From: Sphingomonas psychrotolerans
GTDB lineage: Bacteria; Pseudomonadota; Alphaproteobacteria; Sphingomonadales; Sphingomonadaceae
Direction: 5' to 3'
NCBI RefSeq assembly: GCF_002796605.1
Contig: NZ_CP024923.1
Span: 3,479,501-3,543,500, forward strand
Length of the DNA stretch: 64,000 nt
Every line of letters starts with the position of its first letter. Position 1 is the first letter of the stretch. Shown in pieces: positions 1 through 64,000 of this stretch. The translations under genes were made by a program, and so were the position numbers. The notes under the pieces were generated by a model that saw only the letters and a program-made list of their open reading frames with translations, had not been told where the DNA came from and did not search any database.

Positions 1-461
1 TAATCGTCGCGCTTGCCCTCGGGATAGACGAGGCCGTAGCCGGCGAAGACCACCGGACCCGAGGCCCGGTAATCGGGCGTCGTGGGAATGCCTTGGTTGA
101 CGAAATCGATGCCGAACTGGAGCGGTATCGCGCTACCGCCGCGAGTCAGCGTCCATTTCGCCTTTTCGGCGGGGCGCCAGGTGGCAAGTCCCACCGGCTG
201 GAGCCAGTTGCCCCCCGCGCCCGGCGCGAGCCCCGTGGCGAGCATCTGCGCGGCGACATATTCGGCGGCGATGTCGTACTCGTGGGTCCCCGCCTCGCGT
301 CCGCGCAGTGTATCCTGGGCGAGGAACTGGACATGCGCCGCGAGCGCCGACTGTTCGGGAGGGAGTTGCTGCGCGTGGGCGGGAGAGGCAAGCGCGAGGA
401 GCGCGGCTGCGACGCGCCCCCCTTTCAGGCAGGAGGGCAAGAAGCGGATGCGCGGCACCAT
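1..461 (-). CDS. M28-family zinc peptidase, third tandem copy (C-terminus beyond window)
   Basis: Reading leftward from an ATG at 461 gives a signal peptide (core VAAALLALASPAHAQ) followed by the same start of mature protein as the two upstream paralogues, including LAQDTLRGREAGTHEYDIAA and an FAGYGL motif. About 153 residues are visible: the export signal and the beginning of the PA-like insert. The zinc-binding part lies outside the window, so activity cannot be judged. The start ATG overlaps the stop of the preceding gene (TGATG), which implies translational coupling. Family knowledge: such proteins are exported aminopeptidases or carboxypeptidases with two zinc ions. The paralogy is clear; the substrate is unknown. 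Confidence 0.85.
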   Translation of the reverse strand, partial: MVPRIRFLPSCLKGGRVAAALLALASPAHAQQLPPEQSALAAHVQFLAQDTLRGREAGTHEYDIAAEYVAAQMLATGLAPGAGGNWLQPVGLATWRPAEKAKWTLTRGGSAIPLQFGIDFVNQGIPTTPDYRASGPVVFAGYGLVYPEGKRDD

Positions 462-2068
462 CACTTCGCACCCGGGCCGTCGTACAGCGTTCCGAAGAAG
501 TCGCCCTTGTTCCACAAGGGGCGCTGGTCGGCGTCGGCGAGTGCGCGGGCGATCGCATAATTGAGCTTCACGAAGCGCACGCCCTGGCCGAAATCGACGA
601 GGCCCACCTCGTCCGAAGGCTGGTGGTAGTGCTTCGCGCCGAATTCCTCGACCGCGGCCTTGCCCGGGCCCGCGGGGCCGGGTTCGAGCGACACCGCGGG
701 GATGCCCGCGCGGACGAAGCTGTAATGGTCCGAACGCACGAAGCTCGCTTGCTCGGGCGCGGGATCGGGGGTGAGCGTCAGCCCCTCGGCCCTGGCCACC
801 GCCGCCACCGTCGCGCCGATGCTGGTGCGGTCGGCGCCATACGCCACCAGATCCTCGAACTTGTAGGTGAGCACCGGCATGTCGAGATTGACGTTGGCGA
901 CGATGCTGCCTTTGGGCACGGTCGGGTTGGCGGCGAAATAGTCCGAGCCGACCAGCCCCTTCTCCTCGGCAGTGACCGCGACGAACAGGATCGAGCGGCG
1001 CGGACGCTTGCCCGAGGCAGTGAACGCCTTCGCCACTTCGAGCATCGACGCGGTGCCGACGGCATTGTCCATCGCGCCGTTATAGATCGTGTCGCCCTTC
1101 GCATCGGGCTTGCCGATTCCGACATGATCGAGATGCGCCGAGATCACGACATACTGGCCCTTGAGTGCGGGATCGCTGCCTTCGAGCAAGCCGACGACGT
1201 TGTTGGCGCCGAGCGTCTCGATCTCGGTATTGGCAATGCCCTGCGCGGTTACGCCGAGCGCGCCGGTGGGGAGCTTCTTGCCTGCTTTGTCCGCGGCGAG
1301 GACATCCGCCCATTTGAGTTTCGCGCCGGCGAACAGTTTCTCGGCGCCGGCCATGCTCAGATAGGCGAAGGCGGGTGCGCGCGGACCTCCGCTGTTCGCC
1401 TTGCCGTCGGGATCGGCCCAGGTCATGCCGGAGCTGTTCCAGTAACCGACGCTCGCTTCGAACGGGAAGACCGCGTGGCGGGTGTTGCCCTCGATCAGGA
1501 TCACGCCGATCGCACCATGCGCGGCGGCGTTGCGCGCCTGTTCGTCGGGCTGGCTCAGATGTGCGCGGACCTCGCTCTGCAGCGCCTGCGGGGCGTCGCG
1601 CAGGATCGCGACGATTTTCCCCTTTACGTCGAGGGCCTTGTAATCGTCGTAGCCGGTGGCGCGATCGGTCACGCCATAGCCCGCGAACACCACCGGCGCC
1701 GACAAGGCGACCTTCGCCTCGCGCGGGTTCGAGCGGGCGACATAGTCCTTGCCCCATTCGAGCGGCGTCGCGGTGGTGCCGCGGGTGAGCGTGAGGGTCC
1801 CGTGATCGGCGCCCTTGAACGACACGAGCGGCACCGGCTGGAGCCATGCGCCGTTGGGACCGCCCGGCTTGAGCCCGGCCGCGAGCATCTGCGCGGCGAC
1901 ATATTGCTCGGCCACCGCGAGTTCATTCGAGCCGGTATCGCGCCCGCGCATCGCGTCCGAGGCGAGAAAGGCGACATGCGCCTTGAGCGCCGCCTCGGCG
2001 GGCGGAAGGCCCTGCGCAATTGCCGGCAGCGGCTCGAGCAGCGAGAATGCGATCAGCAGACTTTTCAT
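461..2068 (-). CDS. secreted M28-family zinc metallopeptidase, second tandem copy
   Basis: Predicted 535 aa exported peptidase. It has a signal peptide (MKSLLIAFSLLEPLPAIAQ), a PA-like insert in the first half, and an M28 catalytic half with SAHLDHVG, GAMDNAVG, AVTAEEKGLVG, NLDMP and SDHYSF...GIP. The His, Asp, Glu and Asp zinc ligands and the catalytic Glu are all present, so it should be active, releasing amino acids from peptides in the periplasm or outside. I chose the ATG at 2068 over an in-frame GTG at 2083 because AGGAG sits seven bases before it and the signal peptide then starts cleanly. It lies 11 bases after the upstream paralogue and is coupled to the downstream one. The product ends KGDFFGTLYDGPGAK, nearly as its paralogue does. 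Confidence 0.9.
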   Translation of the reverse strand: MKSLLIAFSLLEPLPAIAQGLPPAEAALKAHVAFLASDAMRGRDTGSNELAVAEQYVAAQMLAAGLKPGGPNGAWLQPVPLVSFKGADHGTLTLTRGTTATPLEWGKDYVARSNPREAKVALSAPVVFAGYGVTDRATGYDDYKALDVKGKIVAILRDAPQALQSEVRAHLSQPDEQARNAAAHGAIGVILIEGNTRHAVFPFEASVGYWNSSGMTWADPDGKANSGGPRAPAFAYLSMAGAEKLFAGAKLKWADVLAADKAGKKLPTGALGVTAQGIANTEIETLGANNVVGLLEGSDPALKGQYVVISAHLDHVGIGKPDAKGDTIYNGAMDNAVGTASMLEVAKAFTASGKRPRRSILFVAVTAEEKGLVGSDYFAANPTVPKGSIVANVNLDMPVLTYKFEDLVAYGADRTSIGATVAAVARAEGLTLTPDPAPEQASFVRSDHYSFVRAGIPAVSLEPGPAGPGKAAVEEFGAKHYHQPSDEVGLVDFGQGVRFVKLNYAIARALADADQRPLWNKGDFFGTLYDGPGAK

Positions 2069-2079
2069 GTTCGCACTCC

Positions 2080-3762
2080 TCACTTCTCCATCGGCCCGCC
2101 GAACAGCGTTCCGAAGAAGTCACCCTTCTTCCACATCGGCTTCTGGTCGGCATCAGCGATCTCGCGGGCGATGCGATAATTGACGTCGACGAAGCGCGCC
2201 CCCGATTCCCAGTCTATCGCCGGCTGCTGGACGAGATCGTCCGACGGCTGGTGGTAATGGGTGCTCAGGAACGCCTCGGTCGCTGCCTTGCCCGGACCCT
2301 TTTCGCCCGGCCACAGAAACACCGAGGGAATACCCTGCTGGACGAAGCGATAATGGTCCGAGCGGACGAAGAACGCCTCGTCGGGGCGCGGATCGCCGCC
2401 CATCCCGACGCCGATCTGCGCGGCGGCGCGCGCCACCGTCTCGCCGAGAGTCGAATGCGCGGCGCCGAACGGCGTCACGTCCTCGAACTTGTAGGTGAGG
2501 ATCGGCATGTCGAGATTGACGTCGGCGACGAGGTTCGCCTTCGGGACGGTGGGATTGCGCGCAAAATAGTCGGCGCCGACGAGACCCTTTTCCTCGGCGG
2601 TGACTGCGAGGAACAGGATCGAGCGGCGCGGCGGCTTGCCCGATGCCTTGAAGCGGCGCGCTTCCTCGATCAGGGAGGCCACTCCGACGGCATTGTCCAT
2701 TGCGCCGTTATAGATGGTGTCGCCCTTCGCATCGGCCTTGCCGACGCCGACATGGTCGAGATGCGCCGAGAGGACGACGACTTCCTTGCCGATCGCCGGA
2801 TCGCTGCCGGGGAGGATGCCGGCGACATTGTAGCTTGCGATCGCGGTGTTGGCGGTGTTGAGCGTCACCGACAGCGTGGCCGGGAGCTGCACCGCCTTGA
2901 ATTTGGCGTTGTCATCCTGGGCGAGCTTCGCGACGGTCGCCCACTTTACCCCGGAGCCCTCGAACAGCCGCGCGGCCGCGGTGGTGCTCAACATGCCGAG
3001 CCCAGGCGCGGTCGGCGTCGGGATATGGCCGCTGCCATCGGCCTCGGCCCAGGTGACGCGTGGGCGATCATAGGTGCCCGCAAGCGTTTTGAATGGATAA
3101 TTGCCGCGACCGGCACGCGGCGACTCGAGCGTGATATAGCCGATCGCACCCTTTGCGCGCGCAATCTCGGCCTTGGTGGGCACGCTTCCGAAATGGGCGC
3201 GCTCCTCGGCGGGGAATTTGGACGGCGCGCCGCCGAAGAAGGCGACGATCTTGCCCTTTACGTCGACGCCCTTGTAATCGTCGCGGCCCAGCCCGGCGAT
3301 GCCATAGCCGACGAACACCAAGGGGGCGCTTAGCTGGAAGGCGGTCTTGTTTGGATTACCGGCCGGGAGATAGTCCTCGCCGAAGACGAACGCGACCGGC
3401 TCGCCGCCCTTGCGCGTGAACGCCATGCTGCCCTTGTCGGCCGGCTTGTAGCTGATCAAAGGTACCTTCTGGAGATACGATCCGTCGTCGCCGGCGGGGC
3501 GCAGGCCCTGCGCGTAGAATTGCGATGCGACATATTGCGCGGCGATGTCATATTCGGCGCTGCCCGCCTCGCGCCCGCGCATCTGATCCGAGGCGAGGAA
3601 CATGATGTGGCTCTTGAGCGCTGCCTGATCGGCGGGAAGCTCGGCGTTGAGCAGCGCGTTGGTCTGGGCAGGTGAAGGTACAGGTGCCGCGGTCGGGGTC
3701 TGCGCCAGCGCTGGAGCGGCGCCGAGCGCGATCAGGCCGAGCGGCGCAATCAGTCGAAGCAT
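2080..3762 (-). CDS. secreted M28-family zinc metallopeptidase, first tandem copy
   Basis: Predicted 560 aa protein and first gene of the three-peptidase operon. A signal peptide occupies residues 1-20 (ends APALAQ). A PA-like domain lies roughly at 130-310. The M28 domain begins near 320. Expected zinc ligands are visible: H334 (SAHLDHVG), D356 (GAMDNAVG), E391 next to catalytic E390, D418 (NLDMP) and His in HYHQPSD (502-504). Role: exported aminopeptidase-like hydrolase feeding on peptides. It diverges from pepN across about 110 bases, and both products are aminopeptidase-type enzymes. The specificity of each copy cannot be told from sequence. Confidence 0.9.
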   Translation of the reverse strand: MLRLIAPLGLIALGAAPALAQTPTAAPVPSPAQTNALLNAELPADQAALKSHIMFLASDQMRGREAGSAEYDIAAQYVASQFYAQGLRPAGDDGSYLQKVPLISYKPADKGSMAFTRKGGEPVAFVFGEDYLPAGNPNKTAFQLSAPLVFVGYGIAGLGRDDYKGVDVKGKIVAFFGGAPSKFPAEERAHFGSVPTKAEIARAKGAIGYITLESPRAGRGNYPFKTLAGTYDRPRVTWAEADGSGHIPTPTAPGLGMLSTTAAARLFEGSGVKWATVAKLAQDDNAKFKAVQLPATLSVTLNTANTAIASYNVAGILPGSDPAIGKEVVVLSAHLDHVGVGKADAKGDTIYNGAMDNAVGVASLIEEARRFKASGKPPRRSILFLAVTAEEKGLVGADYFARNPTVPKANLVADVNLDMPILTYKFEDVTPFGAAHSTLGETVARAAAQIGVGMGGDPRPDEAFFVRSDHYRFVQQGIPSVFLWPGEKGPGKAATEAFLSTHYHQPSDDLVQQPAIDWESGARFVDVNYRIAREIADADQKPMWKKGDFFGTLFGGPMEK

Positions 3763-3872
3763 AGGGTAATCCTGAGGAAAGTCTGGGATGACTTACCGGT
3801 AGCAGCGCGCAACCGTTAGGCAAGCGGACAGTTTATGGTGGCGGCCCAAGGGGCTGATCCTATATCGCAAGC

Positions 3873-6464
3873 ATGATGGCAGACGCTCAGACCGCAACCC
3901 AGGCGCCCAACGTGACGCGCCGCGAGGATTACAACGAACCCGATTGGCGCGTTCCAGAGATCGCGCTCGACCTCGATCTCGACCCCGCTGCGACTCGGGT
4001 GCGCACGACTTTGTGGGTCGAACGGGGCGGCGTGCATGATCGGCCGCTGCGGCTCGACGGCGACGGGCTGACCGCGCTTTCGGTCAAGGTCGACGGTGCC
4101 GAGACCATGGACTGGCACATGGACGGCCCGAACCTCGTGGTGCCGCTTTCCGGGTCGGCGCACACGATCGAGACCGAGGTCGAGATCGCGCCCGAACGCA
4201 ACACCCAGCTGCAGGGGCTTTATGCCTCGAGCGGCATGCTGTGCACCCAGTGCGAGGCCGAGGGCTTCCGCCGCATCACTTTCTTCCCCGACCGGCCCGA
4301 CGTGCTCAGCCGCTACAAGGTCAAGCTGACTGCCGACAAAACGCGCTTCCCGGTGCTGCTGGCGAACGGCGATCCGATCGCGCAGGGCGAACTCGACGGC
4401 GGCAAGCATTGGGCCGAGTGGCACGATCCGTTTCTCAAGCCGAGCTATCTGTTCGCTTTGGTGGCGGGCGATCTCGTCGCCAATCGCGGCACCTTCACGA
4501 CGATGTCGGGGCGCGAAGTGCAGCTCGGCATCTGGGTACGCGCGCCCGATCTCGCCAAGACCGATCACGCGCTCCACGCGCTCAAGCTTTCGATGGCGTG
4601 GGACGAGAAGGTCTATGGCCGCGAGTACGATCTCGACGTGTTCAACATCGTCGCGGTCGACGATTTCAATTTCGGCGCGATGGAGAACAAGGGGCTGAAC
4701 GTTTTCAACAGCCGCTACATCCTCGCCGATCCCGATACCGCGACCGATTATGATTACGACGCGATCGCCGCGGTGGTCGCGCACGAATATTTCCACAATT
4801 GGTCGGGCAATCGCGTCACGTGCCGCGACTGGTTCCAGCTCAGTCTCAAGGAAGGCTTCACGGTCTTTCGCGATCAGAGCTTTTCGGCCGATCAGGGCAG
4901 CGCCGCGGTCAAGAGGATCGAGGACGTGCGCGGGCTGCGCGCCAGTCAGTTCCCCGAGGATGCGGGTCCGCTCGCGCACCCGGTGCGCCCCGACGAATAT
5001 ATCGAGATCTCTAACTTCTACACCGCGACGATCTACAACAAGGGCGCCGAAGTCATCCGGATGATGGCGACGATCCTCGGTCCCGAGAAATTCCGTGCCG
5101 CGACCGATCTCTATTTCGACCGCTTCGACGGCACCGCCGCGACCTGCGAAGATTTCGTCCAGTGCATGGAGCAGGCCGGCGGAGTCGACCTGACCCAGTT
5201 CCGTCGCTGGTACAGCCAGGCGGGCACGCCGCGCGTCTCGGCGACGCTCGCGCAGGAGGGCGGCCGCGCGCGGCTCAGCCTGCGCCAGCTCGTTCCGCCC
5301 ACCCCGGGCCAGCCGGTCAAGGAGCCGATGGTGCTCCCGCTGAAGCTCAAGCTGTTCGGCGGCTTCACCGGCCGGCCGATGTGCGACGAGCAATTGATTC
5401 TGCTCAAGGAAGACGCACAGGAACTGCTGTTCGAAAACCTGTCCGAGACGCCGGTGCTGTCGATCAACCGCGGCTTCTCGGCGCCGATCGTGGTCGAGAC
5501 CAACCGCACCGCGAAAGACCTCGCTTTCCTGTCGGCGCACGATGACGATCCGTTTGCGCGCTACGAGGCGATGCAGCAGCTGATGCTCGATACGCTGGTG
5601 ACCTCAGTCACCAATGGCGGAACCGATCATGCGGCAGTGATCGAGGCGGTACGCAACACGCTGACCGATTCCGCGCTCGATCGCGCCTTCGTCGCCGAGG
5701 CGGTGCTGTTGCCGTCGGACAGCTTCATCGGCGATCAAATGGCGGTGGTCGAGCCCGAGGCGATCTTCCGCGCGCGCGAGGCGCTGCGCGCGGATCTCGG
5801 CAAGGCGCTCGAAGCCGAATGGCGCGCGGCCTATGAGGGAAGCTTGGCCAACCGCTTCGAATATTCTCCCTCGGCAAAGGGCGCGCGGCGGCTCAAGACG
5901 GTATCGCTCGGCTATATCGCCGCGAGCGGAGCGGCCGATGCCGATCAGCTGGCGTTCGACCAGTTCTCGCTGGCCGACAACATGACCGATCGGCAAGGTG
6001 GGCTGACCACGCTGGTCAACGGCGCGTCGCCGCTGCGTGAGGAGGCGCTGGAGGCGTTCTACCAGCGCTATCAGGGTAACGGCCTGGTGCTCGACAAATG
6101 GTTCCAGGCGCAGGCGCTGTCGACCCGCGAAGATACCGCCGAGATGGTCGAGCGGCTGGTTGCGCATCGGGACTTCACGCTCTCGAACCCCAATCGTGCC
6201 AGGTCGCTGATCGGCGCATTCAGCGTCAACCAGCGCGCTTTTCACGACGTGTCGGGCCGCGGCTACCGCTTCGTCGCGGATCAGCTGATCGCGCTCGACA
6301 AGCTCAACCCGCAGACTGCCGCCAAGCTGATCCCCCCGCTCGGCCGCTGGAAGCGATTCGACGAGGCGCGCGCCGCCAAGATGCGCGCCGAACTCGAGCG
6401 AATCGTCGCGACGCCGGGGCTGAGCAAGGACATGTTCGAGCAGGCGTCGAAGTCGCTGGACTGA
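3873..6464 (+). CDS. pepN: aminopeptidase N (M1 family)
   Basis: Predicted 863 aa, the usual size of the bacterial PepN type. The exopeptidase motif GAMEN is at 268-272, and the zinc site is H304-E-Y-F-H308 with the third ligand E327 eighteen residues on (LKEGF). The catalytic domain is followed by a beta domain and a long helical C-terminal region. There is no signal peptide, so it is cytoplasmic. It removes N-terminal residues from peptides, typically as the main general aminopeptidase. Two ATGs are adjacent (3873, 3876), and the first is given. It is transcribed away from three exported M28 peptidases. A short 83-base gap precedes the repair gene downstream. Confidence 0.96.
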   Translation: MMADAQTATQAPNVTRREDYNEPDWRVPEIALDLDLDPAATRVRTTLWVERGGVHDRPLRLDGDGLTALSVKVDGAETMDWHMDGPNLVVPLSGSAHTIETEVEIAPERNTQLQGLYASSGMLCTQCEAEGFRRITFFPDRPDVLSRYKVKLTADKTRFPVLLANGDPIAQGELDGGKHWAEWHDPFLKPSYLFALVAGDLVANRGTFTTMSGREVQLGIWVRAPDLAKTDHALHALKLSMAWDEKVYGREYDLDVFNIVAVDDFNFGAMENKGLNVFNSRYILADPDTATDYDYDAIAAVVAHEYFHNWSGNRVTCRDWFQLSLKEGFTVFRDQSFSADQGSAAVKRIEDVRGLRASQFPEDAGPLAHPVRPDEYIEISNFYTATIYNKGAEVIRMMATILGPEKFRAATDLYFDRFDGTAATCEDFVQCMEQAGGVDLTQFRRWYSQAGTPRVSATLAQEGGRARLSLRQLVPPTPGQPVKEPMVLPLKLKLFGGFTGRPMCDEQLILLKEDAQELLFENLSETPVLSINRGFSAPIVVETNRTAKDLAFLSAHDDDPFARYEAMQQLMLDTLVTSVTNGGTDHAAVIEAVRNTLTDSALDRAFVAEAVLLPSDSFIGDQMAVVEPEAIFRAREALRADLGKALEAEWRAAYEGSLANRFEYSPSAKGARRLKTVSLGYIAASGAADADQLAFDQFSLADNMTDRQGGLTTLVNGASPLREEALEAFYQRYQGNGLVLDKWFQAQALSTREDTAEMVERLVAHRDFTLSNPNRARSLIGAFSVNQRAFHDVSGRGYRFVADQLIALDKLNPQTAAKLIPPLGRWKRFDEARAAKMRAELERIVATPGLSKDMFEQASKSLD

Positions 6465-6547
6465 CCGGCTTTGACGCGTGGTTCCGGGAAGCGCCGCGGT
6501 GCGCGCCGCGGCAGGATGGCATGCCCATTCCGGAACGGAGAACCCGC

Positions 6548-7033
6548 ATGACCCATGTTCGCAAGGCAATTCCGTCGCCGATCGGCGTGCTGACTCTCGT
6601 GGCGCGCGACGATCGCTTGACGGCCATCCTCTGGGAGAATGACGATCCCGGGCGTGTGCGGTTGGGCGCGATGATCGACGACCCCGATCATCCGATCCTG
6701 TGCGAGACCGAACGCCAGCTCGCACTCTATTTCGCGGGCAAGCTCGATGCGTTCACCGTGCCGCTCGATTTCAGCGGCACTGCGTTCCAGAAAAGTGTCT
6801 GGAAAGCGTTGCTGGCGATTCCGTTTGGGGAGACGCGCTCTTATGGCGAGATCGCGCGGCAACTCGGGCGGCCCGGCGCAGCGCGGGCGGTGGGCGCTGC
6901 GAACGGACGCAACCCGATCTCGATCATCGCGCCCTGTCACCGGGTGATCGGCGCGAGCGGCAAGCTCACCGGATTCGCCGGCGGGCTCGAGGCGAAACGA
7001 TATCTGCTCGGGCTGGAAAGCCGGGCGGCCTAG
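6548..7033 (+). CDS. ogt: methylated-DNA--[protein]-cysteine S-methyltransferase
   Basis: Predicted 161 aa, a single-domain Ogt-type protein without the Ada regulatory domain. The active-site motif PCHRVIG places the acceptor cysteine at residue 130. Upstream is the winged-helix segment FQKSVWKALLAIPFGETRSY typical of the DNA-binding half. It transfers alkyl groups from O6-alkylguanine to itself in one irreversible turnover. The ATG at 6548 is chosen because GGAG lies just upstream and the N-terminus then matches family starts; the reading frame is open further upstream inside pepN. It is probably co-transcribed with pepN. Confidence 0.94.
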   Translation: MTHVRKAIPSPIGVLTLVARDDRLTAILWENDDPGRVRLGAMIDDPDHPILCETERQLALYFAGKLDAFTVPLDFSGTAFQKSVWKALLAIPFGETRSYGEIARQLGRPGAARAVGAANGRNPISIIAPCHRVIGASGKLTGFAGGLEAKRYLLGLESRAA

Positions 7034-7217
7034 CCGGCATCGCGTCGCGGCGACATGGCTGGATGGCCCTTCATCGCAAAGTCGGTGCGCGAAGTCCGGC
7101 GGCGGGTGACAGCCTGTGCCGCCTTCGGTAAGCGACGACCAGGTCGGTCGCAAACAAGGCGAAATCCATGCACTCGTCGCGGACTTTGGCATCCGAGAAG
7201 CGGGGCGGGCGCAACTG

Positions 7218-8768
7218 ATGGCGCGCGAAAGCGCCGTTGCGCCGACGCGCACGCTGCGGCTGCCGTCGCTCGCCACCGCCTTGGCCGCGCTTCCTCCCTG
7301 GCTGGTGCTGCTTGCGGCCGCGATCGCGGTGCGTGCGGTCGCCTTCGGCAACCCGGTGGTGCATGTCGACGAGGAGTTCTATTTCCTCACGGCGCAGCGG
7401 ATGCTCGAAGGCGCGCTGCCTTATGTCGACATCTGGGACCGCAAGCCGATCGGGCTGTTCCTGATCTATCTGCCGGCAGCCGGGTTCGGACCTTGGGTCG
7501 GGCTCTGGGTCTATCAATTGATGGCGCTGGCGAGCGTGGTGCTCACCGCGTTGCTGATCCTGCGGCTCGCCGAGCGCGGCGGCTGGGGCGAGGGCGGGCT
7601 CGTCGCGGCATTGCTCTATCTCTTCATGCTCGGCTTCGGCGACGGGCAGAGCGGGCAGGCGCCGATATTCTACAATCTGCTAACCGCCTCGGCGATGGTG
7701 CTCGCCCTGCCCTGTGCCGCGTCGGCGGCGTCCGGCCGACTGCGCAGGGCCCGGGCGATCGGCGCGATGGCGCTGATCGGCGTTGCGCTGCAGGTCAAAT
7801 ATTCGGTGCTGTTCGAGGGGATGTTCCTCGGGCTGTGGCTGCTCTGGCGCGAGCATCGGCTGGGCCGCGCGCCGTGGCGGATCGGGGTGTTCGGCGTCGA
7901 ACTGGTCGTGGCGGCGATGGTACCGACGTTCCTCGCCTGGGGCGTCTATGCCGTGTTCGGCCATGGCTATGCGTGGTTCTATGCCAATCTGGGTTCGATC
8001 CTCGATCGCAACAGCGATCCGCCGCTGGTGCTGCTCGGCGCGTTCCTGAAGGTCGCGCTGATCCTCGCACCCTTGCTGATCGTCGGCGGGCTTTCGCGCC
8101 ATGTTCCGGTCAAGGACGAAAGCGAGCGCCCGATACGTGCGCTCTATTTCGGCTGGCTGATCGCCTCGGTGTTCGGGCTGATCGTGTTCGGCACCTGGTT
8201 CAACCATTATGCGCTGCCGGTGATGTTGCCGGCGTGCCTGTGCTGCGCGGGGTTTCTCGGCCGCAATCCAACCGGGCGGCGCCTCGTCACGCCGCTGCTG
8301 CTGCTCGCGGCGGGGCTGGGCGGTGAGTACACCGTGTGGAGCGCAAAATGGCACCGCGGCGACGCGCGGCAGCTCGAGACCTTGGCCGAGGCGATCGGCC
8401 GAGGGCCCGGCTGCCTATACGTCTATTCGGGCAATTCGAGCCTCTATTCACACACCGGGCGCTGTGCGCTGAGCCCGTGGGTCTATCCCAGCCATCTGTC
8501 GCGCGAGCGCGAGAATGGCGCGATCGGAGTCGATCAGCTTGCCGAGATCGGCCGGATCTTCGCGCGGCGGCCCGAGATCGTCGTGATGGGGCCGGCATTT
8601 TCCGGCGAACGCGCGGAATCGCGCCGGCTGGTGATCGATCGGTTGAAGGCGGGGAATTACACGCTGCGCGGGCACTACCCGCTCGGCAAGACGCTCCTCG
8701 AAATCTATGCCGCGCCGGGCAGCACCGCAGGCGTCGCGCCGCGCCGCGCGGCCAGAAGTCCTTCATAA
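7218..8768 (+). CDS. polytopic membrane glycosyltransferase (PMT/ArnT-like)
   Basis: Predicted 516 aa integral membrane protein with about ten hydrophobic segments. The first periplasmic loop holds an acidic motif, VDEEFYFLTAQRMLEGALPY, followed by DIWDRKPIGLF. This acidic-then-DRKP arrangement is seen in the PMT_2/GT-C superfamily that uses polyprenyl-phosphate sugars. It likely transfers a sugar to a lipid or glycan at the periplasmic face. I prefer the ATG at 7218; an in-frame GTG at 7116 would add 34 residues without membrane character. Its 3' end runs 64 bases into the convergent glycosyltransferase gene. The acceptor and sugar are unknown. Confidence 0.8.
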   Translation: MARESAVAPTRTLRLPSLATALAALPPWLVLLAAAIAVRAVAFGNPVVHVDEEFYFLTAQRMLEGALPYVDIWDRKPIGLFLIYLPAAGFGPWVGLWVYQLMALASVVLTALLILRLAERGGWGEGGLVAALLYLFMLGFGDGQSGQAPIFYNLLTASAMVLALPCAASAASGRLRRARAIGAMALIGVALQVKYSVLFEGMFLGLWLLWREHRLGRAPWRIGVFGVELVVAAMVPTFLAWGVYAVFGHGYAWFYANLGSILDRNSDPPLVLLGAFLKVALILAPLLIVGGLSRHVPVKDESERPIRALYFGWLIASVFGLIVFGTWFNHYALPVMLPACLCCAGFLGRNPTGRRLVTPLLLLAAGLGGEYTVWSAKWHRGDARQLETLAEAIGRGPGCLYVYSGNSSLYSHTGRCALSPWVYPSHLSRERENGAIGVDQLAEIGRIFARRPEIVVMGPAFSGERAESRRLVIDRLKAGNYTLRGHYPLGKTLLEIYAAPGSTAGVAPRRAARSPS

Positions 8769-9904
8769 TAAGCCATCAGCTCGACCGTGTGATCGCGGTC
8801 GTTGCGCACCTTGCCTGCGGCCACGCGCGCAGCGGCGCGCAGGATCGCGGGTTCGCGCGCGAACATCCGGCGGATCGCATCGGCGGCCGACAGTGCGTCG
8901 CGTGCGGCATAGGTCTCGGCGAACAGGGGATCGGCCAGTTCGGCGAACCCACCTTCGTCGGGGCCGATCAGCGGCAGGCCCGAAGCCAGCGCCTCGGATG
9001 CGACCAGCCCGAACGGCTCGGCATCGGAGCCGTGCACCAGCGCGTCGCAGCTCGCCATGATCCGCGACAGCCGGACGCGGTCATATACCGGGCGGAAGAT
9101 CCGGATGTGCGGGCTTCCGGCAATCCGGGTCTCGAGATGGCGGCGCTCCGGGCCGTCGCCGATCAGGATCAGCCCCACCGGCAAATCGGTCGCCGCCGCC
9201 TCGACGGCATCGATCACCAGCGGCCAGCGCTTTTCCTTGTGATGCCGACCGAGCCCGAGCAGCAAATGCCCCTCGGGCGGCAGCCCGCATTGCTCGAGCA
9301 GCGCCACGCGCAGCTTCTCGTCGCGCAGATCGGGCGAGAACCAGCTGCGCTCGATCCCCAGCGGCATCGATGCGTCGACCGTCATGCCGCGGCGGCGGAA
9401 GCGCTTGGCGAGCGCCGGCCCGTTGGTGACGAACGCGTCATAGTGGCTGAGGAAGCGGTTCATGTAGCGCGTGTACCAGGCGAAGGCGCGCTCGACCTGA
9501 ATCGGCGTGGCGATGTTGTCGAGCCAGCGCTGCGGATAGGCGCCCATCTGATCGCCATGCGCGAAAAAGACCTTTAGCGCGTCGCCCTGCCAGTTCGCGA
9601 CTGTCCAGGCGGGGAGCCAGGGCGAGCTGCATTCGACGATGTCGGGCTGGAGCCGGTCGAGCAATTCCCAGACCGGCTCGTCCTTGACGAAGATGCAGTA
9701 ATTGCGGTCGAGCACCAGCGCCGGCGACTTGACCCAGAGGATGCGGCCGCCGCCGGGGCGATCTTCGACTCCGTCTTCGAGCGCCGGGGCGATGACGGTC
9801 AGCTCATGCCCCATATCGGCCATGATGCCGATCTTGCGGTCGATATAGGTGCGCACCCCGCCGCCGGTGGGGGAGTAGAATTCGTTGACGTCGACGATGC
9901 GCAT
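8705..9904 (-). CDS. glycosyltransferase family 4-type
   Basis: Predicted 399 aa cytoplasmic GT-B fold enzyme. The N-terminal half shows DVNEFYSPTGGGVRTYI, a glycine-rich loop typical of GT4 enzymes. The C-terminal half has LLGLGRHHKEKRW and the nucleotide-sugar segment SDAEPFGLVASEALASGLPL, which contains the E-x7-E-like donor motif. It transfers a sugar from a nucleotide-activated donor. The ATG at 9904 is chosen because a perfect AGGAGG lies seven bases upstream. It is the last gene of a three-gene operon with a DUF2141 protein and a membrane protein, opposite two other glycosyltransferase genes, so a surface-glycan role is likely. Confidence 0.88.
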   Translation of the reverse strand: MRIVDVNEFYSPTGGGVRTYIDRKIGIMADMGHELTVIAPALEDGVEDRPGGGRILWVKSPALVLDRNYCIFVKDEPVWELLDRLQPDIVECSSPWLPAWTVANWQGDALKVFFAHGDQMGAYPQRWLDNIATPIQVERAFAWYTRYMNRFLSHYDAFVTNGPALAKRFRRRGMTVDASMPLGIERSWFSPDLRDEKLRVALLEQCGLPPEGHLLLGLGRHHKEKRWPLVIDAVEAAATDLPVGLILIGDGPERRHLETRIAGSPHIRIFRPVYDRVRLSRIMASCDALVHGSDAEPFGLVASEALASGLPLIGPDEGGFAELADPLFAETYAARDALSAADAIRRMFAREPAILRAAARVAAGKVRNDRDHTVELMAYYEGLLAARRGATPAVLPGAA

Positions 9905-9915
9905 TCGCGGCCTCC

Positions 9916-10428
9916 TCAATCGAGCGGGCCGAAGCCGCCGAGCCCCTTGAGATATTGCGCGCGCACCGTGATCTGGCCGCCATTCGCGGGGACATTAACC
10001 AGCGCCTGACGGACCTTGGGGCGGCTCCGCCCGAGCCGCTGATTGCTGGGGAAGCCGGCGCCGTCCTGCCAGAAATTGAACTTGTTCTTGCCGTCGCGAT
10101 CGTGGGTGAACAGCAAGGCCCATTGCCCGGCCCCCGGCGCGCGGATGCACAGGGTAACCGCGCCCGAAGCCGGCGTGGCCGCCCAGATGCGGCGCATCTG
10201 CTTGCCCTCGGCCTTGATCGTGCGGTCGTCCTTGAGGAAATCGGCCTCGTTGCCGGGATAGAGTTCGAGCTTGAGCCGGCCACCGCGATCCTTGAGGCCG
10301 GTGACGTTGACGTAGAGCTTGGGCCCCACGCCGCGCGCGCACGAACCGTCGAGCGGGTCCTGCGCCCGCGCCGCGCCGGGCAGCGCCAGCGCGACAAGCG
10401 CGAGCGAGAGAAGAGCGGGGCGAATCAT
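9916..10428 (-). CDS. DUF2141 domain exported protein
   Basis: Predicted 170 aa. A signal peptide (PALLSLALVALALPGAARAQ) is followed by a compact beta-rich domain with VNVTGLKDRGGRLKLELYP and a C-terminal QWALLFTHDRDGKNKFNF, the pattern of the DUF2141 family. That family has no established activity and is found near outer-envelope and glycan genes in alphaproteobacteria. The start overlaps the stop of the upstream membrane-protein gene by four bases (ATGA), and the stop is followed at once by the Shine-Dalgarno of the downstream glycosyltransferase. Periplasmic location is inferred from the signal sequence. Confidence 0.85.
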   Translation of the reverse strand: MIRPALLSLALVALALPGAARAQDPLDGSCARGVGPKLYVNVTGLKDRGGRLKLELYPGNEADFLKDDRTIKAEGKQMRRIWAATPASGAVTLCIRAPGAGQWALLFTHDRDGKNKFNFWQDGAGFPSNQRLGRSRPKVRQALVNVPANGGQITVRAQYLKGLGGFGPLD

Positions 10429-11378
10429 TGCTTGTTCCTCGTGATCAGGGCGTGCGCGCTGAAGCCCGCGATCAGCGCGACATGGGCGAGCAGCGTCAGC
10501 GCAGCGATCAGCGCCATCAGCTCCGAAAGGGCATCGCCTTGCCCGATCACCACGCCGGCGATCGTCGCGAAGGCGACTTCCTTGTTTGGGACCAAAGGCA
10601 GGCGCCAGACGAGCAGGCGTCCGGCGGCCATCAGCAGCCAGAAGCCGACCGAAACTTCGGGCAGCGCGAAATGCCATGCCAGCGCGATGAGGAACGAGCC
10701 GGTCAGAATGCGCGCGCAATGTACGCCGAAGATCCACCACAAGGTGCCGCGCGGCAGCGAGAAGACGCGCCGCGAGAAGATCATGAAGGGCAGCGACGTG
10801 GCGACGATGATCGCGATCGAGCCCCATACCCAATTCTGCTGGACATGGGTGAGCAGCCCCATCCCGAACGGCGCGGCGAGCACGATCATCGCCAGCGTGA
10901 CCATGTTGCCCGCGATCGCCGAAAGGATCGTCACGTCCTTGACCGCGCCGAACGGCGCCGCGACCATCTGGGTACGCTGGCGCGCCCAGGCGTAGAAATA
11001 GGCCTCACCCGAATAGCCGATCAGCACTTCGTTCGAGATGCGCTTCTTGTGGAGCGCGGCCATGCCGGCGAGCGGGATGTTCCACAGCCGCTTGAAGATC
11101 ACGTAATCGAAGGTCGGCGGGCCGAAATAATATAGCGCAAAAGCGAGATAGAAGAGCGGATTGGTCGGCAGCCGCCGCGACAGGCCGGCAAGCCCCGAAT
11201 CGAACAATTCGTGCGCCAGCGCGCCGATCATCAGCAGCGTCAGCGCGCCGCCCAGCAGCATCGGCCAGCGGCGTCTGATCTTTTCGACGGGTTCGAGCCC
11301 CGCCAGGTCCGGCGTGCCCGCCAAGGGGGCTTCGACAGCGCTGGTGTTCACCGAAGCCTCCACTGCTGGTTCATTCAC
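10425..11378 (-). CDS. polytopic inner-membrane protein (flippase-like?)
   Basis: Predicted 317 aa with roughly seven to eight hydrophobic segments after a charged N-terminal tail of about 35 residues. I do not firmly recognise it. The spacing of helices and the SGEAYFYAWARQR loop recall the membrane domain of lysylphosphatidylglycerol synthase-like flippases, but this is weak. The start is taken as GTG at 11378, preceded by GGAAA. The frame is open 59 codons further upstream, but that would run into the leader of the divergent gene and encode unlikely residues. It is first in an operon with a DUF2141 protein and a glycosyltransferase, so glycan or lipid-linked sugar export is a reasonable guess. 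Confidence 0.7.
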   Translation of the reverse strand: MNEPAVEASVNTSAVEAPLAGTPDLAGLEPVEKIRRRWPMLLGGALTLLMIGALAHELFDSGLAGLSRRLPTNPLFYLAFALYYFGPPTFDYVIFKRLWNIPLAGMAALHKKRISNEVLIGYSGEAYFYAWARQRTQMVAAPFGAVKDVTILSAIAGNMVTLAMIVLAAPFGMGLLTHVQQNWVWGSIAIIVATSLPFMIFSRRVFSLPRGTLWWIFGVHCARILTGSFLIALAWHFALPEVSVGFWLLMAAGRLLVWRLPLVPNKEVAFATIAGVVIGQGDALSELMALIAALTLLAHVALIAGFSAHALITRNKQ

Positions 11379-11541
11379 TGGGTTGTTTCCGCTGCAGACA
11401 CGTAAAAACAAATTCGCTTTGTTTCCGCGTCTTGCATCGCTTCCCCAAAATGCGTGCCCGTGCGGAGATGGCGGATTGACAGCAGAATGCGGTTTATTGC
11501 CGGGGCGATTTGGGCCTAAGGATGGCAAACCGCAAGGGCAG

Positions 11542-12627
11542 ATGTTGCACCGCACCTATTCCGAAACCGCACAACACGTCCTCAGTTACGCCCAGACCAT
11601 GCGTGGCGGCGGGGTCGAGCGGGCGCTGCTGCGCATGGTCGAAGGCTGGCTGCGCGCCGGCCGGCGGGTGACCTTGGTGCTGGGCAGCGACGAGGGGCCA
11701 TTGGCCGCAGAGATCCCGCCAGGCGTGGATCTGATCCATCTCGGCGACGCGCGCTATTCGGCGCTGTTCGCGCTTGCGCGGCATGTCCGGAATGTGGCGC
11801 CGGATCTGATCTTTTGCCCGGGCAATCATTATAGCGGTGTCGCGGCGCTGACCCGGCTGCGCCTCGGTCGCGCCTCGCCGCCGATCGTCGCCAAGGTATC
11901 GAATGCGCTGGTTCGCCCCGAGCAGACTGGCCGCGAAGCCTGGGCCTATCGCCGCTGGCTGCGGCTCCACCCGCGCTTCATCGATCATGTCGTCGCGATG
12001 ACGCCGGCGATGGCGGCGGAGGCGGTCGCGGAGATGCATATCGCCCCCGAGCGCGTGAGCGTGATCGCCAACCCGCCGGCCTTGCCGCGCCCCGATGCCG
12101 CGCCGGTGCAGTTGCCGGAGGGGCGCTATATCGTCGGCGTCGGGCGGCTCGAGCCGCAGAAACGCTGGGACCGGCTGATCGACGCGCTGGCGCGAACCGA
12201 TGACCAACATGTGCAGCTGCTGATCCTTGGTGAAGGCAGCATGCGCGTGCAGCTGGAGGCGCAGGTGGCAGCGCTGGGGCTGGCCGCGCGTGTGCGGATG
12301 CCGGGCCATGCGGGGGATCCGCTGCCGGCGCTGGCCGGGGCCGCGGTCGCGGTGCTGACGTCGGACTATGAAGGCGTGCCCGGCGTGCTGCGCGAGGCGC
12401 TGTCGGTGGGGACGCCGGTGGTGTCGACCGAATCGAGCGTCGCGGTGCGCGAGATCGTCGGTGCGCCGGAATTGGGGACGGTGATCGCGCGGGAGGATGC
12501 TGCGAGTCTGGTAGCCGCGCTAAATTTCTGGCTGGCGCCGGGACGCCCGCGGCCGGCACCGGTCGCGGCGGGCGGCGATCCGATCGCGGAATATCTCGCG
12601 CTGTTCGACCGGCTGGTCGCGAAATAG
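11542..12627 (+). CDS. glycosyltransferase family 4-type
   Basis: Predicted 361 aa GT-B glycosyltransferase. It shows MRGGGVERALLRMVEGWL near the N-terminus (acceptor domain), GVGRLEPQKRWDRLIDAL at the start of the donor domain, and SDYEGVPGVLREALSVGTP, the classical C-terminal EGxPxVLxEALSxG donor motif. The ATG at 11542 is preceded by AAGGGC. It diverges from the membrane-protein operon across about 160 bases, a likely shared control region. The substrate is unknown; the neighbourhood suggests exopolysaccharide or surface-glycan assembly. Confidence 0.88.
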   Translation: MLHRTYSETAQHVLSYAQTMRGGGVERALLRMVEGWLRAGRRVTLVLGSDEGPLAAEIPPGVDLIHLGDARYSALFALARHVRNVAPDLIFCPGNHYSGVAALTRLRLGRASPPIVAKVSNALVRPEQTGREAWAYRRWLRLHPRFIDHVVAMTPAMAAEAVAEMHIAPERVSVIANPPALPRPDAAPVQLPEGRYIVGVGRLEPQKRWDRLIDALARTDDQHVQLLILGEGSMRVQLEAQVAALGLAARVRMPGHAGDPLPALAGAAVAVLTSDYEGVPGVLREALSVGTPVVSTESSVAVREIVGAPELGTVIAREDAASLVAALNFWLAPGRPRPAPVAAGGDPIAEYLALFDRLVAK

Positions 12628-12671
12628 CGCCAGGGCTCCTGCTTTTGCCGCAGGACTGTTCTTCTGAAAGG

Positions 12672-14732
12672 TTAGCGTAGCCGGTAGCGCAGCCCCAGCC
12701 ACAATGTCCGCGGGGTTGCCCGTTCGATCACCCCCGGGCCGCTGATCCCCGCTTCGACCCGTGCATCCGCGAGGTTCTCCGCGCGCGCCTCGACGGTCAG
12801 GTTATTCGTCAATGGCACCGCCGCGACCGCGTCGAAGGTAAGCGCGTCGGCGAGTTCGCGGCTGTTCTGGTCGTCTTCATATTGCGGCGAGGCATAGCGC
12901 GCGGTGAGCGATGCCCCCAGATCGTCGCGATGCCATGCCAGTGTCGTCGAGGCTTGGTGCGCCGCGGTCTGCGCGGGGCGGAGACCATCGAGCGCCGCGG
13001 CCGCGCCTGAGGCACGCACGCGCGAATCGGCAAAGGCGTAGGAAGCCGACAAGCGGATCGCGCCGGTGTCGAATCTGCCGTCCAGCTCGATCCCGCGGGC
13101 TTCGACGGCGTCGAGATTCTGGCGCTGGCGATAAACCCCTGCCGCCGAGACGAAGCCGACGCCGGGGAAAATGCCCGGGCCGCTGGCCATCGTCACATTG
13201 GCGATCGCGCCATCGAGACGGTTCCAATAGCCGGTGGCGCGCAGCGTCAGCGCAGCCAGCGGGCGCCAGTCGAGGCCGAGTTCGGCGCCGGTCAGCCGTT
13301 CGGGATCGAGTGCGGTGTTGGCTGCGGTCGCGTCGGCGCCGACGCGGAAGGGACGATAGAGTTCGTTGAGGGTCGGCAGGCGCCAGCCGCGATAGGCGGC
13401 GGCGCGAAAGGTGACCGGGCCGGCTGCGAACGCCGCGCCGACGCGGCCGGTCGCCTCGGTGCCGCTGCGGTCGGCGAAGGCGAGATTGGTGAGCGCGGCG
13501 CCTCCGGCGAGCGGGCGTTCGACCAGTGAACCATTGGTGATCGTCCAGTGGTCGAGCCGCCCGCCGGCATTGAGCGTCAGCCCGCCGGCTTCGTAGCTCG
13601 CGTCGATGAACCCGCCGAGGATATTGCTCTCGCCGCCGGCGACACGACGGCGCGTCGGGGTGCCCGCCACGAAGGTGTAGCGCTCCTGGGTGCGCCCGGA
13701 GACGCGGCGAACATCGCCGCCCAGCCGAAGCGTGATGCCTCCGCCGATCGGAGGCGCCAGCTCGATACGGCCGCCCATGCCGGTGGCCGGGACATTATAC
13801 TGGTCGAGCGTCGGAGATGCGGCGGCACGGGCATCGTCGACACTGGCGAAGCCGCTCGCGAACTGGCGCGCTTGCAGCCAGGCCAGCGCCGACCAGCCCC
13901 AGCCGCCGCGCTTGACCAGCCGGATGCTTGCGTCGGCGCCGTCGCTGGCGACGCGGGTGAAGTCGATGCCGCGGTCGCGCCGGTCGGTGTAGCCCGAGAC
14001 ATTGGCCTGGAGCTCGGCGCCGGCACCGATATCGACGACGCTACGCAGTGCGAGGCTGGCTTGCTCGTAGGGCGCGGCGCGGTCGGCGGGGCCGCGGTCC
14101 TCCGCGACCACGGGCACGAAGCCGTCGCCACGGGCATATTGGCCGGCGAGCGTGACGAAGCCGCCGCCGAGCTCTGCCGAGGCGACCGCGCTGGCGTCCA
14201 TGCTGTCGCGGCTGCCATAAGCGGCGCGCAGCTGGAGCGGGCCGAAATCGCGGGGCGATCCGCTGGTCAGGTCGATGGTGCCGGCAAGCGCGCCCGGCCC
14301 CGCATAGCCACTGCCGCCGCCGCGAATGACGCGGATCGCGGCAAGGCGGTCGGGCATATAAGCGGGGAAGGCGACCCAGCCGCCGAACGGATCGGTCTGC
14401 GGCACGCCGTCGAGCACCACCAAAGCGCGGCTCGACGCATTGCCGCCGAGCCCGCGCAGCGTCACGCCCTGGCTGGTCGGGTGTGCCGAGCGCGAGTCCG
14501 AGCGGCGGAACTGGGCGATGCCCGCTGCGTCGCGCAGCGCGTCCTCGATCCGGTTGCTCGCCGTGCCGGTGAGGCGCTCGCGATCGATCGTGACGACGTC
14601 ATAGGCCGCCTCGCCCGGCGGTGCATCGAGCCCGCGGCCGGTGACGACGATGTCGTTCGGGTCGGTCTGGGCGAGGGCGGGAAGCGGAAGGAGCGCGGCG
14701 CCGGCTGCGAGTAACCAGCCCTGGCTATGCAT
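12672..14732 (-). CDS. TonB-dependent outer-membrane receptor (BtuB/siderophore-like)
   Basis: Predicted 686 aa. A signal peptide (ends LPALAQ) precedes a TonB-box-like DIVVTG. The plug domain at about 45-165 contains RIEDALRDAAGI, GVTLRGLGGNASSRALVVLDG and VIRGGGSGYAGPGALAGTIDL. The remainder is an aromatic-rich beta barrel ending in LWLGLRYRLR. The last residue is Arg rather than the usual aromatic, which is slightly unusual. It imports a ligand across the outer membrane using TonB energy; vitamin or metal-chelate uptake is possible but not shown. The start overlaps the end of the maiA gene by eight bases, so it is translated from the same transcript. Confidence 0.92.
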   Translation of the reverse strand: MHSQGWLLAAGAALLPLPALAQTDPNDIVVTGRGLDAPPGEAAYDVVTIDRERLTGTASNRIEDALRDAAGIAQFRRSDSRSAHPTSQGVTLRGLGGNASSRALVVLDGVPQTDPFGGWVAFPAYMPDRLAAIRVIRGGGSGYAGPGALAGTIDLTSGSPRDFGPLQLRAAYGSRDSMDASAVASAELGGGFVTLAGQYARGDGFVPVVAEDRGPADRAAPYEQASLALRSVVDIGAGAELQANVSGYTDRRDRGIDFTRVASDGADASIRLVKRGGWGWSALAWLQARQFASGFASVDDARAAASPTLDQYNVPATGMGGRIELAPPIGGGITLRLGGDVRRVSGRTQERYTFVAGTPTRRRVAGGESNILGGFIDASYEAGGLTLNAGGRLDHWTITNGSLVERPLAGGAALTNLAFADRSGTEATGRVGAAFAAGPVTFRAAAYRGWRLPTLNELYRPFRVGADATAANTALDPERLTGAELGLDWRPLAALTLRATGYWNRLDGAIANVTMASGPGIFPGVGFVSAAGVYRQRQNLDAVEARGIELDGRFDTGAIRLSASYAFADSRVRASGAAAALDGLRPAQTAAHQASTTLAWHRDDLGASLTARYASPQYEDDQNSRELADALTFDAVAAVPLTNNLTVEARAENLADARVEAGISGPGVIERATPRTLWLGLRYRLR

Positions 14733-15348
14733 GCGGACCCACCCGGTCCGGGTGCGCGGCGGCGAAGGCAGGAATTTCCTGCGCGGCGGCGTCGGCGCGA
14801 ACCAGCTTCGGAAACGCCTCGAGCGGCGTGGCGAAGCGGCGCGCGTTGAACATCTGGGGGACGAGGAAGATGTCGGCTACATCGGGCGTTGTCCCGCCGA
14901 GGAACGGCCCGTCGCCAGCCATTGCCTCTAGCGCAGCGAAGCCCTCCGCGATCCAGTGGCGCGTCCATTCGTCGCGTGCATCGTCGTCGACACCCATAAC
15001 CTTGAGCCGGCGCATCACGCGGAGATTGTTTAGCGGGTGGGTATCGGCGGCGATCACCAGCGCGCGGGCAAGCGCGGCGGCGCGCGCATCGGGATCGGCG
15101 GGGATCAACCGCGGCTCGGGGTATCTGGCATCGAGCCAGTCGATGATCGCGAGGCTCTGGGTCAGCACCTTGCCGTCGACCTCGAGCGCAGGGACGAAAC
15201 CCTGCGGATTCAGCGCGAGATGCTCGGGGCTGCGCTGCTGGTTCTCGAGCAGCATCACCTCGCGGCGTTCGTAGGTGAGGCCCTTAAGATTGAGCGCGAT
15301 GCGGACCCGAAAGGCTGCGGACGAGCGGAAATAATCGTGAAGCAGCAT
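14725..15348 (-). CDS. maiA: maleylacetoacetate isomerase (zeta-class GST)
   Basis: Predicted 207 aa with a thioredoxin-like N-terminal domain carrying SSAAFRVRIALNLKGL, close to the zeta-class SSCSxRVRIAL glutathione-site signature. NPQGFVPALEVDG and a helical C-terminal domain follow. It isomerises maleylacetoacetate to fumarylacetoacetate with glutathione in tyrosine or homogentisate breakdown. No fumarylacetoacetase or homogentisate dioxygenase gene is in the window, so the pathway link is by family only. It lies 18 bases after the AI-2E-type permease gene and overlaps the TonB receptor start. Confidence 0.85.
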   Translation of the reverse strand: MLLHDYFRSSAAFRVRIALNLKGLTYERREVMLLENQQRSPEHLALNPQGFVPALEVDGKVLTQSLAIIDWLDARYPEPRLIPADPDARAAALARALVIAADTHPLNNLRVMRRLKVMGVDDDARDEWTRHWIAEGFAALEAMAGDGPFLGGTTPDVADIFLVPQMFNARRFATPLEAFPKLVRADAAAQEIPAFAAAHPDRVGPHA

Positions 15349-15366
15349 GGCATTTCCCCGGTTGGC

Positions 15367-16536
15367 TCAGGTGGCGGCGGGCTGCCCCGGCGGTTCAGCG
15401 ATCGTCGCCGCACCGGCGACCGTATCGCGATGGCGGATGCGCCAGTGGAAGCCGCGAGGCGCGTTCTCGCCGGCCTTGGCGGCGCGCTCGGCCTCGCTCT
15501 CCAGCGCGACCTTGATCATTGCGACGATCGGATCGGCGAGCGCGAGGCCCATCACCCCGAACAAGGTGCTGGCAAGGATCTGGGCGGAGAGCGTAAGTGC
15601 CGGCGGCAAGTCGACGGTGCGCTTGGCGACCAGCGGGATCAGGACATAGCCGTCGAAGGTCTGCACGCCGAAATAGATCGCAATCGCCCACAGGCCTTGA
15701 TCCTGGCCGGCGCTGAAGCCGACCGAGACCATCAGCACGCCACTGACGAACGCGCCGATATTGGGAATGAAGGCGAGGATGCCGGTGATGATGCCGAGCA
15801 GCAAGGCCATCGGCACTCCGGCGAACCAGAGCAGGATGAAGGTCAGCATGCCCTCGAACAGCATGCCGAGCAGCCGGCCGGCGAGCAGCACGCGAAGCAT
15901 CCGCGCCATGCGGGCGATCGTCACCGAGAAATCGTCGCGCGCGCCGATCGGCACCATCCATTGCAGCCCGCGTTCGTAAATCCGCGGGTCCATTGCAACG
16001 AACAACCCGATTGACATCACCATGAGCAGACTCGCGCCGGCGCCGAGCACCGACCCTACGGCCGAAGTGAGCCGGCCAATCGAACCGAGCGCCTGCTGCG
16101 CCATGCCGGTCAGATCGGCGCGCCCCGGCATCAAGCCGAGGCTCGAGATCCATTCGACGACGCGGTTGCCCTGGACTTCGAGTGTTGTCCGCAACTGTTC
16201 GGCCTGGAGTGCGATCTGGACGCCGGTCAGATAGAAGACGCCGCCGATGAACGCGATGACGAACAATACGACGAGCAGCAGCCGTAATCCGCGCGGAATC
16301 GGTAAAACGCGGCCGAGCAGTCGTACCCCGCCGTCAAGCATCGAGGCGAAGACCAGCCCACCGAAGATGATCAGCAAAGGCTGGATCAGCAGCACCACCA
16401 AAGCGGTGCCGATCGCCAGCCCGAACCATACCGAGGCGCGCTTCAGCTCGGCGCGCACGATCGGATCGCGCAGCTCGTTGGGGCCGGGCTGGTGGACCAC
16501 CTGGACGCCTTCGCTCTCCGGTGAGTCGGCAGTCAT
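15367..16536 (-). CDS. AI-2E family transporter-like permease
   Basis: Predicted 389 aa membrane protein. Hydrophobic segments lie near residues 30-65 and 70-95, followed by a central soluble region and four C-terminal segments containing PNIGAFVSGVLMVSVGF and LTLSAQILASTLFGVMGLALADPIVAM. This is the pattern of the PerM/AI-2E exporter family (PF01594). Members have been linked to small-molecule or ion efflux, but most are uncharacterised. The ATG at 16536 overlaps the stop of lepB (ATGA), so it is the downstream member of the pyrE-pdxJ-acpS-lepB chain. In many alphaproteobacteria this position is held by rnc and era. Confidence 0.88.
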   Translation of the reverse strand: MTADSPESEGVQVVHQPGPNELRDPIVRAELKRASVWFGLAIGTALVVLLIQPLLIIFGGLVFASMLDGGVRLLGRVLPIPRGLRLLLVVLFVIAFIGGVFYLTGVQIALQAEQLRTTLEVQGNRVVEWISSLGLMPGRADLTGMAQQALGSIGRLTSAVGSVLGAGASLLMVMSIGLFVAMDPRIYERGLQWMVPIGARDDFSVTIARMARMLRVLLAGRLLGMLFEGMLTFILLWFAGVPMALLLGIITGILAFIPNIGAFVSGVLMVSVGFSAGQDQGLWAIAIYFGVQTFDGYVLIPLVAKRTVDLPPALTLSAQILASTLFGVMGLALADPIVAMIKVALESEAERAAKAGENAPRGFHWRIRHRDTVAGAATIAEPPGQPAAT

Positions 16537-17411
16537 CGGGTCTCCTGCGTCGGGTGGAGTGAAGTTCCGGCGCGGCCGCGGCGGAACGAGGCGGGCCAGC
16601 TGAGCGGGTTCCAGCTCGCGCTGCCGTCGAGCGAGAAGGTGAGGAATTCGGCGCGGCCGCCGATATTCTCCCACGGCACCGGGCCGCCTAGACCGTTCTG
16701 GGCGACCGTGAAGCGGCTGTCGGCGCTGTTGTCGCGATTGTCACCCATCAGGAACACGCGACCCTGCGGCACGAGGGTCTCCGGGTAGTTGTCGCCCGGG
16801 CTCCAGCCGAGGTCGACGGTGTCGTAGGAGCGGCCCTCGGGCAGAGTCTCACGGAAGATCGGCAGGCGACACACCGCCTTGCCATCCGAAAGCCGGACGA
16901 GGCTGTCGCGATAATGGTCGGGATCGCAGCGGGTGTTGGCGTCGACGGAAATGTCGCGCGTTCCTGCGGCGCGGCGCGGGATCGCCTTTCCGTTCAGATA
17001 AATCACGCCCTCGCGTACGGCGATCCGGTCCCCGGGCAGCCCGATCACGCGCTTGATATAGTCGGTCTCGGTCCCCGGCGGGGTGACGATCACTACGTCG
17101 CCGCGCCTCGGCAGGCTGCCGAACACCCGGCCGGGCATGAACGGAAGCAAGTGGAAGGTCGGCGTGACGAAGCTGTAGCCATAGGGATATTTGGTGACGA
17201 CCAGCCGATCGCCGACCAGCAGCCCCGGCATCATCGATTCGGACGGGATGTAGAAGGGCTTGGCGACGAGGCTATGGAAGCCGAGCACCGCAAGGATCAG
17301 CCAGAAAATGCCGCGCAATTCGGCCCACCAATCGGTGCCCCGCCGCGTCTCGGTCTCGATCCTGGAAGTCTCTTCGTGCGTCAACGCCAACTCGTCTGCG
17401 GCCATGGCCAT
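16533..17411 (-). CDS. lepB: signal peptidase I
   Basis: Predicted 292 aa. A membrane segment at about 35-50 is followed by YIPSESMMPGL, whose S59 is the nucleophile, and by DYIKRVIGLPGD, whose K120 is the general base. LPRRGDVVIV and the C-terminal GDNRDNSADSR complete boxes B to E of the family. It cleaves signal peptides from exported proteins on the periplasmic face. The start at 17411 overlaps the acpS stop (TGATG), and a second in-frame ATG lies six bases on. The chain of overlaps with acpS and the downstream permease implies a single transcript. Confidence 0.97.
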   Translation of the reverse strand: MAMAADELALTHEETSRIETETRRGTDWWAELRGIFWLILAVLGFHSLVAKPFYIPSESMMPGLLVGDRLVVTKYPYGYSFVTPTFHLLPFMPGRVFGSLPRRGDVVIVTPPGTETDYIKRVIGLPGDRIAVREGVIYLNGKAIPRRAAGTRDISVDANTRCDPDHYRDSLVRLSDGKAVCRLPIFRETLPEGRSYDTVDLGWSPGDNYPETLVPQGRVFLMGDNRDNSADSRFTVAQNGLGGPVPWENIGGRAEFLTFSLDGSASWNPLSWPASFRRGRAGTSLHPTQETR

Positions 17412-17824
17412 CAATCGTCCTTCCCGACCGCGATCGCCTCGATCATCACCATGGCGAACGCCCAGGGATGATCGTCGGTCAGCGTGAGATGCACCTTCGC
17501 GACGTGGCCGTCGGGAGTGAGGGCGTCAAGCCTCGCTTTCGCTCCCCCGGTCAGCGCCAGCGTCGGCGCACCCGAAGGGGCGTTGACGACACCGATGTCC
17601 TTGAGGAACACTCCCTGCTTGAACCCGGTTCCGACCGCCTTCGAATAAGCTTCCTTGGCGGCGAAGCGCTTGGCGAAGGTCGCGGCGCGATTATGGGGGC
17701 GGCGATTGGCCTTTTTGATCTCGACCTCGGTGAAGGCGCGTTGCTCGAAGCGGGTGCCGAAGCGATCGAGCGAATTCTGGATCCGCTCGATGTTGCAGAG
17801 GTCGGAGCCTAGGCCGAGGATCAT
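17411..17824 (-). CDS. acpS: holo-[acyl-carrier-protein] synthase
   Basis: Predicted 137 aa. It shows [14 protein letters not shown] at the N-terminus (magnesium-binding Asp) and [14 protein letters not shown], the second conserved AcpS box. It transfers 4'-phosphopantetheine from CoA to apo-ACP, making fatty acid synthesis possible. The ATG at 17824 is preferred over upstream alternatives because it overlaps the stop of the 93-codon gene (ATGA) and the protein then begins at the family's usual start. It sits between the small membrane gene and lepB. Confidence 0.97.
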
Positions 17825-18102
17825 AGCAACAACCAGATTGCTAGTTGCGCGCACCATGCCAGCAAGGGCGCTCCGAGCAGAAGCAACCAGGCGACCCGGG
17901 GACGGGACGGTACGAAATAGAGACCGGCAAGCACGCAGCCTAGACCGAGCACAAGACAGGGTAGGCCCTCGTCGCGAAAGATTTCGCGCGCCCTCTGCGC
18001 GGTGTCCGGATCGATCTTCGCGAGGTATCGATGCACTGGCACAACTGCCACCAAGGTTATCAGCGAAGCCGCAATGGCGGAAGCAGTTGCCTGCAATCTC
18101 AT
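17821..18102 (-). CDS. small membrane protein of unknown function
   Basis: Predicted 93 aa, with three hydrophobic stretches at about 7-24, 47-63 and 69-92 and a charged middle ([19 protein letters not shown]). I do not recognise a family. It begins inside the pdxJ stop (ATGA) and ends inside the acpS start (ATGA), so it is translated in series with both. That position between two essential genes argues for a real gene rather than a chance frame. A role linked to the membrane side of acpS or lepB would be a guess. Confidence 0.75.
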
Positions 18103-18827
18103 CGCGCCTCGTCCATCAGCGCACGCATCCGCTGCACGACCGGTGCAAGCCCGTCGAAGATCGCCTCGCCGATCAGGAAATGGCCGATGTTGAGCTCCAT
18201 CACCTGCGGGATCGCGGCGATCGGCACGACATTGTCGAAGGTCAGGCCGTGGCCGGCATGCGGCTCGAGCCCGGCTTTGACCGCGAGCGCGGCGGCATCT
18301 GCGATCCGGCGCAGCTCTTGGGCGCGCGCATCCTCAGCCAGCTCACAATAGCGACCGGTATGCAGCTCGACCACCGGCGCGCGCAGGCGCAAAGCCGCGT
18401 CGATCTGACGTTCGTCGGGCTCGATGAACAGCGATACGCGACAACCGGCGTCAAGCAGCTTGCTCACCATCGGCGCGAGATGATTATGCTGGCCCGCAGC
18501 GTCGAGCCCGCCTTCGGTGGTGCGTTCCTCGCGCTTTTCCGGGACGATGCACACCGCATGCGGACGATGACGCAACGCGATCGCCAGCATCTCCTCGGTC
18601 GCGGCCATTTCGAGGTTGAGCGGCACGGTAAGCTCGGCGGAGAGACGGGCGATGTCCTCGTCGGTGATGTGGCGCCGATCCTCGCGCAGATGCGCGGTGA
18701 TGCCGTCGGCGCCGGCCTCGGCGGCGAGCAAGGCCGCACGCACCGGATCGGGATAGCCCGAGCCGCGCGCGTTCCGCACGGTCGCAACGTGATCGATGTT
18801 GAGCCCGAGGCGGAGCTTGCCGGTCAT
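18099..18827 (-). CDS. pdxJ: pyridoxine 5'-phosphate synthase
   Basis: Predicted 242 aa TIM-barrel enzyme. It has [18 protein letters not shown] at the N-terminus, [34 protein letters not shown] and ELHTGRY, which together are diagnostic of PdxJ. It condenses 1-deoxyxylulose 5-phosphate with 3-amino-1-hydroxyacetone phosphate to make pyridoxine phosphate, the last step of de novo vitamin B6 synthesis. It overlaps pyrE upstream and the 93 aa gene downstream by four bases each. Confidence 0.97.
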
Positions 18828-19423
18828 GCCGCCGCGCGGCTCCCCGGCTTTACGGGGGGAATCGCGGCGAGCTCGGGGGGCAGTGCGTCGGGCTGATAGG
18901 CGGGGACGTCGAGTTCGATCAACGCGAAGAAGGGTATGTCGAACTCCGCTTTGCCGCCCGAGCGATCGACCAGCGAAGCCATTGCGATCACTTGCCCGCC
19001 CGCTTCCTCGATCGCCTTGATCGCCTCGCGTGAAGACAGGCCGGTGGTGACGACATCCTCCATCATCAGCACCTTCTGGCCGGGTTCGAGGCGAAAGCCG
19101 CGGCGCAGCTCGAAACTGCCGGTCGGGCGCTCAACGAACATCGCCTCGACGCCCAGCGCCCGCGCCATTTCGTGCCCGGCGATGACGCCGCCCATTGCGG
19201 GGGACACCACGGCGGAAATCTGTATGCGCAGTTCGGCCGGGATTTGCGCCGCGAGCGCCTCGGCGAGCCGGCTGCCGCGCGCCGGATCCATCAGCACTCG
19301 CGCGCACTGGAGATAGCGCGAACTCCGGAGCCCGGAAGAGAGGATGAAATGGCCCTCGAGCAATGCATCCGCAGCGCGGAACTCCTCCAGAACCTCGTCG
19401 CGTGTCAACGCTTCACTCCTCAT
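18824..19423 (-). CDS. pyrE: orotate phosphoribosyltransferase
   Basis: Predicted 199 aa type I phosphoribosyltransferase. The PRPP-binding loop is [17 protein letters not shown], preceded by [20 protein letters not shown]. It makes OMP from orotate and PRPP in pyrimidine synthesis. I use the ATG at 19423 rather than an in-frame codon 45 bases upstream because AGGAG lies directly before it. It is the first gene of a tightly overlapping operon (pyrE, pdxJ, small membrane gene, acpS, lepB, AI-2E permease, then maiA and a TonB receptor). It diverges from the cytochrome oxidase operon across about 160 bases. Confidence 0.95.
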
Positions 19424-19581
19424 GTTGCACCGGCGGGCACTCTTAGGGTCGGCACCCCGCGACCGCAACGGCCATGCAAAAAGGGTTGAGAATGGGCATG
19501 AGCCGCGTATAGGCCGCTGACTCGGTTCCTTTTCCTTTTCTTGCCGACCGCGCAGCCACGCGAACAGGGTGAAAATAGACG

Positions 19582-22420
<2,839 letters not shown>

Positions 22421-22446
22421 ACCCTCTGCCGGAAGGCGGACGCAAG

Positions 22447-22478
22447 CGCCCCGGGGGAAACTCCGGGGCGTTTTCGTT
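22447..22478 (+). terminator. intrinsic terminator after coxA
   Basis: A perfect 8-bp stem (CGCCCCGG at 22447-22454 with CCGGGGCG at 22463-22470) encloses an 8-base loop and is followed by TTTTCGTTT. It lies 26 bases after the coxA stop and should end or attenuate the coxBA transcript before the assembly genes. Confidence 0.85.
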
Positions 22479-22560
22479 TGGAAATTGCGGACCCAAGCGC
22501 GACACTGGCTCGTTAAAGCGGGGCGCGGCTTCGTTCCTGGCGCTCTTGGAAGGGTCGACG

Positions 22561-22848
22561 ATGTACAAATGGGCATATGGCGGCTGGGCCAGCGCAGGCA
22601 TCGACGCCTGGACGCTGGGCATGGAGGCTTCCGCAGTGATCGGCCTGCGCACCATGAAGATGGCGGCGGGTGGGACCGGCGCGGCCGAAGAGGCGCGACT
22701 GATGGTCTCGGAGAAGATGCAGGCTGCGCTTGAGCTTCAAACGGCCTTGGTCAGTGGTCGGCTGGGCGGCGATCCGCTGGCGGACACGCGCAAGGTTCTG
22801 CGTCACTATCGCGGCAAGGTGAAGGCCAACCGCACACGGCTGGGTTGA
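22561..22848 (+). CDS. conserved small protein between coxA and ctaB, function unknown
   Basis: Predicted 95 aa with no signal or membrane segment. It is mostly helical, with [21 protein letters not shown] and a C-terminal basic tail. GGAAGG lies about seven bases upstream of the ATG, which supports a real start. The helical, Ala/Met-rich composition loosely recalls phasin-like proteins, but this is not a firm match. It lies after the coxA terminator and before ctaB, so it may belong to the assembly-gene transcript. Confidence 0.65.
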
Positions 22849-22915
22849 CACCGGCCTGGCCGTCGCGCTGCCCCTTTCGCCTCGCGCAACCGCGGCTTAT
22901 AGGCCGCAACGAGTC

Positions 22916-23818
22916 ATGACCACCACCGCCGCCCCGATCACCCTTCCCGCCGACTGGCGCGACTTCCTCGCGCTCACCAAGCCGCGGGTGATGACGCTTG
23001 TCGTATTCACCGGGTTGTGCGGGATGCTCGCAGCACCCGTGCCGATCCATCCGATCCTTGGCTTCACCGCGATCCTGTGCATCGCATTGGGTGCGGGCGC
23101 CGCGGGCGCGCTCAACCAATGGTACGAGGCCGATCTCGACGCCAAGATGAAGCGGACCCAGCAGCGCCCGCTTCCCGCCGGGCGGATGGACCGTCAGTCT
23201 GCACTGCATTTCGGCGTAGGGCTCGCCGGCTTCAGCCTGGCGTTGATGTATTTCGCGATCAACCTGACCGCGACTGTGATCCTTGCCGTCTCGATCCTGT
23301 TCTACGTGTTCGTCTATACGATCTGGCTGAAGCGGCGGACCCCGCAGAACATCGTCATCGGCGGCGCCGCGGGCGCCTTTCCGCCGCTGATCGGCTGGGC
23401 GGCGGCGACGGGCGACGTTGCGCTGCTGCCGGTTCTGTTATTCGCATTGATCTTCCTGTGGACTCCGCCGCATTTCTGGGCGCTCGCGCTGTTCGTGAAA
23501 ACCGATTACGCCAATGCCGGGGTGCCGATGTTGCCGGTGGTGGCGGGCGAGCGTTCGACCCGCATCCAGATCGGGCTCTACACCCTGCCGATGATCGCCG
23601 CCGCGATCGTGCCGTGGCCGCTGGGGCTCGCGGGGGCGATCTATGGCTGGTCCGCAATGCTGCTCAGCGCGATCTTCCTCGCCTTCGCCGCGATGGTCGC
23701 GTTCCGCAGCTCGGGGACCAACGACGCAATGATCCCCGAGAAACGGCTATTCAAATATTCGATCCTCTATCTGTTCCTCATGTTCGGCGCGCTGGTGGCC
23801 GATAGGTGGCTTGCATGA
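22916..23818 (+). CDS. ctaB: protoheme IX farnesyltransferase (heme O synthase)
   Basis: Predicted 300 aa UbiA-superfamily membrane enzyme with about eight helices. The motif for allylic diphosphate binding is visible in [20 protein letters not shown], and [14 protein letters not shown] is typical of the N-terminus. It attaches a farnesyl chain to haem B to give haem O, a precursor of the haem A used by the neighbouring oxidase. Its stop overlaps the start of the 46 aa gene (ATGA). Confidence 0.96.
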
Positions 23819-23955
23819 CTGATATTGATTCGACCGACCTGATCCGCGCCCGCCAGCGTTCGCGCGCACGGATCATGGGGCTGCTCCTTGCTGCCTTCGT
23901 CATTCTCATCTTCGCGATCTCGATCGTGAAGATGCAGATCGGGCATTCGGGATGA
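23815..23955 (+). CDS. 46 aa single-pass membrane peptide of the cox assembly operon
   Basis: A 46-codon gene nested by four-base overlaps between ctaB (ATGA) and ctaG (ATGA). It has a charged N-terminal half ([11 protein letters not shown]) and one hydrophobic helix at about 21-38, ending QIGHSG. Short single-helix proteins at this position occur in alphaproteobacterial cox operons and are thought to help oxidase assembly; this is context, not proof. Translational coupling on both sides makes a real gene very likely. Confidence 0.8.
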
Positions 23956-24485
23956 GCCGCAATTTGCGGACCGCGCTGCTCGCCGGACTCGGCGTTTGTA
24001 CGATGACCGGGATCGGCTTCGCCAGCGTGCCACTCTACCGGATGTTCTGCGAAGTCACCGGTCTCAACGGTACCACCCAGCGCGGGCTTCGCGCGCCGGG
24101 GACCACCGGCGACAAGATCACCGTCGCGTTCGACAGCAACGTCAGCCCCAGGCTGCCCTGGACCTTCGTTCCGGAGCGTCGCGCCGACACGATCGACGTT
24201 GGCGGACGCGACATGGCGTTCTTCAAGGCGAAGAATCTGTCGAACAAGGCCGTAACCGGCTCGGCGACGTTCAACGTCACCCCCGCCGCAGCGGGCAAAT
24301 ATTTCACCAAGATCCAGTGCTTCTGCTTCACCCAGCAGACGCTTCAGCCGGGGGAGGAAGTCCGCATGCCGGTGATCTTCTATGTCGACCCGGCGATCCA
24401 GAAGGATCCTGATGCGAAGGACATCCAGGAGATCACGCTCTCCTACACATTTTACCCGGTAGATTCCGGCAAGACTGCAAGCTAG
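23952..24485 (+). CDS. ctaG: cytochrome c oxidase assembly protein CtaG/Cox11
   Basis: Predicted 177 aa. An N-terminal membrane anchor at about 7-24 is followed by SVPLYRMFCEVTG (C33) and a periplasmic immunoglobulin-like domain with the copper-binding CFCF motif at 123-126. The conserved FYVDPAIQKDPDAKDIQEIT comes near the end. It delivers copper to the CuB site of subunit I. The start overlaps the stop of the 46 aa gene. The coxC gene follows 34 bases later. Confidence 0.97.
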   Translation: MSRNLRTALLAGLGVCTMTGIGFASVPLYRMFCEVTGLNGTTQRGLRAPGTTGDKITVAFDSNVSPRLPWTFVPERRADTIDVGGRDMAFFKAKNLSNKAVTGSATFNVTPAAAGKYFTKIQCFCFTQQTLQPGEEVRMPVIFYVDPAIQKDPDAKDIQEITLSYTFYPVDSGKTAS

Positions 24486-24519
24486 AGCAGCGCCAAACCT
24501 AAGAAACAGGGACGAGCCG

Positions 24520-25410
24520 ATGGCGGGTGCCAAGAACCATCAATATCACATCCTTCCGCCGAGTGTCTGGCCGCTGTTCGGTGCGATGTCCGCGCTGGTG
24601 CTGGCCGCGGGTGCCATCATGTGGATGCACCCCAAGGAAGTTGGCTCGAGCGGGACTCTCGTGTTCTTCGCCGGCGTCGCGGGCATCCTGATCACGTTCT
24701 TCGGCTGGTGGGCCGACGTGATCAAGGAAGCGCATGCCGGCGATCACACCCCGATCGTCCAACTCCACCTGCGCTACGGCATGATCCTGTTCATCGCCTC
24801 CGAAGTGATGTTCTTCGTCGGCTGGTTCTGGGCATGGTTCGATTTCGCGCTCTTCCCCTCGACGGTTGAGGCGGTAGGTGGGACGTGGCCGCCCAAGGGT
24901 ATGCACGTGTTCGACGCGTTCCAGCTGCCGCTGCTCAACACGCTGATCCTGCTCTGCTCGGGCTGCACCGTGACGTGGGCGCATCACGGCCTGCTCCACA
25001 ATCAGCGCGGCGGCGCGATGAAGGGCCTGTGGGGTCTGATCGGCGTCGGCGAGAATGATTCGGTGAAGAAGGGGCTGTGGCTCACCGTGATCCTCGGCCT
25101 CAGTTTCACCGCGCTGCAGGCGGTCGAGTATATGGAGGCACCGTTCCCGTTCAAGGCGGCGAGCGAGCATGGCAGCAGCTATGGCGGCGCCTTCTTCATG
25201 GCGACCGGCTTCCATGGCTTCCACGTGCTGGTCGGCACGATCTTCCTGATCGTCAACCTCGTGCGCGTCTATAAGGGCCACTTCACTCCGCGGCAGCATT
25301 TCGGCTTCGAGGCCGCCGCCTGGTATTGGCACTTCGTCGACGTGGTCTGGCTGTTCCTCTTCGCCTCGATCTACGTCTGGGGCGGCTGGGGTGCGCCGGT
25401 GCACGGCTGA
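24520..25410 (+). CDS. coxC: cytochrome c oxidase subunit III
   Basis: Predicted 296 aa with seven transmembrane helices. Family landmarks are HILPPSVWPLFG at the N-terminus, RYGMILFIASEVMFFVGWFW in helix III, WAHHGL, and a C-terminal HFGFEAAAWYWHFVDVVWLFL. It is the core structural subunit that stabilises the oxidase and proton uptake. It is preceded by AGGGACGAG and followed by the DUF983 gene, which starts right after its stop. Confidence 0.97.
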   Translation: MAGAKNHQYHILPPSVWPLFGAMSALVLAAGAIMWMHPKEVGSSGTLVFFAGVAGILITFFGWWADVIKEAHAGDHTPIVQLHLRYGMILFIASEVMFFVGWFWAWFDFALFPSTVEAVGGTWPPKGMHVFDAFQLPLLNTLILLCSGCTVTWAHHGLLHNQRGGAMKGLWGLIGVGENDSVKKGLWLTVILGLSFTALQAVEYMEAPFPFKAASEHGSSYGGAFFMATGFHGFHVLVGTIFLIVNLVRVYKGHFTPRQHFGFEAAAWYWHFVDVVWLFLFASIYVWGGWGAPVHG

Positions 25411-25411
25411 C

Positions 25412-25813
25412 GTGCCCGAACAGCCTGAATTGTCGGGGGGAGGTGGCCCAAAGCTGCCTCCCCCCATTCATTCCGGACTATATGGCTGCTGCCCGCGTTG
25501 CGGCGCGAAGACGTTGTTCCGCAACTTCGTGGCCTTCGCCGATATCTGCCCGGACTGCGAGCTCGACTATCGCGCTTTCAACGTCGGCGACGGTCCGGTA
25601 GTGTTCCTCACACTCGGCATCGGCGCGCTGATCACCGCTTTGGCTTTGTGGGTGGAATTTTCTTTCGAACCCGGGCTGCTGATCCACGTCCTGCTGTGGG
25701 TCCCGCTGACCCTGCTTCTCACCGTGCTGGCGCTCCGCGTCGCCAAGGGTTTGCTGCTCGCGCTCGAATACCGCCACCGCGCCCGCGAAGGTCGGATCGC
25801 CTCGGACGAATGA
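25412..25813 (+). CDS. DUF983 zinc-ribbon membrane protein
   Basis: Predicted 133 aa. A zinc ribbon is formed by C27-PR-C30 and C46-PD-C49, followed by two long hydrophobic segments at about 58-78 and 86-107. DUF983 proteins are regularly found beside cytochrome oxidase genes, but their role is not established. The start is uncertain: GTG at 25412, directly after the coxC stop, or GTG at 25391 inside coxC. No start codon exists after the hairpin described at 25435-25465, so the hairpin must be inside the coding region. The stop overlaps the SURF1 start (ATGA). Confidence 0.8.
   Translation: MPEQPELSGGGGPKLPPPIHSGLYGCCPRCGAKTLFRNFVAFADICPDCELDYRAFNVGDGPVVFLTLGIGALITALALWVEFSFEPGLLIHVLLWVPLTLLLTVLALRVAKGLLLALEYRHRAREGRIASDE
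25435..25465. other. strong hairpin inside the 5' end of the DUF983 gene
   Basis: A perfect 9-bp inverted repeat, GGGGGGAGG at 25435-25443 and CCTCCCCCC at 25457-25465, with a 13-base loop. It encodes the low-complexity SGGGGPKLPPP. It looks like a terminator stem without a T-run and could attenuate or process the coxC transcript ahead of DUF983-SURF1-thrC. Confidence 0.6.
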
Positions 25814-26424
25814 CCCGCCGTGTTCCCCTGATCCCCACCGTCGTCGTCGCGCTCGCCGTCGCGGCGATGATCGGGCTCGGGCTGTGGCAGCTGGTGATCC
25901 GCAAGCCGCAGAAAGAGGCGGCGCTCGCGCAGCTCGCCGCCAACCCAGGCAAGCCGGAGATCGCCTTCCCCCGGCTCCCCGACGACCGGCTGCTGTTCCG
26001 CAAGGCGAGCGGCTATTGTGTGCAGCCGGTGTCAAGCAGGCTCACCGGGGCGGGGAGCGCCGGCTTCCGCTTCATCGTCGAATGCCGCACCGGCGGAGGC
26101 GAAGGTCCGGGGATGCTGGTCCAGCTCGGCACAACCCGCGATCCGATGGCGAAGCCGGTGTGGAAGGGCGGCGCGGTGCGCGGGACGATCAGCCATGCGC
26201 CCGACGGCCGTTCGATGCTGGCGTCGCTGTTCGATCGCGCGCCGAAGCGGCTGCTGCTGGTGGCGGATACGCCTGCGCCAGGGCTCGTCCCCAACGCTGC
26301 GCCCGACCTGTCGTCGGTGCCTAACAACCATCTGGCGTACGGCGTGCAATGGTTCCTGTTCGCGGCGGTGGCGAGTGTGATCTACATTCTCGCGCTGCGC
26401 TGGCGGGGGCGCAAGGCGCCATAG
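25810..26424 (+). CDS. SURF1 family oxidase biogenesis protein
   Basis: Predicted 204 aa, shorter than many SURF1 proteins. There is an N-terminal membrane helix (VVVALAVAAMIGLGLWQL), a periplasmic domain, and a C-terminal helix preceded by the family signature NNHLAYGVQWF. It helps insert haem A during aa3 oxidase assembly. The ATG at 25810 overlaps the DUF983 stop. It is the last cox gene before an inverted repeat and thrC. Confidence 0.9.
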   Translation: MTRRVPLIPTVVVALAVAAMIGLGLWQLVIRKPQKEAALAQLAANPGKPEIAFPRLPDDRLLFRKASGYCVQPVSSRLTGAGSAGFRFIVECRTGGGEGPGMLVQLGTTRDPMAKPVWKGGAVRGTISHAPDGRSMLASLFDRAPKRLLLVADTPAPGLVPNAAPDLSSVPNNHLAYGVQWFLFAAVASVIYILALRWRGRKAP

Positions 26425-26426
26425 CC

Positions 26427-26501
26427 GTCGTCCCGACGAAGGCCCGGCTCTCGAGCTGCGAGCGCGCCGCTTGAGACCACGGCCTTCGCCAAGGTGACGA
26501 C
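26427..26501. repeat. REP-like imperfect inverted repeat
   Basis: The arms GTCGTCCCGACGAAGGCC (26427-26444) and GGCCTTCGCCAAGGTGACGAC-like (26481-26501) are near reverse complements around a 36-base centre. This CCCGACGAAGGCC / GGCCTTCGCC pattern is typical of short dispersed repeats in sphingomonad intergenic regions. It fills most of the gap between the SURF1 gene and thrC and may protect or end the cox transcript. Confidence 0.7.
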
Positions 26502-26557
26502 ACGGGTAAACATAGCCTATCTTGTGACCGGGCCTGTGCGCCGCTAACCCCGCCGCC

Positions 26558-27949
26558 ATGCGCTACCAAAGCACCCGAGGCGCCGCGCCCCTGCTCGGCT
26601 TTCGCGACGTCACGCTCGCCGGACTGGCGAGCGATGGCGGGCTCTACGTCCCCGAGATCTGGCCGAGCCTCACCCGCGACGAGATCGCCGGGCTCGCCGG
26701 CCTATCCTATGTCGAGACCGCCGTCCGGGTGATGCTGCCGTTCGTCGGCCCGGACCTGTCCGAGGACGAACTACGCGATCTGTGCACCCAGGCCTATGGG
26801 CGCTTCTCGCACGCCGCGGTTACCCCGCTGGTCCAGCTCGATCACCAGCATTGGTTGCTCGAATTGTTCCATGGACCCACGCTCGCGTTCAAGGACGTCG
26901 CGCTCCAACTGCTCGGGCTGTTGTTCGAGAAATTCCTAGCGGGCGGCGCGACGCATCTCACCATCGTCGGCGCGACTTCGGGCGACACCGGCAGCGCCGC
27001 GATCGACGCAGTGGCCGGACGTATCGGCGTCGATATCTTCATGCTCCACCCCAAGGGCCGGGTTTCCGAGGTCCAGCGCCGCCAGATGACCACGGTGCTG
27101 GCGCCCAACGTCCACAACATCGCGATCGAAGGCAGCTTCGACGATGCCCAGGCGCTGGTGAAGGCGATGTTCAACGACGCGGTTTTCTCCGGGCGTTTCC
27201 AGGTGACCGCGGTCAATTCGATCAACTGGGCCCGGCTGATGGCGCAGGTGGTCTATTATTTCTACGCCGCGATCCGGCTCGGCGCGCCCGAGAAGGCGGT
27301 CGCCTTCTCGGTGCCCACCGGCAATTTCGGCGATGTGTTCGCGGGCTATGTCGCGGCGAAGATGGGGTTGCCGGTAGCGAAGCTGATCGTCGCGACTAAC
27401 GTCAACGACATCCTTCACCGCGCGCTTTCCTCGGGCGATTACTCGACCGGAACGGTAACGCCCACTGCGGCTCCGTCGATGGACATCCAGGTCAGCTCGA
27501 ATTTCGAGCGGCTGCTTGCCGATCTCGCCGGCGGGTCCATTGCCGATCAGATGCGCGGCTTCGAGGCGGCCCGGGCGATGCGGCTGACCAATGCCCAGCG
27601 CGAAGGCGCGGCCGGGCTGTTCGTCAGCGATCGAATCGATTCGGATGCGATGAGCGAAGCGATGCGCTGGGCTCATGCCGAAGCGGGGCAGGTGCTCGAT
27701 CCGCACAGCGCGATCGGCCTTGCCGCCGCACGTCGCGCCGGGCTGCCGGCGGACGTGCCCATGGTGACGCTCGCCACTGCGCATCCTGCCAAGTTCGCCG
27801 ACGCAGTCGAGCGCGCTACCGGTTTGCGCCCTTCGGTGCCGGCACGCGTGGGCGACTTGCACGAGCGTCAGGAGCGCTACGACGTGCTTCCCGCCACCTT
27901 CGAGGCGGTGACTGCCTATATCGCCGAGCGCGCAACGCCCAAGGCCTGA
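26558..27949 (+). CDS. thrC: threonine synthase
   Basis: Predicted 463 aa, the longer fold-type II class. PLP lysine K112 is in HGPTLAFKDVALQ, the phosphate loop is GATSGDTGSAA, and PTGNFGDVFAGYVAAKMGLP and ATNVNDILHRAL follow. It converts O-phosphohomoserine to threonine. It is separated from the cox genes by the inverted repeat, so it may have its own promoter. A methyltransferase gene begins about 30 bases after its stop. Confidence 0.97.
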   Translation: MRYQSTRGAAPLLGFRDVTLAGLASDGGLYVPEIWPSLTRDEIAGLAGLSYVETAVRVMLPFVGPDLSEDELRDLCTQAYGRFSHAAVTPLVQLDHQHWLLELFHGPTLAFKDVALQLLGLLFEKFLAGGATHLTIVGATSGDTGSAAIDAVAGRIGVDIFMLHPKGRVSEVQRRQMTTVLAPNVHNIAIEGSFDDAQALVKAMFNDAVFSGRFQVTAVNSINWARLMAQVVYYFYAAIRLGAPEKAVAFSVPTGNFGDVFAGYVAAKMGLPVAKLIVATNVNDILHRALSSGDYSTGTVTPTAAPSMDIQVSSNFERLLADLAGGSIADQMRGFEAARAMRLTNAQREGAAGLFVSDRIDSDAMSEAMRWAHAEAGQVLDPHSAIGLAAARRAGLPADVPMVTLATAHPAKFADAVERATGLRPSVPARVGDLHERQERYDVLPATFEAVTAYIAERATPKA

Positions 27950-27979
27950 CAATTGGCCGCAGCCTCGATAATGGGCGGC

Positions 27980-28846
27980 ATGGATCTCATCACTCTCACC
28001 GGCGAGCCTTGGGCCGATTACGGGCTGATCGACTCTGGCCACGGCCGCAAACTCGAGCGCTACGGCAAATACCGTTTCATCCGGCCCGAGCCGCAGGCGA
28101 TGTGGGCGCCCGCCGCCGATTGGGATGCGCATGGCGAGTTCCTTCCCGGATCGGACGAGGAGGGCGGCGGCCGTTGGATGTTTCATCAGCCGACCCCGCG
28201 CGAAGGCTGGCCGCTCGCTTGGGAAGAAGTCCGCTTCACTGCCCAGACCACGCCATTCCGCCATCTCGGCTTCTTCCCCGATATGGCGCCGGTGTGGCGC
28301 TGGATGCGGGGGCAGATCGCCGACAAGCCCGAGGCCGAATGCATGAACCTGTTCGGCTATACGGGCGTCGGTACGCTGGCGCTGGCGGCCAAGGGCGCGC
28401 GGATGACGCATGTCGACGCGTCGAAGAAATCGGTCGCCGAGGGCAAGGCCAATGCCGCGCTCTCCGGGATGGAGGATTTGCCGATCCGCTGGATGATCGA
28501 CGACGCGGGCAAATTCGTCGCCCGCGAGGTACGCCGCGGCCGGCGCTATGACGGGATCATCCTGGATCCGCCCAAATGGGGGAGGGGGCCAAACGGCGAG
28601 GTGTGGAAGCTCGAGGAAGGGCTGCCCGCGCTGATCGCCGATACCCGCAAGCTGCTCGATGCCGAGTCGCGCTTTTTGTTCCTGACGGTCTACGCAGTGC
28701 GCATGTCGGCGCTGGCGATCGGCGAGCTGGTCCGCCAGCATTTCGCCGATCTTGGCGGCAAGGTCGAAGCCGGCGAGCTGACCGTGCGCGAGGAAGCGCG
28801 TGGGCTCGAGCTGCCGACCGCGATCTTCGCGCGCTGGAGCCGTTAG
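27980..28846 (+). CDS. class I SAM-dependent methyltransferase (RlmI-like)
   Basis: Predicted 288 aa from the ATG at 27980. The SAM-binding segment MNLFGYTGVGTLALAAKGA is followed by VDASKKSVAEGKANAAL and the catalytic-loop motif ILDPPKWGRGPNG, as in RlmI/RlmK-type rRNA cytosine methyltransferases. The usual N-terminal PUA domain is absent. It probably methylates rRNA or another nucleic acid. Upstream in-frame starts at 27953 (TTG) and 27971 (ATG) are possible. Its stop overlaps the stop of the convergent ccmB by three bases. Confidence 0.85.
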   Translation: MDLITLTGEPWADYGLIDSGHGRKLERYGKYRFIRPEPQAMWAPAADWDAHGEFLPGSDEEGGGRWMFHQPTPREGWPLAWEEVRFTAQTTPFRHLGFFPDMAPVWRWMRGQIADKPEAECMNLFGYTGVGTLALAAKGARMTHVDASKKSVAEGKANAALSGMEDLPIRWMIDDAGKFVAREVRRGRRYDGIILDPPKWGRGPNGEVWKLEEGLPALIADTRKLLDAESRFLFLTVYAVRMSALAIGELVRQHFADLGGKVEAGELTVREEARGLELPTAIFARWSR

Positions 28847-29487
28847 CTCCGGCCCATCCGGATCGCCGCGCCGGCGACGAACGGGCAGCCCGCTACCAAT
28901 AGCAGACTCACCGCGGCGAGCAGCTTGAAGGCGCCGGGCTGGTCGCTGCCTGTGCCCGCGCCGAAGATCAGCAGCGGCACTGCAAACGGGAGCATCACCA
29001 GTCCCGCCAGGGCGCCCGCGCCGCGCAGGCCCGCGACCAGAGCCGCAGTGGCGATTCCGAGCGCGGCCAGCCCCGGCGTTCCGATCGCGAGGCCCGCGAG
29101 CAGCGGCAACAACGCGGGGGCAGGCAAGTGCAGAAGTGCCGCGGCGATCATTGTCGCGGCGAGCAATGCCGGCGCGAAGCCAAGCCAGTGACCGACCATC
29201 TTCGCGGCGGCCACTCCCGCATCGGAAAGCCCACGCGCAGCGAACTGATCGAGCACCCCGCTTTCGACGTCGGGGGTCACCAGTCGTTCGACGGGGAGCA
29301 ATGCCGCGAGCAACGCCGCCGCCCAGATCACCCCGCCGCCCACCCGCGCCAGCAATTTGCCGTCGGGGCCGATCGCGAAGGGAAACAGGATCGCGACGAG
29401 CAGGAAGAAGGCGATCGGCATCAGCAGCCCGCCGCTGCTCCACGCCCGCCGCAACTCGCGCCAGACGATGGCGGTGAAGGGGCTCAC
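28843..29487 (-). CDS. ccmB: heme exporter protein B
   Basis: Predicted 214 aa with six hydrophobic segments. It begins FTAIVWRELRRAWSSGG and includes VERLVTPDVESGVLDQ, typical of CcmB. It is the membrane part of the CcmAB ATPase that releases haem-loaded CcmE in cytochrome c maturation. It starts with GTG overlapping the ccmA stop (GTGA). The other ccm genes are not in the window. The stop overlaps the methyltransferase stop on the other strand. Confidence 0.92.
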   Translation of the reverse strand: MSPFTAIVWRELRRAWSSGGLLMPIAFFLLVAILFPFAIGPDGKLLARVGGGVIWAAALLAALLPVERLVTPDVESGVLDQFAARGLSDAGVAAAKMVGHWLGFAPALLAATMIAAALLHLPAPALLPLLAGLAIGTPGLAALGIATAALVAGLRGAGALAGLVMLPFAVPLLIFGAGTGSDQPGAFKLLAAVSLLLVAGCPFVAGAAIRMGRS

Positions 29488-30053
29488 AGCCGCACTTCCT
29501 GCGCGTGCGGCAGCGCGATCGGCAAATGCGTCGCCACCAACGCGATCCCGCCGCAGCCTCGATGATCGGCGATCAGCTGCTCCAGAACTTGCGCCGATTG
29601 CGTATCGAGTCCGTTGGCGGGTTCGTCGAGCAGCCAGACCGGTGCGCCGCTCGCCAGAATTCGGGCAAAGGCGGCGCGTCGGCGCTGCCCGGTCGACAGC
29701 AGCCGCACCGGCACCTGCGCGAGTTGTTCGAGGTCGACTGCAGCAAGCGCCGCTTCGACCGCCATGGCGCGCCCGTCGATACGCGCCCAGAAGCGCAAAG
29801 CCGCGGCGAGCGCTAGTTCGGGATCGAGCGCCGCGGTCTCGGCGAGCAAGGCGCGCGCTCCTTTGCCGGTCACGCGCCCCGCTGCGGCCGGGAGCAACCC
29901 CGCGGCGATGCGGATCAGGCTCGATTTGCCGGTACCGTTGGGTCCGGTGACCAATGCCGCGTCGCCGGGTCCCAGCGCGAAGCGCAGCCCTTCGAACAGC
30001 AATCGTCCGCCGCGAACGCATGCAACGTCGGCGAAGGCGAGGCCGGCGCTCAC
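29484..30053 (-). CDS. ccmA: heme exporter ATP-binding protein A
   Basis: Predicted 189 aa, short for an ABC ATPase as CcmA usually is. Walker A is at 37-44 (GPNGTGKS), the signature is LLSTGQRRRAAFARI, and Walker B is WLLDEPANGLD. It powers release of holo-CcmE in cytochrome c biogenesis together with ccmB. A GTG start overlaps the stop of the upstream zincin gene, so the three are coupled. Cytochrome c would be the electron donor for the nearby aa3 oxidase. Confidence 0.95.
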   Translation of the reverse strand: MSAGLAFADVACVRGGRLLFEGLRFALGPGDAALVTGPNGTGKSSLIRIAAGLLPAAAGRVTGKGARALLAETAALDPELALAAALRFWARIDGRAMAVEAALAAVDLEQLAQVPVRLLSTGQRRRAAFARILASGAPVWLLDEPANGLDTQSAQVLEQLIADHRGCGGIALVATHLPIALPHAQEVRL

Positions 30054-30466
30054 CCGGCGGCGTCTTCCAGCGCGTGCATGTCGTCGTCGGACAACCCGAA
30101 ATGATGCCCGACCTCGTGCACCACGATATGGCTGACCAGCGCCTCAAGGCTCACCCCCGTATCACTCCATTCGTCGAGAATCGCGCGACGATAAAGGTGG
30201 ATGCGATCGGGCAAGGCTCCGGAGTCGAAGGCGGATTTCTCGCCGATCGGGCGGCCGTGATAGAGGCCGGTCAGTTCGAACGGGTCCTCGATCCCCATTA
30301 CATCGAGCGTCTCGTCGTCGGCGAATTCCTCGACGATCAGCACCACGTCGGCGAGGTGCTCGGCAAAGGGCGACGGGATACGCGCCAGCGCCTCGCGGGC
30401 CAGCGCCTCGATCCTTGCTGCGTCCGGCGCGTGGGAAGCCGCTTGCCCGCTCATCCGCGAACCCAT
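30050..30466 (-). CDS. minimal zincin-like metallopeptidase
   Basis: Predicted 138 aa with the zinc motif H117-EVG-H121 followed by HFGLSDDDMHALE, the pattern of the small acidic metallopeptidase family found across alphaproteobacteria (PF06262, DUF1025). It has no signal peptide. Its substrate is unknown. A second in-frame ATG at codon 5 is possible. It is co-translated with ccmA and diverges from the pterin dehydratase gene over 35 bases. Confidence 0.85.
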   Translation of the reverse strand: MGSRMSGQAASHAPDAARIEALAREALARIPSPFAEHLADVVLIVEEFADDETLDVMGIEDPFELTGLYHGRPIGEKSAFDSGALPDRIHLYRRAILDEWSDTGVSLEALVSHIVVHEVGHHFGLSDDDMHALEDAAG

Positions 30467-30501
30467 AGGCGGAGGGGCGGAGGCGGGGCAAGGAGGCGAT
30501 C

Positions 30502-30789
30502 ATGGTGGCACGGCTGACCGAGGGGCACAGGCGCGAGTCGCTTGCTGCGATCCCGGACTGGAATTGGGACGAAGCCCGCGACGCGATCACGCGGCGCGTC
30601 ACCTTCAAGGATTTCAACGAGGCGTTTGGTTTCATGGCGCGTGTCGCGCTGATCGCCGAGAAGGCCGACCACCATCCCGAATGGTCGAACGTGTGGAACC
30701 GGGTGGAAATCTTGCTCACCACCCACGACGCCGGTGGCCTTTCCCAGCGCGACATCGTGATGGCGCAGGCGATTGACGCGTTGCTCTAG
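30502..30789 (+). CDS. phhB: 4a-hydroxytetrahydrobiopterin dehydratase (PCD/DCoH)
   Basis: Predicted 95 aa. The family motif is intact: [29 protein letters not shown] in the usual place, followed by [18 protein letters not shown]. It dehydrates 4a-hydroxytetrahydropterin formed by aromatic amino acid hydroxylases. AAGGAGG lies upstream of the ATG. Its stop overlaps the stop of the convergent SDR gene by four bases. Confidence 0.94.
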
Positions 30790-31577
30790 CGAATCGCGCC
30801 GCGCCGCATTTGCTTGCGCAGCGCCCCCGGCATCCAGCGTGCCGCGAAGGCGAGGCGGCGCGCGGTCTTGCCGATGATGATATGGACCTTGTCGCGCTGG
30901 ATGCCGTTCCAGATCTCCTCGGCAACCTGATCGACCGGCGTGAACTCGAGCCCTGCGGCGCGCACCGAATCGCGCGCGGTGTGGTTGGTGCCCGAGACGT
31001 TCGAATCGAGCAAAGGCGTGTCGATGAAGCTCGGCATCACCACCCGCACCTTGATCCCGTCGGCGGCCCATTCGGCGTCGAGCGCTTCCGAAAGCCCACG
31101 GACCCCAAACTTGACCGCAGCATAAAGGCCGAGCCCGCTCGATCCGTAGATCGCGGCGGCGGACGCGGTGTTGACCAGTGCCGAGCCCGGGGTCGCCTTC
31201 AGCATGGGATAGGCCGCGCGCGCGCCGTTGATCACCCCGACCAGATTGATCCCGACGATGCGATCGATCTCGTCGTCGGTCGCCCCGGCGAGCGCTCCGC
31301 CGACGGCGATCCCGGCGTTGTTGAACAGCACGTCGAGCCGCCCGCCGCTGGCTTCGGTGAACGCCGCCAGTGCCTCGCGCCATTGGCCGCGGTCGCGCAC
31401 GTCCACAACGTGGGTGGTCGCCATGCCGGCGGGAAGCATAGCCCGGGTCGCCGCGAGCCCGGCGGTGTTGATGTCGGCGAGTCCGACTCGCCATCCGCGC
31501 GCGGCGAACAGCTTCGCGACTGCCTGGCCGATTCCCGACGCCCCGCCGGTGATGAAGATCGCCTTCTCGCCTGCCAT
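30786..31577 (-). CDS. short-chain dehydrogenase/reductase
   Basis: Predicted 263 aa Rossmann-fold enzyme. Nucleotide motif TGGASGIG is at 10-17, NNAG at 86-89, and the active site is S139 with Y152-AAV-K156. The C-terminal region carries [10 protein letters not shown]. It is likely an NAD(P)-dependent oxidoreductase with an unknown hydroxy or keto substrate. The ATG at 31577 follows GGGGGGCAGG. It diverges from the ABC importer gene over about 50 bases. Confidence 0.9.
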
Positions 31578-31628
31578 CCTGCCCCCCTGTTTTGACCTTT
31601 TGAACTTCATCCCGCACAAAAGTCGCCG

Positions 31629-32396
31629 ATGCCAGAGCAAACGCGCAGCGTTACCTACAAAAATGTCAGCAAGGTCTATGCGGGCGGAGTGAAGGCCGTC
31701 GACGACGTGTCGCTGGAGATCGCCGGCGGCAGTTTCGTGGCGCTGGTCGGCGCCTCCGGATCGGGCAAGTCGACCTTGCTCAAGACAGTCAACCGGCTGA
31801 TCGAACCGAGCGCGGGCGAAGTGCGGATCGGCGGCATGCCGGTAAGCGCGGAGCCGGCCCACCTGCTGCGTCGGCGGATCGGCTATGTCTTCCAGAATAT
31901 CGGGCTCTTCCGGCATATGAGCGTGGCGCAGAACGTCGCGATCGGGCTGCGGCTGGCGGGCGAGCGCGACACGGCCGCACGGGTGGCGGAGCTGCTCGCA
32001 TTGGTCGAACTCGCGCCGGAACTGGCGGAGCGCACACCCGATGCGCTGTCGGGTGGCCAGCGCCAGCGCGTCGGCGTGGCGCGCGCGCTCGCCTGCCGGC
32101 CCGGGCTGCTGCTGATGGACGAGCCGTTCGGCGCGCTCGACCCGGTGACCCGGGACGGACTCGGCAAGGCGATACGCGCGCTGCACGACCGGATGGCGCT
32201 CACCACGATCCTCGTCACCCACGACATGGTCGAGGCACTGCTCCTCGCCGATCGCGTGCTGGTAATGGCGGCGGGTCGGATCGTCGCGGACGGCACGCCG
32301 CGCGAATTGCTGTCGGGCAGGGCGGGCCCCGCGGCCGACGCACTGATCGCAGTGCCGCGCGAACAGGCGCACCGGCTGGCGGAGCTGGAGACGTGA
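31629..32396 (+). CDS. ABC importer ATPase, glycine betaine/choline type
   Basis: Predicted 255 aa. Walker A is at 41-48 (GASGSGKS), the Q-loop is in YVFQNIGLFRHMS, the signature is LSGGQRQRVGVARAL, and Walker B is LLLMDEPFGALDPVTR. It pairs with the downstream permease/binding-protein fusion to import quaternary amines such as glycine betaine or choline. There is no CBS-domain extension, unlike osmotically gated OpuA-type ATPases. The two genes are separated by a 125-base palindromic repeat. Confidence 0.92.
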   Translation: MPEQTRSVTYKNVSKVYAGGVKAVDDVSLEIAGGSFVALVGASGSGKSTLLKTVNRLIEPSAGEVRIGGMPVSAEPAHLLRRRIGYVFQNIGLFRHMSVAQNVAIGLRLAGERDTAARVAELLALVELAPELAERTPDALSGGQRQRVGVARALACRPGLLLMDEPFGALDPVTRDGLGKAIRALHDRMALTTILVTHDMVEALLLADRVLVMAAGRIVADGTPRELLSGRAGPAADALIAVPREQAHRLAELET

Positions 32397-32411
32397 GGGG
32401 GCTGTTCCAAT

Positions 32412-32536
32412 TCCTCCCCCGGAGGGGGAGGGGGAGCGCGAAGCGGTGGAGGGGTAGTCTCCACAAGCCGCCGCGTTGCCTGCGGCTATTACCCCTTCAC
32501 CAGCTTCGCTGGTCCCCCTCCCCCTCCGGGGGAGGA
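32412..32536. repeat. large REP/MITE-like palindrome inside the ABC operon
   Basis: The left arm (32412-32457, starting TCCTCCCCCGGAGGGGGAGG) and right arm (32487-32536, ending CCCTCCGGGGGAGGA) are close reverse complements over about 45 bases, each with a GCGAAGC/GCTTCGC core. A smaller stem AGCCGC/GCGGCT lies in the centre. No transposase or coding sequence is present. The end of the right arm, GGGGGAGGA, also serves as the Shine-Dalgarno of the next gene. Confidence 0.85.
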
Positions 32537-32541
32537 TCAAG

Positions 32542-34065
32542 ATGAGCCAAGCCTTCTCCCGCGTTCCCGAATTGCTCGCGCAGCATCTGCTGCTGGCCTT
32601 TTCAGCGCTGCTGCTCGGGTTGGTCGTCAGCCTGCCGCTGGCAGTGCTGTCGTCGCGCAACCGGTCGGTGGCGCGAGTCGCGCTCGGCTTCGCCAGCCTC
32701 GTCCAGACCATTCCGAGCCTCGCGCTGCTCGCATTGTTCTACCCGATCCTGTTGTGGCTCTCGGCACTGGTCGGCGGTGGCATCCCGGCGCTCGGCTTCC
32801 TGCCCTCGCTGCTCGCTTTGTCGCTCTATGCGCTGCTGCCTATCCTTCGGAACGGTGTCACCGGGCTGGCCAATATCGATCCCGCGGTGATCGAGGCGGC
32901 CGACGGCATGGGGATGACCCGAAACCAGAAATTGTGGCTGGTCGAGGCGCCTTTGGTGGCCCCGGTGCTGATGGCGGGCATCCGCACCGCCGCAGTTTGG
33001 ACGATCGGCGCGGCGACGCTGTCGACCACGGTCGGCCAGCCGAGCCTCGGGGACCTGATCTTTGCGGGCTTGCAGACGCAGAACTGGACGCTGGTACTGG
33101 CCGGCTGCGTCGCTGCGGCAGTGCTGGCACTCGCAGTCGACGCTTTGCTCGGACTCGCCGAGCGCGGCATCGCCCGGCGCAAGCGCGGGCTGACCTGGGC
33201 CAGTCTCGCCACGCTCGCGATTGCCGCAATGGTGGCGCTGGCACCGGCATGGCCGGCGGCACGGGGCACGGTGACGGTGGGCGCCAAGGGCTTCTCCGAG
33301 CAATATATCCTCGCTCGACTGATCGGCCATCGGCTCGAGGCCGCAGGGTACCAGGTGCGGTACCGCGAGGGCCTCGGCTCGGCGGTCGCTTTCGGCGCGC
33401 TCACGACGGGCGATATCGATATCTATGTCGATTATTCGGGGACGATCTGGACCAACCAGATGCAACGCGCCGACGTTCCGCCGCGCGCGGCGATCGTCGC
33501 GGGTGTCGCCAAATGGGCGAAGGCGACGCACGGGGTGACCTTGCTCGGATCGCTGGGGTTCGAGAATGCCTATGCCTTCGCGATGCGCGGCGACGACGCG
33601 AAACGGCGCGGGATAACCAGCCTGAGCGATCTCGCGCTGCAAGCCCGGGACCTCGATTTCGCCACCGATATCGAGTTCCTCGAGCGCCCCGAATGGGCCG
33701 CGGTGCGCCGTGCCTATGGCCTGAGCTTCAAGTCGGCACGGCCCTATCAGCCGACCTTCATGTACCGCGCACTGGCGAGCGGCGAGGCCGATGTGATTCC
33801 GGCTTTCTCCTCGGATGGGCGCATCGCTGCCGATCGCCTCACCATCCTGCAGGATCCCAAGGGCGCGATCCCCGGCTATGACGCGATCCTGCTGCTCGCC
33901 CCCAAGCGTGCCGGCGACGCGCGGTTTCAGGCGGCGCTCCGCCCGCTGATCGGCGCGATTCCGGTCGAAAAAATGCGCGAGGCCAACTACCTGGTCGATC
34001 GCGATGCCGACAAGAAAAGCCCCGACGAAGCCGCGAAATGGCTGGCAAGTGGACTCAGGCGCTGA
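32542..34065 (+). CDS. betaine/choline ABC permease fused to its substrate-binding domain
   Basis: Predicted 507 aa fusion. Residues 1-211 form an OpuCB/ProW-like permease with five to six helices and the EAA loop IEAADGMGMTRNQKLWLVEAPL. A membrane segment at about 218-240 leads to a periplasmic OpuAC/OsmF-like binding domain (243-507) beginning TVTVGAKGFSEQYILA and containing DIDIYVDYSGTIWTN. It imports a quaternary amine with the ATPase encoded upstream. The start at 32542 is set by GGGGGAGGA from the repeat; an upstream ATG would make a nonsense leader from the repeat. Confidence 0.92.
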   Translation: MSQAFSRVPELLAQHLLLAFSALLLGLVVSLPLAVLSSRNRSVARVALGFASLVQTIPSLALLALFYPILLWLSALVGGGIPALGFLPSLLALSLYALLPILRNGVTGLANIDPAVIEAADGMGMTRNQKLWLVEAPLVAPVLMAGIRTAAVWTIGAATLSTTVGQPSLGDLIFAGLQTQNWTLVLAGCVAAAVLALAVDALLGLAERGIARRKRGLTWASLATLAIAAMVALAPAWPAARGTVTVGAKGFSEQYILARLIGHRLEAAGYQVRYREGLGSAVAFGALTTGDIDIYVDYSGTIWTNQMQRADVPPRAAIVAGVAKWAKATHGVTLLGSLGFENAYAFAMRGDDAKRRGITSLSDLALQARDLDFATDIEFLERPEWAAVRRAYGLSFKSARPYQPTFMYRALASGEADVIPAFSSDGRIAADRLTILQDPKGAIPGYDAILLLAPKRAGDARFQAALRPLIGAIPVEKMREANYLVDRDADKKSPDEAAKWLASGLRR

Positions 34066-34071
34066 ATTTGC

Positions 34072-34083
34072 GTTATCGCTAAC
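34072..34083. promoter_or_regulatory. candidate LacI-type operator before the GH3 gene
   Basis: GTTATCGCTAAC is a palindrome of the form GTTA-NCGN-TAAC lying 27 bases before the glucosidase ATG. The same form occurs at 39783-39794 before the aldehyde dehydrogenase gene. It resembles LacI-family operators such as those of E. coli GntR and Caulobacter XylR. No LacI-family gene is in the window. Confidence 0.55.
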
Positions 34084-34109
34084 ACAAAGAACAAGACGGA
34101 GGAGATGAG

Positions 34110-36581
34110 ATGCGGTCCGGAACGAAGCTGTTGCTTGCCACCACGATATTCTGGTCCGCGCCGGTTTTGGCGCAGCAGGCGCCGACAACGCTGTCTGGCG
34201 GACCCACCGTCGCCGACCCCGCCAAATGGCCCAAGGCCGCGAGCGAAGGGCTGATCGACACCGCCACCGAGAAGCGCGTCTCCGATCTGCTGGCGAAGAT
34301 GACGCTCGAGCAGAAGGTCGGGCAGATGATCCAGGGCGACATCGCCAGCGTGAAGCCCGAGGATCTCCGGAAATATCCGCTCGGCTCGATCCTCGCAGGC
34401 GGCAATTCGCCGCCGCTATCGGGCAATGACCGCGCGCCGCAGGCCGATTGGGTCGCCACCGCGCGCGCCTTCCGCGCCGTCGCGATGGAGCCGCATCCGG
34501 GCAGCGTCACCATTCCGCTGATCTTCGGGGTCGATGCCGTCCACGGCAACAACAACGTCATCGGCGCGGTGATCTTCCCGCACAATATCGGGCTCGGCGC
34601 GGCGAACGATCCTGCGCTGATCCGCCGGCTCGGCGAAGCGACCGCCGCCGAGACCGCCGCCACGGGCCCCGACTGGGCGTTCGGGCCGACGCTCGCGGTG
34701 CCGCAGGACGATCGCTGGGGGCGCAGCTATGAAGGCTATTCGGAGGATCCGGCGATCGTCCGCTCTTTTGCCGGCGAGATGGTCCGCGGACTGCAGGGCG
34801 AACCGACCACCACCGGCCGCATCCAGAAGGGCAAGGTCGCCGCATCGGCCAAGCATTTCCTCGGCGACGGCGGCACCTTCAACGGCGTCGATCAGGGCGA
34901 TACCCGGGTCAGCGAGGACGAGCTGATCGCGATCCATAGCGCCGGCTATCCAAACGCGGTCGAGGCCGGAGCGCTCACCGTGATGGCGTCGTACAACAGC
35001 TGGAACGGCGTGAAGATGCACGGCAACAAGTCGCTGCTCACCGATGTGCTCAAGGGCCGGATGGGCTTTCAGGGCTTCGTCGTCGGCGACTGGAACGGCC
35101 ACGGCCAGATCCCGGGCTGCACCCCGACCGACTGCGCCGCGACCTTCAACGCCGGGCTCGACATGGCGATGGCGCCCGACAGCTGGAAGGGCCTGTTCGA
35201 TTCGACGGTGAAGCACGTCAAGGCCGGCACGATCCCGATGGCGCGCGTCGACGATGCGGTGCGCCGCATCCTGCGCGTCAAGGTCAAGCTCGGGCTGTTC
35301 GATCCCGCCCGCCCGCTCGAAGGCAAGGCCGGGGTGCTCGGCAGTCCCGAGCATCGCGCCATTGCGCGCGAGGCCGCGGCCAAATCGCTCGTCCTGCTCA
35401 AGAACAATGGCGTGCTGCCGGTCAAGGCGAGCGCGAAGGTGCTCGTCACCGGCCCGGGCGCCGACTCGATGGGAATGCAGACCGGCGGCTGGACTTTGAG
35501 CTGGCAGGGCGACGGCAACGGCAACGAGCTGTTCCCCAATGGCGAGACGATCTTCGCCGGGGTGAAGAAGGCAGTCGAGGCCGCGGGCGGCACCGCGACG
35601 CTCTCGCCCGACGGCACTTTCACGGCACAGCCCGATGTCGCGATCGTGGTGTTCGGCGAGCAGCCTTATGCCGAGATGCGCGGCGACGTCCGCACGCTCG
35701 AGTTCCAGCCCGGCGACAAGCAGGCGCTGGGGCTGCTCAAGAAGCTCAAGAACGCCGGGGTGCCGGTGGTGTCGGTATTCCTCTCGGGCCGCCCGCTGTG
35801 GACCAATCCCGAGATCAACGCCTCCGACGCCTTCGTCGCGGCGTGGCTCCCGGGCAGCGAAGGCGGCGGCGTCGCCGATGTGCTGGTCGGCGACGCCGCC
35901 GGCAAGCCGCGCACCGACTTCAAGGGGCGTCTGTCGTTCAGCTGGCCGAAGACTGCGGGGCAGTTCACGCTCAACAAGGGCAAGCCGGGCTACGACCCGC
36001 TGTTTCCCCTCGGCTATGGCCTGACCTATGCCAAAGGCGGCGCGGTGCCGGCACTCAGCGAGGAGGCTGGCATCGACCCGTCGCTCGGCAATACCAGCAC
36101 CTATTTCGCGAAGGGGGTGACGCCCGCGCCGTTCTCGTTCGCGACCGACAGCCGCATTACGCGGACGACGGTCGATGGTCCGCAGACGCAGGAAGGCGCG
36201 CAGCAGCTCGTCTGGCCCAGCGGCCCGGCGACGCTGCGGATCGGCGGCGGCGATCTCGACTTGAGCCGCGAGGCGAACGGCGATCTGTCGCTCCAGATCA
36301 GCTACCGGGTCGACCGCGCGCCGGCGGGCAAGGTGCGGCTGTCGATGGAAGGCGGCACCAACAAGGGCAGCATCGACGCGACCAGCCTGTTCACCGGCCA
36401 GACGGGAACGTGGCGCAACGCAAAGGTCTTCCTCAAATGCTATCAGCAGAACGGCGTCGATCTTGCCAAGGTCCTCGTGCCGCTGGTGATCGAGGCGAGC
36501 GGTCCGTTCGGGTTGAGCATCGCCGATGTGCGGATCGTCTCCGATCCCAACAACTCGGTCTGCCCAGGTGCCAAACCGTGA
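34110..36581 (+). CDS. exported beta-glucosidase, GH3 family
   Basis: Predicted 823 aa. A signal peptide (ends APVLAQ) precedes the GH3 barrel, whose nucleophile is D327 in GFVVGDWNGHG. AKHFLGDGGTFNGVDQGDT and a C-terminal alpha/beta sandwich follow, plus an extra C-terminal beta domain from about residue 660. The overall length matches exo-1,3/1,4-beta-glucan glucohydrolases. It releases glucose from oligo- or polysaccharides in the periplasm or outside. GGAGGAG lies just before the ATG, and a LacI-type operator candidate lies upstream. Its stop overlaps the epimerase start (GTGA). Confidence 0.94.
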   Translation: MRSGTKLLLATTIFWSAPVLAQQAPTTLSGGPTVADPAKWPKAASEGLIDTATEKRVSDLLAKMTLEQKVGQMIQGDIASVKPEDLRKYPLGSILAGGNSPPLSGNDRAPQADWVATARAFRAVAMEPHPGSVTIPLIFGVDAVHGNNNVIGAVIFPHNIGLGAANDPALIRRLGEATAAETAATGPDWAFGPTLAVPQDDRWGRSYEGYSEDPAIVRSFAGEMVRGLQGEPTTTGRIQKGKVAASAKHFLGDGGTFNGVDQGDTRVSEDELIAIHSAGYPNAVEAGALTVMASYNSWNGVKMHGNKSLLTDVLKGRMGFQGFVVGDWNGHGQIPGCTPTDCAATFNAGLDMAMAPDSWKGLFDSTVKHVKAGTIPMARVDDAVRRILRVKVKLGLFDPARPLEGKAGVLGSPEHRAIAREAAAKSLVLLKNNGVLPVKASAKVLVTGPGADSMGMQTGGWTLSWQGDGNGNELFPNGETIFAGVKKAVEAAGGTATLSPDGTFTAQPDVAIVVFGEQPYAEMRGDVRTLEFQPGDKQALGLLKKLKNAGVPVVSVFLSGRPLWTNPEINASDAFVAAWLPGSEGGGVADVLVGDAAGKPRTDFKGRLSFSWPKTAGQFTLNKGKPGYDPLFPLGYGLTYAKGGAVPALSEEAGIDPSLGNTSTYFAKGVTPAPFSFATDSRITRTTVDGPQTQEGAQQLVWPSGPATLRIGGGDLDLSREANGDLSLQISYRVDRAPAGKVRLSMEGGTNKGSIDATSLFTGQTGTWRNAKVFLKCYQQNGVDLAKVLVPLVIEASGPFGLSIADVRIVSDPNNSVCPGAKP

Positions 36582-37618
36582 GCAAAAGCGCGACGATCGA
36601 GACGGTGACGATCGCCCGCGGCGACCATCGCGCCGAGCTGCTGACGCTCGGCGCGACGCTGCGCCGGCTCCAGGTGCCCGGACGCGATGGCCGCCGCGCC
36701 AATGTCGTGCTCGGCTATCGCGACCTCGAAGAGTATCGCGCGCGTGCGCGTTTCTATGGCGCCACCGCCGGGCGCTACGCCAACCGGATCGGCGGCGCGC
36801 GCTTCACCCTCGACGGCGTCGAATATCGGCTGCCGGCGAACAATGGGGCGAACAACTTGCATTCGGGGCCGGGCGGCTTCGATCTGCAGGATTGGACAAT
36901 CGAGGCGCGCGACGCGCATTCGGTGACCTTCGCGCTGCTGAGTCCGCATCTCCACAATGGCTTTCCGGGCAATCTTCACGTCCGGGTCCGCTATGCGATC
37001 GAGCCGGACGGACTATCGATCGGTTTCCGCGCCACCGCTGACCGCGTGACGGTGGTCAATCTGACCAACCATGCGTATTTCAATCTCGCCGGCGAGAGCA
37101 GCGGCACGACGATCCTCGATCACCTGTTGCAGATCCCGGCGAGCCAGATCACCCCGGTCGGCGCTGGGCTGATCCCGACCGGCGAATACAAGTCGGTGGA
37201 GGGAACGCCGTTCGACTTCCGCATCCCCAAGCCGGTGGGTCGCGATATTGAGGCCGCCGACCCCCAACTCGCGCTCGGCCACGGCTATGACCATAATTTC
37301 GTACTGGTTGGCGCCGCGGGTACGATCCGGCGGATCGCGACCTTGTTCGATCCCGCCTCCGGCCGGGTGATGGACGTGCATTCGACCGAGCCGGGCGTGC
37401 AGCTCTACACCGCCAACCATATCGCGAACGGCGCACCGGGGACCGGCGGCGGCATTTATCCGGCGCGCGGCGGACTATGTCTCGAGCCGCAGAAATTCCC
37501 CGACACCCCGAACAAGCCGAACTTTCCTTCGGCACGGCTCGATCCGGGGGAGGAATATCGCCACGATATGGCGTTCCGGTTCCGGACGGCGGAGGACCTG
37601 GCGGGGGCGTTTGAGTAG
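36578..37618 (+). CDS. galM: aldose 1-epimerase
   Basis: Predicted 346 aa. The family landmarks are present: GATLRRLQVPGRDGR, GRYANRIGGARF (substrate Arg/Asn), LTNHAYFNLAG with the catalytic His, and GYDHNFVL. The C-terminal catalytic Glu lies in GGLCLEPQKFPD. It interconverts alpha and beta anomers of free sugars released by the glucosidase. The start is a GTG overlapping the GH3 stop, so the two are translated together. There is no signal peptide. Confidence 0.93.
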   Translation: MSKSATIETVTIARGDHRAELLTLGATLRRLQVPGRDGRRANVVLGYRDLEEYRARARFYGATAGRYANRIGGARFTLDGVEYRLPANNGANNLHSGPGGFDLQDWTIEARDAHSVTFALLSPHLHNGFPGNLHVRVRYAIEPDGLSIGFRATADRVTVVNLTNHAYFNLAGESSGTTILDHLLQIPASQITPVGAGLIPTGEYKSVEGTPFDFRIPKPVGRDIEAADPQLALGHGYDHNFVLVGAAGTIRRIATLFDPASGRVMDVHSTEPGVQLYTANHIANGAPGTGGGIYPARGGLCLEPQKFPDTPNKPNFPSARLDPGEEYRHDMAFRFRTAEDLAGAFE

Positions 37619-37662
37619 ATTGCAGGGCACCGCGGAGGGGTACGGAATTCCTGACCCGGCGC

Positions 37663-38085
37663 CTACCGCGTCTTACGCTCCACGTTGAAGATCTTGTTGA
37701 CGATATGCCATTCACCCTCGGCTTTCACTAGCGACAGATAGTCGGTGAAGCGCACGTTGGGATAATCGAGGACCACCTTGGCCATCGCGGCGTTGCCGGT
37801 AACGTCGAGGCTCTCGATCGTGCGGCGGCGCCGGGCCTCGTCCGCCGCAGGTTTGCCAGGAGCGCCGGCGATATAATCGGCACTGGTCCGTTCGGCGAAA
37901 GCGCCGTCCTTGTTCCAGTAGAGCATCGCCTTGGGATAAAAGGCCGCGCGAAATTCGTCGGCGCTGCCGGTGGCGTGGCCGGCGAGATAATGGTTTACCG
38001 CAGCGCGGGCGCCTGCCTCGTCCTTTTCCTGCGCCGCGGCCGGAACGGCGATCACAAGTTCGGCAAGCAACAACAAGCTACGCAT
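37663..38085 (-). CDS. exported NTF2/SnoaL-like protein
   Basis: Predicted 140 aa. A signal peptide (RSLLLLAELVIAVPAAAQ) is followed by a cone-shaped NTF2-like domain: AVNHYLAGHATGSADEFRAAFYP at the N-terminus and DYLSLVKAEGEWHIVNKIF at the C-terminus, as in putative lumazine-binding/SnoaL families. No catalytic residue can be assigned. AGGAG before the ATG at 38085 fixes the start. It stands alone between galM and the dehydrogenase gene on the minus strand. Confidence 0.8.
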   Translation of the reverse strand: MRSLLLLAELVIAVPAAAQEKDEAGARAAVNHYLAGHATGSADEFRAAFYPKAMLYWNKDGAFAERTSADYIAGAPGKPAADEARRRRTIESLDVTGNAAMAKVVLDYPNVRFTDYLSLVKAEGEWHIVNKIFNVERKTR

Positions 38086-38180
38086 GGGCTGATCTCCTCG
38101 CGATTGAGGAGCGCAGGCTAATACGTCCGACCGACGGCGCAACGATGGATGGGTCCAACGTCGCGCCGGCGGGCTGAACG

Positions 38181-39755
38181 TCAGAGCGTCGGCTTGCCGT
38201 CGACGCGGCGCGGGATGCCGGCCTCACCGTCGCGCAGCTCGGCGGGGAGCAGCGCCGCGGGCAGATCCTGATAGGCTACCGGGCGCAGGAAGCGCTCGAT
38301 CGCCAAGGTGCCCACCGAAGTGCTGCGGCCGTCCGAAGTCGACGGGAAGGGTCCACCATGGACCTGTGCGTCGGTCACTTCGACGCCGGTCGGCCAGCCA
38401 TTGGCTAGGATGCGGCCCGCGAGCCGTTCGAGCACCGGCAGCAACTGCTGTGCCAGCGCGGTGTCGTCCTCGGCGAGGTGCAACGTCGCGGTGAGCTGGC
38501 CTTCGAGCAGTTTCACTACCTCGATCAGCTCTTCGATGCTCGCGCAGCGCACCAGCAAGGATGCCGCGCCGAACACTTCCTCGGCATGGCTGGGATCGGC
38601 GATGAAGTCGGCGCCTGTCATCGTGAACAGCGCGCCGCGGCCAGAGGTTGGTCCGCTGGGTTCCTGCCCTTCGGCGAGCAGCTTGAGCGCGGGCGCCGAG
38701 GCCCAGCGTGCCACGCCGCTGGTATAGGCCTTGTGGATGCCGGGGGTGAGCATCACCTGCGAGGGCGCGCCGCACATCGCGTCCGATGCCGCAGTCACGA
38801 AGCGATCGAGATCGGGGCCTTCGAGCGCGAGCACGAGGCCGGGATTGGTGCAGAACTGGCCCGCGCCCATGGTCAGCGAGGCGATGAAGCCCGTGCCCAG
38901 TGCCTCCGCCTTGGCAGTGAGCGCGCCCGGCAGCAGGAAGACCGGGTTGATGCTGCTCATTTCGGCATAGACGGGGATCGGCACCGGGCGGTTCTGCGCG
39001 AGCTTCATCAGCGCCGTGCCGCCGCCGCGCGAGCCGGTGAAGCCGACCGCCTTGATCCGCGGATCGGTGACCAGAGCCGACCCGACCGAATTGCCCGCGC
39101 CGTTGATCAGCGAGAACACGCCTTGGGGCATCCCGGTCTTTTCAGCCGCCCGCGTGATCGCGCCGGCGACGAGCTCGGAGGTGCCGGGATGCGCCGAGTG
39201 ACCCTTGACGATGACCGGGCACCCTGCGGCCAGCGCCGCTGCGGTGTCGCCGCCGGCGACCGAGAAAGCGAGCGGGAAGTTGCTCGCCCCGAACACCGTC
39301 ACCGGGCCGAGTGGCACCATGCGCAGGCGCAGGTCGGGTTTGGGCGCCGGCGCGCGGTCGGGGATGGCGTGATCGATGCGGGCGCGCAGATAGTCGCCGA
39401 GCCGCAGCTCCTTCGCGAACAACCGGAGCTGGCCCGCGGTGCGCCCGCGTTCGCCAGTCAGTCGTGCCTGGGGCAGGCCGCTTTCCTGCATCGCGCGCTC
39501 GACCAGCTCGTCGCCGAGCGCCTCGATTTCTTCGGCGATCGCCTCTAGGAATTTGGCGCGCTCCTCGCGCGGTAAATTGGCATAGATCGGAAAGGCGGCC
39601 TCGGCGGCGGCGGCGGCGGTCTCGACGTCGTCGGTGGTGGCGATGCTGAAGCTCGGCTCGATCTCCGCCCCGGTCGCGGCCGCGACCGCCCGGAAGCCTG
39701 GTCCGTCCCTGCGCACGCGCTTCGATGCGACAAACAATTCCCCGGTCAGCGGCAT
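38181..39755 (-). CDS. aldehyde dehydrogenase, 2,5-dioxovalerate (alpha-ketoglutarate semialdehyde) type
   Basis: Predicted 524 aa. The active-site C302 is in GAGQFCTNPGL and general base E265 in YAEMSSINPVF. The N-terminal LTGELFVASKRV and the NADP pocket VFGASNFPLAFSVAGGDTA are characteristic of KGSADH-type enzymes that end the oxidative pathways of pentoses, uronates and aldarates. It yields alpha-ketoglutarate. It is transcribed just downstream of an FCD-type GntR regulator gene, with a candidate operator between them. Substrate assignment is by family similarity. Confidence 0.88.
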   Translation of the reverse strand: MPLTGELFVASKRVRRDGPGFRAVAAATGAEIEPSFSIATTDDVETAAAAAEAAFPIYANLPREERAKFLEAIAEEIEALGDELVERAMQESGLPQARLTGERGRTAGQLRLFAKELRLGDYLRARIDHAIPDRAPAPKPDLRLRMVPLGPVTVFGASNFPLAFSVAGGDTAAALAAGCPVIVKGHSAHPGTSELVAGAITRAAEKTGMPQGVFSLINGAGNSVGSALVTDPRIKAVGFTGSRGGGTALMKLAQNRPVPIPVYAEMSSINPVFLLPGALTAKAEALGTGFIASLTMGAGQFCTNPGLVLALEGPDLDRFVTAASDAMCGAPSQVMLTPGIHKAYTSGVARWASAPALKLLAEGQEPSGPTSGRGALFTMTGADFIADPSHAEEVFGAASLLVRCASIEELIEVVKLLEGQLTATLHLAEDDTALAQQLLPVLERLAGRILANGWPTGVEVTDAQVHGGPFPSTSDGRSTSVGTLAIERFLRPVAYQDLPAALLPAELRDGEAGIPRRVDGKPTL

Positions 39756-39782
39756 GCGAACTCTCCGATGTGACTAAATGAA

Positions 39783-39794
39783 GTTAGCGGTAAC
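39783..39794. promoter_or_regulatory. candidate LacI-type operator before the dehydrogenase gene
   Basis: GTTAGCGGTAAC has the same GTTA-NCGN-TAAC form as the site at 34072-34083. It lies 28 bases upstream of the dehydrogenase ATG on the minus strand, where a repressor could act. A GTATAC hexamer lies five bases further from the gene. Confidence 0.55.
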
Positions 39795-39844
39795 AATGTA
39801 TACGGAAGGATTTAAGCACGCCGACGCCGTGGTTCAACCCGAGC

Positions 39845-40642
39845 TTAGCAGCAAACTGCGACCCGCCCCCGCTCGGAGCTCGGATCGCGCGCCTCCATCG
39901 TGTCGGTCAGCCCACGCTCGACCAGCCGCGCCATCGCGTCGTGTGCGCCTTGCGCATCCTGCGCCTCGATCGCCGCATATACCGCGAGGTGGACCGGCAG
40001 CGCGTCGTGCGGTGCGGGAAGCCGGTGCTGCTTGAAGGCCGTGGTGATCGCGATCGCCGCGGCGACGCCGCTGGTCAGCGAGATGATGAAGTCGTTGGCC
40101 GAGGCCTCGAGCAGTGCCGAGTGGAATTCCTCGTCGCGGCGCCGGCCGATCTCGGTGGCGAAGCCATGTTGCGCGACGCCGTCCAGCCCCGCCTTCATCC
40201 GCGCGAGCTGCTCGGGTGTGCGGCGTGCGGCGGCGAGGCGGGCGGCATCGGGCTCGACGATTCGGCGCAGCTCGAACAAATTGGCGATCAGTCCCTCGTC
40301 AGGCTCGCCGACGAAGATCCAGCCAAGCACGTCGGGATCGAGAAGGTGCCATTCCTTCCGGGGCGAGACCTGGGTGCCGATCTTGGGCCGCGAATTGACC
40401 AGCCCCTTGGCGGCGAGGATGCGGATCGCCTCGCGATAGGCAGTGCGCGAGACGTTGAACTGGCTGCTCGCGGCGATCTCGCCCTCAAGAATCTCGCCGG
40501 GCTTGAGCACCCCCGAGACGATACGGATGCCGAGCTCGCGCGCCACCGTGCCGTGCAGCCGCAGCGAACGCGGCCGCGGCGGGCGGCGGCGGACGCGCTT
40601 GGGCCTGGTATCGGGCTGCGGCTTGGGCTGGGCGGTGGCCAT
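39845..40642 (-). CDS. GntR-family (FadR/FCD subclass) transcriptional regulator
   Basis: Predicted 265 aa. After a basic leader, a winged helix-turn-helix spans about 30-95 with LKPGEILEGEIAASSQFNVS and REAIRILAAKGLV. An FCD ligand domain follows, with the metal-type Asp/His residues in RRRDEEFHSALLEAS. Such regulators respond to sugar acids or related carboxylates. The ATG at 40642 is set by AGGAG. It lies 89 bases upstream of the dehydrogenase gene on the same strand and is the natural candidate to control it. Confidence 0.9.
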   Translation of the reverse strand: MATAQPKPQPDTRPKRVRRRPPRPRSLRLHGTVARELGIRIVSGVLKPGEILEGEIAASSQFNVSRTAYREAIRILAAKGLVNSRPKIGTQVSPRKEWHLLDPDVLGWIFVGEPDEGLIANLFELRRIVEPDAARLAAARRTPEQLARMKAGLDGVAQHGFATEIGRRRDEEFHSALLEASANDFIISLTSGVAAAIAITTAFKQHRLPAPHDALPVHLAVYAAIEAQDAQGAHDAMARLVERGLTDTMEARDPSSERGRVAVCC

Positions 40643-41007
40643 CGGCTCCTGGCTGCTGACATGTGGCGGCCGGGACCAACGACGTGGCGACCGGTGCCGC
40701 TCTCTAGCTTCATTTCCGCGACACATAAAGACCGTCGGCAGATCGCGCGATGCGTCGGCCGCGCCGCGGCAAGATGAAACTCCTCCAGCGAAGCAAGGCC
40801 TGCAATTGCTGCGCATGCGCGCAGAATATCGGAATGAAACATCCGAGAGGAACGAAAATTACAAAAGCGCTTTCAAGGTAAAATATCGCTGTTAACGTGG
40901 GAGTTGCGAGTCGCCGGGATTGTCGAATCCCGCTTGGGTTTCGTCGGTCCCGATTTGGGGGCGACGGCGGCTCGCGCCGAGGGCAGTCGTCCCCAACAGG
41001 GGAGTTA
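40643..41007. promoter_or_regulatory. intergenic control region with AAAGCGCTTT palindrome
   Basis: This 365-base gap separates the divergent regulator and autotransporter genes and holds no convincing gene. It is AT-richer in 40840-40895. At 40864-40873 a perfect AAAGCGCTTT lies within ACAAAAGCGCTTTCAAGG, close to the GAAAGCGCTTTC half-consensus used by many LacI-family repressors. AGGGGAG precedes the autotransporter ATG. No sigma-70 hexamers could be assigned with confidence. Confidence 0.45.
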
Positions 41008-44000
41008 ATGACTATGGCTTCGACACCGGCTCGCACGGCGCTTCGGCGCGTGCTGCAAGGGACGGCTGCGCTCGGCGCGATCACGCTGGCTACGCAAGCT
41101 TATGCGCAGGATGGACGGCCCACCGGGGTCGAGAACACGCCGGGGATCGTGATCCGCAACGATCTCAACCCCAACACGCTGCCGCCGACCGGGGTCCTCG
41201 ATCCTGTCGACATCACCGGCGTGGGGCAAGTGACGGTGGATGCCGGCGGTGGTTCGGTCGGACTGTGCACGGGCACGCTGATCAACCCCCGCACGGTGAT
41301 CTTCGCGGCGCATTGCGTGAACGACGCGGCCGCCAACAGCTATGGCAAGGCGAGCGGCGGCACCGGGATCAGCGTCGGCTTCAAGATGAACAATCTGCCC
41401 GCGATCCAGCAATGGCTCGGTGCCGGCAACTATGCCACCAACACCACCAACGCGCTCTACAATGTCGAGCAGGTCTGGTACGATCCGCGCTCAACCACGC
41501 CCAGCGCCAACAGCTTCCTCGAGGGTGACGTCGCGCTGGCGACGCTCGATGCGCCGGCGACCGGCATCCCCACCTGGACGATGCTGTTCTCGCCACTGAC
41601 CGAGGAGACCCATGCAGTCATCACCGGCTATGGCAGCCGGGGCACCAGCGCGACCGGCGCGACAGGCATCGATTTCCGCCGCCGCGTTGCGGAGAACATG
41701 GTCTCGGTGCTCGGCTCGCTCGACGACCGCGACGACTGGTTGTTCGGCCCCGCGCCGGCCTCCAACCCGCAGAGCCTCTACATGCTCGATTTCGACAGCC
41801 CGGCGGGGCAGGCGGCGTACAACCCCGCCGCCGGCCGTTATGATTTCGACGTCTTCGACGGAGGCGCGTTGCCTCGCGAAGGTACCACCGCAGGAGGCGA
41901 CTCGGGCGGACCGCTAATCGCCGATCAGGCGTTCAACAAGCCGGTGGTGATCGGCGTGCTCTCGGGCGGCTCGCGCTTTTTCGCCGGCCAGCCATTCTCG
42001 ACCTACGGCACGCATAGCTTCTATCAGCCTTTGTTCCTGTTCTGGGACGCGATCGTCGCCAACAACAGCTACGTCTATGCCAGTGCCAAAGCAGGCGCCG
42101 CGGATTGGGATGATGCCAACCACTGGATCCAGGACATGGACCCCAACTACGCAATCACCGTCAATGGTCAGCTGGTCAACAGCCTGCCCGACACGCCCGC
42201 GCTGGGGGTGAGCGGCAGCACGGTCAAGTTCGGCTCGGTCTGTTTCCTCGACGACTGTACCGACCTCGCCGACGATCCAGAGGCGACGCCTTTCCCCACC
42301 GGCAGCGGCACGCCGATCTACATCGTCGGCGGACCGGGCACGACCAACTTCGTTCCCAACAACGTCGTCGCCAATCCGACGACCGGCGTGAAGGCGCGCT
42401 ATTACGATGTGGCGCTTTCGGCGGCGGGCCTCACCAGCCTTGGCACCAACCGCACGATCGACCGGCTGACGGTGAGCGGATCGCACCTGTTCGATGTCCG
42501 CAATACCGGTCAGCTCAACGTTCTCACCGACTTTACCCAATGGTCGGGCTGGAGCAACATCGACGGCCTGCTGCGCTCGCGCGAGGCGCTGATCGCAACT
42601 GGCACGCTTACCGGCACGGGCACAATCGATCCGACCTATCTGACCGTCGGTGCAGCCACGGTCAGCCCCGGCGGCCCGGTCGCCGGCACGTTCACGGTGA
42701 AGGGCGATCTGATCCTCTCGTCGGGGGCGACGCTTGCGATCGATCTCGGCCAGTCGCTATGGGACAGGCTGGTCGTTCAAGGCGACACGCTGAATACGGG
42801 CATCGCGGCGCTCGGCGGCACCGTGGCGTTCACGCGCGGGCTGATGTCGACGACGCCGCGCGACGGCCAGAGCTTCGTGTTCCTCACTGCGACCGGCGGC
42901 GTCAACGGCACCTTCGCGAACGTGACGAGCAGCAGCCTCGGTTTGCTCCAGCCGCAGGTGACCTACGCCACCAACTCGGTGACGGTGACGCTCCAGGCCG
43001 GCTCGATGGCGGCGTTTCTGGGCAGGAACAGCGGGGTCGCGGGTACCTTCGCCAGCGCCCTCGATTCGTTGCGCGGCAAGCATTACAACAGTTTGTACAA
43101 CCTCTTCGGTTCGGTCGACCTGATGGCGCCCGACCAGATGGCGTCGACGCTGCGTGGGCTCAATCCCGCGATCATGGGTGAATCGCGGGCGCTCCAGGAA
43201 CGCCAGTCCATGGTGATGCTCAGCGCAGTGACGGATCGTCTCTCGATGCTCGGCACTGGCCAGATGGCCGGCAAGCTCAGCATCGTCGGCACGCCTGACG
43301 CGCTCGCCGGGCTGACCAGCATCGACCGGGGTGAAACCGCTGCGCGTTCCAGCACGGTGCGCTCGCTGCTGCCGGGAACGACCAGCATCGGCAATTTGCC
43401 CGAGAAGGTCTCGGGCTTCATCTCGGGCGGCTTCACCAACGGGAGCTCGGGCTATGGCGTGCGCGGCCAGACCAACGGCCAGCAAAGCTGGTACGTCGGC
43501 ATGGGTCTCGAGATGGAAGTTGCGGACTACACCACCTTCGGCACCGCGGTCGGCTTCTCGGAGGGCACCAGCCGTCCTGGCGTCGACAGCGACGAGGCAG
43601 ATACCCGCGTCTCGCAGATCGCGGTCTATGGCTCGCACCGGCTCGGCGGCGGCGCCTATCTCGCCGGGCTGGGGATGGCCGAGCAGACCCGCACGGGACT
43701 GCGCCGCGAGGCAAGCACGGGCGATCTGGCGTATCGGTTGGCCGGGAGTGCCAATATCAGCCGCTATGCCGCGCGTGCCGAGGCAGGCGTCAACGTGGTC
43801 GTGGGGCAGAAGCTGACCGTCACGCCACGTGTGTCGTTCGGCTATTCGGCCTTCGCCTATACGCCGTTCCGCGAAGGCGGCGGCGAACTGGCGCTGCAGG
43901 TCGACCGGATGAGCGCCTCGACCTTCGACGGTCGTGCCGGCGTCCAGTTCGCCGGATCGGCGAAGATGGGCAGCTGGACCTTCGTTCCACAGATGACGGC

Positions 44001-44238
44001 GGACTATGTCCGCACACTGGCTGGGGACCGCGGGTCGATGCTGGTACGCTTCGCCGCGGCGCCCGATGCGGCGATGCTGCTCCCGCTGATGAACGGCGAT
44101 GTGGCCTATGGCGAGGTCCGCGGTGGCTTCCGCCTCGTCAACGGCCCGGTCGAGTTCGGTGCCGGGCTCGAAAGCCGGATCGGTCGCGCGCTGTATCGCG
44201 ACGATCGCGCAGTGGTCGACGCGCGGTTCCGCTTCTGA
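41008..44238 (+). CDS. autotransporter with trypsin-like (S1) serine protease passenger
   Basis: Predicted 1076 aa. A signal peptide (AALGAITLATQAYAQ) precedes an S1-type protease domain with the triad H102 (FAAHCV), D174 (EGDVALATL) and S299 (GGDSGGPL). The middle passenger at about 400-680 is beta-helix-like and includes TLTGTGTIDP. A C-terminal autotransporter barrel of about 280 residues ends in ARFRF with the terminal Phe expected for BAM recognition. It is probably displayed at the cell surface. AGGGGAG before the ATG at 41008 sets the start. The target protein is unknown. Confidence 0.93.
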   Translation: MTMASTPARTALRRVLQGTAALGAITLATQAYAQDGRPTGVENTPGIVIRNDLNPNTLPPTGVLDPVDITGVGQVTVDAGGGSVGLCTGTLINPRTVIFAAHCVNDAAANSYGKASGGTGISVGFKMNNLPAIQQWLGAGNYATNTTNALYNVEQVWYDPRSTTPSANSFLEGDVALATLDAPATGIPTWTMLFSPLTEETHAVITGYGSRGTSATGATGIDFRRRVAENMVSVLGSLDDRDDWLFGPAPASNPQSLYMLDFDSPAGQAAYNPAAGRYDFDVFDGGALPREGTTAGGDSGGPLIADQAFNKPVVIGVLSGGSRFFAGQPFSTYGTHSFYQPLFLFWDAIVANNSYVYASAKAGAADWDDANHWIQDMDPNYAITVNGQLVNSLPDTPALGVSGSTVKFGSVCFLDDCTDLADDPEATPFPTGSGTPIYIVGGPGTTNFVPNNVVANPTTGVKARYYDVALSAAGLTSLGTNRTIDRLTVSGSHLFDVRNTGQLNVLTDFTQWSGWSNIDGLLRSREALIATGTLTGTGTIDPTYLTVGAATVSPGGPVAGTFTVKGDLILSSGATLAIDLGQSLWDRLVVQGDTLNTGIAALGGTVAFTRGLMSTTPRDGQSFVFLTATGGVNGTFANVTSSSLGLLQPQVTYATNSVTVTLQAGSMAAFLGRNSGVAGTFASALDSLRGKHYNSLYNLFGSVDLMAPDQMASTLRGLNPAIMGESRALQERQSMVMLSAVTDRLSMLGTGQMAGKLSIVGTPDALAGLTSIDRGETAARSSTVRSLLPGTTSIGNLPEKVSGFISGGFTNGSSGYGVRGQTNGQQSWYVGMGLEMEVADYTTFGTAVGFSEGTSRPGVDSDEADTRVSQIAVYGSHRLGGGAYLAGLGMAEQTRTGLRREASTGDLAYRLAGSANISRYAARAEAGVNVVVGQKLTVTPRVSFGYSAFAYTPFREGGGELALQVDRMSASTFDGRAGVQFAGSAKMGSWTFVPQMTADYVRTLAGDRGSMLVRFAAAPDAAMLLPLMNGDVAYGEVRGGFRLVNGPVEFGAGLESRIGRALYRDDRAVVDARFRF

Positions 44239-44247
44239 ACCGCAAGG

Positions 44248-44275
44248 CACGGCGCCGGGTGATCCCGGCGCCGTG
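44248..44275. terminator. bidirectional hairpin terminator
   Basis: A perfect 12-bp stem, CACGGCGCCGGG (44248-44259) with CCCGGCGCCGTG (44264-44275) and a TGAT loop, lies between the convergent autotransporter and haemoglobin genes. There is only a short T-containing tail (TCGTTG). Confidence 0.75.
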
Positions 44276-44281
44276 TCGTTG

Positions 44282-44674
44282 CTAGCTCCGGACGCCCAGC
44301 GTGCGATTTCGATAGAAGTCGATACCGAGCATCAGGCTCTCGGCGATCCGCGCGGCCCTTTCTTGCATCGCAGCGGCGGCATCGGCCGGTAGAAGCGCGT
44401 CGGTGGTTTCGCGCCACAGTACCAGCCAACGTTCGAACATGGCGGGACTTATCTCGGCGGCATGCCGGGTGTGCGCCACCATCGGCTGACCCTTGTAACG
44501 CCCGGAGGTGAGCATCACCGAGGACCAGAAGGCCTGCAACGTCGCGAGATGGCCGGGCCAGTCGTGGATCGCGCCGTTGAAGATCGGCCCCAACATCTCG
44601 TCGGTGCGAACGCTGGCGTAGAAGGCTTCGACGACCCGGTTGAGATCGTCTTCCGTAAGCGCGGGCGAGGTCAT
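44282..44674 (-). CDS. group III truncated haemoglobin
   Basis: Predicted 130 aa 2-over-2 globin. It has LNRVVEAFYASVRTDEMLGPIF in the A-B region, HLATLQAFWSSVMLTSGRY, and HTRHAAEISPAMFERWLVLW, which supplies the proximal haem His. Group III members are cytoplasmic and are thought to handle oxygen or nitric oxide. It stands alone, with the terminator on one side and a gap of about 180 bases on the other. Confidence 0.92.
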   Translation of the reverse strand: MTSPALTEDDLNRVVEAFYASVRTDEMLGPIFNGAIHDWPGHLATLQAFWSSVMLTSGRYKGQPMVAHTRHAAEISPAMFERWLVLWRETTDALLPADAAAAMQERAARIAESLMLGIDFYRNRTLGVRS

Positions 44675-44855
44675 GTCGATCCGTCTCGTGGCTGCGGCAC
44701 ACAGGTCCGCCGATCGGTGAGGCTGTCAGAGACCCTCCACCAGATGCGTCCAAGATGGGCGCGGGTAGCAGATGTTCAATGCTGGCGCCCCTGGACAAAA
44801 CGTCTGGTGCGCCCTTGCCCGCAGGCGCACAATACCTGCGAAAAGCAGGAGGGGT

Positions 44856-45320
44856 ATGCAGGGAAAGCCGATCGCCATTGCGACTTTGGTCGCTGGCACA
44901 CTCGATATCGCATCTGCGATCCTCCTCACCTTGCTTGGCGGCAAATCGGTGATGGCGATGCTGCAAGGGGTCGCCTCGGGGCCGTTCGGCGCATGGCCGC
45001 GCGCGAACGACTGGCTCGGCGCCGCGGCCGGGCTCGCGGTGCATTTCGCGATCACGGCGGTGATGGCCGGGGTCTTCGCCGCGCTCGCACCCCGGCTGCC
45101 GTGGCTGCGCGAGCGATGGCTGGTTTATGGCATCGGCTATGGCATGCTGCTCTATCTGGTGATGTACTGGATCGTGCTGCCGCTGCGCTTTGCCGGCGCC
45201 GGAGGCGCCTCGGCCGGGCTTGGAGGAATCCTGATCCCGCTCGCGATCCACATATTGCTCGTCGGCATTCCGATCGCGCGGATACTCGGCAAGTCTAGCG
45301 CGCCGCGATCGCCAGAATGA
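44856..45320 (+). CDS. small polytopic membrane protein, unknown function
   Basis: Predicted 154 aa with four hydrophobic segments at about 6-28, 44-68, 78-104 and 115-138. It begins MQGKPIAIATLVAGTLDIAS. AGGAGG lies directly before the ATG at 44856, which sets the start over an open frame further upstream. I recognise no family with certainty. Its last 26 bases overlap the end of the convergent DUF1772 gene. Confidence 0.75.
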   Translation: MQGKPIAIATLVAGTLDIASAILLTLLGGKSVMAMLQGVASGPFGAWPRANDWLGAAAGLAVHFAITAVMAGVFAALAPRLPWLRERWLVYGIGYGMLLYLVMYWIVLPLRFAGAGGASAGLGGILIPLAIHILLVGIPIARILGKSSAPRSPE

Positions 45321-45762
45321 ACAATGCGCTGGCGATCGCCGAGGCCAGCATGCGCACATGGTTCCACAATGCCCAGCGCCTGAGATAGTGCGGCCATAGC
45401 GCCGCGGCCTCCCGGGTGAGTGCGTTGTTGAGCGGTACGTTGAACGCCATCGTCACGCCGAACATGCCGATCGCATAGATCGCACCGCCAGAGAGCATCG
45501 CGGTCGCGCCAGCCTCGTCTCGATTGACCGCGCCGATCACTGCGAGAGCCAGACCCGCGAGAGTCGTGCCGAGGAAGAGCGGCATGAATAAGGACTGCAG
45601 AATCCGGGCGTTGATCGCGTTCATCGCCTGCGCCGCAGGGGCCGGGCCCAGCTGGTTGAGCGCCTGCAGTATGAAGGTCGAGAAGGCGAAATAAAGCCCC
45701 GCGATCAGCCCGCAGCCGATCGCAGAGAACCATAACAGGCCCGGCACGACGATCTTGCCCAT
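45295..45762 (-). CDS. DUF1772 membrane protein
   Basis: Predicted 155 aa with four membrane segments. The family pattern is seen in GLYFAFSTFILQALNQLG, FNVPLNNALTRE and a conserved WALWNHVR. DUF1772 includes anthrone-oxygenase-like proteins, but bacterial members are mostly uncharacterised. It follows the PD40 protein gene by one base on the same strand, so it may be the last gene of the LysR-linked operon. Confidence 0.85.
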   Translation of the reverse strand: MGKIVVPGLLWFSAIGCGLIAGLYFAFSTFILQALNQLGPAPAAQAMNAINARILQSLFMPLFLGTTLAGLALAVIGAVNRDEAGATAMLSGGAIYAIGMFGVTMAFNVPLNNALTREAAALWPHYLRRWALWNHVRMLASAIASALFILAIAAR

Positions 45763-45763
45763 G

Positions 45764-46645
45764 TCACCTACCCGAAGCTTTGGCCGCGATGCGATAGCGA
45801 ATGCGATAGAGATCCATATCGCCGTCCTTTCCGCGTTGCGCGGAGAAGGTCAGCCAGTTGCGGTCCGACCAGTCGAGCATCGCGCCATAACTGTCCTGGT
45901 CGTTGTTGACCGCTGCCGGGAGCCGGGTCCCCGCGTCATAGCCATGACGGCCGGGTGCGGCGTGGAATAGTTCGACCCGGTCTTTGCGGAAGTCCGTCGC
46001 GCGGGCAAATATGATCGTCGTGCCGTCGCGCAGGAAGGTGGCGTCGAACTCGTTCGCCGCGCTGTTGACGGCGCCGGGCAGCCGCCCGGCCGCGGCGAAG
46101 CCCGAGCGGCTGCGGCGCGCAGTAAACAGGTCGTGCCCGCCCGCCCCGCCGCCGCGGTCACTCGAGAAGAGCAAGGTGCGTCCGTCCGGCGCCGGCATCG
46201 GCGCAAACTCATCGCCGGGGCTGTTGACGGCCGGTCCCAGATTGACGGCGAGGCCGAAGGCACCGGCGGTGACCGGCACGCGATAGATGTCGTCGCCGCC
46301 CGACCCTCCTGCGCGATCCGAGCAGAAATAGACGACTCGTCCGTCGGCCGAGAATGCAGGATCGAAGTCGCGCCCGGGGCTGTTGAACGACACAGGCGAG
46401 GGTGGCTGCCACCCGCCCTCGGTGCGGCGCGAAATCCAGATGTCGTAGCCGCCGGACCCGCCCGGACGTTCGCGACTGAACCACAAGGCCGACTTGCCAT
46501 CGGGGCTGAGCGTCAGCCGGATCTCGGAATGCGCGGCCGAGGCGATACCGGGCGCGAATGGCTCGGCTGTGCCGACGATCTCGACCTGCAGCGGAACGCC
46601 GCCGGGGGCGAACGCGGCGAGCAAGGTCAGCAGACGAGGGATCAT
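45764..46645 (-). CDS. exported PD40 (TolB-like beta-propeller) repeat protein
   Basis: Predicted 293 aa. A short signal-like N-terminus is followed by at least four PD40 repeats, for example FSADGRVVYFCSDRAGGSGG and PAPDGRTLLFSSDRGGGAGG, each ending in a D-[IL]-Y/F motif. This is a beta-propeller used for protein or glycan binding; no enzyme residues are visible. The ATG overlaps the stop of the upstream duplicated-domain gene (ATGA), indicating translation as a pair. Confidence 0.82.
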   Translation of the reverse strand: MIPRLLTLLAAFAPGGVPLQVEIVGTAEPFAPGIASAAHSEIRLTLSPDGKSALWFSRERPGGSGGYDIWISRRTEGGWQPPSPVSFNSPGRDFDPAFSADGRVVYFCSDRAGGSGGDDIYRVPVTAGAFGLAVNLGPAVNSPGDEFAPMPAPDGRTLLFSSDRGGGAGGHDLFTARRSRSGFAAAGRLPGAVNSAANEFDATFLRDGTTIIFARATDFRKDRVELFHAAPGRHGYDAGTRLPAAVNNDQDSYGAMLDWSDRNWLTFSAQRGKDGDMDLYRIRYRIAAKASGR

Positions 46646-47700
46646 GAGCGGCGCATGAACTCGCTGATCCAGTTGGTCTCCCAACTTGCCCCGCCGTCGC
46701 CGGACATCGCCTGCTCCCAGCGCGCGCTGTGCGCGGTGATCGCCGACCAGCGGGTCCGGGTCCTTACCGGCCGGGTGTCGAGCAGGTCATCGCCCTCGAA
46801 GGTGCCGACGCCGCCCTCGAAGCGGCCGCGCACTGGTGCGGCGAAGTGCGTCGGGCCGCGGCCGTCGAGCCACCAGCTCAGCCAATCGCCGGTCTTGGGA
46901 TCGAACGTGCGCAGCCCGATTCCGTTGTGCGCTCCGCCCGGCCGGTCGAAGCGGTTGCCACCGATATTGCCGCAGCCGCCGAGTATCGGGCGGTTAACCA
47001 AAGTGCCGGTGAAGATTTCCCAATCGCCGCTGCCGGCGAGCCGCCGGCGGAGGCGGCGATGCCGGACCGACCAGCTGCCATGGAGGAAATCGAAGTCGCG
47101 CGGGCGATCCGCGGTCATCGGCAGCGGCGTCGCGACAGGAGCGATCCGGGTGAAGAAATTCTCCCAGTTGATTTCCCAGCTCTTGCCGCCGTCGGTCGAC
47201 ATCGCCTGTTCCCAATGCGGCCGCGCGCTGTGAATATCGAGCCAGCGGAATCGCACGGTGACCGGGGTGCCTTTGAAGACATCGGGCCCGGCGAAGATGC
47301 CGGTGTCGCCGGCGAAGCCGCCGCGCACCGGCGGGTCGATCACGGTCGGGTAGCGCCCGTCCACCCACCAGATCGCCCATCGGGCGCTTTTCGGGTCCCA
47401 GGCGCGGACGGTCAGTCCACGATAGGTGCCGGTGGGGATGTCGACGATGTTGTCGTCGATCGTGGCGAGGCCGTCGAGCGCCAGCCACAATGCGCTCTTG
47501 CCGGTGAATTCCTGCCACTCGTTGTTGCCCGCCAGCCGCTCCTTGAGCCGGCGGTGCCATACGTCCCAATTGCCCACCAGCCAGTCCCAGTCGTGCTCGC
47601 GGGTCGCACGGGCATCCAGGGCGAGTGCCGGTCCCGAAGGCACGAGCGCCCCGGCGGCGATCCCGGCGATCAGCTCGCGTCGCGAAACCTGCATTTGCAT
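46642..47700 (-). CDS. Tat-exported protein with two tandem copies of one domain
   Basis: Predicted 352 aa. The N-terminus carries a twin-arginine-type signal (SRRELIAGIAAGALV). The mature protein is a direct duplication: residues 36-183 and 201-349 share DWLVGNWDVWHRRLKERLAG versus DFLHGSWSVRHRRLRRRLAG, WWVDGRYPT versus WWLDGRGPT, and HWEQAMSTDGGKSW versus RWEQAMSGDGGASW. The Trp-rich beta pattern recalls DUF1579-like or lipocalin-type domains, but I cannot name the family firmly. It diverges from a LysR gene and is coupled to the PD40 gene. Confidence 0.8.
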   Translation of the reverse strand: MQMQVSRRELIAGIAAGALVPSGPALALDARATREHDWDWLVGNWDVWHRRLKERLAGNNEWQEFTGKSALWLALDGLATIDDNIVDIPTGTYRGLTVRAWDPKSARWAIWWVDGRYPTVIDPPVRGGFAGDTGIFAGPDVFKGTPVTVRFRWLDIHSARPHWEQAMSTDGGKSWEINWENFFTRIAPVATPLPMTADRPRDFDFLHGSWSVRHRRLRRRLAGSGDWEIFTGTLVNRPILGGCGNIGGNRFDRPGGAHNGIGLRTFDPKTGDWLSWWLDGRGPTHFAAPVRGRFEGGVGTFEGDDLLDTRPVRTRTRWSAITAHSARWEQAMSGDGGASWETNWISEFMRRS

Positions 47701-47791
47701 CTGCCCACCTCGTCGCTCGTGCAGGCCGAGAAGATCGTGCGCGGATGCTTTTGGCTATGCGAAGCTTTAGGCAGGAGGGTAAGTCATACTT

Positions 47792-48712
47792 ATGCTCGAC
47801 CGGCCGCTCCCGTCGCTCGCCGCCATCCGCGCCTTCGAGGCGGCGGCGCGGCACGGCAGCTTCACCCGGGCCGGCACCGAGCTCGGCACGTCCTCGGCAT
47901 CGGTCAGCTATCATGTTCGCCAGCTGGAGGCGCAATTGGGCGTCACTTTATTCTGTCGACACCCGCACCGGGTTGAACTGAGCGAGGCGGGCGCGCTGAT
48001 TGCGGCCGAGGCGGAGAAAGCGTTCGCGGGACTGCGCGCCAGCTTTGCGCGCGCGGCGGAGATCGATGGAAACCGGCTGTCGCTGACTGCCTTGCCGACC
48101 TTCGGCACCAGCTGGCTGACGCCGCGGCTCGGCCGCTTTCGCGCGCTGCATCCCGACATCCAGGTCCAGCTCGACGTTTCGGACATCGCCGAGGATCTCG
48201 CCGCGGGGCGCTTCGATCTGGCCATCCGCAACGGCGATGGCGGCTGGCCGGGCTTGCGCACGATCGAGCTGTTCCCCAGCGTCTTCATGCCGCTGTGCGC
48301 GCCCGAGCTGAAGCCCGCGACGGCGGGAATCGAGGATCCGCGCACCCCGCTGGCAGTGCCGCTGCTCGGCCGGCCCGATTGGTGGGGGCAATGGTATCGG
48401 GCATTGGGCTGGGAGCAGGGTCCGCCGCCCTCGCGCTTCGGCACCAGCCTCGCCACCGAATATCTCGACGTCGCGGCGGCGCTGGCCGGGCACGGCGTGG
48501 TGATCGCCTCGCCGATCCTGTTCCGGGCGGAGATTGATGCCGGTCGGCTGGTCCCCGCGCACGACCGGGTGGTGTCGGCGGGGCGGTCCTTCTGGCTCGC
48601 TTACCCGATCGCGCGCCGGCACAGCCGCAAGATCGGGCTGTTTCGCGAATGGCTTTGCGCCGAAGCAGCCGCGGCGCGCGCGGCGGCAGCACATTTTATC
48701 GGAGACGCGTGA
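47792..48712 (+). CDS. LysR-family transcriptional regulator (GcvA-like)
   Basis: Predicted 306 aa. The winged helix-turn-helix at 6-65 reads LAAIRAFEAAARHGSFTRAG and SSASVSYHVRQLEAQLG. An effector domain follows, with LPTFGTSWLTPRLGRFRALH and the RFDLAIRNGDG pattern of GcvA-like members. By the usual LysR arrangement it should regulate the divergent operon starting at 47700, whose start is 91 bases away. Its stop overlaps the start of the DUF2007 gene (TGATG). Confidence 0.92.
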   Translation: MLDRPLPSLAAIRAFEAAARHGSFTRAGTELGTSSASVSYHVRQLEAQLGVTLFCRHPHRVELSEAGALIAAEAEKAFAGLRASFARAAEIDGNRLSLTALPTFGTSWLTPRLGRFRALHPDIQVQLDVSDIAEDLAAGRFDLAIRNGDGGWPGLRTIELFPSVFMPLCAPELKPATAGIEDPRTPLAVPLLGRPDWWGQWYRALGWEQGPPPSRFGTSLATEYLDVAAALAGHGVVIASPILFRAEIDAGRLVPAHDRVVSAGRSFWLAYPIARRHSRKIGLFREWLCAEAAAARAAAAHFIGDA

Positions 48713-48915
48713 TGGCGCTGGTGGAACTCGGCCGCTTCGATCGGCAGGAAGCCTATATCGTCCAGACCCGGCTCGAGAGCGAAGGCATCATGAGCTTCGT
48801 CTTCGATGCAGGCGCGAGCATCGCCGACGGCAGTTGGCTGCTCATCCCGGTGCGGGTGATGGTCGACGACGAGGATGTCGACGTGGCGCGGGGGCTGCTC
48901 GAGCGGCCGGATTAA
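48712..48915 (+). CDS. DUF2007-type small signal-transducing-like protein
   Basis: Predicted 67 aa with the pattern LVELGRFDRQEAYIVQTRLESEGI...VMVDDEDVDVARGLL, typical of the DUF2007 ferredoxin-like fold. The role is unknown. GGAGA lies before the ATG, which overlaps the LysR stop by one base. Its stop overlaps the stop of the convergent GH2 gene. Confidence 0.82.
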   Translation: MALVELGRFDRQEAYIVQTRLESEGIMSFVFDAGASIADGSWLLIPVRVMVDDEDVDVARGLLERPD

Positions 48916-51900
48916 CGACCGGCGACGGGACCGTGAAAATCGGCCTCGACGATCCCGAGCCGCCAGCCCGGCGGCACCGCGTCGGCGCCGGTATCCCCCG
49001 CCTTGCGCGACGTGTCGAGCTCGACCACCTTGCCGAAAGCGTCGCGGTCCTCGACCGGCGCCATCTGGGTAATCCGCAGCACCCGGCCGGTGGCAGGGGC
49101 GAACGCCAGATGGGCATAGCCGAGCTGACGTTCGGTGGCGCCTTCCCACAATATTCGTCCGTCGAGTGTGATGCGCAGCGAATAGCTGCGCGAGCGCCAG
49201 CCGACGAGCTTGAGGTCGATCTCGCTCAGCGTCGCCTGCGTACCGAAATGATATTCGATCCACGCCGATTCGGGCCGGCCATCGCTGGTCCAGCGCGAGA
49301 GCTCGTTGTCGTCGGCGCTGCGCTGCGCCTCGTTAACATTCGAGCCGGCTGCGATCGATGCCGGCATCAGCGTCGTGCGGCTCGGCGTGAACGACGGACC
49401 CGAGGGTGTCGGGCCACGCGTCAGCAGCCCGGGCTGATGATCTTCAGGGAAGTCCGCTGAAAGCCCGCCGGCTGCGGGGCGTACGCGTATCGTCGGGATC
49501 GTCAACAGGGCAGGCTTGAGCCCCGCAGCGGTTGCCGTGACCCGCACGCGGCCGTCCTGCGTTCGGGCGCGCAGCAGCACGCGGTTGACCCCGGCTTCGA
49601 CCGGCAGCTTGCGGGAGAGGACGTAATTGTCTTCTTCGCGCGCGGTGCCGGCATAATATGTGGTTTGGTCGGCGCCGGCGGGCTTGACAGGCTCGGCCGG
49701 CCCGGCGGCGACATCCGACCGTTGCCGGCCCGAGGAGTCTCCCTGCGCGATGCCGCCGCGCCATTCGGCCGGCCCATCGAGCGTGAACTGCACCAGATCA
49801 CCGGCGGTCGGCACTCGCCGTCCTTTCGCGTCGACCACCTCAACATCGACCAGCGCGACGTCGGCGCCGTCCATCACGAACCCACGCGGCGAGACATGCG
49901 GGGTCAGTCGCAGCGCTGTCGCCGGCCCGACGGTTTCGAGGCGATGTTCGGATGTTCGCCCATCGGCGTACGTTGCCACTGCGCGCAGCGTCCCCGGTGC
50001 CCAGGCGACTTGCTTCCAGCCGAACAGAAAGCCGCTGCTCCGCACGCCTTTGCCGAGCGATTTTCCGTTGACGAACAGCTCGACGCTTTCGCCGTTCGAG
50101 ACCACGGTCATGTCCTTGCGCGCACCGGGGGCATAGTTCCAATGGCCGATGATGTGCGTCGCCGGAGTGACGCTGTCGACCCAGTCGCTCCACATCACCT
50201 TGTGCGCGAAGAACCCGGCCTTGGGCAGCCGCATCGCGTCGACTTCGCCCGAGCGGCGGTAATTATTGTCGCCGCGATAATGCGTATTCGAATCCGAGAA
50301 GATGATGTTGACGCCGCCCGAGCTGACTCGCTTCCCCGTGCCCGGCCGCACCCGATAATAGTCCCACCAGCGCTTGACGTCCTCGATCGCATGGCTGTCC
50401 TGGTTGCGGTTATAGTCGGGCGAATCCTTGTGAAACGGCGGAGTCAGCTCGTCCTGATAGAGCCGCGCGCCTTCGTCGCGCGAATATTCCATCGCCCATA
50501 CGGGCTTGGTGCCGCTCTTGTTGATGTAGAGCATCTCGCCGCCGTATTCGGCTTGCCTGCTGTCGAGCATCTCGCGCGATCCGATCGCGCGGCCGCCATG
50601 CGGGTCGAAGCGATCGCGGATTGCCTTCAGTTCGGCCATGTGCGCCTCGCTGATATTCTCGTTGCCGCCTTCGTAGAACAGGATCGACGGATTGTTGCGG
50701 TTATAGACGATCGCCGCCTGCATCGCTTCCTTACGCTGCTCCCAGCGCCGGCCGGTGACGTCGCTCTCGGCGTCGCCCGCCGGCATCGCCTGGATCAGCC
50801 CGGCCCGATCGGCGGATTCCACGTCCTGCTTCGAGGGCGCGATGTGCATCCAGCGCACCAGGTTGCCGCCGCTCTCCACCATCAGGGCATTCGAGAAGTC
50901 GCTCAGCCAGGGCGGGATCGACACGCCCAGCGCGGGCCATTCGTTCGACGTCCGCTGCGCATAGCCATGCATCTGGATCACGCGGCCGTTGAGCGTCACC
51001 ATACCCTCGGCGAACTGCGTCTGGCGGAAGCCGGTGCGGGTATCGACGCTGTCGATCGGCCGACCATTCTCGGTGAGACTAGTGGTCACCGTGTAGAGAT
51101 AGCCATAACCCCAGCTCCAGAAATGGAGCCCCGCCACTCGGTCCGCCACGGCGAGCGTCCGGGTCTCGCCGGGAGCCAGCGTCGCCTCGCCGCCGTCGAG
51201 TCGCGCGACCAGGCGGGCGTTGCGGTCGCGGATCTCGACGCGATAGCCGATCCGCCGCGGCACCGCGCCGGCGTTGCGAACCTCGGTCTCGGCATGGATC
51301 GTCGCGGCGCGACGTGCGAGATCGAAACCGTCCGCCCAGACGTATTGGCCACTGGTGCCCAGCCCGGGCTGGAGCGGCAGGGTCTGATAGACCGGCCCGG
51401 TAAGATGCAGCCGCACGTTGCGAGTGATGCCGCCGTAATTGACGTTGAAATTGTCGTTGTTCCACTGGAAGCCGCTGCCGGTCGCGCGTTCCTTGTATTT
51501 CCAGTCATTGTCGACGCGCACCGCTATCAGATTCGCGCCGGGCTTGAGTGCCGGGCTGATATCCGCTCCAAACGCGCTCACGCCGTTCTCGGACAAGGCA
51601 ACCCACTGGCCGTTGACCCAGATTTCGGCGGCCTGCCGCACCCCCTCGAATTCGAGGAACGCCCGTCCGCTTTCCTGCCGCGCCGGCAAGACGATGCGCT
51701 TGCGATACCAGATGATGCCCGTCGACAGCTTCTTGATGTCGCGGGCGAAGGCTTCCTTCTCGTTGAAGGCGTGGGGCAATGTCACGGCGCGCCATGCGCG
51801 GTCGTCATAGTCGTTCTGCTCGGCGCCCGCTTGTTCGCCGACAGCCATGCGCCAGCCCGGGTTGAGGTTCCACGTGGTGCGCGGGGAAGCCACCGCAGTG

Positions 51901-51980
51901 GACGCGTCATGCGCAATCGCGGGGCTGGCCCCCCCGGGCACTGCCAGCGCGGCCGCAAGCCGGATCAGACCTTCTCTCAA
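48912..51980 (-). CDS. exported glycoside hydrolase family 2 enzyme (beta-galactosidase-like)
   Basis: Predicted 1022 aa. A signal peptide is followed by a galactose-binding-like sandwich at about 35-195, an immunoglobulin-like domain, and a barrel in which E441 (GGNENISEA) is the likely acid/base and E498 (WAMEYSR) the likely nucleophile. Two further beta domains follow, and a C-terminal discoidin-like module from about 880 contains SRWTSDGRPESAWIEYHFG. It should cleave beta-linked galactosides or related sugars. It diverges from a large TonB receptor, as in carbohydrate-uptake loci. The exact substrate is unknown. Confidence 0.9.
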   Translation of the reverse strand: MREGLIRLAAALAVPGGASPAIAHDASTAVASPRTTWNLNPGWRMAVGEQAGAEQNDYDDRAWRAVTLPHAFNEKEAFARDIKKLSTGIIWYRKRIVLPARQESGRAFLEFEGVRQAAEIWVNGQWVALSENGVSAFGADISPALKPGANLIAVRVDNDWKYKERATGSGFQWNNDNFNVNYGGITRNVRLHLTGPVYQTLPLQPGLGTSGQYVWADGFDLARRAATIHAETEVRNAGAVPRRIGYRVEIRDRNARLVARLDGGEATLAPGETRTLAVADRVAGLHFWSWGYGYLYTVTTSLTENGRPIDSVDTRTGFRQTQFAEGMVTLNGRVIQMHGYAQRTSNEWPALGVSIPPWLSDFSNALMVESGGNLVRWMHIAPSKQDVESADRAGLIQAMPAGDAESDVTGRRWEQRKEAMQAAIVYNRNNPSILFYEGGNENISEAHMAELKAIRDRFDPHGGRAIGSREMLDSRQAEYGGEMLYINKSGTKPVWAMEYSRDEGARLYQDELTPPFHKDSPDYNRNQDSHAIEDVKRWWDYYRVRPGTGKRVSSGGVNIIFSDSNTHYRGDNNYRRSGEVDAMRLPKAGFFAHKVMWSDWVDSVTPATHIIGHWNYAPGARKDMTVVSNGESVELFVNGKSLGKGVRSSGFLFGWKQVAWAPGTLRAVATYADGRTSEHRLETVGPATALRLTPHVSPRGFVMDGADVALVDVEVVDAKGRRVPTAGDLVQFTLDGPAEWRGGIAQGDSSGRQRSDVAAGPAEPVKPAGADQTTYYAGTAREEDNYVLSRKLPVEAGVNRVLLRARTQDGRVRVTATAAGLKPALLTIPTIRVRPAAGGLSADFPEDHQPGLLTRGPTPSGPSFTPSRTTLMPASIAAGSNVNEAQRSADDNELSRWTSDGRPESAWIEYHFGTQATLSEIDLKLVGWRSRSYSLRITLDGRILWEGATERQLGYAHLAFAPATGRVLRITQMAPVEDRDAFGKVVELDTSRKAGDTGADAVPPGWRLGIVEADFHGPVAGR

Positions 51981-52413
51981 GGAAACCTCACTCGGGCGTC
52001 ATCCACGATGACGGGCATTCCACCATTTGGCACCAGCTTATGAGATATGGGCTAAAAATGGTCAAGCCATTCCGGCACGCGAGGAATATTGGCCTTACCA
52101 ATGCGCGACGGAGGCGAATCGCTGAGGCCCTCAGCGAGACGGCCGCCACAGACAGATATGCTCAAGCCGCCGGGTTGGCCGCAGCGCAGCGCCTAAGGGC
52201 GAGCATTCTCACGAATCACCTCGTTACCGCTTGGTCTGACAAATGGGTTGCGTGGGTCAAAAAAGCTGATAATTCTATAAGCTGAATAGTTGTCTCATAT
52301 TGTGAGAGAATTGGGAAAGCCCAATCTCTCGGGTGTCCGTCGCGGGGGACAACAGGGAAATCCTGGACCCGCTGCGGGCGAGTGCGTGCGCAACACGGTG
52401 GAGAGGGGAAAAC
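51981..52413. promoter_or_regulatory. divergent control region of the GH2/TonB locus
   Basis: This 433-base gap has no convincing gene and is AT-richer in its second half. At 52088-52102 lies ATTGGCCTTACCAAT, a 15-base palindrome similar to operators of FCD-type GntR regulators. At 52304-52330 an 11-bp hairpin with one bulged A (GAGAGAATTGGG with CCCAATCTCTC) sits in the likely leader of the TonB gene, 83 bases before its start. Promoter hexamers were not resolved. Confidence 0.5.
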
Positions 52414-55400
52414 ATGCATATTGGATCGACGTCGCGCGTCCGGATCGGGGCGACTGCCTCGTGGATGGTATTGGGGCTGCTGCTCGCCTGTGGAAATGAG
52501 GCAGCGGCACAGACCGTGCCCGGGTCTGGCGAGCAGGCTGCACCCGAGGCGGGCGAGCAAACCGCTCCCGAGGTGGACGATGCCAACGCCCAATCCGAGA
52601 CGATCATCGTCGTCGGATCGCGCGCCAGCCAGCAATCGGCGATCGGACGCAAGAAGAACGCCCGCACCGCGACCGACTCGATCGTCGCCGACGACATCGG
52701 CTCCTTCCCTGATCGCAACGTCAACGAAGCGATCTCGCGAATCCCGGGTGTGGCGCTCAGCCGCAATGAGTTCGGCGAGGGCGACAGCGTCGCGGTGCGC
52801 GGCAATGGCCCCGATCTGACCCGCGTCGAGTTGGACGGCATCGGCGTCCAGGCCACCAATTCGCTGGCGATCGACGGCGGCAGCAGCCGCGGCGCCGATC
52901 TGCGCGAACTGCCTGCCGAGCTGATCAAGAGCGTCGACGTGGTCAAGGGCTCGACCGCCGACCAGACCGAGGGGTCGCTCGGCGGTAGCATCTCGATCAA
53001 GACGCGCACCGGGCTCGATTTTAGCAAGCCTTACATCTCGCTCCGCGCAGGCGCGCAGCAGAATTCGCTCGGGCGCGACTGGACTCCCGACTTCAACGGC
53101 GTCGCCGCCACCAAGCTGTTCGGCGACCGGCTCGGCGTGATCGTCAGCGGCAATTATTCGAAGATCCAGAACAACGGTCACGGTTTCGAAACGACGACGA
53201 GCAACAATCGCGGCTATTCGCGCCTGTTCGATTTCGACCAGTCCGCCGAAAAGACCTTCGCATTCAATCCCGCGACCGTGGGTACCGACGCGGCCGACGT
53301 CGCCTTCGCCAACAGCACCGCTCCCGACGGCACCTCGCTGACGCCGCGCGAACTGGTCACGCTCTCGGCCGGTGCCACCAGCAAGGCGCAGTGCCTCCAG
53401 CTCTTCCCGCATCTGGCAACCAGCGCCAGCACGAATGCGCGCAACCAGCGCATTCTCGAGCAGCAGACCTGCCTCAACCAGTGGAATGACTATACGCCGT
53501 CGCTGATCCGCAACTTCATGAACACCCAGACCGACGAACGCTATTCGTTCGACGGGCGCCTCGATTATCGGCTGACCGACAATCTGACGATCTTCGCCAA
53601 GGGCACGATCGCCAACCGCAAGGTGCACGACCAGAATCGTAGCCGCAATCCGGTGACTCTGTTCAACCAGAACCTCAACGGCACCTTCGACATTTCCACC
53701 GCGCCCACCAATCCGCGCACCCGCACCGTCTCGCTCAACGCGCCGGCCGGCTATCATCTGTTCGACCCGGCTTATGGGATCAACAATGTCAGCAGCAACA
53801 CCGTGCTGGGCAATGTGCTCAACGTGATACCGGGCAGCGTCGTGGTCGACGCGGATCACAACGTCACCGGGATGACGCTGACCAACAATTCGGTGAACAT
53901 CGACCAGATCGAGAACCGGATCGACACCAAGACCAAATATGCGCAGGTCGGCGCCGAATATCACGGGGATCGCCTCGACGTCGAAGCGATGGCGGGGCTC
54001 ACCACCGCGGAGACGACTCGCGGCGACATGCGCACCTCGCGCACCTATGCTTATGGCGACGCGACGCTGGCGTTGCAGCCCAACGGGCTGTGGGACATCG
54101 AACTGCCCGCCAATTACGATGAGTCCAACCCCGCGAACTTCGCGCAGGTGCGCCCCGCCGCATGCGTTTCCGGGGGCAGCAACCCGGCTACCTGCACTGG
54201 CCAGAACGCCGTGGCGGCAAGCCCCACCGGGCCGGCGACGCCCGCCTATCTCGTCTCGCAGATGCCGCTGACCACGCCGGGTTTCAGCGTCTCCTATTCG
54301 CCGCGCATCGGCGAATCGACCGAGAAGATCGCCAAGCTCGATCTCACCTATCGCACCGAGGACATGCTGCCGTTCATCACGCGTTTCAAGGTCGGCGCGA
54401 TGTACCGCGACAACGATATCAAGCGCTGGGGCGGCGGCGGCTATACGGCGAGCCCGCAGCGGGGCATCTTCGGGCAGGCAGGCTATGTTCCCGCGGTCGT
54501 CGTGCCGGTCGCGCAGGTCCGCGGCACGCTGCGCGCGTGCGAACCGACGGCGGGGTCATCGGCGCTCGGAGGGCTCTCGTGCAACTACGGCTTCGTGCCC
54601 AGCACCAATCCCTTGAACAACCGTTCGGGCGTCGACACGCTCACCCGGCAGGAACTGATCGACCTCTTCACCAAGACGCTCGAGGACAGCGATTCCGAAT
54701 ATTTCGGCGATGTGCCGAACCGCGGCAATTTGCCGCCGGCGTGGCAAGGCATCCGCACCGACGAGCTGTTCGCCGCGCTCGGCGCGTCGAAGTTCATGAA
54801 CTTCGATTGCATGAAGCAGTGCGTCGGCAGTGACGGCCAGACCTACGATCAGCCGATCACCCGCGCGAACGAGACGATCAAGAACATCTATGGCATGGTC
54901 GATTTCGAGCAGCGTCTGCCGCTCGGGCTGCTGTTCAACGGCAATGTCGGCCTCCGCGGCGTTTTCAGGAGCGTCAAATCGTCCGGCCTGCAGACGATCT
55001 CGACGATCCGGACGACCGGAACCTTCAACCCGGGCGATCCCAACAACGCGGGCGGCATCACCGTCTATACCTATAGCCAGAACACCGCCTTCAAGAGCAG
55101 CACGACCGATTGGCTGCCCAGCGTCAACCTCAACTTCTGGGCCTTCAACGAGAAGGTCGTTCTCCGCCTCTACAGCGCCAAGACGGTCGCGGCGCCGAAC
55201 ATCAACAATCTGATCCCCGGCGGCACCTGCTCGATCGACCAGCGCGTCGACCTCACCGCGGACGATGACGATTATGGCTGCAGCGGCCGCGTCGGCAACC
55301 CGGCGCTCTCGCCGTTCAAGGCGTGGAACTACAATGCCAGCCTCGAATGGTATCCGAACGCAGATACGATGTTCTCGGCAACCTATGGCAAGCTCGACGT

Positions 55401-56109
55401 CAAGGTCGGTAACCCGATCGCAGTTACCGTCCTCGAGCGCCCGTTCGCGGACAGCACCCAGGTCGATCCGATCACAGGCACCGCACTTGCCGATATCGAG
55501 TTCCAGGTTCCCACCTGGGCCAATGGCCCCGGCTACAAGCGTTCCATCTGGGAGTTCTCGGGCAAGACCGCGTTCACCTTCCTGCCGTGGTTCCTCAAAT
55601 ATACTGGCGCGGATGCCAATTTCTCGATCCTCAGCTCTGTGGTGACTTCGGGCCAGCAAGATCCGCTGACCGGCGATGTGATGCTGCCGCCCGACGAGTC
55701 CAAATATTACACCAATGCCTCGCTCTGGTATGATGACGGCAAGCTCAACATCCGCGTCGCTTATCAGAAGCGCAGCTCACGTTTCATGTGCGTGACTCCG
55801 TGCGGGGGCAACTCCACCGACATCAACTATCCCGGCGAGCAGTGGACCAACGTTCGGCTCGTTGCGCCCGGTTACAATCCCGGCGTGGCGCGGTTCGCCG
55901 ACGGCTCGACCTTCATCGACGCCAAAATCTCGTACAACATCACGCGCAACTTCCAGGTCTATGCAGAGGGCCGCAACATGACCCGGCAGGTGCAGACGAT
56001 CTCGACCGGCGAGTATCTGCCGTTCGCCGACGGCACGCCGCGGGTCATGCGGATGAACTATGGCGGTCGCCGCATTCTCGGCGGCGTGCGCATCCAGTTC
56101 GGCAACTGA
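52414..56109 (+). CDS. large TonB-dependent receptor (Xanthomonas/Caulobacter type)
   Basis: Predicted 1231 aa, near the upper end for this class. A signal peptide (ends NEAAAQ) and a Glu/Ala-rich spacer precede ETIIVVGSRASQQSAI. The plug contains SIVADDIGSFPDRNVNEAIS, RIPGVALSRNEFGEGDSVAV and ELIKSVDVVKGSTADQTEGS, the TIGR01782 pattern. The long barrel ends in GGVRIQFGN. It likely imports an oligosaccharide or aromatic ligand, given the divergent GH2 gene. GAGAGGGG lies before the ATG at 52414. A strong terminator follows. Confidence 0.94.
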   Translation: MHIGSTSRVRIGATASWMVLGLLLACGNEAAAQTVPGSGEQAAPEAGEQTAPEVDDANAQSETIIVVGSRASQQSAIGRKKNARTATDSIVADDIGSFPDRNVNEAISRIPGVALSRNEFGEGDSVAVRGNGPDLTRVELDGIGVQATNSLAIDGGSSRGADLRELPAELIKSVDVVKGSTADQTEGSLGGSISIKTRTGLDFSKPYISLRAGAQQNSLGRDWTPDFNGVAATKLFGDRLGVIVSGNYSKIQNNGHGFETTTSNNRGYSRLFDFDQSAEKTFAFNPATVGTDAADVAFANSTAPDGTSLTPRELVTLSAGATSKAQCLQLFPHLATSASTNARNQRILEQQTCLNQWNDYTPSLIRNFMNTQTDERYSFDGRLDYRLTDNLTIFAKGTIANRKVHDQNRSRNPVTLFNQNLNGTFDISTAPTNPRTRTVSLNAPAGYHLFDPAYGINNVSSNTVLGNVLNVIPGSVVVDADHNVTGMTLTNNSVNIDQIENRIDTKTKYAQVGAEYHGDRLDVEAMAGLTTAETTRGDMRTSRTYAYGDATLALQPNGLWDIELPANYDESNPANFAQVRPAACVSGGSNPATCTGQNAVAASPTGPATPAYLVSQMPLTTPGFSVSYSPRIGESTEKIAKLDLTYRTEDMLPFITRFKVGAMYRDNDIKRWGGGGYTASPQRGIFGQAGYVPAVVVPVAQVRGTLRACEPTAGSSALGGLSCNYGFVPSTNPLNNRSGVDTLTRQELIDLFTKTLEDSDSEYFGDVPNRGNLPPAWQGIRTDELFAALGASKFMNFDCMKQCVGSDGQTYDQPITRANETIKNIYGMVDFEQRLPLGLLFNGNVGLRGVFRSVKSSGLQTISTIRTTGTFNPGDPNNAGGITVYTYSQNTAFKSSTTDWLPSVNLNFWAFNEKVVLRLYSAKTVAAPNINNLIPGGTCSIDQRVDLTADDDDYGCSGRVGNPALSPFKAWNYNASLEWYPNADTMFSATYGKLDVKVGNPIAVTVLERPFADSTQVDPITGTALADIEFQVPTWANGPGYKRSIWEFSGKTAFTFLPWFLKYTGADANFSILSSVVTSGQQDPLTGDVMLPPDESKYYTNASLWYDDGKLNIRVAYQKRSSRFMCVTPCGGNSTDINYPGEQWTNVRLVAPGYNPGVARFADGSTFIDAKISYNITRNFQVYAEGRNMTRQVQTISTGEYLPFADGTPRVMRMNYGGRRILGGVRIQFGN

Positions 56110-56115
56110 TCGCAG

Positions 56116-56149
56116 CCGGGGCCGTCTGCGCAGGACGGCCCCGGATTTG
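56116..56149 (+). terminator. terminator after the large TonB receptor gene
   Basis: An 11-bp perfect stem, CCGGGGCCGTC (56116-56126) and GACGGCCCCGG (56134-56144), with a 7-base loop and a short ATTTG tail, starts six bases after the stop codon. It separates the receptor transcript from the downstream coupled pair. Confidence 0.75.
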
Positions 56150-56165
56150 ATGCTAGATTGCCGCG

Positions 56166-56960
56166 ATGAAGATTGCGCAGGGACAGGATGTGGCGGGCAG
56201 GATTGCGCGCGCTGGGCTTGACGAGGGCGCACTCGTCGTCCGCAAACTGCTCGATCGCTCCACGCATGGTGCGGTGGAACTCCCGCGACCGCCGCTCGAT
56301 GAATTGCCGTACCATGCACTGGTGCGTGCGCTGCTCGCGCGGCCCGGGTTCAAGCTCGACTTCAATCGTCTCGAGCCCGATGCCGCGCTCGCGCTGGTTT
56401 CCGATCGGCTGCTCGGCGTCGGCGCCTTCGTCCATGAGCGTGCGCTGCTCGCACAGGACATTGCGGCATTAGCCGATTTAACCAGCGGCCTGGTGAATGC
56501 CCGCGCTTCGGTGTCGATCCGCACCTATTTCGCGCCGGGAGATCTGGTGTGGCACGTCGATCGGGTCAATGAAGCGGTCGCCTTCCGGCTGGTATGGCCG
56601 ATAGGGCGCCCGGCGGGCATGCACGTGACGCCGGCGGACAATATCCACCCCGAGATTTACCGCGCTTATATGCAGCGCGAATATCCGCTGTTGTGTGCGC
56701 TCGACACCCGTGTCCTGCGAACCGGCGTGCCGGTCGAGGCGTTGTGGGCGCATCGCCCGGTCCAGCTCGCGGCGATGGTTTCGGGGCGCTTCCGGTTTGT
56801 GCGCGACCCGGAATCCGAGCGCGAAGTGACGCCGGGCGCCGCCAGTATCCACCGCGTGCAGACGCCGGGGCAGTCGGGGGCCTGGCATCGTTCTTCCTGG
56901 GCCAATCGGCACGTGCCCGGACTGCAGATCGTGATCACTGCCGCCGCGGATCCGTGCTGA
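56166..56960 (+). CDS. unknown protein with HxD motif
   Basis: Predicted 264 aa, no signal peptide or membrane helix. A beta-rich C-terminal half carries SIRTYFAPGDLVWHVDRVNE, an H-x-D motif as used by iron-dependent dioxygenases and DUF1826-like proteins, followed by VAFRLVWPIGRPAGMHV. A distant second His for a metal site could be in the GAWHRSSWANRH segment. I do not recognise the family with confidence. It is coupled by TGATG to the degenerate aldo/keto-reductase gene, so the two likely work together. Confidence 0.75.
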   Translation: MKIAQGQDVAGRIARAGLDEGALVVRKLLDRSTHGAVELPRPPLDELPYHALVRALLARPGFKLDFNRLEPDAALALVSDRLLGVGAFVHERALLAQDIAALADLTSGLVNARASVSIRTYFAPGDLVWHVDRVNEAVAFRLVWPIGRPAGMHVTPADNIHPEIYRAYMQREYPLLCALDTRVLRTGVPVEALWAHRPVQLAAMVSGRFRFVRDPESEREVTPGAASIHRVQTPGQSGAWHRSSWANRHVPGLQIVITAAADPC

Positions 56961-57880
56961 TGCGCTTTCGCAAGCTCGGGCGCGCCGGCCTCGATCTGTC
57001 GGAACTGGCCATCGGCGTGTCGGCGGGGGACCCGGGCGACACCGCCGCCGCCATTGCTTCGGCTTTCGACCTCGGCGTCAACACCGTGACCATCTGCGCG
57101 GGCGACCGGGAAGCTGCCGGACTCCTCGCTGGAACGGGCGGGATCCGCGCCGTGCATGTCTGCGCCACGGCGACGTCGCGCGTTCCTTTCGACTTGCCGT
57201 CGCCGCATGTGCCGGCGTGGCAGGCCTATCCCGGCAGCCATTTGCGTGCCGAGGCCGAAGCACTGCTGGGCAGGCTCGGGATCGAGCGGCTGGCGCTGGT
57301 GCAATTGCCCGCCTGGTGCCCCGAATGGCTGCACGAGGGCGACTGGCTCGAGACGCTCGTTCGGCTCCGGGACGAAGGGAAGATCGCCGGCTTCGGGGTT
57401 TCGCTGTTCGATCATGACCTGGACGCGGCGCTGGAGGCCGTCGCCAGCGGCCTGATCGACGCGGTGCAGCTGATGTACAATATCTTCGATCAGGGAGCCG
57501 CCGCGGCGTTGCTGCCCCTGTGCGAGAAGCACAATGTCGGGGTCGTCGTACGATCCCCGCTTTATTATGGTGCGATCACGCCGGCTTTCGCTCGGACACC
57601 CGCCTTCCCGGATGGCGATTGGCGCAGCGGCTATTTCTTCGACGAACATCGCTGCGAGACGGCGGAGCGAGTGCGGCAGCTGGAGGGGCTGGTGGCCCCG
57701 CCCGATCGCTCGGTGACCGACATGGCGCTACGCTTCTGCCTGTCGCACCCTGCCGTCTCGACGGTGGCGGTGGGCATGCACCAGCGCATGCATCTCGAGG
57801 CCAATCTGCGCGCGATCGAGCAGGGACCGCTCGAGGCCGACCGGCATGCGGCGCTGGCGCAGCATAAATGGCTGTGTTGA
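56960..57880 (+). CDS. aldo/keto reductase-fold protein lacking the usual catalytic tetrad
   Basis: Predicted 306 aa. The barrel is recognisable from FRKLGRAGLDLSELAIGV at the start, GLIDAVQLMYNIFDQGAAAALLP and the coenzyme-side VTDMALRFCLSHPAVSTVAVG at the end. The four usual active-site positions are changed: Asp in DTA is T44, Tyr is D49, Lys is about A71, and His is P117 (LVQLPAW). It may therefore be a non-reductase relative or a binding protein. It starts inside the stop of the HxD protein gene. Confidence 0.82.
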   Translation: MRFRKLGRAGLDLSELAIGVSAGDPGDTAAAIASAFDLGVNTVTICAGDREAAGLLAGTGGIRAVHVCATATSRVPFDLPSPHVPAWQAYPGSHLRAEAEALLGRLGIERLALVQLPAWCPEWLHEGDWLETLVRLRDEGKIAGFGVSLFDHDLDAALEAVASGLIDAVQLMYNIFDQGAAAALLPLCEKHNVGVVVRSPLYYGAITPAFARTPAFPDGDWRSGYFFDEHRCETAERVRQLEGLVAPPDRSVTDMALRFCLSHPAVSTVAVGMHQRMHLEANLRAIEQGPLEADRHAALAQHKWLC

Positions 57881-58009
57881 CCGGCCTGCAGCCGCGGGTA
57901 GGGGGAAGCGTGCCTAATTATCGGGCAGCCTATCGGGTCTGCACGAAATTTGCCCGCCTACGAGAAAGGATTGCGCTGCGACGCGGCGAAAATACGCGGA
58001 ATTGGCGGC

Positions 58010-58025
58010 TGGCACGGCACTTGCT
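58010..58025 (+). promoter_or_regulatory. sigma-54 promoter of glnK-amtB
   Basis: TGGCACGGCACTTGCT matches the sigma-54 consensus TGGCAC-N5-TTGCW exactly, with the GG (-24) and GC (-12) pairs spaced correctly. It lies 38 bases before the glnK ATG. RpoN control with an activator such as NtrC, in response to nitrogen limitation, is the expected regulation. Confidence 0.92.
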
Positions 58026-58062
58026 GAGCGTCCCCCGGGGTTAACCGCCAAGAGGGGGCGAC

Positions 58063-58401
58063 ATGAAGCTCATCATCGCCATCATAAAACCGTTCAAGCT
58101 CGACGAGGTACGCGAGGCGCTCACGCAAGTGGGGATCGCCGGCATGACCGTCACCGAGGTCAAGGGTTTCGGTCGCCAGAAGGGCCAGACCGAGATCTAT
58201 CGCGGCGCCGAGTACAGCACCAACATGGTGCCCAAGATCAAGCTCGAGATCGCCTGCGGCACCGACATCGTCGACCGCGCGGTCGAGGCGATCCAGGCCG
58301 CGGCCAGCACCGGCGCGATCGGCGACGGCAAGATTTTCGTCCTCGATCTCGGCCAGGCGGTGCGCATCCGCACGGGCGAGACCGACGAGACGGCGCTGTG
58401 A
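58063..58401 (+). CDS. glnK: PII nitrogen regulatory protein
   Basis: Predicted 112 aa, the exact family length. The T-loop carries Y51 (RGAEYSTNMVPKIK), the usual uridylylation site, and the C-terminal signature is GDGKIFVLDLGQAVRIRTGE. It senses 2-oxoglutarate and ATP/ADP and gates the ammonium channel encoded next. GAGGGGGCGAC precedes the ATG. It is driven by the sigma-54 promoter and coupled to amtB. Confidence 0.96.
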   Translation: MKLIIAIIKPFKLDEVREALTQVGIAGMTVTEVKGFGRQKGQTEIYRGAEYSTNMVPKIKLEIACGTDIVDRAVEAIQAAASTGAIGDGKIFVLDLGQAVRIRTGETDETAL

Positions 58402-58415
58402 TGAAGGGGGTCCAG

Positions 58416-59825
58416 ATGAAGACAGGAATGAAACTGGCCGCGGGGGCGGGGCTCGCCCTGTTCGCGGCAGCACCCGCATGGGCGCAGGACGCCGCGGCGA
58501 CGGTCGTGCCGACCGACGCGATGGTCAACAAGGGCGACGTCGCGTGGATGCTCGTTTCGACGGCGTTCGTGCTGATGATGTCGGTGCCGGGCCTCGCGCT
58601 CTTCTATGGCGGCCTCGTCCGCACCAAGAACATGCTGTCGGTGCTGATGCAGGTGCTGACCATCGTCTGCGTCGCAGGCATCGTCTGGTGCGCCTGGGGC
58701 TATTCGATGGCGTTCACCAACGGCGGCAGCCTCAACAGCTTCGTGGGAGGTTTCTCCAAGGTGCTGCTCAAGGGCGTCGACGCGAACACCTTCGCGGCGA
58801 CCTTCTCGAACGGCGTCTATCTGCCGGAGACGGTGTTCATCGTCTTCCAGATGACCTTCGCGATGATCACCCCCGCGCTGATCGTGGGTGCGTTCGCCGA
58901 GCGGGTGAAGTTCACTCCGCTGATCATCTTTGTCGTCGCCTGGCTGACCCTGGTCTATTTCCCGATGGCGCACATGGTGTGGTATTGGGCGGGCCCGGAC
59001 TTCCTGGCCGCCAACCCCTCCGACGCCGGCTATCTGTGGAACATGGGCGCGCTCGACTTTGCCGGCGGCACCGTCGTCCACATCAATGCGGGTATCGCCG
59101 GCCTCGTCGGCTGCCTCGTGATCGGCAAGCGCACCGGCTACAAGACCGACCCGATGCCGCCGCACTCGCTGACCATGACGATGATCGGCGCGGCTCTGCT
59201 GTGGGTGGGCTGGTTCGGCTTCAACGCCGGCTCCAACCTCGAAGCCAACAAGTTCGCCGCACTCGCCTTCATCAATACGATGACCGCCACCGCCGCGGCG
59301 GGCGCGATGTGGGCGATCATCGAGCAGATCATCCACAAGAAGCCGTCGCTTCTCGGCGCGGCCTCGGGTGTCGTGGCGGGCCTCGTCGCGATCACACCGG
59401 CCGCCGGCCTGATCCATCCGATGACCGCGATCGTCCTCGGCGCAGTGGCCTCGCTCGTGTGCTTCTTCTTCGTCACCACCGTGAAGAACAAGTTCAAGTA
59501 TGACGACACGCTCGACGTGTTCGGCATCCACTGCGTCGGCGGGATCATCGGTGCGATCGGCACCGGCATCCTCGCCTCGCCCGATCTGGGCGGCCAGGGC
59601 GTGCTCAACTTCACGGTCATCCCGGTCGCTGCGGGCGAGTTCAACATGGCCGCGCAGGTCCTGACCCAAGCCAAGGCGGTCGGCGTGACCTTGCTGCTCT
59701 CGGGCGGGGTCTCGGCGATCCTGTTCCTCGCGCTCAAGCACACCATCGGCCTTCGTCCGAGCGTAGAAGTCGAGCTCGAAGGGCTCGACATCAACGAGCA
59801 TGGCGAACGCGCCTATAATTACTGA
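58416..59825 (+). CDS. amtB: ammonium transporter
   Basis: Predicted 469 aa with a cleavable signal (GLALFAAAPAWAQ) and eleven membrane helices. It has SVPGLALFYGGLVRTKNMLS, MTFAMITPALIVGAFAERVKF, GGTVVHINAGIAGLVG (first pore His) and LDVFGIHCVGGIIGAIGTG (second pore His). It conducts ammonium and is blocked by GlnK. The ATG at 58416 follows AAGGGGG; an alternative ATG at 58401 overlaps the glnK stop. Two hairpins end the operon. Confidence 0.95.
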   Translation: MKTGMKLAAGAGLALFAAAPAWAQDAAATVVPTDAMVNKGDVAWMLVSTAFVLMMSVPGLALFYGGLVRTKNMLSVLMQVLTIVCVAGIVWCAWGYSMAFTNGGSLNSFVGGFSKVLLKGVDANTFAATFSNGVYLPETVFIVFQMTFAMITPALIVGAFAERVKFTPLIIFVVAWLTLVYFPMAHMVWYWAGPDFLAANPSDAGYLWNMGALDFAGGTVVHINAGIAGLVGCLVIGKRTGYKTDPMPPHSLTMTMIGAALLWVGWFGFNAGSNLEANKFAALAFINTMTATAAAGAMWAIIEQIIHKKPSLLGAASGVVAGLVAITPAAGLIHPMTAIVLGAVASLVCFFFVTTVKNKFKYDDTLDVFGIHCVGGIIGAIGTGILASPDLGGQGVLNFTVIPVAAGEFNMAAQVLTQAKAVGVTLLLSGGVSAILFLALKHTIGLRPSVEVELEGLDINEHGERAYNY

Positions 59826-59832
59826 CGAGATC

Positions 59833-59862
59833 GGGCGCCGCGCCTCTTACGGCGCGGCGCCC
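59833..59862 (+). terminator. first hairpin after amtB
   Basis: A perfect 12-bp GC stem, GGGCGCCGCGCC (59833-59844) with GGCGCGGCGCCC (59851-59862) and a 6-base loop, starts eight bases after the stop. There is no T-run, so it may stabilise the mRNA end rather than terminate. Confidence 0.65.
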
Positions 59863-59888
59863 TAACCAGGTTCCTCCTGCGGACGACT

Positions 59889-59926
59889 GGGCCGGTGGTT
59901 TTCGAACCGCCGGCCCTCTTTTTCGC
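59889..59926 (+). terminator. intrinsic terminator with UUCG tetraloop
   Basis: A 12-bp stem with one G-U pair, GGGCCGGTGGTT (59889-59900) and AACCGCCGGCCC (59905-59916), closes a TTCG tetraloop and is followed by TCTTTTTC. This is a strong end to the glnK-amtB transcript. Confidence 0.9.
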
Positions 59927-60431
59927 CGGCCGATGCAGTTGACTCGCGGTTGACTCGGGGTCCGGCATTTCGATCCCCCCGCAGAACCAGGTCAACCGGG
60001 GTCTCGGCCTGGAAATGGCTTATTTCACAAAGACTTGTCGGATGATCAGGTGCGAAGGCGGTGCGTCAACCAACCAAAGGGTTGGTTGACTTGGTTGACT
60101 CGAAACGCGTTTTTGTCGGGCGCGAGTCAAGCCATCGAGGCAGCGCCGTCGCGCGCGGATATGGTGCAATCACGGTGTCAAAGAGCGGCGGAGCGCGGAG
60201 GCCCGCAGCGTTAGCCAAGCAGGCGAAATCCTACATTGCAAGTGCGGATCCGGCCCGGGAGGTGCCAGGCGTGAGCCCGCAACGGGAACGTCGGCTAACG
60301 CCCCAAAGTCGGTTGTTCAGCCGGCGAGACTCATCTCCCGAAAGCTGACGTTTGTTAATCGCTGGGGACGACGACCGCTAACGCCCCCAATCAGCCACCC
60401 CGCGGCACCAAGTTACAACCCGGTTGCAGAC

Positions 60432-60608
60432 ATGCTGCGGCTGCCCCAGAAAGTGCTGATGGGCTGGATCGCAGAGTTCGTCATTCAAGGATTTTGGGAA
60501 GGTATCGTAGAGCTAGCTTATCGAAAATGGGGCTGGTTTGGCGGAATCATCGCTTTCCTCTCGCCTTTCGTGGCGGTTGCGTCCGTTGTGTGGCTGCTGG
60601 TCCGCTAA
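60432..60608 (+). CDS. 58 aa putative single-pass membrane peptide
   Basis: An ATG-to-TAA frame encodes an amphipathic N-terminal half (AEFVIQGFWEGIVELAYRKW) and a strong hydrophobic helix (GGIIAFLSPFVAVASVVWLLV) ending in Arg. Such architecture is unlikely by chance in GC-rich DNA and resembles small membrane proteins of unknown role. No good Shine-Dalgarno is seen before the ATG; a second ATG at codon 10 is possible. It lies alone in the gene-poor stretch. Confidence 0.45.
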   Translation: MLRLPQKVLMGWIAEFVIQGFWEGIVELAYRKWGWFGGIIAFLSPFVAVASVVWLLVR

Positions 60609-60722
60609 CGCTCAATTTTCTTCCGTTCAGACAGCTCAGGCTAGATCCTAAGAGCCGCCATTTGTTCAAGCTGGGATGGTTGAACATGCAGAGTGCGCGG
60701 CGCTTCGGCGCCATACGGTTCG

Positions 60723-61085
60723 CTATCTTCCCGTCGCACGTTTCTCTCGGCGGCGCGCCAAGAGAGTTGCATCCGCCTCGTCGGACGATGGTAGCGGTCG
60801 CCCCGTTCTCATTTGATGGAACGCGCCACAGTTATCGTCCGGGCAGCCGCACGGAACGGTATCCACATGGTATTTTGGTCCATCGCTACGCGCCTGCAGG
60901 CTGTTCATCTTCTCTTCGCTTTTGATCGTATCGATGATCGCGCCGCGCCTAAGAAACTTGCCAGCCATGTTGTCCCAATCGATTGAGAGCGAATCCCCGA
61001 GTGCTTGTTCTACGGTTGACGACGGCGGGTTTCCACCGACCACAACCGAAAGCTGCTGGTCTGCAATCCACCCACTTTCGGCCAA
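60723..61085 (-). CDS. doubtful hypothetical protein with CGCPDDNCG motif
   Basis: An open frame of 120 codons on the minus strand contains a Cys cluster PCGCPDDNCGAFH that could bind a metal. The listed start is TTG; internal ATGs at codons 40 and 60 would give shorter products of 81 and 61 aa. There is no family match and no clear ribosome-binding site. It could be a remnant of a gene or chance. Confidence 0.25.
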   Translation of the reverse strand: MAESGWIADQQLSVVVGGNPPSSTVEQALGDSLSIDWDNMAGKFLRRGAIIDTIKSEEKMNSLQARSDGPKYHVDTVPCGCPDDNCGAFHQMRTGRPLPSSDEADATLLARRREKRATGR

Positions 61086-62631
61086 TCGCGACTATCAATC
61101 CACGGCCTGCCTCACGCGCCCGCCTCCGCAAGGAACGCCGCGCAGCGCTCACCGATCATGATGCTCGGGGCATTGGTGTTGCCGCCGATCAGCCGCGGCA
61201 TCACCGAGGCGTCCGCAATGTAGAGACCGTCGACTCCGCGAACCTTGAGCCGCGGATCGACGACGGCATCCGCATCCGATCCCATCCGTGCCGTGCCGAC
61301 GGGGTGATAGACCGTGTCGGCGCGCGCGCGGATCAGGCGCTCGAGCGCGGCATCGTTGGCGAGATCGATCGGATAACGGTCGCGGCCTGCATAGCCGGCA
61401 AGCGGCGGAGTCCCGAGGATGCGGTACATCGCGCGAACCCCGGCTTTGAGCACCGCCATGTCGCGCGGGTCCGACAGAAAGTTCGGATCGATCAGCGGCG
61501 GCGAATGCACATCGGGCGACTGGAGCCGGACGGTGCCCCGGCTCTCGGGCCGAAGCACGCAGGTGTGGCAGCTATAGCCGTGCCCCTTGAGCTTGGTACG
61601 GCCATGATCCTCGACGATCGCGATCAGAAAGTGGAGCTGGACGTCGGGGCGCGCGCCGGCGAGTTCGGTGCGCAGGAACCCGCCTGCCTCGGCATAAGGC
61701 GAGGTCATCCCGCCGCGGCGGGTGAATAGCCATTGCACGAGCGCCCCGAGCGATTTGAGCGTCCCCATCGGCGAACGGCCGAGGAAGAAGCTGCCCTCGG
61801 TCTCGAACGCCGCGACATAGTCGATATGGTCCTGGAGGTCCGAGCCGACCGCGGGGCGATCGACCTGCACCGAAAGGCCCATCTCGGCGAGGTGCGCGCC
61901 AGGGCCGATTCCCGACAGCATCAGCAATTGCGGAGTCTGGAAAGCGCCGGCGGCGAGCACGACGGCGCGGCGCGCCCGGATCTCGCGCGACTGCCCGCCT
62001 TGCCGGTACGCGACGCCCCAGGCGCGGCCTTTCTCGAACAGGATGCGCTCGACCATTGCGTCGCAGACGATCTCCAGATTGTCGCGCCGCTTCGCGTCCG
62101 ACAGATAGGCGCGCGACGCCGTCCAGCGCTCGCCGCCTTTCTGGGTCACCTGATAGAGGCCGACGCCGTCCTGCCGTGCGCCATTGAAATCGCGGTTGAC
62201 CGGGATCTGCAGCCGCGACGCCGCCTCGATGAACGCGCGCGATCCCGGATGGGCGAAATCCTGGTCGCTGACCCAGAGCGGACCGTCGTCGCCGTGGAAT
62301 TCGTCCGAACCCCGGACATTATGCTCCGAGCGGCGGAACCACGGCAGCACGTCGTCCCAGCCCCAGCCGGTGCAGCCGAGATCTCGCCACTCGTCATAAT
62401 CCTGACGGTGGCCGCGGATGTAGAGCATCGCGTTGATCGCGCTCGATCCGCCCAGACCCTTGCCGCGCGGCTGGTAGCCGCGGCGGCCGTTCAGGCCGGC
62501 TTGCGGCACCGTCTCGAAGCGCCAGTTGGTCTTGTCGGTCTGGAAGGGCATCATGCCGGGCATGATCGTCTTGAGGCTGGTGTTGCGCCCGCCTGCCTCG
62601 AGGACCGCGACTGTGTATTTGCCGCCTTCGC

Positions 62632-63591
<960 letters not shown>

Positions 63592-63601
63592 GCCGGCGTA
63601 C

Positions 63602-63991
63602 TTACATGATTGTAAGTTGTGCTTCCAGCCTGTCGACGTCCTCGGGAAGCACACCGTACAACAGCACCGGGCCGAACATCCGCTCGCCGGTCTCGATCGT
63701 CACCCCTTCGGGCGCGGAACGCCGCCACAGCGGCCGGCCCAGCCGGCGTACCGCGACCTTGGCGCCATGGCGCTTGAGCAATGCGATGCCGTCTCTGCCG
63801 AGCACCAGCGCCGCCGCGCCGTTGGTGCCAACCAGAGCGGCGCGCGGGGCGAAATCGCCCAATGCCTCCTCAGCCATGCGCTTCGCGGTTTCGGCATCGG
63901 CGATGCGGCTCTCGCCCAGCTTGAGCAGCCGCGCGATCCACGCGAGCAGCACGACCGCGACGAGCGAACCGCCGAGCTGGGTCCAGTTCAT
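63602..63991 (-). CDS. small membrane-anchored protein, unknown function
   Basis: Predicted 129 aa with one N-terminal hydrophobic helix (QLGGSLVAVVLLAWIARLL). A cytoplasmic or periplasmic domain follows, with RAALVGTNGAAALVLGRDG and FGPVLLYGVLPEDVDRLEAQL. I do not recognise the family. It starts a few bases from the window edge and precedes the hydroxylase gene by 10 bases, so it may be part of a lipid-modification operon. Confidence 0.7.
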   Translation of the reverse strand: MNWTQLGGSLVAVVLLAWIARLLKLGESRIADAETAKRMAEEALGDFAPRAALVGTNGAAALVLGRDGIALLKRHGAKVAVRRLGRPLWRRSAPEGVTIETGERMFGPVLLYGVLPEDVDRLEAQLTIM

Positions 63992-64000
63992 GCGCGTCCG

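What the first reader, a model, noticed from the sequence alone, without database searches (positions are those of the whole stretch)
56166..57880. Coupled pair: unknown HxD protein with an aldo/keto reductase that has lost its catalytic residues
The AKR-like barrel keeps its overall pattern but changes Asp, Tyr, Lys and His of the active site (T44, D49, about A71, P117). It is translated directly with a protein bearing a WHVDR motif like iron oxygenases. The pair could be a new enzyme system in which the AKR fold binds substrate or cofactor for its partner.
Basis: partly seen in the sequence, partly recalled or inferred. Interest (0 to 1): 0.7.

Follow-up and report, generated by a model that had tools for sequence, protein, structure and literature searches.

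The report
Receptor-linked oxygenase and dead reductase pair
In some Sphingomonas bacteria a gene for an unstudied iron-oxygenase-like protein is directly followed, in every copy examined, by a gene for a former reductase that has lost its catalytic residues, close to a gene for an outer-membrane uptake receptor, which suggests a small and so far unnamed uptake-linked module.

Summary
Observation confirmed. Gene A (56166-56960) and gene B (56960-57880) overlap by one base.

A and B are adjacent in 17 of 17 loci; an orthologous TonB-dependent receptor lies upstream in 16 of 17; a DUF6491 gene lies between in 10 of these 16, a GH2 glycosidase near in 7.

Best reading: a cytoplasmic oxygenase serving the receptor or its cargo, with an AKR-derived pseudoenzyme as obligate partner. 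Functional precedent: CciT-CciO (PMC12004947). Substrate, cofactor binding and a complex are not shown.

The parts
56166..56960 (+). Gene A: 264-aa protein with Fe(II)/2OG-dioxygenase fold, no Pfam family at cut-off
56550..56564 (+). WHVDR motif (A129-133) with H130 and D132, proposed metal ligands
   Evidence: W129, H130, D132 and R133 in 139 of 139 rows
56886..56888 (+). H241 of A, proposed distal metal ligand
   Evidence: 139 of 139; lies before the last strand, near the place of PHD2 H374 if the end ranges are read without gaps (PHD2 numbering recalled); inference
56850..56852 (+). H229 of A, alternative distal ligand
   Evidence: 139 of 139
56960..57880 (+). Gene B: 306-aa aldo/keto-reductase barrel without catalytic tetrad
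57089..57091 (+). B T44, place of the catalytic Asp
57104..57106 (+). B D49, place of the catalytic Tyr
   Evidence: MAFFT puts a gap here, ungapped spacing puts D49
57167..57169 (+). B T70, place of the catalytic Lys (R in 117 of 122 rows)
57308..57310 (+). B P117, place of the catalytic His (H in 114 of 122 rows)
52333..56109 (+). TonB-dependent receptor, TonB-Xanth-Caul type; ORF start uncertain
   Evidence: TIGR01782 385.7 bits, cut-off 310; orthologue before A in 16 of 17 loci
56116..56144 (+). Strong hairpin (12-bp stem in the predicted fold) between receptor stop and gene A; possible attenuator
   Evidence: -31.2 kcal/mol, z -3.17; no clear T tract after it in the window copy
48912..51980 (-). 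Divergent GH2 glycosidase, beta-galactosidase-like
   Evidence: GalA model 281.7 bits, below its cut-off of 900; GH2 domains over Pfam cut-off; orthologue at 70-88% in 6 of 13 loci, one of them cut by the locus end

Best explanation
A and B are the cytoplasmic half of an uptake-linked module: TonB-dependent receptor - (DUF6491 protein) - A - B, often with a GH2 glycosidase nearby. A is most likely a working Fe(II)/2-oxoglutarate-type oxygenase of an undescribed family. B is an AKR-derived pseudoenzyme: it can no longer do AKR hydride chemistry, but probably keeps the barrel and the dinucleotide and ligand pockets, and is retained as A's obligate partner, either presenting the substrate or gating A by ligand or NAD(P)(H) binding. 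Together they oxidise what the receptor brings in, or support the receptor itself, as CciO does for CciT. Shown here: pairing, fold of each model, residue conservation, tetrad loss along a tree, purifying selection, linkage to the receptor. Inferred: oxygenase activity of A (0.7), no reductase activity in B (0.85), a physical A-B complex (0.55), joint function with the receptor (0.8), carbohydrate-like cargo (0.4).
For: A-B adjacent in 17 of 17 loci: window, 13 loci, and L056, L057, L059. Orthologous receptor (60-87% identity over the main match) upstream in 16 of 17. Of 151 genus genomes 8 gave A and 13 the receptor at E 1e-100; the 8 lie within the 13. B without A was not seen: in 60 relatives the best other hit of B scores 64 bits against 694 for itself, and that hit (L003) has D-Y-K-H. 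A: 2OG-dioxygenase fold; 139 of 139 keep H130, D132, H229, H241. B: 21 of 21 outgroup AKRs and Marinicella's paired B have D-Y-K-H; 0 of 28 Sphingomonas-type rows in the tree do, and two rows outside the main clade keep parts. Of 33 AKR-conserved columns from residue 103 on, 26 are kept; of 23 before it, 5 (counted). Omega 0.22-0.26 for B and 0.16-0.30 for A on five pairs. Precedent: CciT strictly requires cytoplasmic dioxygenase CciO (PMC12004947, abstract and passages).
Against: No assay, complex model or expression data. The receptor stands without A/B in 6 loci of 5 genomes, so it does not need them. Hairpins follow the receptor stop in the 6 of 16 loci that I chose to fold, three of them (L018, L020, L059) with a T tract, so receptor and A-B may be separate transcripts. 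Foldseek's scores for A are modest (TM 0.25-0.47 in the listed rows, E 5.7e-06 at best). The usual 2OG-holding Arg at the start of the last strand is not evident in A (Q254 is invariant; R248 is E in 2 and R242 is C in 5 of 139), so A may use another cosubstrate or have lost activity (the rule is recalled). The Marinicella pair has no receptor beside it among the ORFs tested. The GH2 orthologue is near in only 7 of 16 receptor loci.
Confidence: 0.5

Rival explanations
1. A and B are two enzymes of a catabolic pathway for the imported compound. B still catalyses something, but not AKR chemistry (an isomerase, hydratase or epimerase using E44, R70 and H117).
For: E44, R70 and H117 occur together in 92 of 122 rows, as if a new active site had formed; purifying selection on B; glycosidase genes near some copies.
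Against: In the window and its sister P0122 even R70 and H117 are lost (T-T-P, 2 of 122), yet omega for window B against L015 B is 0.245, so that residue set cannot be essential everywhere.
Confidence: 0.2
2. A post-translationally modifies a protein or peptide (the receptor, the DUF6491 protein or an unseen peptide), with B as substrate-recognition subunit. The pair descends from peptide-tailoring enzymes.
For: In Marinicella the pair with an intact AKR converges on genes for a YcaO protein, an aKG-HExxH peptide hydroxylase, a repeat protein with eight RYRPD units and a methyltransferase. In Caulobacter the protein levels of receptor and dioxygenase fall in each other's deletion strain without change of mRNA (PMC12004943, passage).
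Against: One peptide-cluster locus only; 8 of 9 Sphingomonas-type genomes tested gave no HExxH hydroxylase match. No modified residue is known.
Confidence: 0.15
3. B is a decaying gene carried along with A (no function).
For: Tetrad lost along the tree.
Against: A B match directly follows A in 17 of 17 loci and omega is 0.22-0.26 on five pairs.
Confidence: 0.04
4. B is a free-standing NAD(H)-binding regulator like KidO, only co-located with A.
For: KidO is an NADH-binding oxidoreductase homologue that binds FtsZ and acts on the CtrA pathway (PMC7083601, passages); weak model hit of 23.9 bits.
Against: The KidO cut-off is 244 bits; B goes with A and the receptor.
Confidence: 0.08

Closest known systems
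CciT-CciO (also PiuA-PiuC, Fiu-YbiX): TonB receptor plus cytoplasmic 2OG/Fe(II) dioxygenase
   Same: Receptor gene next to a dioxygenase-fold gene, co-conserved across genomes (PMC12004947 and PMC12004943, abstracts and passages)
   Different: A matches no described family at cut-off; the receptor is of TIGR01782 type, whereas CciT is related to Fiu and PiuA; a second gene, the AKR-like B, was present in all 17 loci. Iron regulation of the window module was not looked for
AKR superfamily, nearest solved structure AKR11C1 (1ynp)
   Different: Asp, Tyr, Lys and His of the tetrad all replaced in the window
KidO, NADH-binding oxidoreductase homologue of Caulobacter
   Same: AKR-like protein with a regulatory role (PMC7083601, passages), weak sequence hit
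   Different: Well below the family cut-off; B sits with A and a receptor
DUF1826
   Same: Weak hit over the H-x-D region, E 0.053; profile comparison probability 30-37%
   Different: Below the Pfam cut-off (13.8 against 22 bits); no AKR partner was looked for
Carbohydrate-scavenging TonB receptor loci of Xanthomonas and Caulobacter
   Same: TonB-Xanth-Caul receptor, with a glycosidase nearby in some genomes
   Different: A sugar transporter and regulator beside the window module were not searched for; the paper PMC1790865 was seen only in search listings

Membership tests
Aldo/keto reductase superfamily | (beta/alpha)8 AKR fold and sequence family | tested here: met
Aldo/keto reductase superfamily | Catalytic tetrad Asp-Tyr-Lys-His | tested here: not met
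   T44-D49-T70-P117; full tetrad in 1 of 122 rows
Aldo/keto reductase superfamily | NAD(P)H binding | not testable with these tools
   S148, Q170, N174, G204, R222 and G272 are kept in the window and most rows, which is only suggestive
Fe(II)/2OG oxygenase superfamily (gene A) | Double-stranded beta-helix fold | tested here: met
Fe(II)/2OG oxygenase superfamily (gene A) | H-x-D...H metal triad | tested here: met
   H130, D132 and two candidate distal His in 139 of 139; which His is the ligand is inferred, metal binding untested
Fe(II)/2OG oxygenase superfamily (gene A) | Basic residue that holds 2OG | tested here: inconclusive
   R119, R141 and R148 invariant, but no invariant Arg at the usual place after the distal His (usual place recalled)
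CciO/PiuC/YbiX | Same dioxygenase sequence family | tested here: inconclusive
   No 2OG-oxygenase Pfam or NCBIfam model matched A at E 1 or better; CciO itself was not compared
CciO/PiuC/YbiX | Gene next to a TonB receptor | tested here: met
   16 of 17 loci, with a DUF6491 gene between in 10 of them
DUF1826 | Score over Pfam cut-off (22 bits) | tested here: not met
   13.8 bits; hhalign probability 30-37%
KidO | Score over NCBIfam cut-off (244 bits) | tested here: not met
   23.9 bits
TonB-Xanth-Caul receptor (TIGR01782) | Score over cut-off (310 bits) | tested here: met
   385.7 bits

The most novel reading that the evidence does not exclude
A two-subunit oxygenase in which a dead aldo/keto reductase, recruited from a peptide-tailoring pathway where it was still active, senses NAD(P)(H) or a ligand and thereby gates an iron oxygenase that hydroxylates its own TonB receptor or the receptor's cargo. 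This would be a redox-gated, post-translational control of outer-membrane uptake.
Probability: 0.12. Interest if true: 0.85.

Novelty: new variant of a known kind. Interest (0 to 1): 0.55.

Why it matters
Why a cytoplasmic dioxygenase should be wedded to an outer-membrane receptor is an open question; the authors of the CciT-CciO work leave the molecular connection to future studies (PMC12004947, passage). This module looks like a second such pairing, with an oxygenase that matches no described family, a different receptor type and an added pseudoenzyme, so it allows the question to be asked independently. The loss of the AKR tetrad along the tree, with an intact paired form still present in Marinicella, also gives a graded series from enzyme to pseudoenzyme in which the partner gene stays the same.

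Tried and rejected
DUF1826 as the family of A: below cut-off in Pfam, profile comparison weak (one of its 21 DUF1826 rows, L089, looks mistranslated); left as a lead. Anti-phage defence: no PADLOC hit at E 0.01 for A, B or the receptor. A link to peptide (RiPP) genes in the window: the RYRPD motif of Marinicella does not occur there as a repeat, and the HExxH/YcaO cluster of the own genome lies more than 2 Mb away. A PDB sequence search with A gave one hit at E 1.9. A search for A in 61 genomes around Marinicella gave only Marinicella itself and one 39-residue match at E 5.8e-4. Two AKR relatives closest to Marinicella B were checked for a neighbouring A; none was found (L086, L087). A first tree was discarded because five outgroup rows had been translated from the wrong strand; one search replaces it. 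G498B (long branch) was left out, which used 26 of the 120 listed B proteins (the window's own included) plus L019B, L020B and Marinicella.

Limits. The protein searches scored only the 7999 best candidates and listed 120 hits. The genome searches scored only some candidates per genome (17, 6, 4), so absences are soft and receptor counts are lower bounds. No description of this module was seen in the listings of the paper search (open-licence PMC; where many papers matched, 10-20 were listed). PMC12636437 was seen as outline and abstract only, as background.

Likewise, that L054, L055, L058, L060 and L061 repeat loci is judged from equal contig lengths; they were not counted again.

Full report
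What is there. Gene A (56166-56960) and gene B (56960-57880) are intact and overlap by one base (TGATG). The TonB-dependent receptor gene ends 56 bases upstream at 56109 and an ORF that looks like glnB by eye (no family search was run on it) starts at 58063. Neither A nor B starts with an obvious export signal by inspection, so both are read as cytoplasmic (inference).

Gene B. The barrel is an AKR. In 122 rows position 44 is E (98), T (18) or D (2); position 70 is R (117), T (2), K (2) or H (1); position 117 is H (114), P (6), D (1) or Y (1); Tyr at the remaining site occurs in 3. In a 50-row tree the 21 outgroup AKRs are all D-Y-K-H. Marinicella B, also D-Y-K-H, is sister to the Sphingomonas-type clade (support 98/83), which is one clade (100/99). 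Outside its main 26-row clade (97/91) lie P0160 (E-Y-H-H) and P0221 (D-Y-K-Y), which keep parts of the tetrad; their own grouping is weak (84/22). Most of the remaining rows are E-x-R-H. In the window's clade of eight the first site is T (6), L (1) or A (1), and only the window and its sister P0122 have also lost Arg and His. MAFFT leaves a gap at the Tyr site; the ungapped spacing gives D49. Stepwise loss is an inference from this tree, in which several branches are weak and Marinicella B and some outgroups are long or differ in composition. Of 56 columns conserved in at least 80% of outgroup AKRs, 31 are kept in B: 26 of 33 from residue 103 on, 5 of 23 before (split counted by hand). So the part that bears D, Y and K has decayed while the rest is held. 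Nei-Gojobori omega on five pairs of loci is 0.22-0.26 for B, 0.16-0.30 for A and 0.03-0.32 for the receptor (the receptor was a C-terminal piece in four pairs, and dS exceeds 1 in two of the fifteen comparisons).

Neighbourhood. The one genome-contig scan gave 13 loci: 11 labelled Sphingomonas, one Proteobacteria MAG, and Marinicella sediminis. B lies directly after A in 13 of 13 and the orthologous receptor before A in 12 of 13, Marinicella being the exception. With the window and three further genomes (L056, L057, L059) this makes 17 of 17 for the pair and 16 of 17 for the receptor. A is rare: 8 of 151 genus genomes, 2 of 398 phylum genomes, both in the genus, and 1 of 61 in a first sample of relatives; each count includes the own genome. 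The receptor is found in 13 of 151 at E 1e-100 or better; in five of these genomes, six loci, it stands without A and B. A DUF6491 gene sits between receptor and A in 10 of the 16 receptor loci and was not found there in the window, L010, L011, L014, L015 and L016; two of the ten were tested against Pfam and score 51.8 and 56.8 bits, cut-off 27.5. A GH2 glycosidase orthologue at 70-88% identity is in the flanks of 7 of 16 (window, L015, L016, L018, L019, L020, L021), in several orientations; L020's copy is cut by the locus end. None of the six receptor-only loci has that orthologue; one (L053) has a distant GH2 at 26-34%, as has L017 at 27-35%. Flank lengths differ between loci, so these counts are lower bounds. 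Ten other flanking ORFs were tested: GH3 in L012, GH88 in L017, an aromatic amino acid lyase, a GntR-UTRA regulator and a sodium/proton exchanger in L010, a TonB receptor in L013, DUF305 in L018, and three without a family.

Marinicella. Its A-B pair follows a methyltransferase gene and converges on a second row of genes: YcaO (82.7 bits, cut-off 25.7), an aKG-HExxH peptide hydroxylase (TIGR04267, 79.6 bits, cut-off 40), a 236-aa protein with eight RYRPD repeats that looks like a multi-core peptide precursor, and a methyltransferase. This one locus suggests that the pair once tailored peptides with an active AKR. It is a single case; P0248 is an identical protein and not independent.

Transcription. 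A stable hairpin follows the receptor stop in the window (-31.2 kcal/mol, z -3.17). I folded five more of the 16 loci, chosen by eye; all have a hairpin in that stretch (z -1.85 to -3.21), and L018, L020 and L059 carry a T tract after it. A and B overlap and are probably translationally coupled, but the receptor may be on its own transcript. This weakens any claim of one operon.

Explanation. TonB receptor and cytoplasmic dioxygenase partnerships are known: CciT function strictly requires CciO, and the protein level of each falls when the other is deleted (PMC12004947 and PMC12004943, abstracts and passages). The present module works, I think, in a similar way, but with an oxygenase that matches no described family and with a pseudoenzyme as third member. 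Steps shown: pairing, fold of the models, conservation, tetrad loss, selection, linkage. Steps inferred: oxygenase activity, B as ligand- or cofactor-binding partner, the nature of the cargo. No paper describing the module was seen in the searches listed under Tried and rejected, which cover only open-licence PMC papers.

Verdict. A real and well conserved module with two unstudied proteins, ordinary in its parts but unusual in its combination. Interest 0.55; new variant of a known kind.

Noticed in passing
L022:13895-14605 (-), Marinicella sediminis: Protein with eight MIRYRPD-type repeat units beside an aKG-HExxH peptide hydroxylase, YcaO and methyltransferase genes: looks like a multi-core RiPP precursor.
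   Followed up: partly
L120 (G000:C1:694000-713900): The window's own genome holds a separate cluster with YcaO and three HExxH hydroxylase matches; a neighbouring ORF looks TfuA-like and another radical-SAM-like by eye.
   Followed up: partly
window 56116-56144: Strong hairpin just after the TonB receptor stop; hairpins also in the five relatives folded, three with T tracts.
   Followed up: partly
L012, L013, L017-L021, L056, L057, L059, between receptor and gene A: DUF6491 gene between receptor and A in 10 of 16 loci, not found there in the window and five others.
   Followed up: yes
L010 (Sphingomonas sp. 7/4-4), 6177-9912: The receptor gene is split between two reading frames; in G076 the receptor match contains a TGA.
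   Followed up: no
L010 1022-5952: Aromatic amino acid lyase and GntR-UTRA regulator, histidine-utilisation-like, beside the module in this lineage.
   Followed up: no
window 61112-62728 (-): GMC-type oxidoreductase, choline-dehydrogenase-like but under the model cut-offs.
   Followed up: no
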